This document shows, piece by piece, positions 1 to 64,000 of a DNA stretch of 64,000 nt. The translations under genes were made by a program, and so were the position numbers. Every line of letters starts with the position of its first letter. The stretch's first letter is position 1. This DNA comes from Agelas oroides (Eukaryota; Porifera; Demospongiae; Agelasida; Agelasidae). The DNA is taken from contig OX422183.1 in assembly GCA_949130485.1 (NCBI GenBank), positions 22,116,702 through 22,180,701 on the forward strand, given 5' to 3'. The notes beneath the pieces were generated by a model. That model was not told the origin of the DNA, made no database searches, and was given only the letters and a program-made list of their open reading frames with translations.

Positions 1-361
1 TCCAGCGTTCTCTAAGCTATCTGAATAAAAGACAATGCATGCTAAGCTCCATGTTCACAGATAGCAGAGGTCCCTCGTACTCGTACGGATCGTGTTAGCT
101 TCTTGGTTGAGTGAAATAATGTACGGCGGTGCTGCTGATCCATGCCGGTGAAAGCAGCGGTAAGTCGCCATGCATGTAAGTATGTTACATGCGCAGCTGT
201 TCAACTTGCACACTAAAACTATGAAGCTAGCAGAAGAAACTTTTGTGATCACTGTCTTCGTTTTGTGAGCTACTTTTATCCACGCGCAGTTCCGTATTTT
301 AGTAGGCGGAACGGGACGGAACGTTCCGCCATAGTTCCGTTCCGTTCCGGGTTTTAGTAAC

Positions 362-545
362 GACCCTCCCCCTTATGTCGCTAAACAACTCACGGCTCTG
401 TTCCACACACAGCCACCGTTCAGCTCCCTTGTCTGTCAGACTGTAGCACAAACGATAAATTGCGTATTCTAGTTAAAGCCCAGCCCAGCACTCGAAGCAC
501 CTGGCCACGGTCACCAACTAGACTAGGCATACGGCCGCGAGACCT
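362..545 (-). repeat. Dispersed repeat, inverted copy of 46970-47190
   Basis: The reverse complement matches 46970-47190 over its length, including the block reading AGCCCAGCCCAGCACT here and AGTGCTGGGCTGGGCT there, and the CCCCCTTATGTCGC / GCGACATAAGGGGG segments. Two copies 46 kb apart in opposite orientation indicate an interspersed repeat of unknown class. Confidence 0.75.
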
Positions 546-1810
546 GGGCCTACTCAACAAATACAGCTAAAATTTTAACAAGAAAAAGAAGACTATCAAC
601 TTGGATTCCAGGTTTGTTGACCTTGAAAATACAGGGTACCGTGCCACCTTAAAGTTATAGTTAGTAAAACAACACTGTCGGACAGTGTACGAGATTTCTT
701 TTGTGACGGACCCCTCGGTTCGGCCTTCCAGCTATGTGAATGCGTTCACGTGACCGAAAGTGGGCGTGGCAACCCAAAAATTTCCGCCGCGCTTTGCGCG
801 CCGATGACTGAACCCCCCTTTCAAAATTTCTAGATCCGCCACTGGCCTCTAATTATTCCGCGCTTGCTGAGCTCTCAAGTGTAGTTTACTTTTAATAATA
901 TTCGGCAAGGCAGATTTGAAATTGATTTATTTCTGTTGAATTTTTAGAAATGCAGTGCACACTGTTTAGAGGCTTAACTAGGGGAATGCACTGCATTGTG
1001 GGGCGAGCGTGAGTGAGTTTGATGTTTCAACTGCTGTCTTAGTTTGTTGTATTAGAAACAGCAAATTTTAGCACCCAACACCCACCTAACGTGATGCTAA
1101 ACGTAGCCAAAAAACCTCATTATGAAATGCCCCCTTAAAACCTAGACCACCCTCAGAGCCCACTTCCAAGTTAACAAAGTGTCATCGTTAATATGGACCC
1201 CTCTGACCTAGAAAGTCAGCTGCGCCAGTAGGGAAGGGTGTAGGTAAGGCACAGGTAAAGTGATCTTCTGTTGTAAACTCATTGGTAAAACATCCCCCAC
1301 TGGAAGGTCACATGACTGTTGAAGTAGGATGGTCAGACCGACATTGTTGGACAGGCTGTCGGACAGCTTCTTGCTAAGTCATGGACCGAGTGGCAACTGG
1401 GACAAATGGGTGGGCATCATATGAAGTATCCTCGGATATCTGCTGGTCACTTGTTGCAGGAGAGATGTTTAAGAGGTTGCCATCATGTGGAAGCTGAGTG
1501 AGAGCATCCTCATCAATGTGTACATGGTTGGCACGATAGAAGATGTTGTTCATGGTCAACCACAGTGTACCACAGGTCTTCTAGCATATAAAATTCGATG
1601 AGACTGATCAACACCTTTTTTTCTGACGACCACAATATCAAGGTCTGAGGGCAGTCGTGGCAGCCTGTGAGCAAATGACATGACATCCCGGGATAAGTTT
1701 ATGACATGTCACTCCTGTGTAACTATGCCATGTGGTAGCTAGTCGGTAGATTGACATGGTGGGCATAACAGCTGCAACAAGCATCTCAACTTGTGTCAAG
1801 CCCTGCATTT

Positions 1811-1971
1811 GCTCGAGCCGGGCCTCTCTCTGGTTGGGAGTCTCATTGGTCCATCTCCTTTAATAGTCTTGTGTGGCCAGACTCTACCCGAAAGGGTCTG
1901 GCCATGTGAGACTACTCCTTTGCGGTGCGAGGATCATTTTCTCGAGCCGGGTCTCTCTCTGGCTGGGGATC
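1811..1971. repeat. Paired 30-bp direct repeat flanking a palindromic insertion
   Basis: CTCGAGCCGGG followed by a CTCTCTCTGG motif occurs at 1811 and again at 1942, in the same orientation. Between them lies the palindromic element at 1864-1914. Confidence 0.6.
1864..1914. mobile_element. 51-bp palindromic MITE, TAGTCT...AGACTA type
   Basis: The element starts TAGTCTTGTGTGGCCAGAC and ends with the near-reverse complement GTCTGGCCATGTGAGACTA. It is flanked by CTCCTTTAA on the left and CTCCTTTGC on the right, a 7-of-9 match consistent with an aged 9-bp target duplication. The ends match the nested element at 30032-30369. Confidence 0.6.
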
Positions 1972-3254
1972 TGTGACACTAACCGCTGTCTCCTCCGATC
2001 CAAGATACTCTTTCGTATAGGGTAGCAGATTGCAAAGCACGATGGGCTCTATCCCTTATCCTCCATCTCGCTAACCATGCCTCCCTTTGTTAAACGTTTT
2101 CAGAAGCGCGACAATCACTGTTGCGTTGGTTTCTATGCCTCAGCCTTTCCCTCCTTTCTTCAGGTTCCATAGTTGGGTTGTACAACGTTTTTCTGACTTT
2201 CAAACGTGGCTATGTCCTAGGCAACATGAACATGTGGGAATATTGCCGACAAATAGGGCAGAATGCATTTACGGAATACGCATGTACCATATATACATAT
2301 AGACAATTTCCCATTTTCAGCACAAGTGTGGGGCTCACTCACGCTTGCCCCAATTATACCCAATAATGTTACACATCAACGATCATTGAAAAAGCCAATT
2401 TATATGTAAGTAAAATAACACCAGAGTTAGCTACTTCATAGCCTGTGGAAATTCATAGAACATTCCTTTCAAAATGATGTTTTATGTAGTAAGGCCGGAT
2501 ACTGATTGAAGTCACTTGGTTACAGCACTCAACTGTTGACCAAACGTCTTAGGCCGTTCAAGCCCTATCATTGTTTCACCCTATAGCTGGGAAACCATCT
2601 CCTTGAGCTCAAATGCCGCATGGCTCAGAGGTAAAAATGTATGCTTCTAGTTTACATGATATCGAAAGACAACTGATATTCAGGGGCAGAATGTGCATGA
2701 TTGATATAACTTTTTGTCTGTACGTAGCAAAAGTCTTCAAATTACTCAATTTTTGTTTAGCGGTTAGCTAGCTAACTGGTGTGCAGTTGTGAGTCTTACC
2801 GGAAGAGAGAGTTCCTTTTTTCGGTTCTCATCTGCACACCTGCAACAAAAAAAAATCGCAGTCATGTTATAGTGAAACACACGGCACCTTACTAGCTGGT
2901 AACTACGATGATGCCATCAGTTTTTGTTGCTTACGCATTGCAGATAGTCCCACTGGGCAAAGACGTTGACTCGCGATCGGATGGAAAAACGGATTTGCAT
3001 TGGGGACATTGATTTAACGGCGTCAACGGACTGTTTCCCATCAGGACACTGTTTCACAAAGGTAGCATACACACTAGAAACTGATCAATACAGCCGTAGG
3101 CCAAAAAAAAAAGCGTGACAACGCTAGCAAACTCAGTAATTCGGCTGTGAACAAAAGGGCGTGCTCTTTTGAGCTGGAATGTTTTAATAAGTGCGATATA
3201 TTTCACGTCTCTTGACTAGTGATTTGCCAACGCTAGAACTTCAGGCTGTGTTCT

Positions 3255-3658
3255 ATGGCAACTGCAGGGACTGAGACGAATTCGAAGCCGCCCCAAGTTC
3301 AAATTTCAGCGCGGAGTGCTGTGGGAGTCGGTTCAACAGGGAATGCTGACGAAGAACTTGAAGTTAGTTCAAAGGAAAATGCCGAGAAAAAACTTGAAGT
3401 TCCAACGGACGAGAACGAAGTTAAAGACCCGATTGGGAATACCGCCGGCGATAAAGAAAGTGCCGAGGCAGAAGATGAAGAGAATTGTCCCTCGGCAACG
3501 CAGCGTACTGTCACAAGTTGTTTTTCGCGTGCATGGAAGTGGTGGCATGGTTCAGCCGCAGATAAGGAGCTAAACTGTTCAAAATGTAATGAACCATTAG
3601 GGTTGAAGAAGAGCCAGTTGAACGACCCGGATGCAGCTTCCACTATACGTTGTCAGAA
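3255..3658 (+). CDS. First coding exon of a LIM-like zinc-finger gene
   Basis: The ATG at 3255 opens 134 codons plus two bases, ending at a strong donor (GTAAGTG at 3659); without splicing the frame stops immediately. The N-terminal ~100 residues are acidic and low-complexity (rich in Glu, Asp, Lys, Asn), consistent with disorder. Near residues 90-100 is an aromatic/basic stretch (SRAWKWW), followed by a zinc-binding type CSKC motif and, at the exon end, RCQ. The phase-2 end matches the start phase of the candidate exons at 4810, 5379 and 10123. The last carries CxxCxxC, so the full protein is probably a small zinc-finger (LIM-like) protein. No specific family is recognised; the start is chosen because it is the first ATG in this frame. 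Confidence 0.6.
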
Positions 3659-4809
3659 GTAAGTGTTTGCCTGTGACATACCATGCTTTGATGATGTCAA
3701 TAATAACATGCATATGCAGTCAAGCCTTGCAAGGTTTGTAGCCTAACCAACTTCTGTACGTAACCAAGTGTATCAAGTAGCTAACTGCGAAATAACGAGA
3801 CAAAGGAATTTTGGAAGTGTCTTTTGCTTCTCGAGAGACAGTTCATCATCAAGTAAAGTACCATGGACAGTACTTACCTAGCTATAAGCTTGCAGCAGCC
3901 AATATTAGTTTTCCATTCTCAAGCATGATCACAATGACACCTGAGTATGACATTGAAAATCTTCCGCTTCTGTAGTCACTGGACTGGACTACTGGACTAC
4001 AATTTTAATGCAGTAAAAGCATTTTAAAAAAGATTCACTTAGTGGTAGAGTTGTATGCTGCAATGCGTCGACACAGAAAATCGCAGTAGGCCCTCCTGTT
4101 CTGTGGTCTGGAATTTTACACATTAACAAGTCTATCAATTCATTGAAATTCCAGCAGTGGCATTCAATGTGGCTTGGGACATGTATGATTCATGTTGGCC
4201 AGCTACTTAGGATGCTGGCACACTAATTAGAATGTAGGCTCCATATTTAAGCACACCGAAGTTTGTACTCGATACAGCCAACTGTGTAGTTGGGAGAGTC
4301 ACACGCTATTATTCAACGCAACAACAGTAGCTATGTCTTTCTCAAGCAACTACTACAGGGCCTTGCATTAGTGCAGTAATTAAAGGCCGTGGAACTGTCA
4401 GCTGAGAGAATACCTTGTGGTTGGTAATTTTCATGAGAACAACTTTTTGTGAAGCAAAATCTGTGTTTCTGAAAAATTTTTGTGATCGTGATTTTCACAG
4501 TCAGTGATTTTTCGAACGTGCATGTGTTTCGTAAGTCACCAATCATCAGCCGGCACTTATTTCAACCATTTCTTCGAAACTCCCGCGATCTTTTTAAGGC
4601 CCTAGGAATGAACCTTGGGAGACAGTGTTCATTTTTTTAATGACTATAGTTGGCAGTCCGAAGTGTGTTTTGTGGCAAGGCCCAAAGGAAACATTGCTAG
4701 GAGTTATGTTATTAAGTTTGAGCTACAAACTAGTGCACGAGAGTGCCCAATACCCCTACAGTTTATTACTCAACAATAGCTAGCTAGAAATAAATTTTTT
4801 CTTTCGTAG

Positions 4810-4863
4810 CCTGATATCATCTATGGATTGTTCACCCAGTAGTAATGAGTCTGAAGACGAAGA
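4810..4863 (+). CDS. Candidate small exon 2 of the LIM-like gene
   Basis: A 54-bp open segment between an acceptor (TTTCTTTCGTAG) and a donor (GTATGT). It starts and ends in phase 2, so it joins the 3255-3658 exon and the 10123 exon without changing frame. It would encode a Ser/Glu/Asp-rich stretch including SPSSNESEDEE. Composition fits the acidic N-terminus upstream. The call rests only on splice motifs and phase. Confidence 0.4.
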
Positions 4864-5378
4864 GTATGTTGTCCCAATTTTGTCAATTTTTGCTTTACCC
4901 TTTGTACTTTGAGCAAGTACTGAAGACAAAGTTCATGTTCTAACTTAACAATCATTGACCAACCAAGTAGCAAATAGATTATAGTTTTTATAAACAAGTG
5001 TTACCATGGCAACATGCTAACAATCCTAAAATTGGAGGGGGTCAAAGTTTAATTATCTTTTGCTAAATGTGGAATGTCAAAAGCCTTTCTATCTCGATGA
5101 AATGGATATTTAGCGAAAGCTCTTTGCTTTAGCTATCTGACCCTGGGTAGGGACACAGTACCAGATACAACATGAAGTTCCAAGAAACAAATATAGGTGT
5201 TTTCATGCCTGAAATCTGCATTTATTTCAATTTTTAAAGCTCACTTCTCCAGTGAAAGCAACAACAGCTCCTGTCCCTAGGTCCAGTACGTTAGTAAAAC
5301 TAGTCCTCTACACACTCTCAAAGTTTCAGCTACAAATGTAGCCATCTGACCTTCCGCATCAACCGCCAAAGATGATAG

Positions 5379-5456
5379 GTCATCGCATTCGAGTAGCTCA
5401 TTCGCCTCTCCTGCCCCTAGAAACATGCAGCGTTCGATCTCAATCGCAGCCCTTCG
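5379..5456 (+). CDS. Candidate Ser-rich exon of the LIM-like gene
   Basis: A 78-bp segment from an acceptor at GATGATAG to a donor GTAAGTC, again phase 2 at both ends. It would encode a serine-rich peptide with a basic RNMQRSISIAAL stretch, which resembles a phosphorylatable linker. The polypyrimidine tract before the acceptor is weak and the frame upstream has a stop, so this exon is only a suggestion. Confidence 0.3.
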
Positions 5457-5799
5457 GTAAGTCAGACCTACCTACTTCACAACCATGGATTACACAAAGC
5501 TAAACAATACGGACTAACAGCCAGAATAACAACACCAAGTTAAAGCTAAGAAGCTTAGACGCGGCAGCCATTCAATCTCTGCAAACTATGGCAATACTTT
5601 CGCGTACTTCCATGTTACGAATAGTACATTTGGGGGCCGCTTTAACCGACCTGAGAGGGGAGACAACACCTGAAACTTCTGTAATGCCTGAGACATCTGT
5701 ATAGTGGAAGCTACGAACCTTGAGAAATCTTTAGCTGCAGACAAGAATCTCGCAACTTTCGAGACATCTGTGATTGCAGCTACACTAATCTAAAGATCA

Positions 5800-5965
5800 G
5801 TGGCATAGCCAGGATGAGCAAGTTACATGGGCACACTCAATGCATGCATAACATGCATCTGCTAGGAGACCTAGGGCATGCTCCCACCATGAAAATTTAT
5901 TCAATTACACACTCTGAGATCGCTTCTGAGGTCATTTTCGGCCACAAATACCATTCCGTCTTACC
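5800..5965 (+). repeat. Degenerate copy of the GGCATGCTCCCCC dispersed repeat
   Basis: Contains the GTGGCATAGCCAGGAT entry motif and the CTGAGATCGCTTCTGAGG / CATTTTCGG block shared with copies near 19735, 21880 and 27455. The diagnostic GGCATGCTCCCCC core is only partly kept (GGCATGCTCCCACC). Confidence 0.6.
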
Positions 5966-7520
5966 TGTATGCTCGCTTCATGTCCGGATGAAACTTGCGA
6001 TCGCACATGCTAATAATTGATCTTTGAGCTTAGCTTTGTACACTATTTTTACCTGGGCACCAGCAAATTTTACATGGGCACAGGCCCAGGTATGCCCGGG
6101 TGTAGCTACACCACTGCTTAAGATCTCTGTAGCAGGACAAACCCTGTGGGCACTGTACATTCCGAGACTGCTGTAGCGCAAGATGCAAACCCTGACACTT
6201 GTGCAGTACAAGCCTTCATGCAGTATTCTTTAGGTAGGTTTGAGTGCATGTACGATTGTATTTACAATGTGATACAGCCCATGGTACTGCTTGTTGTTGG
6301 TGTGGGATCCCAAAACTTGGAGTACCCCCTTTTTTTCTCAAGAAATGTTTATTTGTGTCCCCAGAACCTGGTTGTGAACTTTCCCAGGTACAGCCCATAA
6401 CTTATAAGAAACCCTCATAGTATTTGGCCACTCTGATAAGAAAATCCACATGTGATTCCCTTGAACACTGGAAAATTAAGTGATGGGATTTGAGAAAAGA
6501 GACCACTTCATGAGTAAATTGTCACTATAAGCCTATATAGTCATGCTGGTCATATATAGTAAACTTGGATTATTGCATCTTAGGTAGGTATGGGCTTTCC
6601 CTACCTTCTGACCAACTTGGAACTCCAAGTGTCACAACTACAATCCTCCATGTACTCATACCATGTGTGCATATTTAACACTAACAATCCCTTGTAAATT
6701 AGTTTACAGCTAATATGTACCGAACATGGTTAGAAGCTAGCTGCTAACAAGCTGCTGTAAAAATGATGAACACGCACATAATTATGTTAGAATATGGAAA
6801 GGTGTGAAATAAAGCTATATTCTCTGAAATCAATCCTCTTCTGCATAATTACTGCCCACTTGTGTTAAGAAACCTACATCTGCTTTGAAGCCATCCAGGT
6901 ATAATTGTCTAACGCATTACTTGTACATGTGCATATGTTTACTTACATTTCCATAGCTTGCCTATGAAGAAGTTCATGCAGAGAAGTAGGGCAATCCTGG
7001 CTTTTTTGAAAGCAAACCACCTGGAGGCATTACCTAGCACACTCACTCAATGTTCCTCACAATATACCAGCAGTAAGGGTGGTAGTAGAGTATCAAAGTT
7101 TCTTATCACCGTTACTTCAGTCAAAACTGTTGGATGTAGTACAAAAAGAAAACAGGAGCACAAGTTCTAACAAGGGCAGAGATATGAGAGAAGAGAAGAG
7201 ACTGAAAAGAAAAGGTCATAAAAGAGAAGACCAAGAAGTTGAAAGAGAAAGCCAAGAAAATAGCCAAGAAGCCAAAAGAAAACTCCAGACCGACACTACC
7301 GGTAACCACAAAAATTGTACAGCTAGTGTACTTGGAATGTTGGAGACATTTGAAGTGACCTTGAAACAGATAGATGTTGTGCATGTTTTGGTCATGACAG
7401 TGAAGGCCAAGGAACAGGTTGAGAATGGCTGCAATATTTGTCACTGAGGATGTTGGATCCATGAAGAGTTTATTGAAGATTACACACCTACAGTCGTGTT
7501 CTGTCCTCTCTGTCAGCATG
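5966..7520. other. Intron-like sequence with one possible exon at 6957-7072
   Basis: Mostly featureless intronic sequence. The stretch 6957-7072 sits between an acceptor (TTTCCATAG) and donor (GTAAGG) and reads as a basic, leucine-containing peptide (MKKFMQRSRAILAFLKANH). It would shift the phase from 2 to 1 and so cannot join directly to the exon at 10123; it may be an exon of an alternative form or a chance frame. A Lys/Glu-rich open frame at 7150-7440 has no recognisable domain. Confidence 0.3.
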
Positions 7521-8134
7521 TTAAACTCTGATGCACTGCAAAAACTACTTGGTTAAAGTAACCTCACCAAGTGGTCACTCAAGTTTCAGGGTTAATTGAA
7601 TTAGTGAGAGAATTTAAACACTGAAATTCCCATCCATCATCCCCTCACAATTCAATCAAGCTTCATTAAGAAGCAAAGAGTTAGTACAGACACTTGTCTG
7701 CTAGCTAATGGACATTCATACCACCACCTGCTGGCTATTATCCGGTTCCATAACTATCCATCATCCCCCCTACGATCCATCAGGCTTTATTAAGAAACAA
7801 AGAGCTATCACAGACAAGTGTCTGTAGTAGCTCTTTGCAAGCTAATGGAAGTGTGAGGGTGATGATGGATGGTGATATGTTTGTGAATTCTCTTCATAGT
7901 ACTCACCAGTTCAGTGAAACCTGAAATCTGATTAAAGTGTGTGTAAAAATGATTCTGGATCCGTTAAAGGTTGTACTGAAGACTAGCTACACATCTACAT
8001 TGTTTTGTCCCATTTGTCAGACTGTAAAAATTGTTGCGGATCCATTAAACTCTTGTGTATAAAAATTATTGTAGTATGCTGCTGAGTCCAAAAGTTGCTG
8101 GAAGTTGTGAAGTATTGATCAACAAAAGATCCTT
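7521..8134. repeat. Repeat-rich stretch, CCATCATCC family
   Basis: Two similar segments (about 7635-7715 and 7755-7865) share ATTAAGAA(G/A)CAAAGAG and ACAGACA(C/A)..GTCTG motifs, and a third copy lies at 16255-16345. Position 7536 carries a solo CACTGCAAAAAC end like that of the element at 8135. No gene seen. Confidence 0.5.
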
Positions 8135-8569
8135 CACTGCAAAAACAAGTTGGTCATTTTAACCACAGAGTGGTTACCATGGTTGCTGACCAGCTGCAGA
8201 GACAGTGGTTATGAGTGGTTTACTTTGGTATTAGAGACTTATTGCATAAGGAAACCCAATAGGCAGCTGCCTAGTTCATCTTACAACCACAATACACTGA
8301 CAAACTTCAGAACATCTGTGAAGGAGCATTACAAATGCACTTTTGTTCCAGTAAGGAACTTCCATGCTCTCAGGTGAGGGAATGACAGATGTTATGAGGG
8401 CTTTCAGTGTGTTGTGGTTGCAAGATGAACTTGGCAGCTGCTGCTTGGATTGCCTTATGCAATTAGTCTCTAATACCAAAGTAAGCCTCTTATAACCACT
8501 GTCTCTCCAGTTTGTCTGCAACTGGGGTAACCACTCTGTGGTTAAAATGACCAACTTGTTTTTGCAGTG
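8135..8569. mobile_element. 435-bp inverted-repeat element with CACTGCAAAAA ends
   Basis: The left end CACTGCAAAAACAAGTTGG and right end CCAACTTGTTTTTGCAGTG are reverse complements, and the similarity continues inward for about 200 bp on each arm with mismatches, so the element is a long foldback. It has no coding capacity. CACTG termini recall CACTA/EnSpm elements, but the target duplication is unclear and the superfamily is not settled. Confidence 0.7.
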
Positions 8570-9522
8570 TTATAGTAGCCGATATTTGGCACACTAGGTC
8601 GATATTTGGTCTACAATGGTTGTTTGCAAAGTTTACGGCCGCATGTACTTAAGAACCCAATAACCATTTTCACCCACTGCACATTAACTAGGGATAACTT
8701 GTATTTCCATTCTTGCAAGCCAGAAGTTCTGGAACTGTTTCTGGACAGAATCAAAGCTAAAAGGGCAAAGTTAGGCTGATATCTACTTGCATGATGGCTC
8801 TGCTTGTAAAGAAATTTTGTCTATGTACTTCTCTCCAAGGCACTCAAGTAGGTGAGCATGCATCATGTATCAAAGTATGTCAGGCTGATGATTGTGCCTT
8901 CAGACTTTGGTTCATTGAATGGACGGAATATGTTAAACAGGACACTATCTGCTGATCCAGTTGGATACAGTCCATTAGCGGATACTACCCAACCAGTCGT
9001 AATCGGCTAGCAAATATGTCTGTCAGACACAATCTATACTAAATTGTCACAAGTCATGAGGAAACCAATCCACCTTGAAACCATTGTTGTTCAGCTAAGT
9101 GCTTCTTCAGTGTTTTGATACTGCAGCCATAGTTTGCCCTTGTGAACCTGCTGAAGTTGAGCAACTCCTAACAGGCTACGTTCTTAGTGTGAATGAACTG
9201 TATGAGAATCTGCTGCTACAGTAGTGCTTAATTCTTGGTACGCATTGATTGCATTTTCAGTTAGCTACACAGTCACGGGTGGTGTAGTACGTGATGGGGG
9301 TTGAATTTAGAAAGGTTAAGACTAACCACAATGTAGTGCTTCATTTATGATATAAATACTTTCTGAGGTAATGGCTAACTTTTGCTTGCATACCGTAGGT
9401 GCCAGTTGTTTAGCGTATCTCTTTGTTATGCATATTATTTATTAAGCGCATGATTGCAGAGGGTTTTACCCATCACATGAAAAGCCGATGACCTGATGTG
9501 TTCTCTACTGGGTAGGCGATGT
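8570..9522. other. No gene recognised
   Basis: Unique-looking sequence without long open frames, splice-supported exons or obvious repeats. Confidence 0.4.
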
Positions 9523-9730
9523 GCCTACATGTATGTATCTGAATCTGCAATAATTTTATCCCGTAGGAAGGGGTCATACAAAAGGTAATGCTAAATACGT
9601 ATTTCCCCTACACATAACAGCTACTTGAGCATTTACAACAAAGAGAACAAGTAAAAATCCAGCAAAACAAAACAAGAAGAAAATGGAAAAAATGATGATA
9701 CACTAGTACAGGAAATTACTCAACTTAAGC

Positions 9731-10033
9731 TTATAGGATTGAAAGCATGAAGCATTTAGCAACAACATGTGGAAGCTCATTCCACAGAAAGGGACAATTT
9801 ACAAAAAAGGAGTACCTAAAAGCATTTATTCGTGACTGTCTACAAAACAGAGTGAGGTTATGAGATCTAGTACAAGAGGCTCTGGTAAAGTTTAAGTAAT
9901 CACTGAAGTCAATACAGTCCAGCTTGTGGATTATTTTATACACCTGACAACAAATGAGGAACTGCCTTCTCAGTTGTAATGTGGGCCAGTGAAGCTCATC
10001 ACAGATCTTCTCGTATGGCTTAGACCACTTCAT
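9731..10033 (-). pseudogene. CR1-like LINE reverse transcriptase C-terminal fragment (copy 1)
   Basis: A 100-codon open frame reads as the C-terminal tail of CR1/L2-like non-LTR retrotransposon ORF2, with the conserved spacing WPTLQLRRQFLICCQVYKII, then SRINAFRYSFF and FLWNELP. The catalytic reverse transcriptase and endonuclease are absent, so this is a 5'-truncated insertion, usual for LINEs. The downstream tail (minus strand, 9523-9730) has the CTACGGGATAAAATTATTG block common before the 3' end of such elements. Confidence 0.8.
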
Positions 10034-10122
10034 GGATGGATTGTGTATTTATGGTTAGCTACATGGCCATGTTAAAGGACTGTATGCTGCCTACATACAG
10101 TTATACTCACTCTCTTTTATAG

Positions 10123-10242
10123 ATGCAGACTCAGGGATACTGATTACCACTGTTTTGTGTGCGCAGAATGTCAAGGTGTATTCACTGATCCACCCACTAT
10201 AGAAGGCTTTGATGTGGATGAGGGAGATATGCTGTGTCGCAA
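10123..10242 (+). CDS. LIM-like zinc-finger exon (copy 1)
   Basis: A 120-bp segment between a good acceptor (CTCTTTTATAG) and donor (GTAAGAG), phase 2 at both ends. It encodes 39 residues with HCFVCAEC followed 21 residues later by DMLC, matching the C-x2-C-x2-C-x(16-21)-C layout of the second finger of a LIM domain. The preceding exon supplies CxxC motifs. The usual histidine three residues before the first of these cysteines is an Asp here, with His shifted next to the Cys, so coordination may be atypical. Because the exon is phase-symmetric, its duplicate at 11813-11932 could be spliced in without breaking the frame. Confidence 0.65.
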
Positions 10243-10433
10243 GTAAGAGTCTGTCACATGATATAAGACAGTATAATTATTTAAAATGTGTGAAAAGGTA
10301 GGGATAGCATGCCGAAAATGCAAACAATTAAGGTAGAAATGATATAAAAGTGAAGGTTAATATACAAAGCCTCATCTATCCCTATAATCTTCACCCTAGC
10401 TGCAACATAATAACTAGAAAATATAGAACATTG

Positions 10434-10454
10434 TTGGGGCGAGCCTGAGCAAGC
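10434..10454 (+). repeat. Left end of GGGGCGAGCC element (copy 1)
   Basis: TTGGGGCGAGCCTGAGCAAG is the terminal inverted repeat sequence discussed for 12124-13022; this copy lies within duplication copy 1 and its right end was not duplicated. Confidence 0.6.
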
Positions 10455-11084
10455 TGATACAGGCCATCTCCTAGCAAACTGAAAAATGGGTGCCAGGAGA
10501 AGGCTTCTATGCATGTCCCTGTGTAGTCTGTCCCCTGCCCAGGGGAAGGCTTGTCTGTCCTCTGTGTAGTCTGTCCCCTGGTACTGGGTGCCAGGGGAAG
10601 GCTTGTTTGTCTATATGTTGTCTGTCTCCTGGCCCGGTGTTCTTAGAGAGGCTCCAGAATCCAGGGGAAGGCATGTCAGTGGAGTTTGTCTCATGTATGG
10701 GATAGGACAGCTACAGTCAGTGTGGATACATATGCATGGACTAAGCTCTACACTAAAATCATGAGCTGAATTTTATAAGTGCCGTTTGCGCATGGCCCTT
10801 ACCTCGGAAGCGACCTCAACCACCATGATCGAAATTTGTACTGCCTGTGGGCAGCCTGCCGTTCATGATCTGTAGCACGCAGCACATACAAACAAGGAGT
10901 AAGTTGCTATGCGTACTTCAACTTCAGTCGTCTCAGCTCCGGGTCACCGACGCTGCACTCTGGCAATAGCCCTTCACGTGGATCACCTACCGAGTGCATG
11001 AGCTCGATCTTTGTAATATTGAAATTTAAACGCGCTCATTTAAAAATTTACGGTATATAGCCGCAAGCAAGCAAGCAAATAATA

Positions 11085-11151
11085 GTTACATTCCCCAGAC
11101 GGAGCAGCATGAGCCCGAAGGGCGAATGCTGTTCTGTCTGGGGAATGTAAC
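11085..11151. repeat. 67-bp palindrome (copy 1)
   Basis: GTTACATTCCCCAGAC and GTCTGGGGAATGTAAC form complementary arms around a short centre that also pairs partly (GCAGCAT / ATGCTG). It could form a stable hairpin; likely a small MITE. Confidence 0.75.
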
Positions 11152-11420
11152 TTATTTGTTAGATGTTACCCCTAGCAACCCACTGCCACACCCATAATCA
11201 CCTCCACCCATTGCCTACATGTATGTATCTGAATCTGCAATAATTTTATCCCGTAGGAAGGGGTCATACAAAAGGTAATGCTAAATACGTATTTCCCCTA
11301 CACATAACAGCTACTTGAGCATTTACAACAAAGAGAACAAGTAAAAATCCAGCAAAACAAAACAAGAAGAAAATGGAAAAAATGATGATACACTAGTACA
11401 GGAAATTACTCAACTTAAGC

Positions 11421-11723
11421 TTATAGGATTGAAAGCATGAAGCATTTAGCAACAACATGTGGAAGCTCATTCCACAGAAAGGGACAATTTACAAAAAAGG
11501 AGTACCTAAAAGCATTTATTCGTGACTGTCTACAAAACAGAGTGAGGTTATGAGATCTAGTACAAGAGGCTCTGGTAAAGTTTAAGTAATCACTGAAGTC
11601 AATACAGTCCAGCTTGTGGATTATTTTATACACCTGACAACAAATGAGGAACTGCCTTCTCAGTTGTAATGTGGGCCAGTGAAGCTCATCACAGATCTTC
11701 TCGTATGGCTTAGACCACTTCAT
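11421..11723 (-). pseudogene. CR1-like LINE fragment (copy 2)
   Basis: Identical to 9731-10033, carried by the tandem duplication rather than by independent retrotransposition. Confidence 0.8.
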
Positions 11724-11812
11724 GGATGGATTGTGTATTTATGGTTAGCTACATGGCCATGTTAAAGGACTGTATGCTGCCTACATACAGTTATACTCAC
11801 TCTCTTTTATAG

Positions 11813-11932
11813 ATGCAGACTCAGGGATACTGATTACCACTGTTTTGTGTGCGCAGAATGTCAAGGTGTATTCACTGATCCACCCACTATAGAAGGCTTT
11901 GATGTGGATGAGGGAGATATGCTGTGTCGCAA
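11813..11932 (+). CDS. LIM-like zinc-finger exon (copy 2)
   Basis: Identical to 10123-10242, with the same splice sites and phase. If both exons are used, the protein has two identical finger units joined through a CRKC junction; if not, they are mutually exclusive or one is an assembly artefact. Confidence 0.55.
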
Positions 11933-12123
11933 GTAAGAGTCTGTCACATGATATAAGACAGTATAATTATTTAAAATGTGTGAAAAGGTAGGGATAGCAT
12001 GCCGAAAATGCAAACAATTAAGGTAGAAATGATATAAAAGTGAAGGTTAATATACAAAGCCTCATCTATCCCTATAATCTTCACCCTAGCTGCAACATAA
12101 TAACTAGAAAATATAGAACATTG

Positions 12124-13022
12124 TTGGGGCGAGCCTGAGCAAGCTGATACAGGCCATCTCCTAGCAAACTGAAAAATGGGTGCCAGGAGAAGGCTTCTAT
12201 GCATGTCCCTGTGTAGTCTGTCCCCTGCCCAGGGGAAGGCTTGTCTGTCCTCTGTGTAGTCTGTCCCCTGGTACTGGGTGCCAGGGGAAGGCTTGTTTGT
12301 CTATATGTTGTCTGTCTCCTGGCCCGGTGTTCTTAGAGAGGCTCCAGAATCCAGGGGAAGGCATGTCAGTGGAGTTTGTCTCATGTATGGGATAGGACAG
12401 CTACAGTCAGTGTGGATACATATGCATGGACTAAGCTCTACACTAAAATCATGAGCTGAATTTTATAAGTGCCGTTTGCGCATGGCCCTTACCTCGGAAG
12501 CGACCTCAACCACCATGATCGAAATTTGTACTGCCTGTGGGCAGCCTGCCGTTCATGATCTGTAGCACGCAGCACATACAAACAAGGAGTAAGTTGCTAT
12601 GCGTACTTCAACTTCAGTCGTCTCAGCTCCGGGTCACCGACGCTGCACTCTGGCAATAGCCCTTCACGTGGATCACCTACCGAGTGCATGAGCTCGATCT
12701 TTGTAATATTGAAATTTAAACGCGCTCATTTAAAAATTTACGGTATATAGCCGCAAGCAAGCAAGCAAATAATAGTTACATTCCCCAGACGGAGCAGCAT
12801 GAGCCCGAAGGGCGAATGCTGTTCTGTCTGGGGAATGTAACTTATTTGTTAGATGTTACCCCTAGCAACCCACTGCCACACCCATAATCACCTCCACCCA
12901 TTCTACTTCGTGTTATTCAAGTACAAAGTTTTGGTTGCTAAGCAACATCTAACAAGCAAACATACACACGCACGTGTGCAATGCAGTCCCGCTAGTGTGG
13001 GGCTCGCTCAGGCTCGCCCCAA
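12124..13022. mobile_element. ~900-bp element with GGGGCGAGCC terminal inverted repeats
   Basis: The left end TTGGGGCGAGCCTGAGCAAG and right end GCTCAGGCTCGCCCCAA are reverse complements. Related ends occur at 2325-2360, 10434 and 18998-19025. The interior has no recognisable coding sequence and includes the second copy of the 67-bp palindrome. The right part lies outside the tandem duplication, so this is the more complete of the two copies. Confidence 0.5.
12775..12841. repeat. 67-bp palindrome (copy 2)
   Basis: Same palindrome as at 11085-11151, duplicated with the 1690-bp unit. Confidence 0.75.
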
Positions 13023-14230
13023 TTATAAAAGTTATTGAGATTTTCTTCGTGTCATTCCTATCTTATTTACTTATTTCCGTCCTTACTTTATTATACATTC
13101 CTACTGTTTTCTAACCTTGTTTCCATACTCTACAATGCGAGCTAAGAATTTCATGTTTGTAAGAAAGAGTTCAGTAAGGCAGTTCTAACTGGGAACAGTA
13201 AATTTCCTGGCCATTCCGTTCATTCTGTTCATTCTGTTCATTCTGTTCATTCCGTTCCGGGTTTTACTAATATCCCACACTGACAACGCAAGCAGCAAGC
13301 ATTTGTGGTTTTGTACATCTCGTACTGTTGTCATCAGTCACTAAGTACTACTAGAGCTAGGTGAGGGCCAATAAAGTTATTAATCCAAACCTGACATTTA
13401 ACACTTCCATAATTATGCACTGTGCATTGCATACAATAGTGTGTATGGACATTTTAGGTACTAGTGCCTTACTCTACATATTGTCCAAACAGCAGTGAGT
13501 CTTAGCTTACTAGTGTAAGCTTATTTGTGGAAGTGTTATGTTATGGCAACCAAAGGTAGCAACTGAGATGTAATTTAAAAGGTTTTAAAGGTTGTATGTG
13601 TCCACAGTAGAAAGGGGTGTCCTATGGTGTTGTGCTGAAATCAAGGTGACTGTGTGATGAGCTAAGAACCAGTGTTGTGCTAAAATCAAAGTGACTGCTT
13701 GAACAATTCTTAGTAAAAGGAAGTCATAACAAAAAATGCCACTCTACCCCACATGCACCTTTGTCTGTTTTCTGCTATGAGGAGTGTTGCTAATCATAAT
13801 AGCCCTCAAAGACGAAGGTGGGTGCTTAGATAAGCTTATAATAATTTGTGGTCAAGATTTATGGCTTTTGCTTATGCAATACAGATATTGCCATCCCTAA
13901 TTAAAGAGTCGCAGACTCTTTGATATTGTACCATGAATTTCAGGTTGGCTGTTCATGCAAGTTGTTTGATTCAAATCAGCCACTTCCAGTAATGTATTCT
14001 GCGGGCCCGCAATAATTTATGACTGGAATGCTTTGTTCTTTGCCGACACAGCACGTGCAACAGTTATTGAACAAGCAAGATGGGCATGCTACTTCATCTG
14101 TATGAGTTGTGCAGGTGCTAACAACACCAAGCTAGCCTTACATGAAAGGCGTCAATGGAAAAGAAGCATCTTTACCAGGCAGAACTGTGAAGGCATGGGA
14201 ATGGTTGTGCGCCTGTGCAAAAGCCAGTAG
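13023..14230 (+). other. Possible further exons of the LIM-like gene
   Basis: A 45-bp segment at 13944-13988 (acceptor AATTTCAG, donor GTAATG) is phase 2 at both ends and would follow the 10123/11813 exon with a short His/Cys-containing peptide (LAVHASCLIQISHF). A 63-bp segment at 14052-14114 (acceptor GACACAG, donor GTGCT) reads WACYFICMSC, another CxxC-type motif, but in a different phase. Both are suggestions only. A GGAACGGAA-related repeat with short ATTCTGTTC repeats lies at 13200-13265. Confidence 0.25.
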
Positions 14231-15339
14231 CTAAGTTTATTGATGGAAAACCCTCAGCCATATGTATTTTCCCAGACTGTGCTAAAGTACATTAGTGTAG
14301 TACTGCATAGCCAGACTCTCACCCCATAGCTTTCCATTCTGGAGTTTTCTCCATAACTGTGAGACAAAAACTAGAACAGAAACTTGGATTCAAGGCTACT
14401 CTGGCTACATGAGACTACCGCCTATATACATAAATAAATGGCAGGCTTGTAGCTAGAGTGTGGCTCACCTACTTCCAGTGCCTGTGGACTCACATCAGCT
14501 TCATAGTTATACTTTTTAGGAAACTATCAAAGTCTCTCACAAGGCTTGCTAACATTTACAGCTTCTCTGCAACTCCAGTAGCAGTCCCTGGTTCATTTGG
14601 TAACTATTGCACATGCAGTGTTGGCAAACAGCAAGACATTCCAGCTGTAAAATTATTTCCAGTGTGAGTCCGCGAGTCTGGAGTCTGCAGAATACATTAG
14701 GCCCTTCCACTAAAGAATTCTATTTCCTAGAATGAGTCTACTTCACAATCCTGAAGTGGTATGCTTAGTACAGCACCTGTATATAGTCCTGTTCTTGTCA
14801 GGCTTTTGCAATACTCTTCAGCTTTTTATAACTTCACTGACTTCTGCAAAGTTTTTCAGGTACATAATTGTGTATTAGCCGCAAACAAATTATCCTCAAG
14901 TCTTAAAGTTGTTTACCAATTAACTCATGTCGAGTTTGACCTTCTGAATAATCACTATCCCAGAGCAGTAGTAGTCACATGGTGAAGTATTAATGGGTGA
15001 CAGTACAGACACAGACTTGTGAAACTGCAGCATCACCATTAACTGGGACTCGAGGCCATGATTTGTTGCATACAGAGCATGAGATCAAAAAGTATATACA
15101 CAATATATATATATAATGGCCAGCAAAGTGGGCCACAAAATGTGTGTGTGTGGGGGGGGGGGGGCCGAGCGTAGAACGTGAGGCGGAGAGATGCTCCCGA
15201 CGCTAGCGGGAGGCTGGCGAGCTTCAGCGTTGAGGGGCGAGGAAGCAGGGCGCTTCCGCGAAGTAGCTGGCGTGTCCATCGTTGCTGCGGGCGGTCCACG
15301 TTTGCGGTAGACACTTTAAGAGTAGACAGCCGAGTGGCT

Positions 15340-15390
15340 TAAATAAACTTAATCTCAATATTTCGACTGCGGGATGAGTCTTCTTCAGGA
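15340..15390 (-). ncRNA. Possible hammerhead-like core in a retroelement 3' region
   Basis: On the minus strand the sequence reads CTGAAGA, then GACT, a loop, AGTC and GAAA. This is the order CUGANGA / stem II / GAAA found in hammerhead ribozymes, which are known in Penelope-like elements. Stem I and stem III are not convincing, and CTGAAGAAG..CGAAAT motifs are common in retroelement tails, so ribozyme activity is not claimed. Confidence 0.25.
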
Positions 15391-17439
15391 GATGACTGGT
15401 GACTGTGAGGTGAGTCTTTATATACCATGGCTGTCTGACAAGAGATGATACATGAAAAGAGGAAAGAAAGCTTTGATACAAGACTATACATGGGACAAGA
15501 GTACCAGAAAAGAGGAGTGGAGGAAATGCAATATGTTGGTGGTACACAAAGGTATTTGTAGTAAAGATGTCAGGGGTAAGCTCCTACCCCGGGGGATCAA
15601 TCAGGCCAGGGACTTGGTTTCTAGCCTAGATGCTCATGTTACTTGGGGAGGCCTATGTTATAGAGTACTGGGAATACTGTGTTAAGTGCCCTGATCCAAT
15701 GTATCTCACGAGATAGGAGCTGGTTAGGGGGGCAGTGTTCAAGGGGCAGGATTCTTGCGTGGGTCTCGAAGCTGTGTCCTCTGGAGCTGAAGTGGCGGTA
15801 GATGGGCCAGGTGCTCTTCCTCTTCTCCTTTGCTGCAGATCTATGAGAAACTAATATGCGACTACTCGTGGCCTAATTGGAGCAAGCCTGAATAAGCCAG
15901 GATTCTGTCTATGTGAATCATGCATAGTATATCTGCCATCATCATGCTGTAACTATTTCATTACAGCTATATAACACAAGAGAGATTGTGTTGTGTTGCC
16001 AGCAAAGTGAAGCACTATTAGTGAGACAAAGAGTAAGGGATGAGCCTGTTGTGGCTTCTAACTCAGTGGGAGAGAGAAGTTGATGTTAGCTAGCAGCACG
16101 TGGAAGTGCCACAGTGCAAGCTAAGCAGCTTCAGGGCTTTGCATGAATGACATCTATGCAATAGATATCCGTGCTTGGTTTATGCTTTGAGTGTGTAGCA
16201 CCTGTAGCCATAGAAATGGTGAGTACTACGAAGGGAATTTACCAACATAATTACAATCCATCATCCATCCTTACAAATCCATCAACTTAATCAAGAAGCA
16301 AAAACCTAGCACAGACATTTGTCTGCCAACTAATCAATTAAATCATTAAATTCGTCAGTTATTTATGTTCTCTGCTGACTATTACACAGTCAGTGCAGAA
16401 TGCGCAATACAGAGGTCATTCTAACTTGAGTAGTGCTTGCACCTAAGGAGCACCTGTGGTCTGATACAATCTGTCCAGCACAGCTTACCATTCATCAAGC
16501 AGATAAGATTTAGCAGACACTTTTACAGCTTGTCAGTTATTTATCTATCTGCTGGCTATCATATGCAGTTCAGAATACAATACAGTAGTGCTCAGTGTAA
16601 TTATTGGGGAAGTTCATAAAATCTTGCTTTACAATACTCTTGTAGATGTTTTGTTCTGTGTACAGAAGTAGTTGAAATTGTGATACCTATTTGGCATGTC
16701 GGCTGTTATTGCTGTGCCATGACAATCTGGGTGGTATAAAAGTTAAGAAGCCACCAAGAAGGCCTGATCTCACCCATTTCTGATTATGATTATTTAAATG
16801 CATATGGCAACCAAGTTTTTAGACCATCATCGAGAGCAACAGTGGCGTAGAGCTCAGGCTATGCTAGGTTCTGGAAATCTTCTTGCTACAAGCAGCTTGT
16901 TTGCACCAAAGGAGGATGCTGTTAGTTAAATTATTTACATTTTTCCACCACACGTCGCACGGTACAGCATGGCCTCTACATTTCAAATTTGTTTCCTACG
17001 CCTATGCCTAACTTTGTGTGGAAACTTAAAATGATTTTTGCAGTTGAGCTGGAACACTCATCAGCTTTAGGATGAAGATCTGATGGTATTTTGATGTGCA
17101 GGCGGCATTGCCGTAGGAAGTGGTCCAGCTACTCAGGCTATGGCAAATGGGCACGCCATGAAAGAACCATGCACTTTAGATGCTTGATGAGGAAGAAGTA
17201 GCGCGCTAGTGCCAGAGAGCATGTAGCTACCGAACAGAATGAAGGCAGACTTCAAATCTCAGCAGAACAACCTCATCAAAATACGGTTTTCAGTGTTGGA
17301 ATAAGTGAAGGCTCTTCTTTTTTTCCAAGCCTTCCATGGTTGACAAATGGCCCGGCAACTACCTGAGCTATTGTCTCGACAAAAGGAAGGTGAAAAACAC
17401 ACACCTGCTGCATCCTCACTGTCAGCAACAGCTTCACCG

Positions 17440-17540
17440 CAAAATGGCCTAAGAAGCATTCTTAGAGCAGCTACATTAAAAATTTTTCTGGGGGAGCATG
17501 CCCCCAGACGCCCTACCATTACATACTTACGCACATAGGC
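17440..17540 (-). repeat. GGCATGCTCCCCC dispersed repeat, reverse copy
   Basis: Reads GGGGGAGCATGCCCCCAGA on the plus strand, the reverse complement of the core in other copies, next to the AAAATGGCCTAAGAAGC block. Confidence 0.75.
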
Positions 17541-19734
17541 ATGCTCTTTGCATGCTGACAGAGAGTTGCACCGTTCAAAAACTGCTTTCTATGGCCCTGG
17601 CAGGAGTTGAAATTGTGATTTTTAGATGGCATGTAAGAGACAGTTAGGCTGGTAAAGGACCCACTGAGTGTGGTGATTCTGATTGTATGTGTACCTAAGA
17701 AGGATTAGTTACTACCTGTAACTATGGCTACCATTGAGCTGCTTAGATGTCAGGCTGTGGTTTCTGTTCTGGAACAACTGTATTTCTTTCTACAAACTAC
17801 TGCTGCTGTTGCTACTTAATTGCCATGCAACATATTTTCATTTTCAGGAATTGTTATCATTGCTACAAAACCATGTTCATGTGACCATGGTTAGCTACTA
17901 TGTTCAATGTTGATTATTTCAAGTTAAAAACCACATCCCAAGGTACCTATATACAAAATGTGGAATTTAGTGCTGCAGATGTAGCTAGTGTCATATGACA
18001 TGCAGAACATAAGACTACAACATCACTGCTGAGTTCCAATGTATCTGCTAGCATTCTCTGCCTCAATAATAGCATTGCCAGTTTTGTAACACAAATCGGA
18101 AGTATGCGATATTGAATCATTCAGGGTTTGCTATTGGCACATGTACAGCTGCTAAAAACACAAAACAACTACACCCAGACAAGGCAGACCTCCCATTCAG
18201 GGTGAAAGTGAATGTCAAAGTGAGCAGTTAATACAGCATGTACAGATAGTATAATGTTGAGTTGGGTAACAATTTTAACAGTTCTGCATATTGCTACTCA
18301 TTCATTACATGATAGTTCACTTTCAGACACTGTAGCCAGGGGCTAGGTGACATCATAGTGTTGCCATTAGGAAGCAGAAGTGTGAAGTAAACAAAGTAAA
18401 TAGGACCCTAATACCTTGGCTAGCTACCAATACAGAAAATAAGCCGCTTTTGATAAACAAATTACATCATAGCTTTTTCAAGTCTCATCCTTTACTATAT
18501 ATATATATCTTCCTTGAGGTTTAGTAAGGCCTCGGGATTGTGAAGGTAACTAGTACACATTAGCTAAGTGAACTTGGGTCTTTCAGTGTGGAGCACTATT
18601 GACTAAGCTGAAGCCATACACCTAGAAGTGCCAGCTTGGTGCATGAGTCAAAAGCAAACGAAGAGTGCTCTTTCCAGCACCTAAAACTAGGGTGATGCTT
18701 GATCATTATGGGGGCAAGCCTGAGTAATCAGCATACCTCTGATATCATGTCAGTTTGTCATGGCACACAGGCCATGCATGTAGGATTAGTAACAGGGGTT
18801 TGTCAGCCAGGGCAGCTACACAGATACAGGCTAAGATTCACCTATTTACCTGAAGTGACCTCTGTCAAACACTGTGCATAATTTCTACCTTCTGTGACTG
18901 AGTAGCCTGCCTTCACAATCTGTCACAGTAGAGTTTAGGCAGTATAGAGAAACAAAAAGTAACATGCACACACACACACGTATGCAATGTAGTCTTGCTA
19001 GTGTGGAGCTCACTCAAGCTCACCCAAATAGCAAGGTATCATTGCCCATTTGGACTAAATGTGTGCAGTGATATAATCAAGGTTGGGCTGTGATAAACCC
19101 ACTGTGGCCCTAAATGATGACCTCAGAAGGAGCTCTAAAAACCCCCCAAATTCAATTGAGTACCAACCCTCAGACCCTCCTTCATGCTTTCATGCTTAAG
19201 CTTCATACACAGGTACGGTTCTGCTGCACCACTGCTGTGTGTAGTGTTAATATTTTTCTATTTAGGCACTGACTGTTTACTAATTATAACACAATGGAAG
19301 ATCGAGAAGAACAGCAGAATCAGAACTACTTTTGAGTTGGTTGGGGAGGGATGATAATCTGGTATGTGTGCAGTAGTAAATTTCAGCAGTCTGTGGAAGT
19401 GCTGTTATTACACTTCAGTGACTTCATACACCCCATAGGCCCTACTGTAGGTGTATGACAACATCTCAAACCTAGCTAAACATAGGCATTAGGAGCCAGT
19501 CTGGATGGTCCGGTTTTGGCAGGACCACCTTTTGTTGGTCAATGGTATAATATGTTGTCAAATAATTATAGTAGGTTCCCGTCCCACCTTGCACATGTAC
19601 TATAGCATCTTCAACGCATGTACTACACCATCACAAATGGCAACATTGGCTTTCCCTGAGCATCTATGCATGCAAGTGTGGTTGTGAAGCAACTAGGTGT
19701 ATACTAAAATATAACCTATGTTGCAACAGATAAA

Positions 19735-19900
19735 GTCAGGCCCGTAGCCAGGATTTTTAGAAGGGGGGGTACATGGACGTCTGACTTGAATGTATGCATG
19801 TATAAGCATGCAAGACTAGGGGGGTCTGGAGGCATGCTCCCCCAGGAAATTTTAGATGCTCTGAGATTGCTTCTGAGGCCATTTTGGGACAGAAGCACAG
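19735..19900 (+). repeat. GGCATGCTCCCCC dispersed repeat
   Basis: Begins CCCGTAGCCAGGATTTTTAG and contains GGCATGCTCCCCCAGGAAA followed by GATTGCTTCTGAGGCCATTT. The same order of blocks occurs at 21880 and 27455, defining a family with at least six copies in the window. Confidence 0.8.
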
Positions 19901-20019
19901 CCGTAGTAGCTACATGGCTCGCAGAGTATTGCATCCAATTTTTGACTGTCCATGTATGCATTTGCTAAGCCAGCTGACTAAGGTTGGCAGAACAGCAGGT
20001 GGGGTGACATCATTAGAAT

Positions 20020-20550
20020 CCAGTGGCGTAGGAACCGTAGCGGCCGTAGCGGCTTTGGCCGCTACACTTTTTAGGCCGTAAATTAATATTCATAACGTAG
20101 CCTCGTTCTCTGGGAGCGAGGCTATAAGGTCAAGCAGCCTCTTCGTTGCATCAGTGTCATATGCAGTTACATGCGTACATTTCCGATTATAAGGTGATCG
20201 AAATCTTGGCAGTGAGATGGCTCAGCACGAAGCTAATGCAGATTTTTCAAAGAGACTACTACAAGCGACGAAAGCTAGCCTGGCGGTGGTCTGCTTGGAA
20301 CGACGACGAAGTCAATAATCTGTTTTCCACATAAATTGAATATTGTACTGGAGGGTTGGTAAGGTCTGTGAACGAGGCTAGAATATTATACACCGTTGGA
20401 AAAAAGGGCTTTATTTTGTAGTCTAATAGTGCACACTTGGAAAAATTTCGCCGCCGCGCTATGCGCGGCGAAATTACTTTCCATTTTCTAGCGGCGCTTC
20501 GCACGGCTCAACATGGCCTCTACACTTCAAATTTGCTTCCTACGCCTATG
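20020..20550. repeat. Dispersed repeat with GGCGTAGGAA ends
   Basis: The left end CAGTGGCGTAGGAA and right end TTCCTACGCCTATG are near reverse complements. The interior holds GCGGCCGTAGCGGC and a CGCCGCGC..GCGCGGCG palindrome. A partial copy of the right end occurs at 16950-17010. A 27-bp TAGCCTCG..CGAGGCTA palindrome (20098-20124) sits inside it. Confidence 0.55.
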
Positions 20551-20974
20551 TAGAAGGACAACTCTCGAGCGCCTGAAGTAGCGATTTATTTACACACATA
20601 TTTATGCTCATCCTTTCATCGCAGTGGCGTAAACAGCTTACGCGTGTGTTCTGTGCTGGTCCTCCATGAAAAACTCGCATAGCTGCAACCAGACTTGTTT
20701 GGACAGTGGTGGTTCTCAGTAGCAGCGAGACTAGTGGACCATTTCCAACAGTTAAGCAGTGTATATAAAATCTTTTGGAGGTCAAAAGGGGGGAACTCCC
20801 TCGAACACCCCCTGCCCTGCCTGAAAGTGTTGTATATAAGTGTACAGCAGGGCAGATTCTTGAATGTTAATGAATTGTGTGCACCATCTTGACTGGATCA
20901 CTTCCACATTTCTTCCAACTCCTGTGCTAAACATTCCTCTTTCAGAGAAGCATAACCCAATCAGAATATTTCTG
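20551..20974. other. No gene recognised
   Basis: Short open frames on both strands lack domain-like composition; no splice-supported exon seen. Confidence 0.4.
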
Positions 20975-21012
20975 TCTAGCACACATGGTTATTACCCTGC
21001 ATAAACAGGCAC

Positions 21013-21575
21013 TACCTCATTCCCAGGCGTGGAGGAGCGGGAGGAGAAAGAGCGCCTGGTACACACTGTTTGCGCATGTGCATAATTATAGCCAAGGCCA
21101 CATGGCAGAATTAGGATATGACGATTAACAGTTCACGTGAATAGCATAAACTGTCATCTCAAATTTTGTTCTTAAACATTGCTGCTACATGATCTGCCTA
21201 GTTTTATACTCTTGGGTACAAAGAGAAATGTCTGGTAGGCAGTAGTAGGAATCAACTTACCGAAATTGGTGGCTAACCGCATAAAGGTATGTTTCCTCGG
21301 TAAATGCACCCATTGGAGGCAACCTGTTCTTTCTTGAGCTTTATCTCGAGTACCTAGCTACCAGAAGGCATAGAACAGCGCGATATTAAACCCACTCGAA
21401 CAGAACACCCACTGGCACGTCAATGTGGCGAGTCAAGTTATGACGTCACCAGTATACGTAAGCGCACATACAAACACGGTCGCCATGGATTTCCTTGGCA
21501 AATAAGCGCATGCGCAAACAGTGTATACCAGTTGCTCTTTCTCCTCCCCCTCCTCTGTGCCTGGGAACAAGGCTA
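21013..21575. mobile_element. Foldback element interrupting the minisatellite
   Basis: Left arm CTCATTCCCAGGCGTGGAGG with a GAGGAGAAAGAGC block, right arm with GCTCTTTCTCCTCC then TGCCTGGGAACAAGGCTA. ACACTGTTTGCGCATG and CATGCGCAAACAGTGT lie further in. The right end matches the TAGCCTCGTTCCCAGG family; the left end is degraded and no target duplication is clear. Confidence 0.65.
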
Positions 21576-21879
21576 TACCTAGCACACACGGTTACTACCC
21601 TGCAGAAACAGGCACTATCTAGCACACATGGTTATTACCCTGCAGAAACAGGCACTATCTAGCACACACAGTTGTTACCCTGCAGTAACAGGCACAACCT
21701 AGCACAGACAACAGTTGTTACCCTGCAGTAACAGGCACAACCTAGCACAGACAACAGTTGTTACCCTGCAGTAACAGGCACAACCTAGCACAGACAACAG
21801 TTGTTACCCTGCAGAAACAGGCACTACCTAGCACACACAGCACACACGGTTGTTACCCAGCAGAAACACTACATACAGG

Positions 21880-22100
21880 GGTGGATCCAGAAATTGAAGA
21901 ACACACATAGAGTAGGGGGTGGTGCGGTGAGCACAGTGCCCACAGTTTTTTTTTTGTTTTTTTTTTGTTTTTTTTTTTTGTTTTTTTTTGCAAGATTAAT
22001 GCACAGCATTCTAGGGGGTCTGGGGGCATGCTCCCCCATGAAAATTTTTTATCATATGAGAGTGCTTGTGAGGCCGTCGGAGACCACCATAACCACGCAA
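21880..22100 (+). repeat. GGCATGCTCCCCC dispersed repeat with T-rich tract
   Basis: Contains GGGGGCATGCTCCCCCATG and GTGCTTGTGAGGCCGT, preceded by a 45-bp T-rich tract (21945-21990). Confidence 0.75.
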
Positions 22101-22375
22101 AATTTATGGCAAATGGCCTGACTGTAACTCAGGAGATTCATCGTATGGTCGTTTCTCGGAGCCCCTTCCCTTTGGAATCAGCCTCAGTACATGAGGCACT
22201 GCCACAGAACTGTCTCTTGGGAGCTGCAGATTTGAGTGCTTTATGTTTGCGGGACATGAAGCAGTGATTCATATAGAGATGTACGCTGTGTCGGAGTAGC
22301 TACATGTGCTAAGCGCGTAGTAAACCTCTGTGTTGGTACCCTGCAGAAACTAGCACACATGGTTATTACCAGCCA

Positions 22376-23159
22376 CCATACTTGCCAACTTGAATTGAAG
22401 CTGCAAGTTAGTTGCCAATACTCTTTTGTAACCTTAGCCTTGGTACATAAAAACAAGTAGCTAATGTGACTCCTAAGTCTGGGTGGAAATTGTTGATTTT
22501 GCATTGTAGCTAGGAATTGATAAATGGTCTTGTAAGTGTTAATTGTATGGGAGTGGATTTTTGGTAAGACAGTGTGACTTAATATTATGTAATTTATCTA
22601 CACCCAGGTGCCTTGGGATGAATGATTAAACACCAGAAAAGTGACTTTAACAGCATAACTACCAATGACATGTTTGTTATTCCCAACCTTTTTAATGCAT
22701 TACACTAAGTAAATGCTTGAGTATAAGTGTCAGTATAACATGATCTATACATGGTTCTGATGACATAATAAGCAAAATGCTATAACCTAATGGTGCATGA
22801 CCTTTAGCCCATGGAAGTTGAAAGGAGACTAACATGAAGTAACATGATTGTCACGTTAAACATGACTGAATGAAGCTGGAAGAGTGTAGGGACAAGCACA
22901 AGAAACATTGTGAGTTTTGGGTTGTAGTCACATAGATGCATAACTCATTAGTGAGCAGCTTGACCCATGTCAAGATATTATTTTGGAGTGCAGCCAACAA
23001 CACATTAAATATTACGCTGTCATGGGGAGGAAATAAAGCCGGAGTATGTCTGTATAGGCTATGAAGGCATTAATGTAGAGAAAAGTGTTGCCTTACTCAC
23101 CATTCAAGCACAACGAATGCTCTTTTTACATTTGGCCTCAATGTAGCAAGAAGTGGGGG
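22376..23159. other. No gene recognised
   Basis: Unremarkable AT-leaning intergenic sequence upstream of the copy C promoter. Confidence 0.4.
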
Positions 23160-23362
23160 AGGGGCTAGCTCCATGTGCGGTTCAAGCATCACGTGAGTAA
23201 TACGTCAAAAGGGCAGCTCCACACCCACTCTCCTGTTTGACTTAGCCTTATGCATGCAGCGATAGTAGGCAGGCTAGTCTCTCAGCCTAGATTCTCACGG
23301 TATTGTGTGGCCAGACTCAACGCGAGACCATAGACGCTACATCAGACGCTTCCTGCGATGTG
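23160..23362 (+). promoter_or_regulatory. Upstream region and leader exon of copy C
   Basis: GGGGGAGGGGCTAGCTCC, TCACGTGAG (E-box-like) and CCACACCCACTC resemble the upstream regions of copies A and B. It is followed by a leader containing TTGTGTGGCCAGACTCAACG that ends at a donor GTAAGC (23363). The matching acceptor CTCCTTCAG precedes GTTGCAG at 23476, just upstream of the ATG. The same leader/donor/acceptor plan is seen in all three paralogues, which supports it. Confidence 0.5.
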
Positions 23363-23492
23363 GTAAGCTTAAGTTGCGATTCGACTGTGGTACGACGCCC
23401 TCAGTTCATGTAGCTATCAAACGTTTTAACATAGATAGTAGAGTGACTGCATCAACACGAGACTGTCTCCTTCAGGTTGCAGCACTACAGTC

Positions 23493-25562
23493 ATGGCCAC
23501 CCAAGAAGCCGATGATGACTTTGAACGAGCTACCAAACTCTGTGAAACCACTGATACCTCACAAGTTGACTCCATTCCACTTGGTATGTAGCCTCTACGT
23601 TGTACGTGAGTAGAAGACTCTCTGTATCTTAGCAATGTTTAATAGATGAACATGGAGCATCATTGGGGTGGACACGTATCGAAGAGTAGAGTCACATAAA
23701 TTTTAAATTGCTAGATTCTCATCCCCATGCATGCACTTTATTTTCGGGGGCTGATCTGCTAGGTTTATTGCGGCCAAGGTCAAGTCAGCCCAAGTCTTAG
23801 CGTGTTGGCAATCTTGCATGATTATAGGATTGCCGATTGCAGACTGTGCTGGTAGATTTAGTGTATGTGTCATAAACTACATAACATTTGTGTAGATACA
23901 CATGGTGCATGGAATTTATGCTCAAACTGACCATGGCCATATTCTACTGCTGTATCATGGGTAATGAAGTCAAGCAGTTCTACAGGTTCATTATAAGCAT
24001 GTGCATGTATATGTTAAGTTAACAAGGGTTCGTCTTTTAGGATTCATCATATCAACTTTTGTTCTGCCTTACTTTTCATTTCAGCTTTAGATGCTCTCTT
24101 TGACGTACAAAAAGAGCTGAACCAAGTCTTGGCAAAATGGCGAAGGATTGGAATTGCTCTGCGACTAGACCCTAATATTTTAGACGGCATACAAACCAAG
24201 AACAGTAGTGACCCTCAAGCATGCCTGAGTTCCGTGGTGACAGAGTGGCTAAAGCGGAATTACAACGTGAAGAGGTTTGGTCAGCCAACCTGGCAGTGGT
24301 TGGTTGATGTAGTGAGTGACCCTGCAGGTGGAGCACACATGGCACTGGCAAGAGACATAGCCAAGAGACACATGGCTACATCAGGTGGGTGTGTAGTCTG
24401 TCGTTGTGAACACAACCTTTATCATAGCAGTATCTCCACTAAACATACAGTGGGACCACTTTATAGCAGAGACCATTAGGAACCAAAATTGTCCCTTATA
24501 GTGAGGTGTCACTAACTCAGGCTTCCGATGCATTTCCGGTATGGTACTGCATAATGGAGCACATTTTCAGAGCTTTCTTTGTCTGTATGCAGTGAGGAAG
24601 GCCAAGTAGAGGCTTGTTACTTATCTAATGTCAAGTTAGCAGCATTGGTGGACAATCTTGTAAAATATCACTGAGTGTCCGCTAAATCAGGCTGGGTCAT
24701 TAAGTATAGATGGTGTGTAATTGGGACTGCAAGAAGTGTCTATTATACGGAGTTGTGACTTGCAAGGCATCCGCTATTCAGGGGTTGCATAAGCATTGAA
24801 GTGAATGGAAGGACAGTTGAGATTTTCAGGAGTTTTTTATAGTAGATATCCACTATTGAGAGGAGTCTACTAAGTGGGGTTCACTGTAGGTACAGTTCCT
24901 ATATATAAATACTTCTGTAGTTTCTATGAACATCATGTTTGTGCGTATTACAATCCAGTTAGCTACACATGGTGTGACCCAACGACTGCTGTCTTTCATC
25001 AGCTGTATTGTATCAATCTGTACACTACGCACCAAAGGTAGTACATATAACCTGTGTCTCCCACTTCCAACCCGCCACACCTGCAAGAGAGCTAAAATGA
25101 TCAGTGGAAGGCTAGTAGAAATTACTCAAGTATCAGCTTCCATAAATGATCAACAACAGTTACTGTATTAATAAAATGCTCGGGGGAGTTTTGATCTGAA
25201 TAACTATGTTTCTCTCTTCTTATTTTACAGATGCCCATCCTCCTTCTGTTTCTTCTCATTTTCCTGTTCCTCCTCCTCGTCATCTTTGTATTCCTCCTCA
25301 CAACTGCTTTAGTGTCTCCGCTCTCTCTGTGCTGTTTTTGTTGCTTTCATTGTTAGTTTGGTATGTTTTCCTATCTCCTCCTCGTCATCCTCCTCCTCAT
25401 CATCATCCTCCTCCTTCCTGTGATTTTCCTCCTCGTCGTCATCCTCCTCCTCCTCGTCATCCTCCTCCTCCTCATGGTTGTCATCCTCCTCCTCATGGTT
25501 GTCATCCTCCTCCCTATGATCTTCCTCCTCCTCGTCATCCTCCGCCTCATCCTCCTCCCTGA
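23493..25562 (+). CDS. Death domain-transmembrane protein, truncated paralogue (copy C)
   Basis: Model: exons 23493-23583, 24085-24384 and 25231-25562, all junctions phase 1, about 240 aa. Exon 1 gives 30 acidic residues. Exon 2 is a complete death domain (protein interaction in apoptosis and innate immune signalling), with the conserved W-x2-IGIALRLD, TEWLKRNYN and W..LVD elements. Exon 3 begins Pro/Ser-rich, then one hydrophobic helix (SVLFLLLSLLVWYVFL), then a Pro/His tract made by TCC/CAT repeats and a stop. In copy A the frame continues into two MATH domains; here the corresponding downstream sequence is frameshifted debris. It may still make a membrane-anchored death-domain protein or be a dying gene; no defect is seen in exons 1 and 2. 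Confidence 0.6.
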
Positions 25563-25950
25563 CATCCTCCTCCCCATCATTCTCCTTGTCATCCTCCTCT
25601 TCGTCACCGATCCTCCTCGTCATCGATCCTCCTCCTCGTCATCCTCCTCCTCGTCATCCTCCTCCTCGTCATCGATCCTCCTCCTCGTCATTGATCCTCC
25701 TCCTCCACTTCATCCTCCTTCCCCTTTTTGTCTTCCTCCTCATCATCCCTTGTCATAGCATTTTCTCTCTCTTAATATTCATTTGGTATTTTGTATCTTC
25801 CATTCTCTTCCTCCTCCCTCTTCCTCCTTCCCCACCTTCTCTTCTTCTTCCTCCTCCTCCTCCTCCTCCTCCTCCTCCTCCTCCTCCTCCTCCTCCTCCT
25901 CCTCCTCCTCCTCCTCCTCCTCCTCCTCCTCCTCCTCCTGCTCCTCCTGA
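25380..25950 (+). repeat. TCC-rich microsatellite in the copy C linker exon
   Basis: Imperfect TCC/TCCTCA/TCGTCA repeats, becoming a pure TCC run at about 25847-25938. In copy A the matching region is coding and gives Pro/His linkers, so slippage here is the likely cause of frame loss. Confidence 0.85.
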
Positions 25951-26640
25951 CAACCAGTCACTGTATGGGCTCATCATAGTGATGAAGTTCTCATCATACA
26001 TTGAACTAAACAGTGAATACTCGAGTCCTCAATTATGAACACAATCAAGAGGCTACAAACTGTATACCTCAAACTGTATTTCTCTGTGTTGGCCAATGGC
26101 AGAAATAATGCCAGCGGTACTCACGTGTCAGTCCATGAGCAGAATATGATGACAACTCCAGTTGTCATCCATAGGCAATGTATACATTTAGTATGGCTGT
26201 CTGTGCCTGAGAGGTAAGGTAATAACAGTCTGCTACACTCTTTATGTGTCCAAGATCCCATTCTGGCAAGACCCTATCAATCTTTCCCAATCAATTGTAC
26301 CAATGCACACTGACAGAATCACATAAAGTTTAGTAATAAGTATACTACAGCTCTTTATTTAACCACAAAGCTACAAATTGTGCCTCAAATGGGCAAAAAT
26401 AGTTGTTGAAAAGGTAAAATGGAGAGAGAACAAGTGACTTTCAATTTCATGTAATCAACACAGTTACAGAATCAATGAAAACAAGGTCAGAGGAGCCAAA
26501 TTTTAGCAACCATGCAGCAGTTCAACTCCCATTTTCCCCTGTAGTACAACCCTGCCACTAGCACAGAAAACCTCCAGGTTGATTGCTTGTGACTAAGAGT
26601 GAAGACAGTAGTATTCTAAATTCTAAACCACTCCTTATGT
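25563..26640 (+). pseudogene. Decayed MATH1-MATH2 region of copy C
   Basis: Nucleotide similarity to the MATH-coding part of copies A and B is clear (for example AACAGTGAATACTCGAG, GGCCAATGGCAGAAATAATG, GGCAAGACCCTATCAAT, GAATAC-like ACCTCCAGGTTGATTGCTTG), but several stops, deletions and frame changes interrupt it, including a large deletion in the second MATH unit. Ends match the stop region of copy A (GTAGTATTCTAAA). Confidence 0.75.
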
Positions 26641-26851
26641 CTACTGTGAGGAATACGTTGCAGATTGCACATATGCATCTTGAAACTATATAAAAAATAT
26701 TGTTAAAGCTGGAAACCAAACTAAACTGAACCAAATGGTTTCGATATTTAGTAACTAATTGCAACAAAGCGGTAACTTACTGAGGCAACACTTTAATGTC
26801 ACAAGTTGTTTTATTAGCTGTGTCTGACAGTGTGTTGATTTCTATATAGGT

Positions 26852-27165
26852 CTCCACCCTGTCTCCTGATTTGTCTCATGTCTCCTATCCTGTCTCCTGA
26901 TTTGTCTCATGTCTCCTATCCTGTCTCCTGATTTGTCTCATGTCTCCTATCCTGTCTCCTGATTTGTCTCATGTCTCCTATCCTGTCTCCTGATTTGTCT
27001 CATGTCTCCTATCCTGTCTCCTGATTTGTCTCATGTCTCCTATCCTGTCTCCTGATTTGTCTCATGTCTCCTATCCTGTCTCCTGATTTGTCTCATGTCT
27101 CCTATCCTGTCTCCTGATTTGTCTCATGTCTCCTATCCTGTCTCCTGTTTTGTCTCATGTCTTGT
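26852..27165. repeat. 31-bp minisatellite, about ten units
   Basis: Near-identical head-to-tail units containing CTGTCTCCTGATTTGTCTCA, with a decayed tail to 27210. There are no unique spacers, so it is a minisatellite and not a CRISPR array. Confidence 0.9.
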
Positions 27166-27454
27166 CTCCTATCCTGTCTTCTGTTTTGTCTCAAGTCTTG
27201 TCTCATGTCTTGCCACCCACAGTAGCTTTCTGTCTCTTCCATTATACAGATACTGGTAGTCCTCCCTGAACTTTTGTAGCTACTGAAAGCAACAAAAAGC
27301 AGTGTGAAAGCTTCCACTGCCAACATGTGAAACATCTCCAAAAAAATGCTTGACCTGAATAAATAGTGATCTGCACTTTACCTCCAGCTACATCATGCTT
27401 GATGTGATGTGTGCAGTGCATGAGCTACAAAACGCTGTACAGTATATACATGTC

Positions 27455-27605
27455 AGGGACGTAGCAAGCTATTTGAAGGTGGTGTGGCCAAAGTCTACAC
27501 AATGCATGGAGTATCTAGGGGGGTGTGGGGGCATGCTCCCCCAGGAAATTTTTGTTAAATTAGACTAGGAGATCGCTTCTGAGGCCATTTTAGGCCCCAA
27601 ATCTC
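27455..27605 (+). repeat. GGCATGCTCCCCC dispersed repeat
   Basis: Same block order as at 19735: GACGTAGCAAGC, GGGGGCATGCTCCCCCAGG, then GAGATCGCTTCTGAGGCC. Confidence 0.8.
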
Positions 27606-28108
27606 ATGTGTTCATTCCCGGCTTAGCAAACATAATTTCAATCATGAGTTGCTACACGTACTCTGCTTTTGTGATCGCAGATTGTGCGTAACATAGTGCA
27701 CGTAGTAGCTAGCTACATATGGAAGGCTTGAGTACTGAATGAGTAGTCTTGCTCCCAGGCTCCCGCCCAGCTTTCCGTCGCTGGCAGTATACGTACTGCG
27801 AACGATGGAAAGCGAATCTCGTTATGTACAGACTTGCTCATGAGAAAAAAATTACGGGTTTACCCCAAATTTAGATTTTAACCCTCTCCCTACCAGATTT
27901 AACTTCACCGAATTTCTGCCTACAAGCATGCATTCAGAGAGCATGCAGCACATCAAGGGAGAAGAGAACAAGTAAGCATGGTATCAGTATAGTATTAAAC
28001 TACCTGGTCAGTATTGAATATCAGAAAAGGGATGCATTTCTGGCAGCTTTGTAGCTAGGGGGAAACAGACTGACATTTCAGAGCAGCCTCCAGCAGCACA
28101 GAAAAAAC

Positions 28109-28402
28109 AAGGGGTAGTCACTTATATGTCGCCTGTAGAAGCGTTTGCGACCGTGATCAAGTTTTTTGATCGGCAAAAAGTGTCCTTGATCGCTTGATCG
28201 TCCCCTTCTGAGGCTCTTGATCGCTTGATTTTCAAGGGTCAAAGGTCAAATTGCAGCCGCGCGTTCTTGATTGTTGATTTTTAGCAGTTCGGAGGTCACC
28301 TTGATCCCTTGATCGGCCCCTCAAAAGGGCCTTGATCGCTTGATTCAGTTTTGATCCCGGTCGCAAACGCTTCTACACGGGACATATAAGTGACTACCCC
28401 TT
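28109..28402. mobile_element. 294-bp MITE with long inverted repeats and internal TTGATCGC repeats
   Basis: Ends AAGGGGTAGTCACTTATATG and CATATAAGTGACTACCCCTT are perfect reverse complements. The next block AGAAGCGTTTGCGACCG / CGGTCGCAAACGCTTCT also pairs. The interior has at least seven TTGATC motifs (mostly TTGATCGCTTGAT). No coding capacity. Confidence 0.8.
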
Positions 28403-29130
28403 GAAAAAGCTTGACTCATATTTTCCATGAGCCTTGACTGGTCAACACTCTTGTGTTTGGTGCACAATTAGTAAACCTGCTGTGCAATGCTGTGGTGTGT
28501 GTTTTTCCGAGACTGTTGTTTATGAATACGATAGAGTGGACAAAATAAGAGTTGACTCTACATGGCAGCGTGTTGCATATGCAGACATTTTGTATGTGGG
28601 ATCAGGGCTCTCAGGTTGATCTACTTGTTCACACTAAGTCAAAGCTGTGCATGCATGCTATATAGCTGCCATGTTCGATGATAGAACAAAGAATCCAAAG
28701 GAGCAAGTTGAACACTGCCTCATTAGTGCCAGGAAGATATATAGTTTGAGGGGATAGTTTATCTGTCAGTGTAGCCACACACTACAAGCTCTGGGCAGGT
28801 AAGGCAAAGTGGTTACTGAAAAATACAATCATGCATTTATCGAAAAAGTGAATATCAGTCAAATGCAAGCTTTATCCAGCTTGGAGATGATAGCACAGGA
28901 TTACGGATGGGATGCCTAACACTTAAAGTAAAATGTATATACCCAGCCTCTCTTTGATTATGCTGTCTTTTCCAGTGCTCAAAGAGAGGGATGCTAGGGG
29001 AAGGTTCATCTGTGCGCAGTGTGTCCTGAGTCCTCTGGTGCTCTGAAAGGGGTGCTAGGGGAGAACTTGTATATGTAGTCTCTGAGAAGGATGTCTGTAT
29101 TTACTGCTGTTTGCGTTGACCTTGCAAAAT
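28403..29130. other. No gene recognised
   Basis: A 61-codon open frame at 28434-28619 is Cys-rich but has no splice or domain support. Confidence 0.35.
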
Positions 29131-29240
29131 ACAAGCCAAAAAGCTGTGATATGAATATAATTATGTGGTTATTTTGCCTGTAAAGAAGTTTACCACATAA
29201 TTATATTCATATGCACAGCTTGTTTATATTTTGCAATGGT
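29131..29240. repeat. Palindromic hairpin element
   Basis: Arms ATGAATATAATTATGTGG and CCACATAATTATATTCAT flank a 25-bp loop; pairing extends outward with mismatches to TTGCAAAATA / TATTTTGCAA. Confidence 0.75.
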
Positions 29241-29439
29241 GGGGAAGTGTATCATAGTCTCCTACCCAGGCTCTCTTCACACCCTGAGCTTGCAGTGTGA
29301 GACTGGTTTCGTATACATGCGAGTGCGACAGTATAGAAATGAGAATTTTGCTTGATATGTAAACATAAGAACACAGCATTAACGGTGCAATCGAACTAGG
29401 TAAGGATTTTAAGTATATTAAGACATTGCAGAAGGTATG

Positions 29440-29502
29440 TAGCCTCGTTCCCAGGCTCTCTGCAAGCGACGGAAAGCTGGGCGGGGCCTGGGAACGAGGC
29501 TA
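29440..29502. mobile_element. 63-bp MITE, TAGCCTCG family, 9-bp target duplication
   Basis: Starts TAGCCTCGTTCCCAGGC and ends GCCTGGGAACGAGGCTA. It is flanked on both sides by GAAGGTATG, a perfect 9-bp direct repeat. The interior GCGACGGAAAGCTGGGCGGG is shared with 35176-35277. Confidence 0.9.
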
Positions 29503-29511
29503 GAAGGTATG

Positions 29512-29998
29512 CATAATTTTAATACGTGCATGCATAGTGAGGGTTCAATTTGAAGCTCTAAAGCATGCACAATTTCATAATTTCTGGATTACAGAACTGT
29601 ACGATAGGTGGGCTAATGTTTGATAGTATATACTTGAAATTCAACTCCAAACAGTCTTCTACCAGGGATTTAGCAAAAGAAATACATGTACTACATCTGT
29701 TCAAGCATCTATCCTCGGAAAAAGGGTTCTACTAGCAGACAAGTCTGATAATCATATATTATATCACATCGCTAGCCAAATTTGGCAACTGCTGCAGCAT
29801 GGTATGGGTTCATAGGCAAGGCCAGTGGAAGGGCAAGTATTTTAGTCTTTACTGTTCGGAGGAGGTGGCAAGGAAGTTACGCGTTGTTTTACAATGTATT
29901 TTCGGGCGTGATTTTCTATCCCCGCGTACTACAGTAGCTTCGGGTGTCGAAAACTATCCCAGCGCCAGCATGTCTTGTTGCTCTGATGATCTGGCACA
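29512..29998. other. No gene recognised
   Basis: Short frames only; the open frame beginning near 29799 runs into the MITE at 30008. Confidence 0.4.
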
Positions 29999-30007
29999 GT
30001 TGCTACC

Positions 30008-30393
30008 TAGCCTCGTTCCCATCCTCCGCACTAGTCTCGCGTGGCCACACCCCTTTCCGCAAGAGGGGGAAGGGGTCTGGTAACTTCTGTTACAGCAGTT
30101 TGTTGCCCCGCACTGTGGAGTGCGTTCCAATCACAGCGCAGTATTCGGTCACATGATTGCTGTTATCACAACTTCAATAGGAAATTACAAGGTGTAAATC
30201 AACTGTGAAACCACAAGCAGCTGCTTCGTCAGTCTTCGCGAGATAATTATGCGGCCTTAGCGCTTACGCAATGCGAGTAAATGAAATTCCTGTGCTATGA
30301 GCGGCTGCGACGAAGGTTACCAGACCCCTTTCCCTCTCTTGCGGAAAGGGGTGTGGCCACGCGAGACTACCTCCGCACCTGGGAACGAGGCTA
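30008..30393. mobile_element. TAGCCTCG-family MITE split by a nested insertion
   Basis: The outer ends are TAGCCTCGTTCCCATCC and CTGGGAACGAGGCTA, flanked by GTTGCTACC on both sides (9 bp; 10 if the shared preceding A is counted). Removing the inner element and one target copy leaves an outer element under 45 bp. Confidence 0.85.
30032..30369. mobile_element. 338-bp TAGTCTCG-family element nested in another MITE
   Basis: Ends TAGTCTCGCGTGGCCACACC and GGTGTGGCCACGCGAGACTA are reverse complements, with arms of about 50 bp. It is flanked by CCTCCGCAC on both sides, a perfect 9-bp duplication of sequence belonging to the outer element. Confidence 0.9.
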
Positions 30394-30403
30394 AGTTGCT
30401 ACC

Positions 30404-30734
30404 CTGCTCAGACCTTTGAAGTCTGAGTTCCGAAAATATATCAGTCTGAGAATAAATTTTTGCCTCTAGCATAGGAACATTACCACATTGAACAGACGTA
30501 AAATAGCTTCATTTTTAAGCCTGATTTCATCACACAGCGTTGACGATTTCATCACACAGCGTTGACAATTTCAACAATGTTTGACCCTTGGTAGTGATTC
30601 CAGAGGGTTTTCCAAACTTTTACATAAACTAGTGTAGTAATACTTATCGGATTCAGCATTCAATTTTGAGTACAACGGTTTTTGTTTCACGCGAATCGGT
30701 GCAGTAGAAGCCGAGATGTGCATCATTATTGCAA
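30404..30734. other. No gene recognised
   Basis: Contains a short direct repeat (GATTTCATCACACAGCGTTG twice at 30523-30565) and nothing else of note. Confidence 0.45.
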
Positions 30735-31890
30735 GGGTCGCGTAAGGTGCCGGGTGAAAGCCGCATCCGGTGGGTGGAGACATGGGCGTGATATGTCATA
30801 ATGACGTCATACGAAGGAGATCGCGCTTTGAAATGGTTTACATCATCTCATTAAATATTCATAAGACATTTTACGTGTATTAATAAATCAAAGTGCTCAT
30901 TTGCATGTTTGGTCTGCATAAAATTGCTCAGGCCTAAACCTGACCTGCCTGTTATATCTGTCAGCTAAGAATAAACCACCCGCCTGCATTGGGTGCAGAT
31001 AAAACACCTGATGAGAAACTAAAAATCAACGAATTGGGGCCTAATGTTTGCATCTCAACAACCATGTGACTGTGCATTCTTTAGAAGTATTACAGAGAAA
31101 TGGGTATGATTTACAGCTGTCACTGAAAGCACAAGGCTTGAGCATCAACTTCAGCGAAGTTGACAAGGAATTTGAGTCAATTGCCACCAGATATTCTTCA
31201 TTGGGGAGCCTAGATGGCTTGACATTAGACTATTTACTACCTTGACCAGGAATACATGCACGTTTTTTTATCATCTCTGAGAAGTTAGAAGTACTAAGTG
31301 AATTAGTCAATCCTATCAATATCACTAACCAAATCTTAATGTATGCTCGTCGCACAGAGGTTCCAAGCTTGTACTTTAGTCTTACCACCTCTTACTTGAT
31401 TGTCGTTCACAACTTTTTGGCAGATGTCCGGGCGTGCTGCTCACCCCCTTGCTCATGATAACTTAGCTGGGGGTGTTTTACCAGGGGAGCCCTGCCCTTC
31501 CAGAACTTCAGTAGCTATGTGTATATGTACCAGAGTAAGCCATTATTAATTTATGCAACCCAAATTGACTCCTGCTCAGTTTTATGTCAACTTATGAGTT
31601 CTGATGCATTGTTACACTTGTAAATCTCCACTGAATACCTTAGGAAGAGCTGTAGAACAGTTGGCTGTGTGCCTTGCCAAGCAAGCAAAAAGTCAGCAGT
31701 CGAGGTCAAAGTACAACAGTCATGCTAAGCCAGCTAGCGCGAAGCGTTAAAATGTCTTATGAATATTTAATGAGATGATGTAAACCATTTCAAAGCGCGA
31801 TCTCCTTCGTATGACGTCATCATGACATATCACGCCCATGTCTCCACCCACCGGATGCGGCTTTCACCCGGCACCTTACGCGACCCAAGG
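30735..31890. mobile_element. ~1.15-kb foldback element
   Basis: The arm from 30735 (GGGTCGCGTAAGGTGCCGGG ...) is the reverse complement of the arm ending near 31887 (... CGGCACCTTACGCGACCC) over about 150 bp, including a TGACGTCAT palindrome in each. The middle includes a 65-codon frame at 31048-31245 without recognised domain. Confidence 0.75.
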
Positions 31891-33360
31891 GGGGTATACA
31901 CCCGCTTTGGCATCATCTCATTAAATATTCATAAGACAACTTCGCGGCGCGGCTGGTATTTGCATGGCTGTTGTACTTTGACCTTGACTGCTGACTTTTG
32001 CTTGCTTGGCAAGGCACCCAGCCAACTGTTCTACAGCTCTTCCTAAGCAAGGTATTCAGTAGAGATTTACACTTGAAGTGTGCCAATGCATCAGAACTCA
32101 AAAGTTGATGTAAAACTCAGCAGTAGTCCATGTGGGTTGCATAAATTATAGCCTACTCTGGTACATGTACACATAGCTACTGAAGTTCTTTAGACTCTCC
32201 ATCCATAAGACTATTTGCTGCTGTCTTGATCAGGAATACATGCACGTTTTTCTGACAAGTTGGAAGTACTAAGTAATCCTATTTATGATGGCAAAATTTC
32301 ACATGGAAATACCATTTCTGCATAAAAATGATTTACTCAATGGTATAGTACAGGTTTCTGAATGGAACTTTGATTCAACTTCCCTGCATGGAAATGCTAT
32401 TAATAATGGCCATGAGTAGCAAGAGTGCATCTGTAAATCTGAGGGTGGCCTGAGAACAAGGCTAGCGGACTTAAAGTTATATGTAGGCACTGGAACTGGT
32501 ATGGCTGGTCAGACCATGGCCAGATTTTTTTTCCAGCCGACTTGTCCAACTTGGTGCGATTTATGCTCATCTTATGCATGCGTGTTCTTATTCCCGGACT
32601 AAAGTCAGGTAGATTAGCTGTATAGTTGTGATCATGTAAAACAGTACCTTCAGGTTTGAAGTACCTATCTTGCAGTGTAGCTACCTGTTTTAAGTTCAAC
32701 AAGAGCATTTCCTGACTGTAGGTCTAAAAGTCAGTTACCCCACGCATTTTACCCAACAGCCTCATACTCCTCAACTTTCTTCTAGTGGCCCTGTATTGGT
32801 ACATTTTCTATGCATACAAGTAACTATCCTGGATGGGGAGACATTTACCATAGTATACAAGTGTTCAACCCTTCGGTGTATCATCATGTACACTTTGACA
32901 GTGTAGTTTGTTTAGAATGTACATTCATCAGTCTGGACACTACATGTACAGGCAGTGGCTGAGTGTTTTCATCAGCACATCACTAACAACATAAAAATAT
33001 GGTTCCTGTTAGGTACAGGCCGAATGCCGCATCTGGTGGGTGGAGCTATGGGTGTGACCATGTCTCACTGCCGTGAAAAGGGGATACACCCGCTTTTTGA
33101 CATCATCTCATTAAATATCCATAAGACAACTTCGCGCTGGCATTTGCATGGGTGTTGTACTTTGACATCGACTGCTGACTTTTGCTTGCTTGACAAGGCA
33201 CCCAGCCAACTGTTCTAAGGTATTCAGTAGAGATTTACAAGTGTGCCAATACATCAGAACTCATAAGTTGATGTAAAACTCAGCAGGAGTCCATGTGGGT
33301 TGCATAAATTATGGCCTACTCTGGTTACATGTACGTGAAGTTCTTTAGACTCTCCATCCT
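31495..33360. repeat. Three copies of a ~300-bp unit, one inverted
   Basis: A unit containing TTGCTTGCTTGGCAAGGCAC, CCAGCCAACTGTTCT, ATTCAGTAGAGATTTACA and CCATGTGGGTTGCATAAATT occurs in reverse at about 31500-31770 and forward at about 31905-32190 and 33090-33345. The first two copies face each other around the arm of the foldback element. Confidence 0.75.
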
Positions 33361-34031
33361 GGGGCGACAGGCCTGTGTATTCTAAAAGTTGGTTGAAGAT
33401 ATTGGTAATGTTTGCATCTCCACAACCAGGTTACTGAGATTTCACTCACTTGATAAATACCTGTCATCTACATTTCGGTCATTTTTACCGTAGTATAAGC
33501 ACCCAACCTTGTGAGACAAATGCTAATGGTTAGCTGGGCACCTTGCCAAGTTTGTTGAGGGCAAAATACACTGCAGCACCCGTATGTAAGTATGAAAAAG
33601 ACTGGATTCTAGCCACCAACTGTCAAGAAAATGTAGCGTCAGTTGAAATTTCATATGCAAGTGCATGACTTTGTTGTCAAATGTTGCGATGGGGATGTAG
33701 CGATATGAACATCAAGGCATACAAAACAATACACGTGCATGTAACCCTTGATGTGGGTATCTATGAAATAGTGGGAGTGTTGAATATTATGAATTTAGCT
33801 ACTTTGTAAACTTGTGTGCTACCATAGCTATAGCTTACCGTATATCTGCAGTCCTGACAAGAGTAAACCTACAAAAATATTATAAACAGCATAGTTTGAC
33901 AGGTGACAACATTGGCATGACTACATGCGGCAAAATAGAAGACAATCCTGTAGTGCAGCGTATTGACCTTGTATATTTGGCCTCGCTGCAGAGATAATGA
34001 ACAGCACTGAAGTGCAGAACCCTCGGCGCAA

Positions 34032-34340
34032 TTAAGATGTGTTTGGTTCAGTTCTTGCCTGTGCAAAGTCTTGCTCATGTGTTTCAGAAGCTCTCTTACT
34101 CGCTTTGCGGACTTCGTCTCTCTCTTTCGTCACTAATAACTCTTCCTCAGACAGTAAGGCTTTTCTACACGTTCTCAGGTTCCCAAAAGCAGCCAGTACA
34201 CCATGTCCGTGCTTTCCTTTCCTTCGATGCAAAGGCATGGCCACAGTCACAATCTGACCTCTTCACGTGCACTACGGTATTACACTGTGGGCATACCTTT
34301 CTGAACCTCTCGTAAAAGCCAGTCACAAACGTCTAAGTTA
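34032..34340 (-). pseudogene. Broken zinc-ribbon gene fragment
   Basis: On the minus strand one frame reads ERFRKVCPQCNTVVHVKRS followed by DCDCGHAFASK, a CPxC..VHV..CxCGHxF zinc-ribbon-type module. A second, shifted frame continues with a Lys/Glu-rich helix and SKRASETHEQ, then a stop at 34032. In invertebrate genomes such modules occur in multi-copy, often transposon-linked proteins with KRASETxEQ repeats (recalled from family knowledge). No start codon is seen for the zinc-ribbon frame, and a frame change separates the parts, so it is called a fragment. Confidence 0.5.
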
Positions 34341-34421
34341 GACGGAAAAACTATACCGTGTGCACATTACCGTTACGTACGTGTTACGGAGAGGTATACG
34401 GAAACATTGCACGTGAAGAAA

Positions 34422-34439
34422 ATGGCTGACTTAGTCGCG
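34422..34439 (+). CDS. Possible short first exon (MADLVA)
   Basis: ATG at 34422 in a good context (GAAGAAAATGG) gives six codons ending at GTAAGT. It is divergent from the zinc-ribbon fragment. No downstream exon was found, so this is weak. Confidence 0.2.
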
Positions 34440-34662
34440 GTAAGTTTATAACGCTTCTAACTTTTGAACTAAGCAGTTATAGAGAAAACGGCCTTTTCAT
34501 TTTACTGCATTTTCCGCCCTGTAGCTGCTGATATATCTCGTTGGACGCCTAAAAGCGCGAAAAGGCAGAATAGAGAAAACACACACACACACACACACAC
34601 ACAGACACACAGGACAACTTCTGTAACCCTCTCGCGCATGCGCGCCGACTGTTAATAATTCA

Positions 34663-34840
34663 AAGGAGAGGGAGAGGCTGTGGAGCTGTATTGCCTCAGG
34701 TCAACCACACCCACTTAAATCAGGAAGGTTGAGCGCAGCCCACGCCCATAATTCGTTGTTTGATGATACACAGCTTTTACTTAGTCTCACAGTCTTGTGT
34801 GGTCAAGGCTAGAAACTACATCACTCGTTCCTTCTCTGTG
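34663..34840 (+). promoter_or_regulatory. Upstream region and leader exon of copy A
   Basis: GGAGAGGGAGAGGCTGTGGAG, CCACACCCACTT and GCCCACGCCCATAATTCG parallel the copy B region. The leader (AGTCTCACAGTCTTGTGTGG ... CTTCTCTGTG) ends at donor GTAAGTTGTG (34841). The matching acceptor CTCCTTTAG precedes GTTGCAGTAGTC at 40064. The resulting first intron is about 5.2 kb and full of insertions. Confidence 0.5.
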
Positions 34841-35175
34841 GTAAGTTGTGATTAAGTGTACCGGAGTCAGACCCAAGCAGACAGTAGTCTCCGGCGTAGC
34901 CAGACTCGGCTACGCGAGACTATTAAGCAGACAGCTCGGTCTGGCTTCACCAGACTAAGCCTCAAGTTTGTGCGTGGAGTAGCTAGCTAGGCCGGCCTAA
35001 CTCCCAGTAGCAGAAGACAGTGTTAATATTTATTAACCCAAAATATGTTCTAAATCCAATCTGCCTGTCAATGTTATGGCCCCACTAGCTACCCCCTATT
35101 GTGTGGTTGATGGGGATTATATGGCAGGGGTTGACTAAAGACAGTGCCTTAATACTTGGGAATTTGATTACCTCA

Positions 35176-35277
35176 TAGCCTCGTTCCCAGGCCCTGCCCA
35201 GCTTTCCATCGCTTGCAGTATGGAGAAGCCGTACTAATAAGCGACGGAAAGCTGGGCGGGGCCTGAGAACGAGGCTA
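35176..35277. mobile_element. 102-bp TAGCCTCG-family MITE, 9-bp target duplication
   Basis: TAGCCTCGTTCCCAGGC to GCCTGAGAACGAGGCTA, flanked by ATTACCTCA on both sides. The same interior block GACGGAAAGCTGGGCGGGGC as in 29440-29502. Confidence 0.9.
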
Positions 35278-36582
35278 ATTACCTCAGACTGCTATAGTTA
35301 CACCGTATGTGTCAAATCCCCAATAATCTCCCACTTTTTTTTGAGGGGATTAGATTACAGGGTGTGCCTCACTATGTGTTTTAATTCTTCAAGTCCCCAC
35401 CTAGCTTGCCTCACTATATCCCAACATTGATAGACACATAAAAACTATAACTAAACTAATAGCATAAACCTTCTGCTAAAACAACACTTGTAGAAACGTG
35501 CATGCACCAGCTAGGGGATCTGCGGGCATGCTTCCCAGAAAAGTTATGTAAACTTCCACTAAAATCGTTTCTTAACTAGTCTCTAAACATTTTCAATCTA
35601 CCACACAGCCTGGGATCAGCAGTAGTAGGCCCAAACCCATTGTGTAGTCAGTGGAGTAAGCAACTAACCGGACAGAATTTGCAGCTAACCTGAAGCTAGT
35701 GCTACCAGCTGATAATTTAGGCCTTGAAGTGTATAAGATAAGGAAACAGAGCCATACATACTCTTAAGCTAGTTTGGCTGCATGTTGATGCACAACAAAA
35801 CACTAATATATGATGTCCAGGCACACATGAAAAAAAGGACTTTATAGGACATCCGGAATAATTATGTTACTGGTCCAATGTGGGATTTGCATGACAAGGC
35901 TTTGTGCACTTTACACTATAGCCTATAGCTACCTTCATCGTACCAAGGCATTAGTAGGCACCAGCTCCCAATGGAAATGTGGGTATTGCACAAGGAGTCA
36001 AGTGTGTAGGTAGTGATGCTAGAAAGAGTATAGATTATGTTTGTCCCATGTGACTTTCCGCAGTACATTGTACTAGGCAGCATTGGCAAAGTTCTAGTCA
36101 GGAATGAGTGATGCCTTTCCTGGTCATGGTCCTGGGGTTTTTGAGTTATGTCTACTAGACTGGAAAGGTGTCTGCAGGTTCACTCAGTCTAGTGCATGTA
36201 TCTATAACTGTGATAACACTGCTTGTCCTGTAGTGTTACTAATAGCATCACACCAAAAGCATGCAGTGGTATGAGTTTCAAGATGGGAGAAACCTAGTTT
36301 TATTCTCTACCAAATGTTAAATTGTTTTCAAACCTAGAAGACTCAGACAGGACAAACTGGGCATCAATCATCTCCACTACATGCATGTACGTTCAGAATA
36401 TTACTCTAGTAAATTTATGTTGGGCCTGAACAGGACAACCAGAATATCAAGTTAGTTTGTGTAAAGTTTGTTTTGCACTGGAAAAGGACAATCTAGTTTA
36501 CATGCACTTGCACACTCAACATAAGATCACAATTACCTAGATAAATAGACTGACATGGTATTTACTGTATGACAGTAGGTGC

Positions 36583-38600
36583 TCATGAATATTGAAATTT
36601 TTGCTGAGAGAGCGGGAAGTATATAGATACATGGAAAAATTTCCGGAATTCAGCTGAGATTCGAACCCAAGACCTTCTGAATACTACACTGTTAAAATTG
36701 GTTGAGAACCTGTTAGCATATATGTTATCACCCCTGAATGTGTTGGCGTAGAAGCTGCTTATGTAGCTTGTCTTCCGCTCCTCTGCCAGCGAATTTTTTT
36801 TGGACGAGGTTCGAGAACTTAGTCGCAAAACGACGGAAAATTAATGACAGGGTTGTACCCATTCTGGAGCTTACATAATCGGAATGACGTAATATGCCTG
36901 TCAAGATCTGCTGAGTTTGCCCAGCATGTTGTTCCTTGCCGTCTGAAGTTGACAAGACTGAACGTGATTTACCCACACAAAGTGAGAGGTTGAACTTAGA
37001 GGCATTTTCTGTTAGCAAAGTACCGCTTTCAAGGCCTGCTGATAATTTAGAAACGTTGGGTCTGTTGCCTTTGATAGGCACATAAACATCATGGGTTAAC
37101 CGTTTAACAGCGATTGACGCCTATACGCATCATCGAAATTCGGCCGCATGTTATCAGTTGGCGCAATCCGTTTTGAAGATAGATTCTGCGCTAGCAGAAA
37201 GGGTGGGACAGGGGGAGGTGGGTGGGTGCACCGCTCTGGCTGACAGTGCATGGCGGCTGTTGCAGCTGGCTATAGAAAGGGCCTGGTCAGCACCGGATGG
37301 CCCATTCTTCTGCTTTGTTGTACAAACGAGCGTAGAAAACGGTGCTTTCACCTTGTATGGACTCCATTTCTGGCTTTTTAGGCAGCTTTCAGTCTGGAGG
37401 AGCGCTGTCTAGTCGGAGGGCCCTGACTGTTGAGCGCTCGGTAATGAGTGGGTGTGGTCAGGGTCATGAACCTGCAAAGAACTTCTGAAAGAAGCTGTGG
37501 ATCAAGTTTCTTGAGCTAACTCCTGGCAGAAGTGGAAATACAGGTGAAAGAAGGTTGGACTAGTCTGCACAAGACTATTAAGGAAATTAATTTAGTATTT
37601 AAAGGGTTAAAGGGACTTTGAATGTTGAGTAAATGTTTGAGGTTTGATGTTGCTGGTGGATCACCCATTATGATAAAGAACCAAATCATTCAAGTCATCA
37701 CAGTATGTAAGAGAGGAACCTAATAGCAGAAGTATCACAATCCCACAGCAAATGTTAGTTTTGATCAGCAGAATGAACATATTTCTGGAAATTGATATGG
37801 CATTTTCATTGGCTAACATAAATGAGATGAGAATTTAAGAGGCATTTCGCATTACCAAGTGATGGTATTCTGGTATCAGAATTTCCCTTGCATGGAATAC
37901 TATCAGAATATCCTGCTTTACCTTATGAAGTGAGAGGTTAGAGACATTTTCCGTCATCATTCTGCTGATCAAAACAAACACTTGCTGTAGAAGATTGTGA
38001 TACTTCTGGTTCCTCTCTTACACACTGTAATGACTTAGTCCAGCCTTTATCGTAACGTGTGATTGTTGATGTTTAGAAAACAGTTGATTCCAAGAGTTCA
38101 GATCGCAGAGTAAAATGACAATGCTAAAATCAAGTATTGATGCCAATGGTAGCTATGCCAGATAGTAGGATGGAAGCCAAAGGCAACCGAGACCCAATGT
38201 TTCAGTGCCGTATTTAGTAAGTAAATTATCAGCAGGCCTTGAAAGCGGTACTTTGCTGATAGAAAATGTCTTTAAGTTCAACCTCTCACTTTGTGTGCGT
38301 AAATCACGACTTTTGACACAGTCTTGTCAACTTCAGACGGCAAGGAACAACATACCGGGCAAACTCCGCGACTTTCTCGGATCTTGACAGGCATATTACG
38401 TCATTCCAATTACATAAGCTACCAGAATGGGTACAACCCTGTCATTAATTTTCCGTCGTTTTGCGACTAAGTTCTCGAACCTCGTCCAAAAAAAAAAATT
38501 CGCCCTCTGCCAGGGGCCTGAGTGGCTTAGTGGTAGGAGCATCTGACTATATTATTCAGAAAGTCTTGGGTTCAAATCCGAGCTAGATACTGGAATTGTG
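36583..38600. mobile_element. ~2-kb foldback composite with SINE-like ends, inside intron 1 of copy A
   Basis: The left arm (about 36590-37080) is the reverse complement of the right arm (about 38165-38590), including GGACGAGGTTCGAGAACTTA / TAAGTTCTCGAACCTCGTCC and a tRNA-like B-box segment in each outer end. A second inner inverted pair lies near 37690-37770 and 37960-38030. The centre (37150-37470) is related to 57715-58015 in block B. No protein is recognised. Confidence 0.7.
38518..38583 (+). repeat. tRNA-derived SINE head
   Basis: TGGCTTAGTGGTAGGAGCA fits a polymerase III A box and GGGTTCAAATCC a B box at tRNA-like spacing. The acceptor arms do not pair, so this is a SINE head and not a working tRNA. 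Related B boxes occur at 36655 (reverse) and 56798. Confidence 0.6.
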
Positions 38601-38801
38601 TCTGTGGAATTATTCTCACTTTCTCAGCAAATACATCAAACCCTCTCTGGCTTGAGACTGTAGCTCATGATCAGCTGATCATCGAATCTCGATTTTGGGT
38701 TTCACTCTTGACCTTTGACCTAATGCATGGCAGTGTGGTATGACGTGGCAGTGCACACATTCTACTTTGGTATGACAAATGTCCACGATATGAACTACAT
38801 A

Positions 38802-39598
38802 GAGTAAGTTAGCAATTATCGGACGACAGGCATATTCGGACGCTCAAACACGGAGGGAAAACTGTGTAAACATTCGGCGATACCGCAAGACTGTAGCGGA
38901 GGTACGCGGTACCTGGTGTACCAAAAATGACACCCGCGCATTGTTTCCTGTTGGCGCTAGAAGCTATAAAATGGCCGTCCGAAAAACATCAATCTTCGTA
39001 TCTATTTTCAGACACTGTTGTTTGTGCCTTCTCTGAAGCTGCTTTTGGAGAGATTTTAGCATCGATACGATGCCCCAAGACCTCCCCAATTCGCAATATA
39101 TTTTGGTAGCGGTAGCTGCTTTGAACACTCAGGGGCGCAGCTGAACATGGACCAGTCCGATTCGATCAATAATCGGACGGTGAAATTTGTCGTTTCTTGC
39201 TGTGTTGTCTCCAAACAAGTCGAAATCTCCACAATATTAGCATCAGTAGAATCTACAGGCTCTTGGCTACATGCTGGTACTTGTCCGGTGTTTGTGCGTT
39301 GAGTAGTTCTCGAGATATCCATGTTTCTTTCCATAAAGTACGCTGGTTGATTTACTTTAAAATGTGCAGTATAGGTGAGTTCGAACAATATCGTGCAATA
39401 TCTCGAGAACTACTCAACGCACAAACACCGGACAAGTACCAGCATGTAGCCAAGAGCCTGTAGATTCTACTGATGCTAATATTGTGGAGACTTCAACTTG
39501 TTTGGAGACAACACCGTATGAAACGACAAATTTCACCGTCCGATTATCGCGTTTGAGCGTCCGAATATACCTGTCGTCCGATAATTGCTAACTTACTC
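38802..39598. mobile_element. 797-bp TA-flanked foldback element, GAGTAAGTTAG family
   Basis: Ends GAGTAAGTTAGCAATTATCG and CGATAATTGCTAACTTACTC-type are reverse complements, with TA on each side. Subterminal TCGGACGACAGG motifs occur in both arms. An inner palindrome (about 39168-39546) has ATCGGACGGTGAAATTTGTC ends. Block B lacks it at the matching site (near 57025), giving an empty-site comparison. No coding capacity. Confidence 0.9.
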
Positions 39599-40075
39599 TA
39601 CTGCAAACGGTATGAAAGGATTCATTTATGGATTCATATTGCAGGTATGAAACTCACTGAGATGAAGTCCATACTATGTTGGTAAGAAATTCGTACCGCT
39701 GTTTTTGCTGTGTACTTATGCTGCATCTAAAATGATTCATCTCCCAGTATGTACCATCTTATCTGAATGTGTATGATCTTTCTACATTAGGTGACCCTAT
39801 TTCTCATATATTGGCCTAACCTTCCCAACTAACACAAAAGGGTAGGTACCATGAGTAAATCGGCAGTGTCTCCCAGTCAGTCCAAGTTTGATTGTGTTAT
39901 GCGAGCAACACTGTATGGACTGTCAGCATACGAAACAGAGTATGGGGTAGTAATTTAAGCTGAAGTGCTTGTCTTACTGTTTAGGGACCTGTAACTTGCA
40001 GTGTCATTGTATATCTACACCAGGAGTAGTTTATGCACTAAAACGAGATTGTATCTCCTTTAGGTTGCAGTAGTC

Positions 40076-42238
40076 ATGACCACCCGAGAAGATGATAATG
40101 GCTTTGAACAGGTCATTGAAGTTTCTGATACCTCAAAACTTGACTCCAATCCACTTAGTATGTACCTAGCTACTTAGAATGTAACAATTGAATAGAGGAC
40201 TCTCTGTTAAACTATCTCTTGATGAACATGGAATGTGCATGCACCGGGTGGAAACATAAGAGTTGTGTCATTTGCGAAACAAACTGCAATAACATAATGA
40301 TTGGTGCTGTGTGCAGATACACATGGCGCATGCAAACTAACCAAGGCCTTCGTGTACTGCAGCTGTATTATCAGTTTCTGGGTAATGTATATAGGAGAGA
40401 AGTTATCATCAGTCTGTAAGAATAAGTGCCAGCCCATCCATTCCATAGATTCAGCTGTATAATCAGTTTCTGGGTAACGTAGAGAGTAAGTATCATGTCA
40501 TTTACAATCCATAAAGAGGAGTGCCAGCCCATTTACATTTATATGTAAATGCATGTGTGACAGTCCCGTGTAGAAATCAAAGATTATTCCGTTGCGTATT
40601 TCGATCGCATCGGTAAGTTTGAAGTACCGTATTGCTGAACTTCCGTTAAGGGCGTGGCTCATACATGCTTCATCAGTCTGTAAGAATAAGTGCCAGCCCA
40701 TCCATTCCATAGATTCAGCTGTATAATCATCTAATAAGTCTATGAAGCGCGTATGAGCCCCGCCCTTAATGGAAGTTCAGAGAAACGGCGCTTTGAACAC
40801 AGCAATGCGATCGAAATACGAAACGGAAAAATCTTCGATTTCTGCATGGGCCTGCCACATGTGTGAATAGTTAGCTGCTCCAGACACTGATGGTACAGTG
40901 ACACAACTTTTAGGTCGTCATATAACGTTATGTTCTGTCTCACTGTTTGTTTCAGGTTTAGATGCTCTCTTTGATGTGCAAAAAGAGCTGAACCAAGTCT
41001 CTGGCAAGTGGAGGAGCATTGGAATTGCTCTGCGATTAGATCCTAATATTTTAGATGGCATACAAACCAAGAACAGTGGTGACCCTTCTACTTGCCTGTG
41101 TTCAATGGTGACAGAGTGGCTAAAGGGGAACTACAATGTGAAGAGGTTTGGTGAGCCATCCTGGCAGTTGTTGGTTGATGCAGTGGGTGACCCTGCAGGT
41201 GGAGCCCACATGGCACTGGCAAGAGACATAGCCAGGAGACACAAACTTAGAGGTACGTATGCCAAGTGGGTGTGCAGTATGAAGGTATCATAATCTCTGC
41301 ATGAAGAAATAAATGTAGTTGCTATAATAACTTTCGTGTACAACACTATTGTTCCCATTAATATATCGCACCATTACAATCCAGTCAGATTATACAAGTG
41401 GTGTGACCCAAGGACTGCTAACCTTCATCAGCAGCTATGTACCAATTTGTACAGTACTAATAATACTATAACCCATGTCTCCATGTCTCCCACTTCGTAA
41501 GCCACCACACGTGCAATTCCAACACAAAATGTATAGCTTTAGTTAATACTATAACCTATGTCTCCCACTTCCTAAGCCACCACACGTGCAATTCCAACAC
41601 AAAAGGTATACAGCTAACAAGCTTTAGTTAATCCACCACACTGTTCATAAACTACTTACCAATAGTTATAAAGCACATTTCACACTTCAACATTACCTAT
41701 GCCACTAACAACTATAAATCAACAATCAAGACAGCTAGCTGCCAGTTACCTGCATGAGTGTGCCTGGAGGTCAGTGAGCAGCAGTTGCAGTGTGGGAAGA
41801 GAAGGGAGAGAGGTTGGAAGCAGTGGAGTGGGTAGAGTGGACTTGCCAACAAACAACAGTAGCCTGGAAGCCTGCTCAACTTAAAGCATCTTCTAGGCAT
41901 CAAATCTTCCTTCATCACCCAAGAAAAAGAGCTCTTCTGAAAGGAATGGTATGAGGCTGTTGATGTAGAAGTGCAAATTTATTCTGCAAAGAGCCATGTG
42001 GTGCTGTTTCACATTTTAGACTTATGTGTTGAGATTATCATTTCATGCTAAAACCAAGGTGATTGCTCAAGTAGTTTGAGTTATGCCTGTTGTTGTTGAT
42101 GACAATGACAATGACAATGATGGCGATGATGATGATGATAATGATGGTGACAATGATGATGGTGACGATGATGATGATGATGGTGATGATGGTGATGATG
42201 ATGATGATGACGATGACAATGATGATGATGATGATGAC

Positions 42239-42276
<38 letters not shown>

Positions 42277-42489
42277 CAATGATGACGATGATGACGATGA
42301 TGATGATCACGATGATGACGATGTCGATGATGATGATGATGATGATGATGATGACGACGACGATAACGATCGTCATCATCGTCATCATTGCCATCATCAT
42401 CATCATCATTGTCATCGTCATCATCATCACCATCATCATCACCATCATCATCATCATCGTCACCATCATTGTCACCATCGTCATCATTG

Positions 42490-42524
<35 letters not shown>

Positions 42525-42564
42525 GTCATCGTCATCGTCGTCATCGTCATCATCGTCATCATTG

Positions 42565-42597
<33 letters not shown>

Positions 42598-42623
42598 ACA
42601 TCATCATCATTGTCACCATCATT

Positions 42624-42655
<32 letters not shown>

Positions 42656-44434
42656 GAGCAATTTCGCTACTGCAAACTTTCATGTTTAAATGTCTTCACA
42701 ATGCTTTTGGGGAACCTTAATACTCCCCCCAATGATGATAGCTGGGTGTTTAGATAAGCTTATAACACATTTGTGGCCGAGTCCTAGTGTTTTACTTAAT
42801 TATTGCAGATGTTGTGTGTCTGCACCATATTTCTCAGAGTCTACCTACTCTCTGAACTTAGCATATATAGCAGATATTGTTTACTATAAGTTGAGTGGTC
42901 TGAGTTTATTACGCATGTTTTTCCTCATTTTCTTACAGATCCATCCCCACTTTCTCTTCCTCCTCCTCTTGATCCTCATCATCCTCCTCACCATCATCCT
43001 CCTCACCATCATCCTCCTCACCATCATCCTCCTCACCATCCTCCTCCTCCCCATCATCATCCTCACCATCATCCTCCTCACCATCCTCCTCCTCCTCCCC
43101 ATCATCCTCCTCCTCCTCCATCTCGTCATCTTAGCATCGTTGTTCTCTTATTATCTGCATTCATTTTTATTTTTGTAATTGTTTGGTATCTCATACCTTC
43201 CCTCCCTTATCCTTTTCCTCTTCTTTCCCCTCTTTCTCCTTCTCGCAAATTTTTTGGCATCTTTGTTCTTTCTATGCTGTTCTTAATATTGATTTGGTAT
43301 CTCTTCCTATCTCCTCCTCCTCCGCCTCCCCCACCTCCCCCACCTCCTCCACCTCCTCATCATCCTCCTCCTAGCATATTTCCTCTCTCTATTCTGTTCT
43401 TAGTATTATCTGCATTGGTTTTGTATTTTTTACCTCCCATCCCTTCTACTCCCCTTCCCTCACCTTCTCATCAGTCACTGTGTCAATTCATGGTAGCAAA
43501 TTTCTCAACATATATGAAACAAAACAGTGAATACTTGAGCCCTCCATTCTACACGCACCCAAAAGGCTACAAACTGTATCTCTCTGTGTTTGCTAATGGC
43601 AGGAATAATGGTAAAGGTACTCATGTGTCAATCTACGCTACACTTATGAGAGGAGAATATGATGACCAACTGAAATGGCCATTCGAAGGTGATGTTGTTG
43701 TTGAGCTGCGTAACTGGAAGGAAGACAAGGGACATCACAAAGACACTTTTTCTTTTCCTATGATGGATGGTTACTACAGAGTCAATGGCAACAGCATGGA
43801 TGAACGTAAACTAGGACGTAATTTGTTCATTTCCCACTCCACCTTGTTATACAACTCCACCACCAACACACAGTACATTCAGGATGACTGCTTGTGCCTG
43901 AGAGTGAAGGCAATAGCAGTCTACTACACTTCCCAAGTCCCCAAAATTCCATCTTGGCAAGACCCTCTCACTCCTTCCCAATCACTCTATGAGTTCACAC
44001 TGACAGAATTCTCTAAGCGAAAGAAGTTTGACAATCAGTACTACAGCACCCCATTTTACACACACCCGACAGGCTACAAAATGTGCCTGGCTGTAGATTC
44101 CAAAGGCTATGGCAGTGGTAAGGGTACTCACGTCTCAGTCTTTGTCGCTGTTATGAAAGGGGAACATGATGACCAGCTCCAATGGCCATTTAAAGCCAAA
44201 ATAGTTGTTGAAATGGTGAACTGGATGGAGGACAAGGGACATCATGAAGTGACCTTTGATTTCACTGGAATAGACATAATCAACAGAGTAGCTGATGAGA
44301 ACAAAGTCAGAGGACCAAGATTTGGAAACCAGCAGTTCATCTCCCATTCCTCCCTGCCTTACAACCCCACCACAAACACAGAATACCTCCAGGATGATTG
44401 CTTGCGACTCAGAGTGAAAACAGTAATACTCTAA
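40076..44434 (+). CDS. Death domain - three membrane segments - twin MATH protein (copy A, intact)
   Basis: Model: exons 40076-40157, 40956-41252 and 42939-44434, both introns phase 1, 624 aa. Residues 1-27 are acidic. Exon 2 is one death domain (about 28-126; W-x2-IGIALRLD, CSMVTEWLKGNYN, W..LVD). Exon 3 encodes a Pro/His linker made by CCT/CAT repeats, hydrophobic segments near 191-212 (IVVLLLSAFIFIVIVWYL), 231-250 (GIFVLSMLFLILIWYLFL) and 276-293 (SILFLVLSALVLYF), each preceded by Pro-rich sequence, then MATH1 (about 306-456) and MATH2 (about 470-624). The MATH domains match TRAF-C: YKLYLSVFANG, GKGTHVSI, GE.D.QLKWPF. A death domain signals in apoptosis/NF-kB-type pathways and TRAF-C binds receptors and adaptors, so a membrane signalling role is inferred. 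TRAF RING and zinc fingers are absent. With three passes, the two ends lie on opposite membrane faces. Confidence 0.75.
40550..40865. mobile_element. Inverted-repeat insertion in intron 1 of copy A
   Basis: The arm at 40555-40670 (TTTCGATCGCATCGG, CTTCCGTTAAGGGCG) is the approximate reverse complement of 40742-40865 (CGCCCTTAATGGAAG, GCGATCGAAATACG). A short host segment (AGCCCATCCATTCCATAGAT) is repeated at 40433 and 40696. The matching place in block B (58955-59000) lacks it. Confidence 0.6.
42090..42657. repeat. GAT/ATC inverted microsatellite in intron 2 of copy A
   Basis: About 275 bp of GAT/GAC repeats is followed, across a short centre ACGATAACGATCGTC, by about 285 bp of CAT/CGT repeats, the complementary arm. 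The whole could fold into a long hairpin. Long open frames here (poly-Asp, poly-His, poly-Ser, poly-Met) are repeat translation and not genes. Confidence 0.9.
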
Positions 44435-46969
44435 ACCACTTTTCATGTCTCTACTGAGTGTAAGATATTGCATTATACACATGTTCACTACAACTTTTTA
44501 CTGGAGTTTTAGTAAGAGAAACTGTAAGTAACATGTACAACTGTTAAAGCTGGAAACCAACACCAAAGTCATTCTCAGCAATTAGGAACTGATGACAACT
44601 AAGCATAAACTATATAAAACAACACTAAAGTACTTATGTGTTCAATTGCATGTATTTGTTCCGAAAATGGTGATGCACCTATTGTTCATCTGAATGTTAC
44701 CTATTGTACAGATTGGTTTAGACTCCATTCTTGGCATGAGACATAACCATAATTATGCTCTATAATCCACCAACATTGCATTTATGGCTGAGACTTATTT
44801 CAGACTGTGAATCAAAATTTCTATTCACGTAATGTATGAGTATTCACACACTGATCTACATTTATAAAGTCTTCAAAGCAACTCTGTACACAGACTGGTT
44901 ACAGGCTGATTGGCGCTAATATTCATAGGTACTTACGTCAGTGTGAGTACTACTATTCAGGAAATTGATAGTAACTTAGATTCAAGGGGTACTTGTAATT
45001 GATGGTAAACCTATACTCCCGAGTTTAGGATGTCACAGGGATGATTGACTCCCCCTTCCAGTGACCCCCCAGTCATTCCATCCCTAGGGGCCACTCACTC
45101 CCAGTCATTCTACCCGAGGGCTCAGTGACTCCCCAGTCATTCTACCCTATAGTGCTGGATGACCCCCATCCTGGGTGAAATGACTGCCGAGGAAATAAGT
45201 GAACCCTAGGGGCCAGTCACTCAATCTCAAACAGTATACTTTTATGACGCATAACACATGATGGGAAACTACAACAACCAACTTAATAGTACAACAACTG
45301 ATAGTAGCTAGCTACCTGTGTATTGACGTGAATTAAGTGAACTATTTAGCTACAGTACATGCAAAACCAAGTTGCTGGTACAGTTTGTTGCTTGTCCAGT
45401 TTTACCCACTTAAAAGTGAGACCAATGATGACAATGGTCATGCACACTCCATCATTTTTGTGACGTATGACTCTGGTAGTTGACATACACATGGATATAT
45501 AAATAGGTGCTTGATATACTGGATCTAAAAATCAGTAGCTACAAACTCCCCCATACTTCTCCAACTGAGTGAAGTTGGGTAGTAAGCGTGAGTATTTTAT
45601 CGCCTTAGTCTTGAAGGCATTTGATTTGCCCCCTGACAGTGGGTGTAATCTTGCAGGACAACATGATGCGATCACAGATTGGTCCGGAAAGTGAGTTTGC
45701 AGTATGCTCTATCTGGACGTTGGAGGTGAGTCAGTCGGCCCAGGCAATCACTCATCCCTTTGTCACCAGTATTATGTATTGGGCACATTGTATTGGGCAC
45801 ATTGTGTAATACTGCATGGTATTAGGTATTGAGAACGTTGTGTACTACTGGTATGTATTAAGTATAGATTCACATTAGGTACTAAGTATTCTGTGTTAGG
45901 TATTACGTAATGTGTTAGGTTGTTTATATGGTATTTTGTAGCTACGTATTAGGTTTCAAGTAATGTGTCACATGGTAGTGAAATTGAACTCCTATATTGC
46001 TGCTGATAATGAGTGTTACAACATTTGACCAAAGGAGTAAGTATCAGTGTTTGCGGTCTCTCCAAGGCCTAAATACTCTACATGTGCTCGTGATTATGTC
46101 ATAGGTCATCATACATGGTTGTTGACATGTGTGTAATGTCTCCCATAGCTGCCATGCATTGTACTGTCCTTTTTTGGTAACCATCATCCCGGTCTTGCCT
46201 GTGACAACTTCTACTGTCAAATGCTCTACTGAAACGAATCTATATGGGGGAATTGGACTTGTGAAGAGTGTCAACTGTAGTATTCCTGGTGGATGGCAAA
46301 TGTGAAAAGCAATGTTGCATATTATTTTCATTCTGGATGTAGTACATTTTTGATTTGTGCATGTACTTTAAAAACTTTAGCAGACACACATACACACTCA
46401 GTCATCAGAGTCTTGTTCAAAATTATTAAATGTGGACCGTCATAGATTTTACTAGCCTGTACCAGAAGTCTCGGAAGTGTTTACATAATCCCTTTGGGCT
46501 TCACCTTCAGGAATTATGTAAACACTTCCTCAAGCTTCTAAAGTCCCAAGAACCTCAGGTTAGGTTTCTAAACTCAGTTAGCTATTGAGACACATTGGGG
46601 AAGTGGACCTGTGCACCATGTGAACCCATCGATTCTTAGTATTCTTGGTGAATGGCAAATGTGTAACTGACTGATGGCTGAAGTTTAAAAATTGTAGCTA
46701 TATAATCTATGGTTCCACTGTCTGTAAAATTGGGGATTTCCCCATTTCCTGTTGGCATTAACATCTAATAATCAGTTTATAATAGTTAGATGTGGCCTGG
46801 CGGAACCCCTGATGTGGTGGTCTGAACTTTGAAGATAAGCTTAGATCGACTTAAAAAAAAAAACAAGAAGGAGTTCAGTAGAGTGCTGTAGTGTCAGTAG
46901 CTGTGAGTAGTGTGTAATGCCTGCTTGTGAAGGCAAGCTTGTGTCTAGAAGCAGCAGAAAGGCCACAGT
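44435..46969. other. Downstream of copy A, no gene
   Basis: The first 400 bp is the copy A 3' flank, matched in block B at 62009-62790. Further on are short repeats of CCAGTCATTC / GGGGCCA(C/G)TCAC (45055-45235), a TATTAGGTATT-type degenerate repeat (45770-45970), and a segment at 46497-46560 repeated at 48246-48305. Confidence 0.5.
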
Positions 46970-47190
46970 GGCCAAGACTGCACTCATTGGGTAGGCCCAG
47001 GTCTTGCGATCGTATGCCAAGCCTAGTAGGTGACCGTGGCCCGGTGCTTCAAGTGCTGGGCTGGGCTTTAACTAGAATGTGCAATATATCGTTGGTACCA
47101 CGCAGCAATAGACAAGAAAGCTGCAGAGGAGTTGTGTGGGGAACAGAACCGTGAGTTGTTTAGCGACATAAGGGGGAGAGGTGGGGCTAG
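46970..47190 (+). repeat. Dispersed repeat, inverted copy of 362-545
   Basis: See 362-545. This copy is somewhat longer, running from CATTGGGTAGGCCCAGGTCT to GCGACATAAGGGGG. Confidence 0.75.
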
Positions 47191-47478
47191 TAATGCTTGC
47201 TTCCACTCGTGAATGAGCCCCTCCTGTAGACAAGCTGTGAATGTTTTGAAATGTGCATTCATTTTGGTGCAGTTGTCCATTCCAAGAGTAGTGACAAACA
47301 TGAGTCTAGCCTGACTTTGAGAGTAGCTCTGAGCAAAAGCTGGCACAGACTGATGTGAGATACATTGGTGGTTAGGACGCTACCTACAGTGAGCATGTAG
47401 ATGCGTCCATAAATTTTGGGTCATGAATATATTAATAAGCTACTAAAACCCTTTTTAAAATTAGGCAAAGCAAGATTG

Positions 47479-47672
47479 CCCTAAACCAAACCCTAACCCT
47501 GAAACTACACTGGTTCTGACTGTAACCCAGGTTTATGTTTACGTTAACCTCAGCCGAGTGACTTCGGCCGCCACCTTAAACCCTATGTCTAGCCCTAGCT
47601 CTAACCCTGGTTTGCCTTAACCCTAAAATCCCTAACCCTAATCTCATTAACCCTAATCTCCCTAACCCTAAT
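47479..47672. repeat. Interstitial telomere-like CCCTAA repeats
   Basis: At least nine CCCTAA or CCTAACCCTAA-like units with degenerate variants (ACCCTAATCTCC, ACCCTGG) are scattered over about 200 bp. TTAGGG is the animal telomere repeat, so this may be an old internal telomeric tract or a satellite that resembles it. Confidence 0.7.
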
Positions 47673-48290
47673 TGAGCCTATGAATATAATTAAAGTCTGA
47701 CAGCTCTAAAATCTGAAGTATTTCTGTCCAATTATGAATATTAATGAGTTGGCTTTAACTAGACCTCAGCATTACCCATGAACAACCCTGGGTTCAGTCA
47801 GCTGTCCAATGGACTCATGAACTTCATTATTGACATTCTGTTGAAACATTGGCAGCTTGGCTTGGGGTTGAAAGGAATGGGTAAATGATGATGAATATTT
47901 ATGAGTATGCCCTAACCCTTTCATGGACTCAAACCCAAACAGAACAGGGCTATGAATCTCATTAACCCTCCTTAGCTACTTGTGAATGTTGTTAATGTCC
48001 CAATTGAGATCAATGAATCTCATTAAAGGCATGTATAATTCCGGCTGGAAGTCGGGCAATCTCTCCCCTCATGCATACTAATACTTGAATTTAGCTAGCC
48101 CTGTGTGGCACCCCTAGTTCATTGGTCCTCAAGAATATGATTAGTGGTGTCATGTTTGTTCTGTGTTAGCACAGGATTGGGTTGACTTGACAAATGTAGC
48201 ATGTGAAATATTCATAGGTTCAGTTATGTGCGGCATCTTAATCCCATCGGGCTTCGCCCTCAGGAATTATGTAAACACTTTCTCGAGTTT
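47673..48290. other. Degenerate repeats, no gene
   Basis: Repeated ATGAATCTCATTAA and ATGAATATTxATGAG phrases suggest a decayed satellite next to the CCCTAA tract. The 48246-48305 segment matches 46497-46560. Confidence 0.45.
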
Positions 48291-48635
48291 CTAAAGCTTC
48301 AAGAACCACCGCCTCTGGTTTGGTTTCCACCTACACTGGAAAACATAGGGAAGGCGTGAAGAACTCGCAAAGCATAAGAAATATGAACTCTTCCGGTAGG
48401 CTAAAAGTACTTCCGCATTCACGTGGGAATTGCTGCGCACGCACGCAATTAACTCTTCCTGTAAAAGCTTCCAACCTCTCTTAGTGTAATAAGAAAGGTG
48501 GAGAACTCCACTTTGTTCACTGCCATGCTTCTGTGAGAGATCACTCCATCCCTTAACAATGGATGGAAGAACTTCACTCCGATAACTCTCAAGTAGCTCA
48601 TTAAAGCTCTTCTCCACAATGTGTCGATTGGACAT
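48291..48635 (-). CDS. Hypothetical protein exon, 114 codons
   Basis: ATG at 48635 (minus strand) opens 114 residues of ordinary protein-like composition (ELLESYRSEVLPSIVKGW, YYTKRGWKLLQEELIACV). An acceptor-like AATTAAG lies just upstream, so it may be the last exon of a gene continuing to higher coordinates. No domain recognised. It ends in a segment (48246-48305) shared with 46497-46560, so the C-terminus may be repeat-derived. Confidence 0.4.
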   Translation of the reverse strand: MSNRHIVEKSFNELLESYRSEVLPSIVKGWSDLSQKHGSEQSGVLHLSYYTKRGWKLLQEELIACVRSNSHVNAEVLLAYRKSSYFLCFASSSRLPYVFQCRWKPNQRRWFLKL

Positions 48636-48649
48636 GTGTTCTTAATTGA

Positions 48650-49157
48650 TGTAAATTTGTATTTCCTGACCATTCTCCAGCTACAACATCTATCTCAGAT
48701 AGGATAAGCTTCAAGGTGTCAAGGGTACACTGGACCGATCTACACAACATCTCACTCAGTCCAAGTGAATATGATGATTATGTGGTAGATACCTGAAAGG
48801 ATCCATAGTGTTGGTCAAATTTTGATGTGCCATCACTGTGTAGAGTTGGGAGACTTGCAGTTTCTCTGCAATTTGGTTGTATGGCAGAGCCTTCATCGCA
48901 GGCAGTAAATTTGTATTTCCTGACCATTCTCCAGCTACAACATCTATCTCAGATAGGATAAGCTTCAAGGTGTCAAGGGTACACTGGACCGATCTACACA
49001 ACATCTCACTCAGTCCAAGTGAATATGATGATTATGTGGTAGATACCTGAAAGGATCCATAGTGTTGGCCAAATTTTGATGTGCCATCACTGTGTAGAGT
49101 TGGGAGACTTGCAGTTTCTCTGCAATTTGGTTGTATGGCAGAGCCTTCATCGCAGGC
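48650..49157. repeat. 254-bp tandem duplication
   Basis: 48650-48903 and 48904-49157 are nearly identical (one visible substitution, GGTCAAA versus GGCCAAA). Each copy carries a minus-strand open segment. Confidence 0.85.
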
Positions 49158-49160
49158 AGC
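49043..49160 (-). CDS. Candidate internal exon, duplicated in tandem
   Basis: On the minus strand the segment runs from ATTTTGAG (possible acceptor) to a donor GTATCTACC, reading MLPAMKALPYNQIAEKLQVS then a Thr/Met/His-rich tail ending MDPFR. NQIAEKLQVSQLY looks like a helix-turn-helix fragment. The same segment is present in the first 254-bp copy at about 48790-48906. Phase does not join cleanly to 48635, so the gene model is unresolved. Confidence 0.3.
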
Positions 49161-49342
49161 ATCTCAAAATTGTATATTTTGGCAGTCATGCAGTCTACTG
49201 TGATAGTACCTACAATGTTGATAAGAACATTCCTAATTATTGGGTCAACATTTTTCACCCCAACATTCATATATACTCAGTAACTCAAGGCAACACTCCA
49301 TCCAAATATTTGCCATGCTCGAATGTAACCAATCATCTTCTT

Positions 49343-49606
49343 CTATTCCAACTGAAGTTGGTCAATGATGTCTCTTTGCTTTGAAATTACTGCCTCAAAC
49401 TCCTTCACTTGAGTGCTGAATGCACCTTGTAACTCGATCATCATTTGAAATTGTTCCTCATCCAATTTTCCTGCTGTCTTCAACAATTGATGAAAATGTG
49501 AACTCACACCACTGAACTGCACCACTTCAGCTGACTTCTTCTCTAGAGCTTTATCTGCCTCCTGCTTTTGAATTTTAAGCAATTCTTGGGTCATGGTGAA
49601 GCTCAT
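49343..49606 (-). CDS. Hypothetical coiled-coil protein or first exon
   Basis: ATG at 49606 opens 87 residues ending in a stop at 49343. The sequence is helical and heptad-like, rich in Glu, Lys and Gln (ELLKIQKQEADKALEKKSAE, and KEFEAVISKQRDIIDQLQLE at the end). It lies upstream of, and on the same strand as, the candidate exons at 49160 and 48635, so all may be one gene. Short coiled coils of this type also occur in mobile-element accessory genes. Not recognised. Confidence 0.4.
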   Translation of the reverse strand: MSFTMTQELLKIQKQEADKALEKKSAEVVQFSGVSSHFHQLLKTAGKLDEEQFQMMIELQGAFSTQVKEFEAVISKQRDIIDQLQLE

Positions 49607-50415
49607 CTTCACGTTCAGTGTTCACTTGCAGTAGCGCAGTATCTGGTACCATAGATTTGACAACATGCCTAGGCTTAGCTGGGACTATATCCACACTTTG
49701 GGGGAGAATTTAGGTTGTGGAGAAAATGAGTCAAGTGGCTTCTTACTCCTCTTTAACTTGTTTGCTCCTCCATACCTCGCATCACTGATATGGTCAAGGT
49801 CTTCAGGGTGGAGAATTTAACAGTGCTTGCAAACCAGTTTCATAACCCATACTTCAAATACTCACAGTAGAGTCTAGGATAGGAGATGAGATCCATCCTT
49901 TTAGTTAGGTAGCATGCAAGCCAGTACTGCAGACCAATCTATAGCTACAACTTTCAAAACCTCATTCCTTGAAAGTATGCTAGAAAGAGTTCTAATGTTC
50001 TGCACTCTTTCTTGGTTTATTTTCCTGTTTTTCAGCGCTGGGAGGTGCTAAAATATGTATTGGTGCAATTGCAACTAGCACTAAGAGATAACATGAATGT
50101 GCAGAAATATAAAACTTTCGTTTTATATCTGAAACAGCATGCAATGAGACTGTTGGTGTCCTAATCGGTGTAAAATGAATAGTTAGTAACCCCACAGGTG
50201 CAAGTCCAATCAATAGTGACCATCGTGGATATAAACATGATCACTGAACTTTCCCTGCAAATCCGGAAACTTTGTGTGTATTCCGCGGGGAGAGATAGCT
50301 TCTCCTATATCAAATCAATGTCATGGATTCTGAATTTTGTGGGGTTACTAACCATTCATTTTACACTGATTAGGACACGAACAGTTAAGAGAACTGGTCG
50401 ATTAGTGGAGAGCAA
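49607..50415. other. No gene recognised
   Basis: A near-inverted pair (GTGTAAAATGAATAGTTAGTA at 50169 and CTAACCATTCATTTTACACT at 50347) brackets a 180-bp segment and may be a small foldback. Confidence 0.4.
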
Positions 50416-50990
50416 ATGGAAGAAGTGATTGCATTTAAACATCTAGGTGTTTGGCTGGATCAGAAGATGAGTGAGAATATGCAGATTGACAGAATGAGGG
50501 AAAAGGCTGAGGAGTGGACAGGGAGGACTGAGTGAATGAGTCAAGTTAATGGCCATGCAGGTAGAGGTAGAACGAGGAAGGTTGGTGCCTAGAACATGCA
50601 GCCAGTCTATGGTGGACAGGAAGCAAGGTAGCGAGCAAGAAGTTAGAAGCTGGCCATGACAGGGTTGGCAGGAAGCTACTTGGAGCAAGCTGGTCTGTAG
50701 CAGGAGTAGCAGTGCATGCAAGGAGACCTAGGATGGAAGAAGCTAGAGGAGAGAAGAAGGTATTATATGGAAGGAGACTGGACAGACTGGATGACAGTAG
50801 GCTGGTCAAAGCGATAGCAAGGAAAATGGAGGAATGTGGAAAGGTCAACTGGTGGGGTGAGTATGATCACTTGTTAAGGAAGTACAGGCTGGAAGGTAAT
50901 GAGAGAGGGTCAGCACAGGAGTGGAAGAGAGGGTTCATGAGAGAAACCGAAGGGATTGGATGGAAGAAGTGGAGGGAAAAAGCAGTCTGA
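50416..50990 (+). pseudogene. Non-LTR retrotransposon fragment 1
   Basis: Broken frames read as the C-terminal region of a reverse-transcriptase ORF: FKHLGVWLDQKMSENMQIDR then, after a stop, RRPRMEEARGEKKVLYGRRL and DDSRLVKAIARKMEE. KYLGV-type motifs lie just after the polymerase core in LINE proteins. At least two stops or shifts; the clade is not determined. Confidence 0.65.
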
Positions 50991-51545
50991 GGTGTTATTG
51001 GTTGGCAAAGGAAGAAGCAGGATTAGGTTTGCTAGGTGTGGTGCTGGTAATCAAGCCAAGTTTTCATTCTTAGGTTGGGAACTTGAGTTTTACAAGTCTG
51101 TGACACACTTAGGTCACACCCTTAGCCATGATCTCTCGGACAATGAAGACATTATCTCCATCAAGAAGGACCTCTGTCATAAAGCTAATTCCATGCTGCA
51201 TACTTTCTCCTGCTGTGACCCTTTAACAAAAACAAAGCTGCTTCAAAGTTTCTATATGGATCTGCTCTGTGGCTATCATCCTCATCTGAACTGCGATTTC
51301 TTGAGATTACCTTGTGCAGGATTTCATCATTCCCTCGTCACTGTCACACAGGTATACTCTATCTGGTTGCTGGCTTACGTATAATGTCATTTCCAGATCC
51401 AACACACTACTCATCTCTGCTGAAAAGTCACAGTCTCTACTCCTCATAGATGTCTACAGGGAATGTTGTAATCTAGTGTATACTGGCTGTGGCAACAATC
51501 TATGGTATGGTCAACAACACTTGAAGTCCTATGCGGATCAAGACT
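50991..51545 (+). pseudogene. CR1/L2-like LINE fragment 2
   Basis: One frame reads FYKSVTHLGHTLSHDL, IKKDLCHKANSMLHTF and CDPLTKTKLLQSFYM, matching the post-polymerase region (KHLGH.., KAN..L..F, K..L..S) of CR1/L2-like ORF2. A frameshift near 51260 moves the match to another frame (RHCHTGILYLVAGLRIM). It ends before an AAT-type microsatellite, a usual LINE 3' tail. Confidence 0.7.
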
Positions 51546-51711
51546 TCCACTGTGGCTCTTTCATCAAACATTAGGCTTTCTCCTAAACTGAAAGTGCATC
51601 TAAATGATGAGGTTTTATTTATGTGTTCCAACTAACTATACAACTAATGCTACATTTATAAATTTATCTGTTTGCATATGTCTTGTACCTTTGCACCTAT
51701 CGTGGTGTGTG

Positions 51712-51713
51712 GC

Positions 51714-51750
<37 letters not shown>

Positions 51751-51795
51751 GTAACAACAACAACAACAACAGCAACAACAATAATAATAATAATA
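51712..51795. repeat. AAT/CAA microsatellite
   Basis: About a dozen AAT units, then CAA units, then AAT again. Probably the 3' tail of LINE fragment 2. Confidence 0.9.
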
Positions 51796-52125
51796 CTCAT
51801 TTTTCCTGTGTTTTTTTTATCTCTGTTTTTTATCTTTGTATCACTGTGCTATATTAGCCTAGCTACCATGCTCGTGTACACGTGATGGCCCTAAGGGGCT
51901 CAACAACTACTCAAATCATTTTAGTGTTAACCCGCAAGTATCCGCTGAGCGAGTTTCGAGTTCTGTTCTTGTGCACTGCTTTCAACATGGACCGCTAGCC
52001 GCGTCACACGTAACAGTATAGTTACAAACAACGCAACGTAATTGCAATCACATAAGTATATGCATGCACATGTACACGGTCATTAGAAAGTCCATTTAAC
52101 GGTCAGTCAAAATAAAGAAGAAAAG

Positions 52126-52626
52126 CTACACTGCCTGCAGGTCGGTAGTGCGTAAACGCGAAATAGTGCTTGTTCCTCCGCGGCAAGAATAAGTCCGGCG
52201 CCACCATCTATAACTCCGGCGGCACTTCAGGCATTCGTATACCGAGAACGATGTCGCTCGAAATCTGTTTATCACATTCGTTAAATCCCTGTAGCAGCCA
52301 TCACTTTCGACTGTGATACACCCTCGGCTGTTGCTACCAGGATGGAGAGCAAACCCTCCACGGCATCCTAGTTCCGGGATCTTGGTGTGGTAATCCCAGT
52401 ACCCCCCACTCGACCGCTGTCGATAAAGCTGGAACCAATTGCCGTTGTAGCCATAACTACCAATGTAGTAATTCCCGGCTGGAAGGCTACCTCCAGACGG
52501 AGGCCTTGTTGTGCAATGTACATTGCCGCAGGTGACGTTATTCGAACTGCGGTAATAGGTACATGTCGCTGCAAGGGCTGTTTCACTGAGTGCGATAAAT
52601 AGTAGAAATGCAGCACAGTATTTCAT
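52126..52626 (-). CDS. Secreted Tlde1/L,D-transpeptidase-like protein
   Basis: Single-exon gene, 166 aa. The start at 52626 is chosen because it places a signal peptide (MKYCAAFLLFIALSETALA) at the N-terminus; an in-frame ATG at 52737 would bury it. The mature part is rich in Tyr, Gly, Arg and Cys, with LPAGNYYIGSYG, NWFQLYR and the key GGFALHPGSNSRGCITV. A His about seven residues before a Gly-Cys in an S-x-GC context is the pattern of Tlde1 (DUF2778) proteins, an L,D-transpeptidase-like fold that acts on peptidoglycan stem peptides in bacteria. An animal secreted version could act on bacterial cell walls; this is inference. No intron, in contrast to neighbours. The Cys-rich C-terminus (YECLKCRRSYRWWRRTYSCR) is unlike bacterial members. 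Confidence 0.6.
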   Translation of the reverse strand: MKYCAAFLLFIALSETALAATCTYYRSSNNVTCGNVHCTTRPPSGGSLPAGNYYIGSYGYNGNWFQLYRQRSSGGYWDYHTKIPELGCRGGFALHPGSNSRGCITVESDGCYRDLTNVINRFRATSFSVYECLKCRRSYRWWRRTYSCRGGTSTISRLRTTDLQAV

Positions 52627-53458
52627 CTTGCACCGTCTCCTAGTAAATCGGGCTCTTAGTTGCGGTGTGCACAACAACTGAAACTGACAAGCTATAATGG
52701 CGCGGCAGAAGAAGTCACCTTGCGCAGTGAGAATCAACGGCTAGTGGAGCTGGCGACAATTTCAATTCTATACCTGCGCACGGTCGCGAATATACTATAG
52801 CGATGGCTTGCTTTCTATTTTATATAGTCCGGGGCACTACAATGTAACCAGCGGTTATCAAAGCTTTTCCTCTTTCAGGGTCATGCATGCCATTACATAC
52901 ATGAGAACCCTATACGCTCGATTATGCATGGTCAATGCTGACAATAGCTGGAAAATTGAATATCTACAGGACACAAGTCAAAGGTTATCAGATACACAAA
53001 CCACTTACACAAACATCTCTCAAAAGTTCTTATAAGATGGCAATGTCATTTTCAGTTTCTACACGTCTGTGTTGCATTGCACTGAACTTTGGAGTATGAA
53101 TGATGACGTTCTGTACTCTAGACCTGTTAAAGTATTACTGTTAGTGTCTTGTGCAAATCCTGAGACCACTATATATGTACATGTAATTAATTATAAGCCA
53201 AATATCCCCTTTCAGGTCACTGAGAATGCGCCAGGACCTAAAATTGTGCCATCAGGTTGTTCCTGGCTATATGCAAGCTAATTGCAAAGCTGTAGGGTTA
53301 CTTGCTTATAACACTCATATAGTAAGCTACATCATAAACAGCACTACTACTTGCCATTGGTATTTAGTCAAAAATGCATGGATAGATAGATAGATGGATG
53401 GATAGATAGATAGATAGATGGATGGATGAATGAATAGATAGATAGATAGATAGATATG

Positions 53459-53498
<40 letters not shown>

Positions 53499-53939
53499 TT
53501 CTACATAAAATGTCTCGTTAGCTATTGCCTTACATGGACAAGAATCCTCTCTGCCTTGAGACATGCAGCCCATGATCAATTTTGGATGATTTCACTGCCA
53601 CTGACTCTTAACCTTTGACCTAATGCATAGTAGTGTGGTATGACCACTGTATGAACTGGTTACGTACAACAAAAAGTATGAAAGGCATAAGTTCTGGATT
53701 AGGTATGAAACTCATTGAGATGAAGACCAAACTAGCTAGCTACCGATATATGTTGGTATGAAATTCATACTGATGTTCTTGCTGTGTGCACGTGCCTATG
53801 ATGCATATACATAGGCAGTGGAACTTGGGGGGAGGAGGGACGTCATGGGGACGTGTGCACCCACAAAGTTTTTAGGTTCCTGCTAGCTGCAGGGTATAAA
53901 GTTGCATTATGTCATAGTTATGTAATAATTGCTACTTGG
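52627..53939. other. No gene; GATA microsatellite
   Basis: Upstream of the 52626 start the sequence is unremarkable. A GATA/GATG microsatellite occupies 53378-53497. The segment 53570-53780 resembles the intronic DD-gene flank (CTTTGACCTAATGCATAG, GTATGAAACTCATTGAGATG) at 38710/39650 and 56940/57070. Confidence 0.5.
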
Positions 53940-54400
53940 GGGATGAATGCATCTCCACTTTACACACACCACAATAAATGCTACAGCACTCCATTCTACA
54001 TGCACCAGAAAGGCTACAAACTGTGCCTGGCTGTAGATTCCAAAGGCTATGGCAGTGGTAAGGGTACTCACGTCTCAGTCTTTGTCGCTATTATGAAAGA
54101 GGAACACGATGACCAGCTCAAAGGCAAAATGGTAAAATGGAGGGAGAACAAGGGACGCCATGAAGTGACCTTTGATTTCACTAGGCCCACACTGAGTAAC
54201 TAATTAGAACAGAGTCAGAAGACCAAGCCTTGGAAACCAGCAGGTCATCTTCCATTCCTCCCCTTCCTACAACCCTGCCATGTGCACTAACACAGAATAC
54301 CTCCAGGTTGAATGACTGAGAGTAAAGACTCTAATATTCTTACTGAGAGGAATATGTGGAGTTTGCACATACGCATCATAAAACTGATTGTTAATGCTGT
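53940..54400 (+). pseudogene. Lone MATH-domain remnant
   Basis: Reads GYKLCLAVDSKGYGSGKGTH then VFVAIMKEEHDDQLKG, closely matching MATH2 of copies A and B, then loses about 12 codons and runs into stops near 54201. Downstream similarity to the copy A end (GAATACCTCCAGG) and to the copy C 3' flank (54530-54640 versus 27230-27345) shows it is the 3' part of another duplicated gene. No death domain or membrane exon was found for it. Confidence 0.75.
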
Positions 54401-54999
54401 AAACCGAAGCTAAACTAAACCAAATACTTTCAGTATTTAGTAACTAAATGCAACAAAACATGAAGCTTTACTAAGACAACATATTAGCTGTGTTTGAGAC
54501 AGCCATGCCTCTAGCTACCTAGCTTTTGTCTCTTCCATTATACAGATTATACAGATATAGTCCTCTCTGAATTTCAGTAGCTACTGAAAGCAACAAAAAG
54601 CTGTGTGGAAGCTTCCACTGCCAACATGTGATACATCTCGAAAGAAACGCTGGACCTGGCTGAATAGTATGGTGTGTTCCAGGGCCGTAGACAAGTTTTT
54701 AGTTTGGGGCGTGCTAACTTTCACTACACATCATAAGCAGTTGTGTGCTGTGGCTATGTGCTATATCCTTTAAATACAAATGCCAAAAAATTTGGGGGTG
54801 CTGAAGCACCCCCAAGCACCCACTTGTCTATGGCCTTGTGTTCCTATCTTCACTTTACCCCAGCTCCATCATGCTGGCATGATGTGTGTAGTGCATGAGG
54901 TACAATACACTAAAAGTACTGTATCTGTTGGTTATAAGGTGCATCATTTACCTTTTTAGGGTGGGAGTAATGCCAAGTATATAGCATCAGTCTTTCGTA
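54401..54999. other. 3' flank of the MATH remnant
   Basis: Contains the segment shared with 27230-27345 and a repeat with GGGCCGTAGACAAGTTTTTAG and GGGGGTGCTGAAGCACCCCC (54675-54830), a palindromic dispersed repeat. Confidence 0.5.
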
Positions 55000-55344
55000 C
55001 TTAGCTATGCCAGTGACTTTGTTGTACAATATTGCATGATGTTGGATGGGGATGGATGAACATCATGGCGTCCAGCTCAATACACATGTAGCCTCGCCCT
55101 TGATGTTGGTTACCTATGAAATTTGGCAGTGTTGATAATTTAGCTATTTTGTAAACTTTTGTACTACCGTGGTTATACGTATATGCAATCCTGACAAGAA
55201 CAAACCTAGAACGTAAATGGAGAATGAACAATAGTGGTATGACTGCGGCAAAATGTAAGCTAATGCTGTTCATTCCAGCGCAGCATATTGATCTTGTATT
55301 TGGCTTCATTGCAGAGATAGTACCAACCGTGGACCGTCCAGTTC

Positions 55345-55545
55345 AAAGAAGAGGGCGGGGCTGTGAGTTGCCTCACGTGAACCACACCCAATTTACAATT
55401 ACGCAGCCCACGCCCATAGTTTGTTGTTCCGCCACCAGTACACCGCCACCAGTACACCGTGGCGGCGGTGTCACAGCCTTTACTTGGTCTCACAGTCTTG
55501 CGTGGTCAGACCCCACGCAAGACTAGGGTCGTCCCCTTCGCTGTG
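55345..55545 (+). promoter_or_regulatory. Upstream region and leader exon of copy B
   Basis: GAGGGCGGGGCTGTGAG, CCTCACGTGAACCACACCCA and GCCCACGCCCATAG precede a leader with TCTCACAGTCTTGCGTGG that ends at donor GTAAGTTGCAG (55546). The matching acceptor CCTTTAG precedes GTTGTAGTAGTC at 57564. CACGTGA and CCACACCCA are shared with copy C or A and are the best candidate regulatory sites. Confidence 0.5.
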
Positions 55546-55632
55546 GTAAGTTGCAGTTTTAAACTCCAGACGTAGTAAGTGTAGTAGTCTGGCGAAGCCA
55601 GAGTCAAGCAGAGAGACTAAGCCTAAAGTTTG

Positions 55633-55675
55633 TGCGGGGCGGGGGGGGGGGGGGGGGGGAGGGGGGAGGGGGGGT
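55633..55675. repeat. Poly-G tract
   Basis: A nearly pure G run of about 40 bp in the first intron of copy B; length may be unreliable. Confidence 0.85.
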
Positions 55676-57575
55676 AAATAGGCCTAACCTAGTAGCAGTA
55701 GAAGAGTGCATGCACCAGCTAGAGGGATCCGGGAGCATGGTTCCCCAGAAAAATTAGATGCCCTGAAATAACACTTGGGCAGGGAAGATTTCCCACTGGA
55801 AATGTTGCTTTACTAGCCGCTAAACATTTTCAATCTAACACACAGCCTGGGATCAGCGGTAGCAGAGACCAATCCCATTATATATAATTTCAGTGGAGTA
55901 AGCAACTATAAACGTGACAGCATTAACCATTGCAGGTAGATGCTACTAGCTGATAAATTTAGGCCAGCACGGGGAGGAGCCTGGGTACGAGGCTAAAAAA
56001 CGGTAGTTGAGATTATTTTTTGCCCCATGTGACTTTCCATGCACAGTACATTGTACCAGGCAGCACTGGTCAAGTACGAGTCACAAATGAGTGATGCCTT
56101 TCCTGGCATTAATATAGCTATGGTCATAGGGTTTTGAGTTATGTCTACTAGACTGGATGGGTGTCTGCAGGTTCACTCAGTCTAGTGCATGTATCTATAA
56201 CTGTGATAACACTGCTTGTCTTATAGTGTTACTAATAGCATCACACCAAAAGCATGCAATGGTATGAGTTTCAAGATGGGAGAAACCTAGTTTTATTCTC
56301 TACCAAATGTTAAATGGTCTTAGTATTTTCAAACCTAGAAGACCATAACAACCTCAGATAGGACAAACTGGGCATCAATCATCTCCACTCTACATGCATG
56401 CACGTTCACACTATCACTCCAGTAAAGTTTGTGTAGGGCTTGAACAGAACAATCAGAATATCAAGTTAGTTTGTGTAAAGTTTGTTTTAGGCTGGAATAA
56501 GACAATCTAGTTTACATGTCCTCGTATTCGTTGCAAGCTAGCATTTGCCTGCTCATTCACCTGAGAATTCAGAGCCTTTAAAGTTCATCGAGTTGCACTT
56601 TCAATTCTGATAGTCGCTACTGTGACTATGACACCTATGAGATTGACTGCCTTGTAGGAACATGCAGGGATGTGAACAGTCAACACAATTCTAAGATCAC
56701 AATTGCTAGTGTGCATTATATCCTCTCTGTAGAACCATACAACTTCAAATCTATTCAGCATCATTCTCACCCAAATAAGTGTTTGACTAGTACTCAGGGT
56801 TCGAATCCCAGCTGGATCCCAGATTTATTTCTCGCTCTCTCAGCAAGAACATCAAATCCTCTCTGGCTTGAGACTGTAGCTCATAATCAACTGATCATCG
56901 AATCTCGATTTTGGATTTCACTGCTACTGACTCTTGACCTTTGACCTAATGTATGGCAGTATGGTATGATGCAGCACGGTGCACATATTGCAAATTGGGA
57001 TACCAAACACCCACGATATTGACTACATAATTATACAAAAAGTATGAAAAGCATAATTTCTGGATTCATATTGCAGGTATGAAACTCACATAGATGAATT
57101 AAGACCATACTATTTGGTACGTAATTCATACTGCTTTTTTGCTGTGTACTTATGCTGCATCTAAGAGGATTCATCTCCCAGCATGCACCATCTTATCTGA
57201 ATGTGTTTAATCTTAGGTATTATGCTAAAAGGTTGCCCTATTCTCATGTATAATGTTATAAAAACCTTTAACAAACAAAAGGGTAGGTACCACGAGTAGC
57301 TCAGCCAGTGTCTCCTTTTCAGTCCCAGATTGTGCACTGTTACAAGACTGATGTGAGCAACACTGCATGAACTGTCATGCAAAATTGACTATGGGGTAGG
57401 TAGTCACATACCAGAACTTTTGCATGTAGAGAAGGGCTGGCTTGTAGAAGTGTTTCCCATGAGGTAATTTAAACTAAAGTTCTTACCATTTACGTACCCA
57501 GAAACTTGCAGTGTCATTGCAGCTATCAGGAGTAGTTTATGAATGAAATTATATCCCCTTTAGGTTGTAGTAGTC

Positions 57576-60150
57576 ATGGCCAACCAAGAAGATGATGTAC
57601 AAGTCATTGAACTTTCAGAAGTCACTGATACTGACTACATTCCACATGGTATGAGCTACTTAATTAAAACCCTTTAAACCCAGTAGTGCACTTTTGGTTA
57701 CATCATACTGCGCACTGTGCAGAAAAGATAGTCTCTGCATTAGCAGAAAGGATGGGACAGGGGCAGGTGGGTGGGGTCACCTGCAGGGTGACATGCACAT
57801 GGTGGCTGCTAGGCTTGCGGCTGTCAAAGTGCCATGGGTGGGACTGGGTGGGCCAATTCCTGCCCTGGCTGCATGTACAGGCTTAGAAAATGTTACTCTC
57901 ACCTTGTAGGGGGTTCATTTCTGGCAGGGAAGGCTGCTTGGGCTCTGAGTGGGTGTTTGACAACCGAGAGTGCTGACTATTGCATACTGGTTAATGAGTG
58001 GGTGTGGTTAAGGTCACGAGTCTGCCTGGTAAGGCTGGAAGTGGACTTGGGTTCATTTTTGGAGTCAGAGCTTGGACAGAAATGGAGATACGGCGCATTA
58101 AAAGCGTGTATAGGCTAAAACTCGTCTCGAGTGAAAAAAATTCAGAGTTTAAAGGGTTCTAACTTAGGGTTGTAACAATAATGGATCAAGTAAGAGAGTC
58201 TCTGTTGAAATTGTATCTCTAGATGAACATGCAACATAGGGTGAGGGCGTAAAGAGTTGTGTCTTGTGTGCAAAATAAACTGCAATTACCGTAGTGTCCC
58301 GTTAATACGCCCCCCCATTTTGTACACTACATCCCGCCTAAAGTGAGGGGGGGGGGGGGCTTATATTCGAGGATGCAATTAGTCTCGACTATAAGCCCCC
58401 CCCCCCCTATGAAATCAATGCCTTTCACTATCAACTAACTATGGCGACGACTTTCAGGATCGAGAGTACTGTTCGCGGACATCACGTTTACAAAGCTGCG
58501 TGGTCTCCAGTTCAACGCGAGGTCAATAACATTCACGACGACTTCGCTGTAGCTGTCCTCAAGAACGGCAACACTGTCGGTCATGTACCACGGGAAATTT
58601 CCAGAGTCTGCTGGTATTTCTTGCACATGCAAGAGTGGCAGCGAGATGACTTGCATCGTCAATGGTCTTACTGAACGCACAAGCACGTGTAGTTTTGATG
58701 TTCCAGAAGATGCTCACCGGGGGGGCGTTATAACGAGTCAAACTACCCTGTGCAGGAACTTTGGCGGAAAAGAGGGGGGGGCGTATTTTCGAAGGGGGCG
58801 TATTAGCGGGACACTACGGTACATAACGATTGGTGCTCTGTGCAAACAAACTCAAGATATTTTCCAGTAAAGCTTTGTAGTATATATGGTGATACTTAAT
58901 TGGTTTCTGGATAACATAGGAGAGTATTATCGTGCCTTTACTATTTAGATATATGCCAGCCCATTCTACATATGTACATGCATGTGTAGCTGCTCCAAAT
59001 GCTAGTGGTAAGTGAACGCATCTTTGGGATCATCATATCACCTGAAGTTCTGCCTCATTGTTCACTTCAGGTTTAGATGCTCTCTTTGATGTGCAAAAAG
59101 AGCTGAACCAAGTCTCTGCAAAATGGCGAAGCATTGGAATTGGTCTGCGATTAGACTCTAATATTTTAGATGGCATTAAAACCAAGAACAGTGGCGACCC
59201 TCAAGCATGCCTGAGTTTAGTGGTGACAGAGTGGCTAAAGGGGAACTACAATGTGAAGAGGTTTGGTGAGCCAACTTGGAAGTGGTTGGTGGATGTAGTG
59301 GGTGATCCTGCGGGTGGAGGACACATGGCACTAGCAAGAGACATAGCCAGGAGACACAAACTTAGAGGTATGCCAAGTGGGTGTGCAGTATGAAGGTATC
59401 ACCTCTGCATGATATAATATAGATGTAGTTGAGTGGCAAAAAGTTGCCACTCACCATAGAGCTCAATACTTAAATGCCAAAGTTTGACGATTTTTAAAAA
59501 TCAACCATAAGGCCGATAACGTTCATATTTGAGATTTGAGTCATTTGGACTATAAGAATTGTCATATAAAATTGGTATTGCCATGGCAACATAAATAGCA
59601 GTTGCTAACCTTGAAGCCACACCCACTGCATAAGGTCTATAGCTTATCTAAACATTGGGTGGGATCCCAAGAGCATCATGAAGACAAACACAAATTTAGA
59701 TATTGTGTCTGTGCCATCCATATTTAGACAGTTTACTGGCTTAGCCTCATTTCCAGGCCTACCCCGTTTTTTGTTCTTCGGTTTGTGTTGGATTATATTG
59801 AATGCAAACCGAAGAGCAAAAAAAAACAGGGTAGGCCTGGGAACGAGGCTATACTGACTCTCTGATATGTAGCAAATCTAGCTGATACTGTTGGCCATAA
59901 GCTGAGTTGTCTGAGTTGATTATCCATGTTTTCTTCCCTTTTTTTTGTTACAGATCCACCCCCACCTTCTTCTCCTCCTCCTCATCCTCCCCATCATCAC
60001 CTTAGTATCTTTGCTGTATTGTTATCGTCACTAATTTTAATCTTAGTAATGGTTTGGTATCTCATTCCTTTCCTCCCTTCCTATCCTTTTTCTTTTCTTG
60101 CCCCCTTTGTCATCCTCACAACTTTTTTGGCAGGTTTGTTCTGTCTATAA
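57576..60150 (+). CDS. Death domain-membrane protein, open part of copy B
   Basis: Model: exons 57576-57648, 59071-59367 and 59954-60150, phase-1 introns, 188 aa. Exon 1 is 24 acidic residues. Exon 2 is an intact death domain (W-x2-IGIGLRLD, LVVTEWLKGNYN, W.WLVDVV) nearly identical to copy A. Exon 3 starts with a Pro/His linker and a hydrophobic helix (VLLSSLILILVMVWYLI), then a second hydrophobic stretch, and stops at 60150. The stop follows a one-base frame difference from copy A near 60120; in the next frame the second segment (VLSIMFLVLIWYFF) is preserved. The gene could make a short membrane death-domain protein; loss of the MATH domains from the readable frame argues for decay or an assembly error. 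Confidence 0.5.
58289..58819 (+). mobile_element. 531-bp TA-flanked element carrying a HIRAN-like frame
   Basis: Ends CCGTAGTGTCCCGTTAATAC and GTATTAGCGGGACACTACGG are reverse complements with TA on each side. Block A has the uninterrupted site (near 40290), which supports TA duplication. Poly-G/poly-C runs lie next to each end. Between them is a HIRAN-like coding segment (58441-58735). It sits in intron 1 of copy B. Confidence 0.9.
58441..58735 (+). pseudogene. HIRAN-like domain, frameshifted
   Basis: The first frame reads FRIESTVRGHHVYKAAWSP, then NNIHDDFAVAV and GHVPREISRVCWYFL, the G-x-x-HxY..W, N..D..AVAV, VGHVPRE pattern of HIRAN domains (DNA-end binding, as in HLTF). The continuing motif SGSEMTCIVNG lies in the next frame, so a one-base shift near 58620 breaks the protein. 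Small HIRAN-like proteins are multicopy in several marine invertebrate genomes (family knowledge, recalled), which fits carriage by an element. Confidence 0.65.
59742..59851. mobile_element. 110-bp TAGCCTCG-family MITE in intron 2 of copy B
   Basis: Left end TAGCCTCATTTCCAGGCCTA, right end TAGGCCTGGGAACGAGGCTA. Flanks TACTGGCT and TACTGACT are similar, suggesting an old target duplication. The interior is palindromic (TTCTTCGGTTTG / CAAACCGAAGA). Confidence 0.75.
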
Positions 60151-60789
60151 TGTTCTTAGTACTGATTTGGTATTTCTTCCCTTCTCCTCCTCCTCCACCT
60201 CCTCTGCCTCCCCACCTCCTCATCATCTTCCCCATCATCTCCCCATCATCCTTCTCCTCCTCCTCATCATCCTCCTCCTCTTCATCATCATCTTAGCATC
60301 ATTGTGCTCTTATGTAAATGTCAGCATCTAACCTGCAACTGGAACTCAAGTTGAAATGCAGATTCCGCCAACAAACACACCTCAAGGGGTCATATCAGCC
60401 AAAACTGCCAGTGTTGGCACACAGCCTGTAGCCTGCCAGGTGAAGGTGTTTTGACTTGGCCATTATTGGTATATCACGAAACTACAAGATGTACTACTAG
60501 TATTATGTATGTGCCAAGTTTTTGGGTAAGCACACAGTCAATGATTATAAATAGTGCTGAGGCCCACATTGAAGTTCAGGGTGACGTTCTTCTATACGAC
60601 TTGAGGTTAAAATTTTCCAGTGTATGTTTGAATATAGAAATTACGAACCACTGCTACTGCAAACAATACCATGATCACTTTCATCAGGAAAGAAAAATGA
60701 TGTTTTTGTCATACAGTCCTTTTAGTAACTTTTACAGCAAACAAATCAAAACCCTGATTAATGAGAAAATGGCGGGATGTTTTTTTAGG
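60151..60789. other. Pro-rich tail and insertion in copy B
   Basis: 60160-60295 continues the Pro/His microsatellite linker in shifted frames. 60310-60780 has no counterpart in copy A and no recognised gene; it looks like an insertion that separates the first membrane segments from a second copy of the same region. Confidence 0.45.
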
Positions 60790-62008
60790 TATCTTTTATC
60801 TTAGTAATGGTTTGGTATCTCATACCTCTCCTCCCTTATCCTTCAATTTTTATGCCATCTTTGTTCTTTCTATGCTGTTCTTAGTATTGATTTGGTATCA
60901 CTTCCTCCTCAACCTCCTCTGCCTCCCCCACCTCCCCCATCTCCTCCTCATCATCATCATCCTCCTCCTAGCACCTCTCTACTCTGTTCTTAGTACTAGC
61001 TGCATTGGTTTTGTATTTTTTACCTCCCCCCCTTCTTCTACTCCTCTTCCCTCACCTACTCCTAACAACCAGTCACTGTGTGACTTTATAGTGACAAATT
61101 TCTCAAAATACATGAAACAAAACAGTGAATACTTGAGCCCTTCATTCTACACGCACTCAAGAGGCGACAAACTGTATCTCTCTGTGTTTGCCAATGGCAG
61201 AAATAATGGCAAAGGTACTCATGTGTCAATCTACGCTACACTTATGAGAGGAGAAGATGATGACAAACTCAAGTGGCCATTCGAAGGTGATGTTGTTGAG
61301 CTACATAACTGGAAGGAAGACAAGGGACACACAACGAAGACACTTTTTCTTTTCCAGTCAATAGCAGCAGCAAGGATGAACGTAAACTGGGACGTGATCT
61401 GTTCATCTCCACTCCACCTTGTTATATAGCTCTACCACCAACACACAGTACATTCAGGATGATTGTCTGTGCCTGAGAGTGAAGGCAATAGCAGTCTACT
61501 ACACTTCTCAAGTCCCCAAATTCCATCTTGGCAAGACCCTCTCACTGCTTCCCAATCACTCTATGAGTTCACCCTGACAGAATTTCCTAAACGCAAAAAG
61601 CTTGACAATCAGTACTACAGCACTCCATTTTACACACACCCGACAGGCTACAAACTGTGCCTGGCTGTGGATTCCAAAGGCTATGGCAGTGGTAAGGGTA
61701 CTCACGTCTCAGTCTTTGTCGCTATTATGAAAGGGGAACATGATGATCAGCTCCAATGGCCATTTAAAGCCAAAATTGTTGTTGAAATAGTGAACTGGAA
61801 GGAGGACAAGGGACACCATGAAGTGACCTTTGATTTCACTGGAATAGACATAATCAACAGAGTAACTGATGAAAACAAAGTCAGAGGACCAAGATTTGGA
61901 AACCAGCAGTTCATCTCACATTCCTCCCTGCCTTACAACCCCACTACAAACACGGAATACGTCCAGGATGATTGCTTGCGACTGAGAGTGAAAACAGTAG
62001 TATTCTAA
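60790..62008 (+). pseudogene. Membrane segment and twin MATH region of copy B, frameshifted
   Basis: 60800-61060 repeats the membrane-linker region already present at 60030-60190 (TAGTAATGGTTTGGTATCTC in both), then Pro-rich sequence and MATH1 follow. MATH1 is open to about 61320 (YLSVFANGRNNGKGTHVSIY, DDKLKWPFEGD), where a two-base insertion shifts the frame (GGACACACAACGAAG versus GGACATCACAAAG in copy A), followed by a deletion. MATH2 is fully open from about 61500 to the stop at 62008 (YKLCLAVDSKG, GKGTHVSVFVAIMKGE, QLQWPFKAK) and nearly identical to copy A. Conservation of MATH2 suggests recent decay. Confidence 0.7.
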
Positions 62009-62097
62009 ACCACTTTTTATGTCTTTACTGAGGGTAAGATATTGCATTTTACACTTTTATTAGAGTTTTAGTAAGAGAAAGAATAACTAAGCATGTA

Positions 62098-62513
62098 GAG
62101 TAAGTTAGTAATCATCGGACGACAGGTATATTCGGACACTCAAACGCGGAAGGAAAACTGCGTAAACATTCGGCGATACCACAAGACTGTAGCTGAGGTA
62201 CGTGGTACCTGGTGTACCAAAAATGACGCCCGCGCATTGTTTCCTGTTGGCGCTAGAAGCAAAAGCAGCTTCAGAGAAGGCACAAACAACAGTGTCTGAA
62301 AATACATACACTTTTCCGAATATTGATGTTTTTCGGACGGCCATTTTATCACTTCTAGCACCAACAGGAAACAATGCGCGGGCGTCATTTTTGGTACACC
62401 AGGTACCACGTACCTCAGCTACAGTCTTGTGGTATCGCCGAATGTTTACGCAGTTTTCCTTCCGCGTTTGAGTGTCCGAATATACCTGTCGTCCGATGAT
62501 TGCTAACTTACTC
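62098..62513. mobile_element. 416-bp TA-flanked foldback element, GAGTAAGTTAG family
   Basis: GAGTAAGTTAGTAATCATCG to CGATGATTGCTAACTTACTC-type ends, arms of about 170 bp nearly perfectly complementary around a 60-bp centre. TA flanks each side. Block A has the unoccupied site near 44535 (ACATGTACAACTG). Subterminal TCGGACGACAGG as in 38802-39598. No coding capacity; open frames inside are read-through of the arms. Confidence 0.9.
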
Positions 62514-62862
62514 TACAAGTGTTGGAAACCGAAACCAAAATCGTTTTCAGCAAATAAGAACTAATGACAACTAAGCATAAAAACTATATAAAACAACACT
62601 AAAGTACTTATGTGTTCAATTGCAGTCCTGGGCAGACCCACTGTTGTTCATCTGAATGTTACCTATCGTACAGATTCGTTTATACTCCATTCTGGGCATG
62701 AGATATAGCTATATATGCTCTAATCCACAAACATCACATTTATACTTGAGCCTTGTTTTCAGATTGTGAATAGAAATTTCTATTAATAGAATTGCCTTCA
62801 AAATGTTTTGTGATCTGCAGTTAAGTCCCATACATGCAAACACTACTTTCCGTTCTTATGTA

Positions 62863-64000
62863 GAGTAAGTGATGAATATTCGGACGACAGGTATTATCGG
62901 ACGGTGTAATTTAAAAGGCAGCGATGCAGGCCATGCCACTAGCCTCCATAAATGTTAGGCCTAGGCTCCACATCAATATACTCAAGAACCACCACCGCAC
63001 ACCAGCTCTTCGTAAAGAAAGAACTGCCTAAACACGTCGTCCGAATGTATTAAAGGTCGGACAAAAGTATCAATCTTCGGACTACAGGGAGCTTGACTAC
63101 GCCACCAGCCCTACCGTCAGGTCCACCGCTGACATCAACGAAGACCTGAGAATGACGACCATACAGCGATTTCTACGGACACCACAGTCGCTTCAAATAC
63201 TGTCCGAACACATCAAATCTCGGACGAAAGACACCAGAGCTCCGAAATACGTAAAAGAACAATGAGCGAGTTCTATTCTGCATGGGTACTGGCATAGGTA
63301 CTGGCATAGGTAGGGTCTATGTACTGGCTAGTCTCGTCCCCAGACCCCACCCTCTGGAGGCGCGCGTGAAAATCACGTCAAAGCGGGAAGCTTGTGCGCA
63401 TGCGTAGTCTTGTGATTTTACCACGTGGTCGACCCCGTTGTCGTTGTCGCAGATCCTGTTTGTGAGACTACAGCAGCAACCAGGTAGAAAGTTCCATCGT
63501 TTTAGTCTCTTGTTTATGTTCTGACCAGATTTCTCTTTTACTCTAGGAAATTATGAAGCAGAGTCGGCCACCACGTCAAAGACCGCTCAGTCAACGAGTA
63601 TTCACGGTCTCTGGCGGTTGTAATCCTATCCTTTGCGGACGTTCATCCTCTAGACCTGCCCATTACAAAGAGTGGGATGAAGTGCAAATGGGAAAAGCCG
63701 TAGATGCATGTGTTAATGAAGGTATGAGTATTAGGCAGGCAGCTTTCCACTTTGGTGTACCCAAGAGTACCCTTGGAGATAGAATGAGTGGTAGAGTTGT
63801 ACCAGGCTCTACCAGTGGCCCTAAAACCTATTTATCTCTGGAGGAGGAGACAGAACTGGTGAAATTTCTGTTAAGATGTGCAGCAATGGGCTATCCAAAG
63901 TCCCGTGAGGAAGTTCTTGCTCTTGTGCAGAGAATTGTAGACAAGAAACGATTTATAGCTCGTGTCACAAGTGGCTGGTGGCAGTCATTTTGTAGGTGGC
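62863..64000 (+). mobile_element. Left part of a GAGTAAG-family element carrying a transposase
   Basis: TA then GAGTAAGTGATGAATATTCG, followed by TCGGACGACAGG and ATCGGACGGTGTAATTT, the same terminal and subterminal motifs as the two foldback elements. CGGAC/GTCCG motifs recur at least six more times to 63230. No right end is seen before the window stops, while a transposase-like gene starts at 63553. A separate TAGTCTCGTCCCCAGACCCC end at 63329 and TGTGAGACTA near 63465 may mark another palindromic insertion. Confidence 0.55.
63553..64000 (+). CDS. Tigger/Jerky-like transposase, 5' part (runs off the window)
   Basis: ATG at 63553 follows an acceptor (TTTTACTCTAG) and opens 149 codons to the window end without a stop. 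After a basic N-terminus comes an HTH_psq-type helix-turn-helix (VDACVNEGMSIRQAAFHFGV then PKSTLGDRMSG), the PxTYLSLEEE junction, and a second helical region with MGYPKSREEVLALVQRIVDK and SGWWQSFCRW. This order is that of the two N-terminal DNA-binding domains of pogo/Tigger/Jerky/CENP-B-like proteins; the DDE catalytic domain would lie beyond the window. The start may be preceded by an untranslated exon ending near 63482 (CAACCAG, then GTAGAAAG). An intact frame suggests a young element or a domesticated gene. Confidence 0.75.
   Translation, partial: MKQSRPPRQRPLSQRVFTVSGGCNPILCGRSSSRPAHYKEWDEVQMGKAVDACVNEGMSIRQAAFHFGVPKSTLGDRMSGRVVPGSTSGPKTYLSLEEETELVKFLLRCAAMGYPKSREEVLALVQRIVDKKRFIARVTSGWWQSFCRW

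What the first reader, a model, noticed from the sequence alone, without database searches (positions are those of the whole stretch)
40076..44434. Death domain plus multi-pass membrane segments plus twin MATH domains in one protein
The intact copy joins a death domain, three hydrophobic segments separated by Pro/His linkers, and two TRAF-C-like MATH domains. In well-known animals these functions are split between receptors or adaptors (death domain) and TRAFs (MATH with RING and zinc fingers). Fusing the two interaction modules across a membrane would bypass the adaptor step. I do not know of a described family with this layout, but novelty has not been searched.
Basis: partly seen in the sequence, partly recalled or inferred. 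Interest (0 to 1): 0.85.

Follow-up and report, generated by a model that had tools for sequence, protein, structure and literature searches.

The report
Death domain joined to twin MATH
In what looks like a sponge genome, a small gene cluster joins a cell-death signalling domain to two TRAF-type MATH domains, in most copies through a stretch that reads as membrane-spanning, showing how this animal keeps assembling immune proteins from shared parts.

Summary
The described gene is there: exons 40076-40157, 40956-41252 and 42939-44434 join with GT..AG borders into a 624-aa frame. Both MATH domains are strong (Pfam E 2.4e-53). The death domain has no direct Pfam match, but 15 of 42 relatives from the same genome match Pfam Death (best 8e-6) and the family profile aligns with death domains of that genome (hhalign E 2.4e-7). 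Three hydrophobic segments exist on paper. Five related copies lie on one contig; four are damaged. Copy E joins the death-domain exon in frame to MATH without any membrane segment, so the membrane part looks like an optional cassette. The death-domain exon family (at least 150 loci) also precedes SH2, AIG1, NACHT or RING-MATH frames, and Kaur et al. 2021 already report MATH among partners of Death-like/TRADD-N proteins in Amphimedon. Verdict: a new variant of a known kind. Unusual are the hydrophobic cassette between death and MATH domains, the missing RING and zinc fingers, and probably repeated death-MATH joining. Expression, topology and function are unproven.

The parts
40076..40157 (+). 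Exon 1 of copy B (start codon; 27 residues plus one base)
   Evidence: homologous exon in copies A, C and D, all with a phase-1 donor
40956..41252 (+). Exon 2 of copy B: death-type domain (98 aa), phase-1 donor
   Evidence: family A3, Pfam Death in 15 of 42 members, hhalign; dN/dS .26-.29 among A, B, C
42939..43465 (+). First part of exon 3: Pro/His linkers and three hydrophobic segments (about 43136-43192, 43253-43309, 43376-43432)
   Evidence: acceptor present in copies A, B, C, D; segments resemble each other
43466..43936 (+). MATH domain 1
   Evidence: Pfam PF21355 E 3.6e-26; dN/dS B-D .178 over 138 codons, B-E .165 over 155 codons
43979..44434 (+). MATH domain 2 and stop codon
   Evidence: Pfam PF21355 E 2.4e-27; dN/dS B-C .163, B-D .247
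42094..42654 (.). GAT/ATC microsatellite palindrome inside intron 2 of copy B
23493..23583 (+). Copy A exon 1
24085..24384 (+). Copy A death-domain exon, intact
25231..26613 (+). Copy A exon 3: one in-frame hydrophobic segment and Pro/His tail, then a stop; MATH remains with 26 indels, 21 of them not a multiple of three
53946..54336 (+). Isolated, broken MATH-2 fragment
57576..57648 (+). Copy C exon 1 (found only by the later, more sensitive search)
   Evidence: blastn E 4.9e-11 to copy B exon 1; phase-1 GT donor at 57649
59071..59367 (+). Copy C death-domain exon
59951..61045 (+). Copy C hydrophobic-segment region, frameshifted, with repeated units and, by eye, an extra stretch of about 0.5 kb
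61070..62008 (+). Copy C MATH 1 (frameshifted) and MATH 2 (open, 93% identical)

Best explanation
It is one member of a small, fast-changing gene cluster made by exon shuffling. A death-type-domain exon, of a family that precedes many different domains in this genome, was joined to an exon with two TRAF-type MATH domains; a repeat-built hydrophobic cassette sits between them in copies A-D and was not found in copy E. The most likely product is a membrane-tethered signalling scaffold: the death domain assembles with itself or with the many other death domains of this animal, and the twin MATH domains bind partners. Lacking RING and zinc fingers it cannot itself be a TRAF-type ubiquitin ligase, so it would act as adaptor, competitor or decoy for the death-RING-MATH proteins of the same genome. 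I expect both ends in the cytosol with the cassette as anchor. Shown: exons, phase, domains, constraint on MATH and (in A/B/C) death domains, variable cassette. Inferred: translation of the cassette, membrane insertion, topology, binding, role.
For: Gene model; exon 1 with phase-1 donor in copies A, B, C, D. MATH domains. Death-type domain through its family. Exon-3 acceptor kept in the four cassette copies A-D. Copy E joins the death-domain exon to MATH in frame without cassette, the only in-frame acceptor found between them. Purifying selection: death domain dN/dS .26-.29 for A/B/C, 22 synonymous against 23 nonsynonymous lineage changes with about 3.4 times more nonsynonymous sites; MATH .16-.25 in the four long comparisons. 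First hydrophobic segment B-C: 14 of 60 bases differ, codon positions 4/1/9; random change keeps it as hydrophobic and stop-free in 2.7-4.6% of trials. Membrane-segment relatives: L065 reads as TM-Death, mid unit, RING/zinc finger-MATH-TM and L037 as death-family domain, mid unit, RING/zinc finger-MATH-TM (Pfam). Domain shuffling around this exon family.
Against: No transcript or protein evidence. No direct Pfam Death match. Four of five copies are damaged, so copy B may be on its way out too. B-D comparison: linker and cassette dN/dS .90, death domain .87 at low divergence; death domain B-E .56. In segment 1 B-C the number of amino-acid changes is not lower than chance (26-42% of trials). Three spanning segments would put the death and MATH domains on opposite sides. 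The TRAF peptide-groove residues (recalled: R, Y, D and the serine tongs) are changed in both MATH domains although three TRAF-like frames of the same genome carry the serine motif. Acceptor 43404 could yield a form without two of the segments.
Confidence: 0.5

Rival explanations
1. The real product is a soluble death-MATH-MATH protein. The hydrophobic tract is expanded simple-repeat DNA that is spliced out (acceptor 43404) or is a tolerated non-membrane linker.
For: Copy E encodes death-MATH in frame with no hydrophobic tract. Acceptor 43404 joins the death exon in the MATH frame, with a 90% pyrimidine tract. Cassette dN/dS is about .9 between B and D. The tract is low-complexity.
Against: The 42939 acceptor is kept in the four cassette copies; three segments reach clear membrane-like hydrophobicity; segment 1 keeps hydrophobicity between B and C.
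Confidence: 0.25
2. Decaying local gene family with no present function: the cluster duplicates and most copies die.
For: Copies A, C, D and E each carry frameshifts, truncation or an insertion: D has a 2-nt deletion at the start of exon 3 and a 4-nt deletion in MATH 1 (compared by eye), E an insertion of about 4.4 kb in MATH 2 whose open frames read by eye as retroelement. Death domain dN/dS is .87 B-D and .56 B-E.
Against: Copy B is fully open; death-domain changes look constrained on the A, B and C lineages, although A has lost its MATHs (syn/nonsyn A 7/8, B 8/9, C 7/6; neutral P .034.023.014, no transition weighting).
Confidence: 0.2
3. Receptor-like layout: death domain in the cytosol, three spanning segments, MATH domains outside the cell or in a lumen, as MATH domains are in meprins (recalled).
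For: Odd number of segments; meprin beta appears as a weak PDB hit (E .007-.009); two possible N-glycosylation sites in MATH 1 read by eye.
Against: The MATHs lie nearer to RING/zinc-finger-MATH frames of the same genome than to anything secreted that I saw (no meprin was in the tree); by eye one glycosylation site is missing from D and the other from E; no extra cysteines by eye.
Confidence: 0.12

Closest known systems
Amphimedon Death-like / TRADD-N lineage-specific expansion (Kaur et al. 2021, eLife, PMC8195603; 12 passages found by term, and section 10 read)
   Same: Death-like domain at the N-terminus, shuffled variable C-terminus that can be MATH or SH2, very large copy number in a sponge
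   Different: No match to the TRADD-N-like mid unit between death and MATH domains here (0 matches in the window); hydrophobic cassette instead; twin MATH
TRAF family (TRAF1-6)
   Same: MATH domain, best PDB matches TRAF5, TRAF4, TRAF3, TRAF2
   Different: No RING or zinc fingers in the product, serine tongs missing, death domain added
Death-RING-MATH candidates of the same genome (L064, L065, L037)
   Same: Death-type exon upstream of a MATH exon on the same strand (Pfam Death 3.5e-11 and 8.3e-12 for L064 and L065, MATH 1.3e-29 and 7.8e-28); L065 and L037 also carry hydrophobic segments
   Different: They have RING-like and zinc-finger stretches (above Pfam cut-off only in L064) and the mid unit; their MATHs form a separate clade (99/97) from the cluster's MATHs (84/97)
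Zinc finger-coiled coil-twin MATH frame L066 of the same genome (read by eye, no Pfam scan)
   Same: Two MATH domains in tandem; its MATH 1 is the closest non-cluster match of window MATH 1 among the rows compared (46%)
   Different: TRAF-like N-terminus, no death domain and no strongly hydrophobic segment in the fetched stretch

Membership tests
TRAF family | C-terminal MATH (TRAF-C) domain | tested here: met
   PF21355 E 2.4e-53, two stretches
TRAF family | RING and TRAF-type zinc fingers | tested here: not met
   Pfam at E<=1 gives only MATH families for the 624-aa product
TRAF family | Receptor-peptide groove (serine tongs; residues recalled from TRAF2) | tested here: not met
   SSSF motif present in L059, L060 and L063 but absent from both window MATHs (alignment)
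TRAF family | Trimerising coiled coil | not tested
   no coiled-coil program was run
Death domain superfamily | Pfam Death match of the domain itself | tested here: not met
   0 families
Death domain superfamily | Homology to Pfam-Death domains through its family | tested here: met
   15 of 42 members match PF00531, best 8e-6; hhalign prob 93.5, E 2.4e-7 over 59 columns
Death domain superfamily | Six-helix death fold | tested here: inconclusive
   AlphaFold2 pLDDT 54.9, five helices; no PDB match with E<=0.001
Death-like/TRADD-N sponge expansion (Kaur 2021) | N-terminal Death-like domain with a shuffled C-terminus | tested here: met
   one-gene status of each arrangement inferred from order and strand
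Death-like/TRADD-N sponge expansion (Kaur 2021) | TRADD-N domain after the Death-like domain | tested here: not met
   mid-unit queries hit 9 of the 20 loci L019-L038 (L033 only at 23-24% identity) but not the window; the unit's identity as TRADD-N is itself unconfirmed
Membrane receptor with death domain | Membrane-spanning segments | tested here: inconclusive
   hydrophobic windows present, translation and insertion not shown

The most novel reading that the evidence does not exclude
A new class of single-chain, membrane-tethered death-MATH signalling proteins, in which a repeat-built hydrophobic cassette of variable length was inserted between a shuffled death domain and TRAF-derived twin MATH domains. 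Death-MATH fusions arose more than once in this genome, tying death-fold and TRAF signalling to membranes without a separate adaptor.
Probability: 0.35. Interest if true: 0.7.

Novelty: new variant of a known kind. Interest (0 to 1): 0.48.

Why it matters
In well-studied animals death domains and TRAF MATH domains meet through separate adaptors such as TRADD. A genome that appears to encode both in one chain in several clusters, sometimes with RING fingers and membrane segments, makes it possible to ask which contacts of the pathway are essential and how early animals built immune signalling. It also bears on the statement of Kaur et al. that MATH is not correspondingly expanded where TRADD-N is expanded: this genome has at least 150 MATH exon matches besides its death-domain expansion.

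Tried and rejected
Viral-contig scans with MATH 1 and with the death domain found no relatives; plasmids gave no match. AlphaFold2 with three sequences was too poor to use, and its PDB fold search gave nothing at E<=0.001. CLK2 as best PDB profile hit was judged a chance match: it covers about half of the profile, at a kinase N-terminus. TRADD-N identity of the mid unit could not be confirmed by Pfam or PDB profile. Alignment A2 misplaced copy C's MATH 1 and was not used. dN/dS rows 'TM1 B-C' and 'TM3 B-C' used wrong frames and are dropped; TM1 was redone. Two short rows (TM2 B-C2: 0 synonymous, 4 nonsynonymous; TM2 B-C1: ratio 1.2) compare frames of copy C that are out of its spliced frame and are not used as support. 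My first view that copy C lacks exon 1 (one search missed it, as it missed copy A's) was wrong and was corrected. Skip-splicing of the death exon to the acceptor at 43475 was rejected because the phase does not fit. Copy-number counts are lower bounds: only 150 candidates were scored of 870 (Death), 610 (death-domain family) and 212 (MATH). A whole-genome search for the hydrophobic cassette did not complete. In the ten paper searches I saw no description of a death-membrane-MATH layout; they cover open-licence PMC papers only, and most hits were seen as listings. Papers opened: PMC8195603 (passages and section 10), PMC6321704, PMC6208332, PMC5094078 (passages).
Full report
What was checked. 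The finding describes a three-exon gene at 40076-44434. Joining 40076-40157, 40956-41252 and 42939-44434 gives an uninterrupted 624-residue frame with GT..AG borders. Pfam finds two MATH domains far above threshold and the PDB relatives are TRAF5, TRAF4, TRAF3 and TRAF2.

Why it is nevertheless called a death-type domain. The window lies at G000:C1:22116702-22180701 of a 259 Mb genome in 141 contigs. A search with the domain gives 150 scored loci of 610 candidates. I aligned 42 domains: three window copies, 20 from 19 of the 20 long regions fetched, and 19 of 20 short exons, with L027 and L039 left out. 15 of these 42 match Pfam Death, best 8e-6, and the profile aligns with eight Pfam-Death domains of the same genome at prob 93.5, E 2.4e-7, over 59 columns. 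The hand-copied lists of Pfam-Death hits (149 of 150) and of family hits (150) do not overlap, so this is a divergent subfamily. Structure prediction from three sequences was too poor to help, and the PDB profile's best hit is an unrelated kinase.

The copies. Besides copy B there are four relatives on the same contig. Copy A (23493-26613) keeps exon 1, the death domain and one in-frame hydrophobic segment, then stops; its MATHs carry 26 indels, 21 not a multiple of three. Copy C (57576-62008) has exon 1 (missed) and the death domain but is frameshifted in the cassette and MATH 1, while MATH 2 is open. Copy D (L019, minus strand, about 0.35 Mb away) has exon 1, death domain, three segments and both MATHs at 84-100% identity, but carries a 2-nt deletion at the start of exon 3 and a 4-nt deletion in MATH 1 (read by eye). 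Exon 1 ends with a phase-1 donor in A, B, C and D. Copy E (L020) has death domain and MATH 1; an insertion splits MATH 2, no hydrophobic region was found, and exon 1 gave only a weak match. In copy E the only in-frame acceptor found between donor and MATH joins death domain to MATH directly. This is the best evidence that the two domains belong to one gene, and it suggests that the cassette is optional.

Selection. dN/dS (Nei-Gojobori) for the death domain is .276 (B-C).290 (B-A) and .257 (C-A); MATH 2 B-C .163; MATH 1 B-D .178 and B-E .165, MATH 2 B-D .247. Short pieces of MATH 1 B-C gave .308 and .039, and the 53946 fragment .48. Against a uniform picture, the death domain is .867 B-D and .555 B-E, and the linker plus cassette .902 B-D at low divergence. 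Lineage-specific death-domain changes (syn/nonsyn) are A 7/8, B 8/9, C 7/6, so copy A's death domain looks as constrained as those of B and C although its MATHs are gone.

The hydrophobic cassette. Three windows reach membrane-like hydrophobicity. The tract is pyrimidine-rich and stop-poor, so openness alone means little, and another frame is even more hydrophobic. In its favour: the acceptor is kept in the four cassette copies, copies A and C carry an in-frame hydrophobic segment right after the splice, segment 1 B-C differs at codon positions 4/1/9 with hydrophobicity kept (2.7-4.6% of random trials), and the units resemble each other to varying degree (0 to 105 of 1000 shuffles reach the observed score over the ten pairs). 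Against: amino-acid changes in segment 1 are not fewer than chance (26-42% of trials), D is out of frame there, acceptor 43404 would drop two segments in frame, and dN/dS is near .9 B-D.

Genome context. MATH exons number at least 150 (150 scored of 212 candidates). With the lists, 14 of 150 MATH exons have a death-type exon upstream on the same strand within 10 kb, in clusters on C1, C6 and C20; as controls, 11 have one downstream on the same strand and 1 on the opposite strand within 10 kb (at 3 kb: 8, 4 and 0), so much of the proximity may be tandem clustering. Five of 150 death-family exons have a MATH downstream within 10 kb. Reading two further regions and L037 shows frames in the order Death, mid unit, RING-MATH (L064), TM-Death, mid unit, RING/zinc finger-MATH-TM (L065), and death-family domain, mid unit, RING/zinc finger-MATH-TM (L037). 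Pfam supports Death in L064 and L065 (3.5e-11, 8.3e-12) and MATH in all three; RING passes the Pfam cut-off only in L064 and stays below it in L037 and L065. The mid unit of L064 and L065 matches that of L022 at 61% and 35%. Elsewhere the same death-domain family precedes SH2 (L023, E 1.9e-20), AIG1 (L036, 4.5e-26) and NACHT (L026, 1.4e-15) frames; six frames were scanned in that call, one of which (the L037 mid unit) matched nothing and one (L025) only weakly. That each forms one gene is inferred from order and strand. In a 15-row MATH tree the six cluster MATHs group (84/97) apart from the L037/L064/L065 clade (99/97), which suggests but does not prove separate origins of death-MATH joining.

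Known work. Kaur et al. 2021 (PMC8195603; section 10 read) report 357 TRADD-N proteins in Amphimedon, mostly with 1-3 N-terminal Death-like domains and a variable C-terminus that can include MATH, SH2, ankyrin, kinase and more. The present gene fits this theme but has no match to the mid unit and has the cassette. The same paper states that MATH is not correspondingly expanded in organisms with TRADD-N expansion; this genome seems to differ, with the caution that the mid unit was not confirmed as TRADD-N.

Mechanism and verdict. Both MATHs lack the serine tongs kept by three TRAF-like frames of the genome (groove residues recalled), so they probably bind other partners than classical TRAF receptors. 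Without RING the product cannot ubiquitinate by itself. I therefore favour a tethered adaptor or decoy with both ends cytosolic, at about even odds, with soluble, decaying and receptor-like readings as rivals. The finding is real anatomy in a known kind of shuffled immune gene, with an unusual and unproven membrane cassette.

Noticed in passing
window 52129-52740, minus strand: 204-aa open frame with a Tlde1 domain (PF10908, E 3e-7, 31.3 bits against a cut-off of 30.1) after an apparent signal sequence. Tlde1 is, from recall, a bacterial peptidoglycan-acting domain, so possible transfer into an animal genome.
   Followed up: partly
window 63547-63999: HTH_psq open frame (E 3e-11), reaching the window end; reads like a pogo-type transposase N-terminus.
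   Followed up: no
window 42094-42654: About 560-bp GAT/ATC microsatellite palindrome in intron 2 of copy B; copy D has a longer related tract.
   Followed up: partly
L065:374-5047 and L037:1459-6774: Candidate genes with death-type domain, mid unit, RING/zinc-finger-like stretch, MATH and C-terminal hydrophobic segment; in L065 also a hydrophobic segment just before the death domain. Possibly more striking than the window gene.
   Followed up: partly
G000 as a whole: At least 150 MATH exon matches besides large death-domain expansions, against the published remark that MATH does not expand together with TRADD-N.
   Followed up: partly
L022, L024, L025, L030, L031, L032, L037, L038, L064, L065: Conserved mid unit of about 250 aa after the death-type exon with no convincing Pfam or PDB match; position fits TRADD-N of Kaur et al.
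   Followed up: partly
window 9522-9821 and 11212-11511: 300-bp direct repeats 1690 bp apart, reported 100% identical, perhaps terminal repeats of a young mobile element.
   Followed up: no
window 48651-49158: Tandem duplication of a 254-bp unit, 99-100% identical.
   Followed up: no
window 38521-38584: Weak tRNA-like match (30.5 bits, gathering 29), possibly a tRNA-derived repeat.
   Followed up: no
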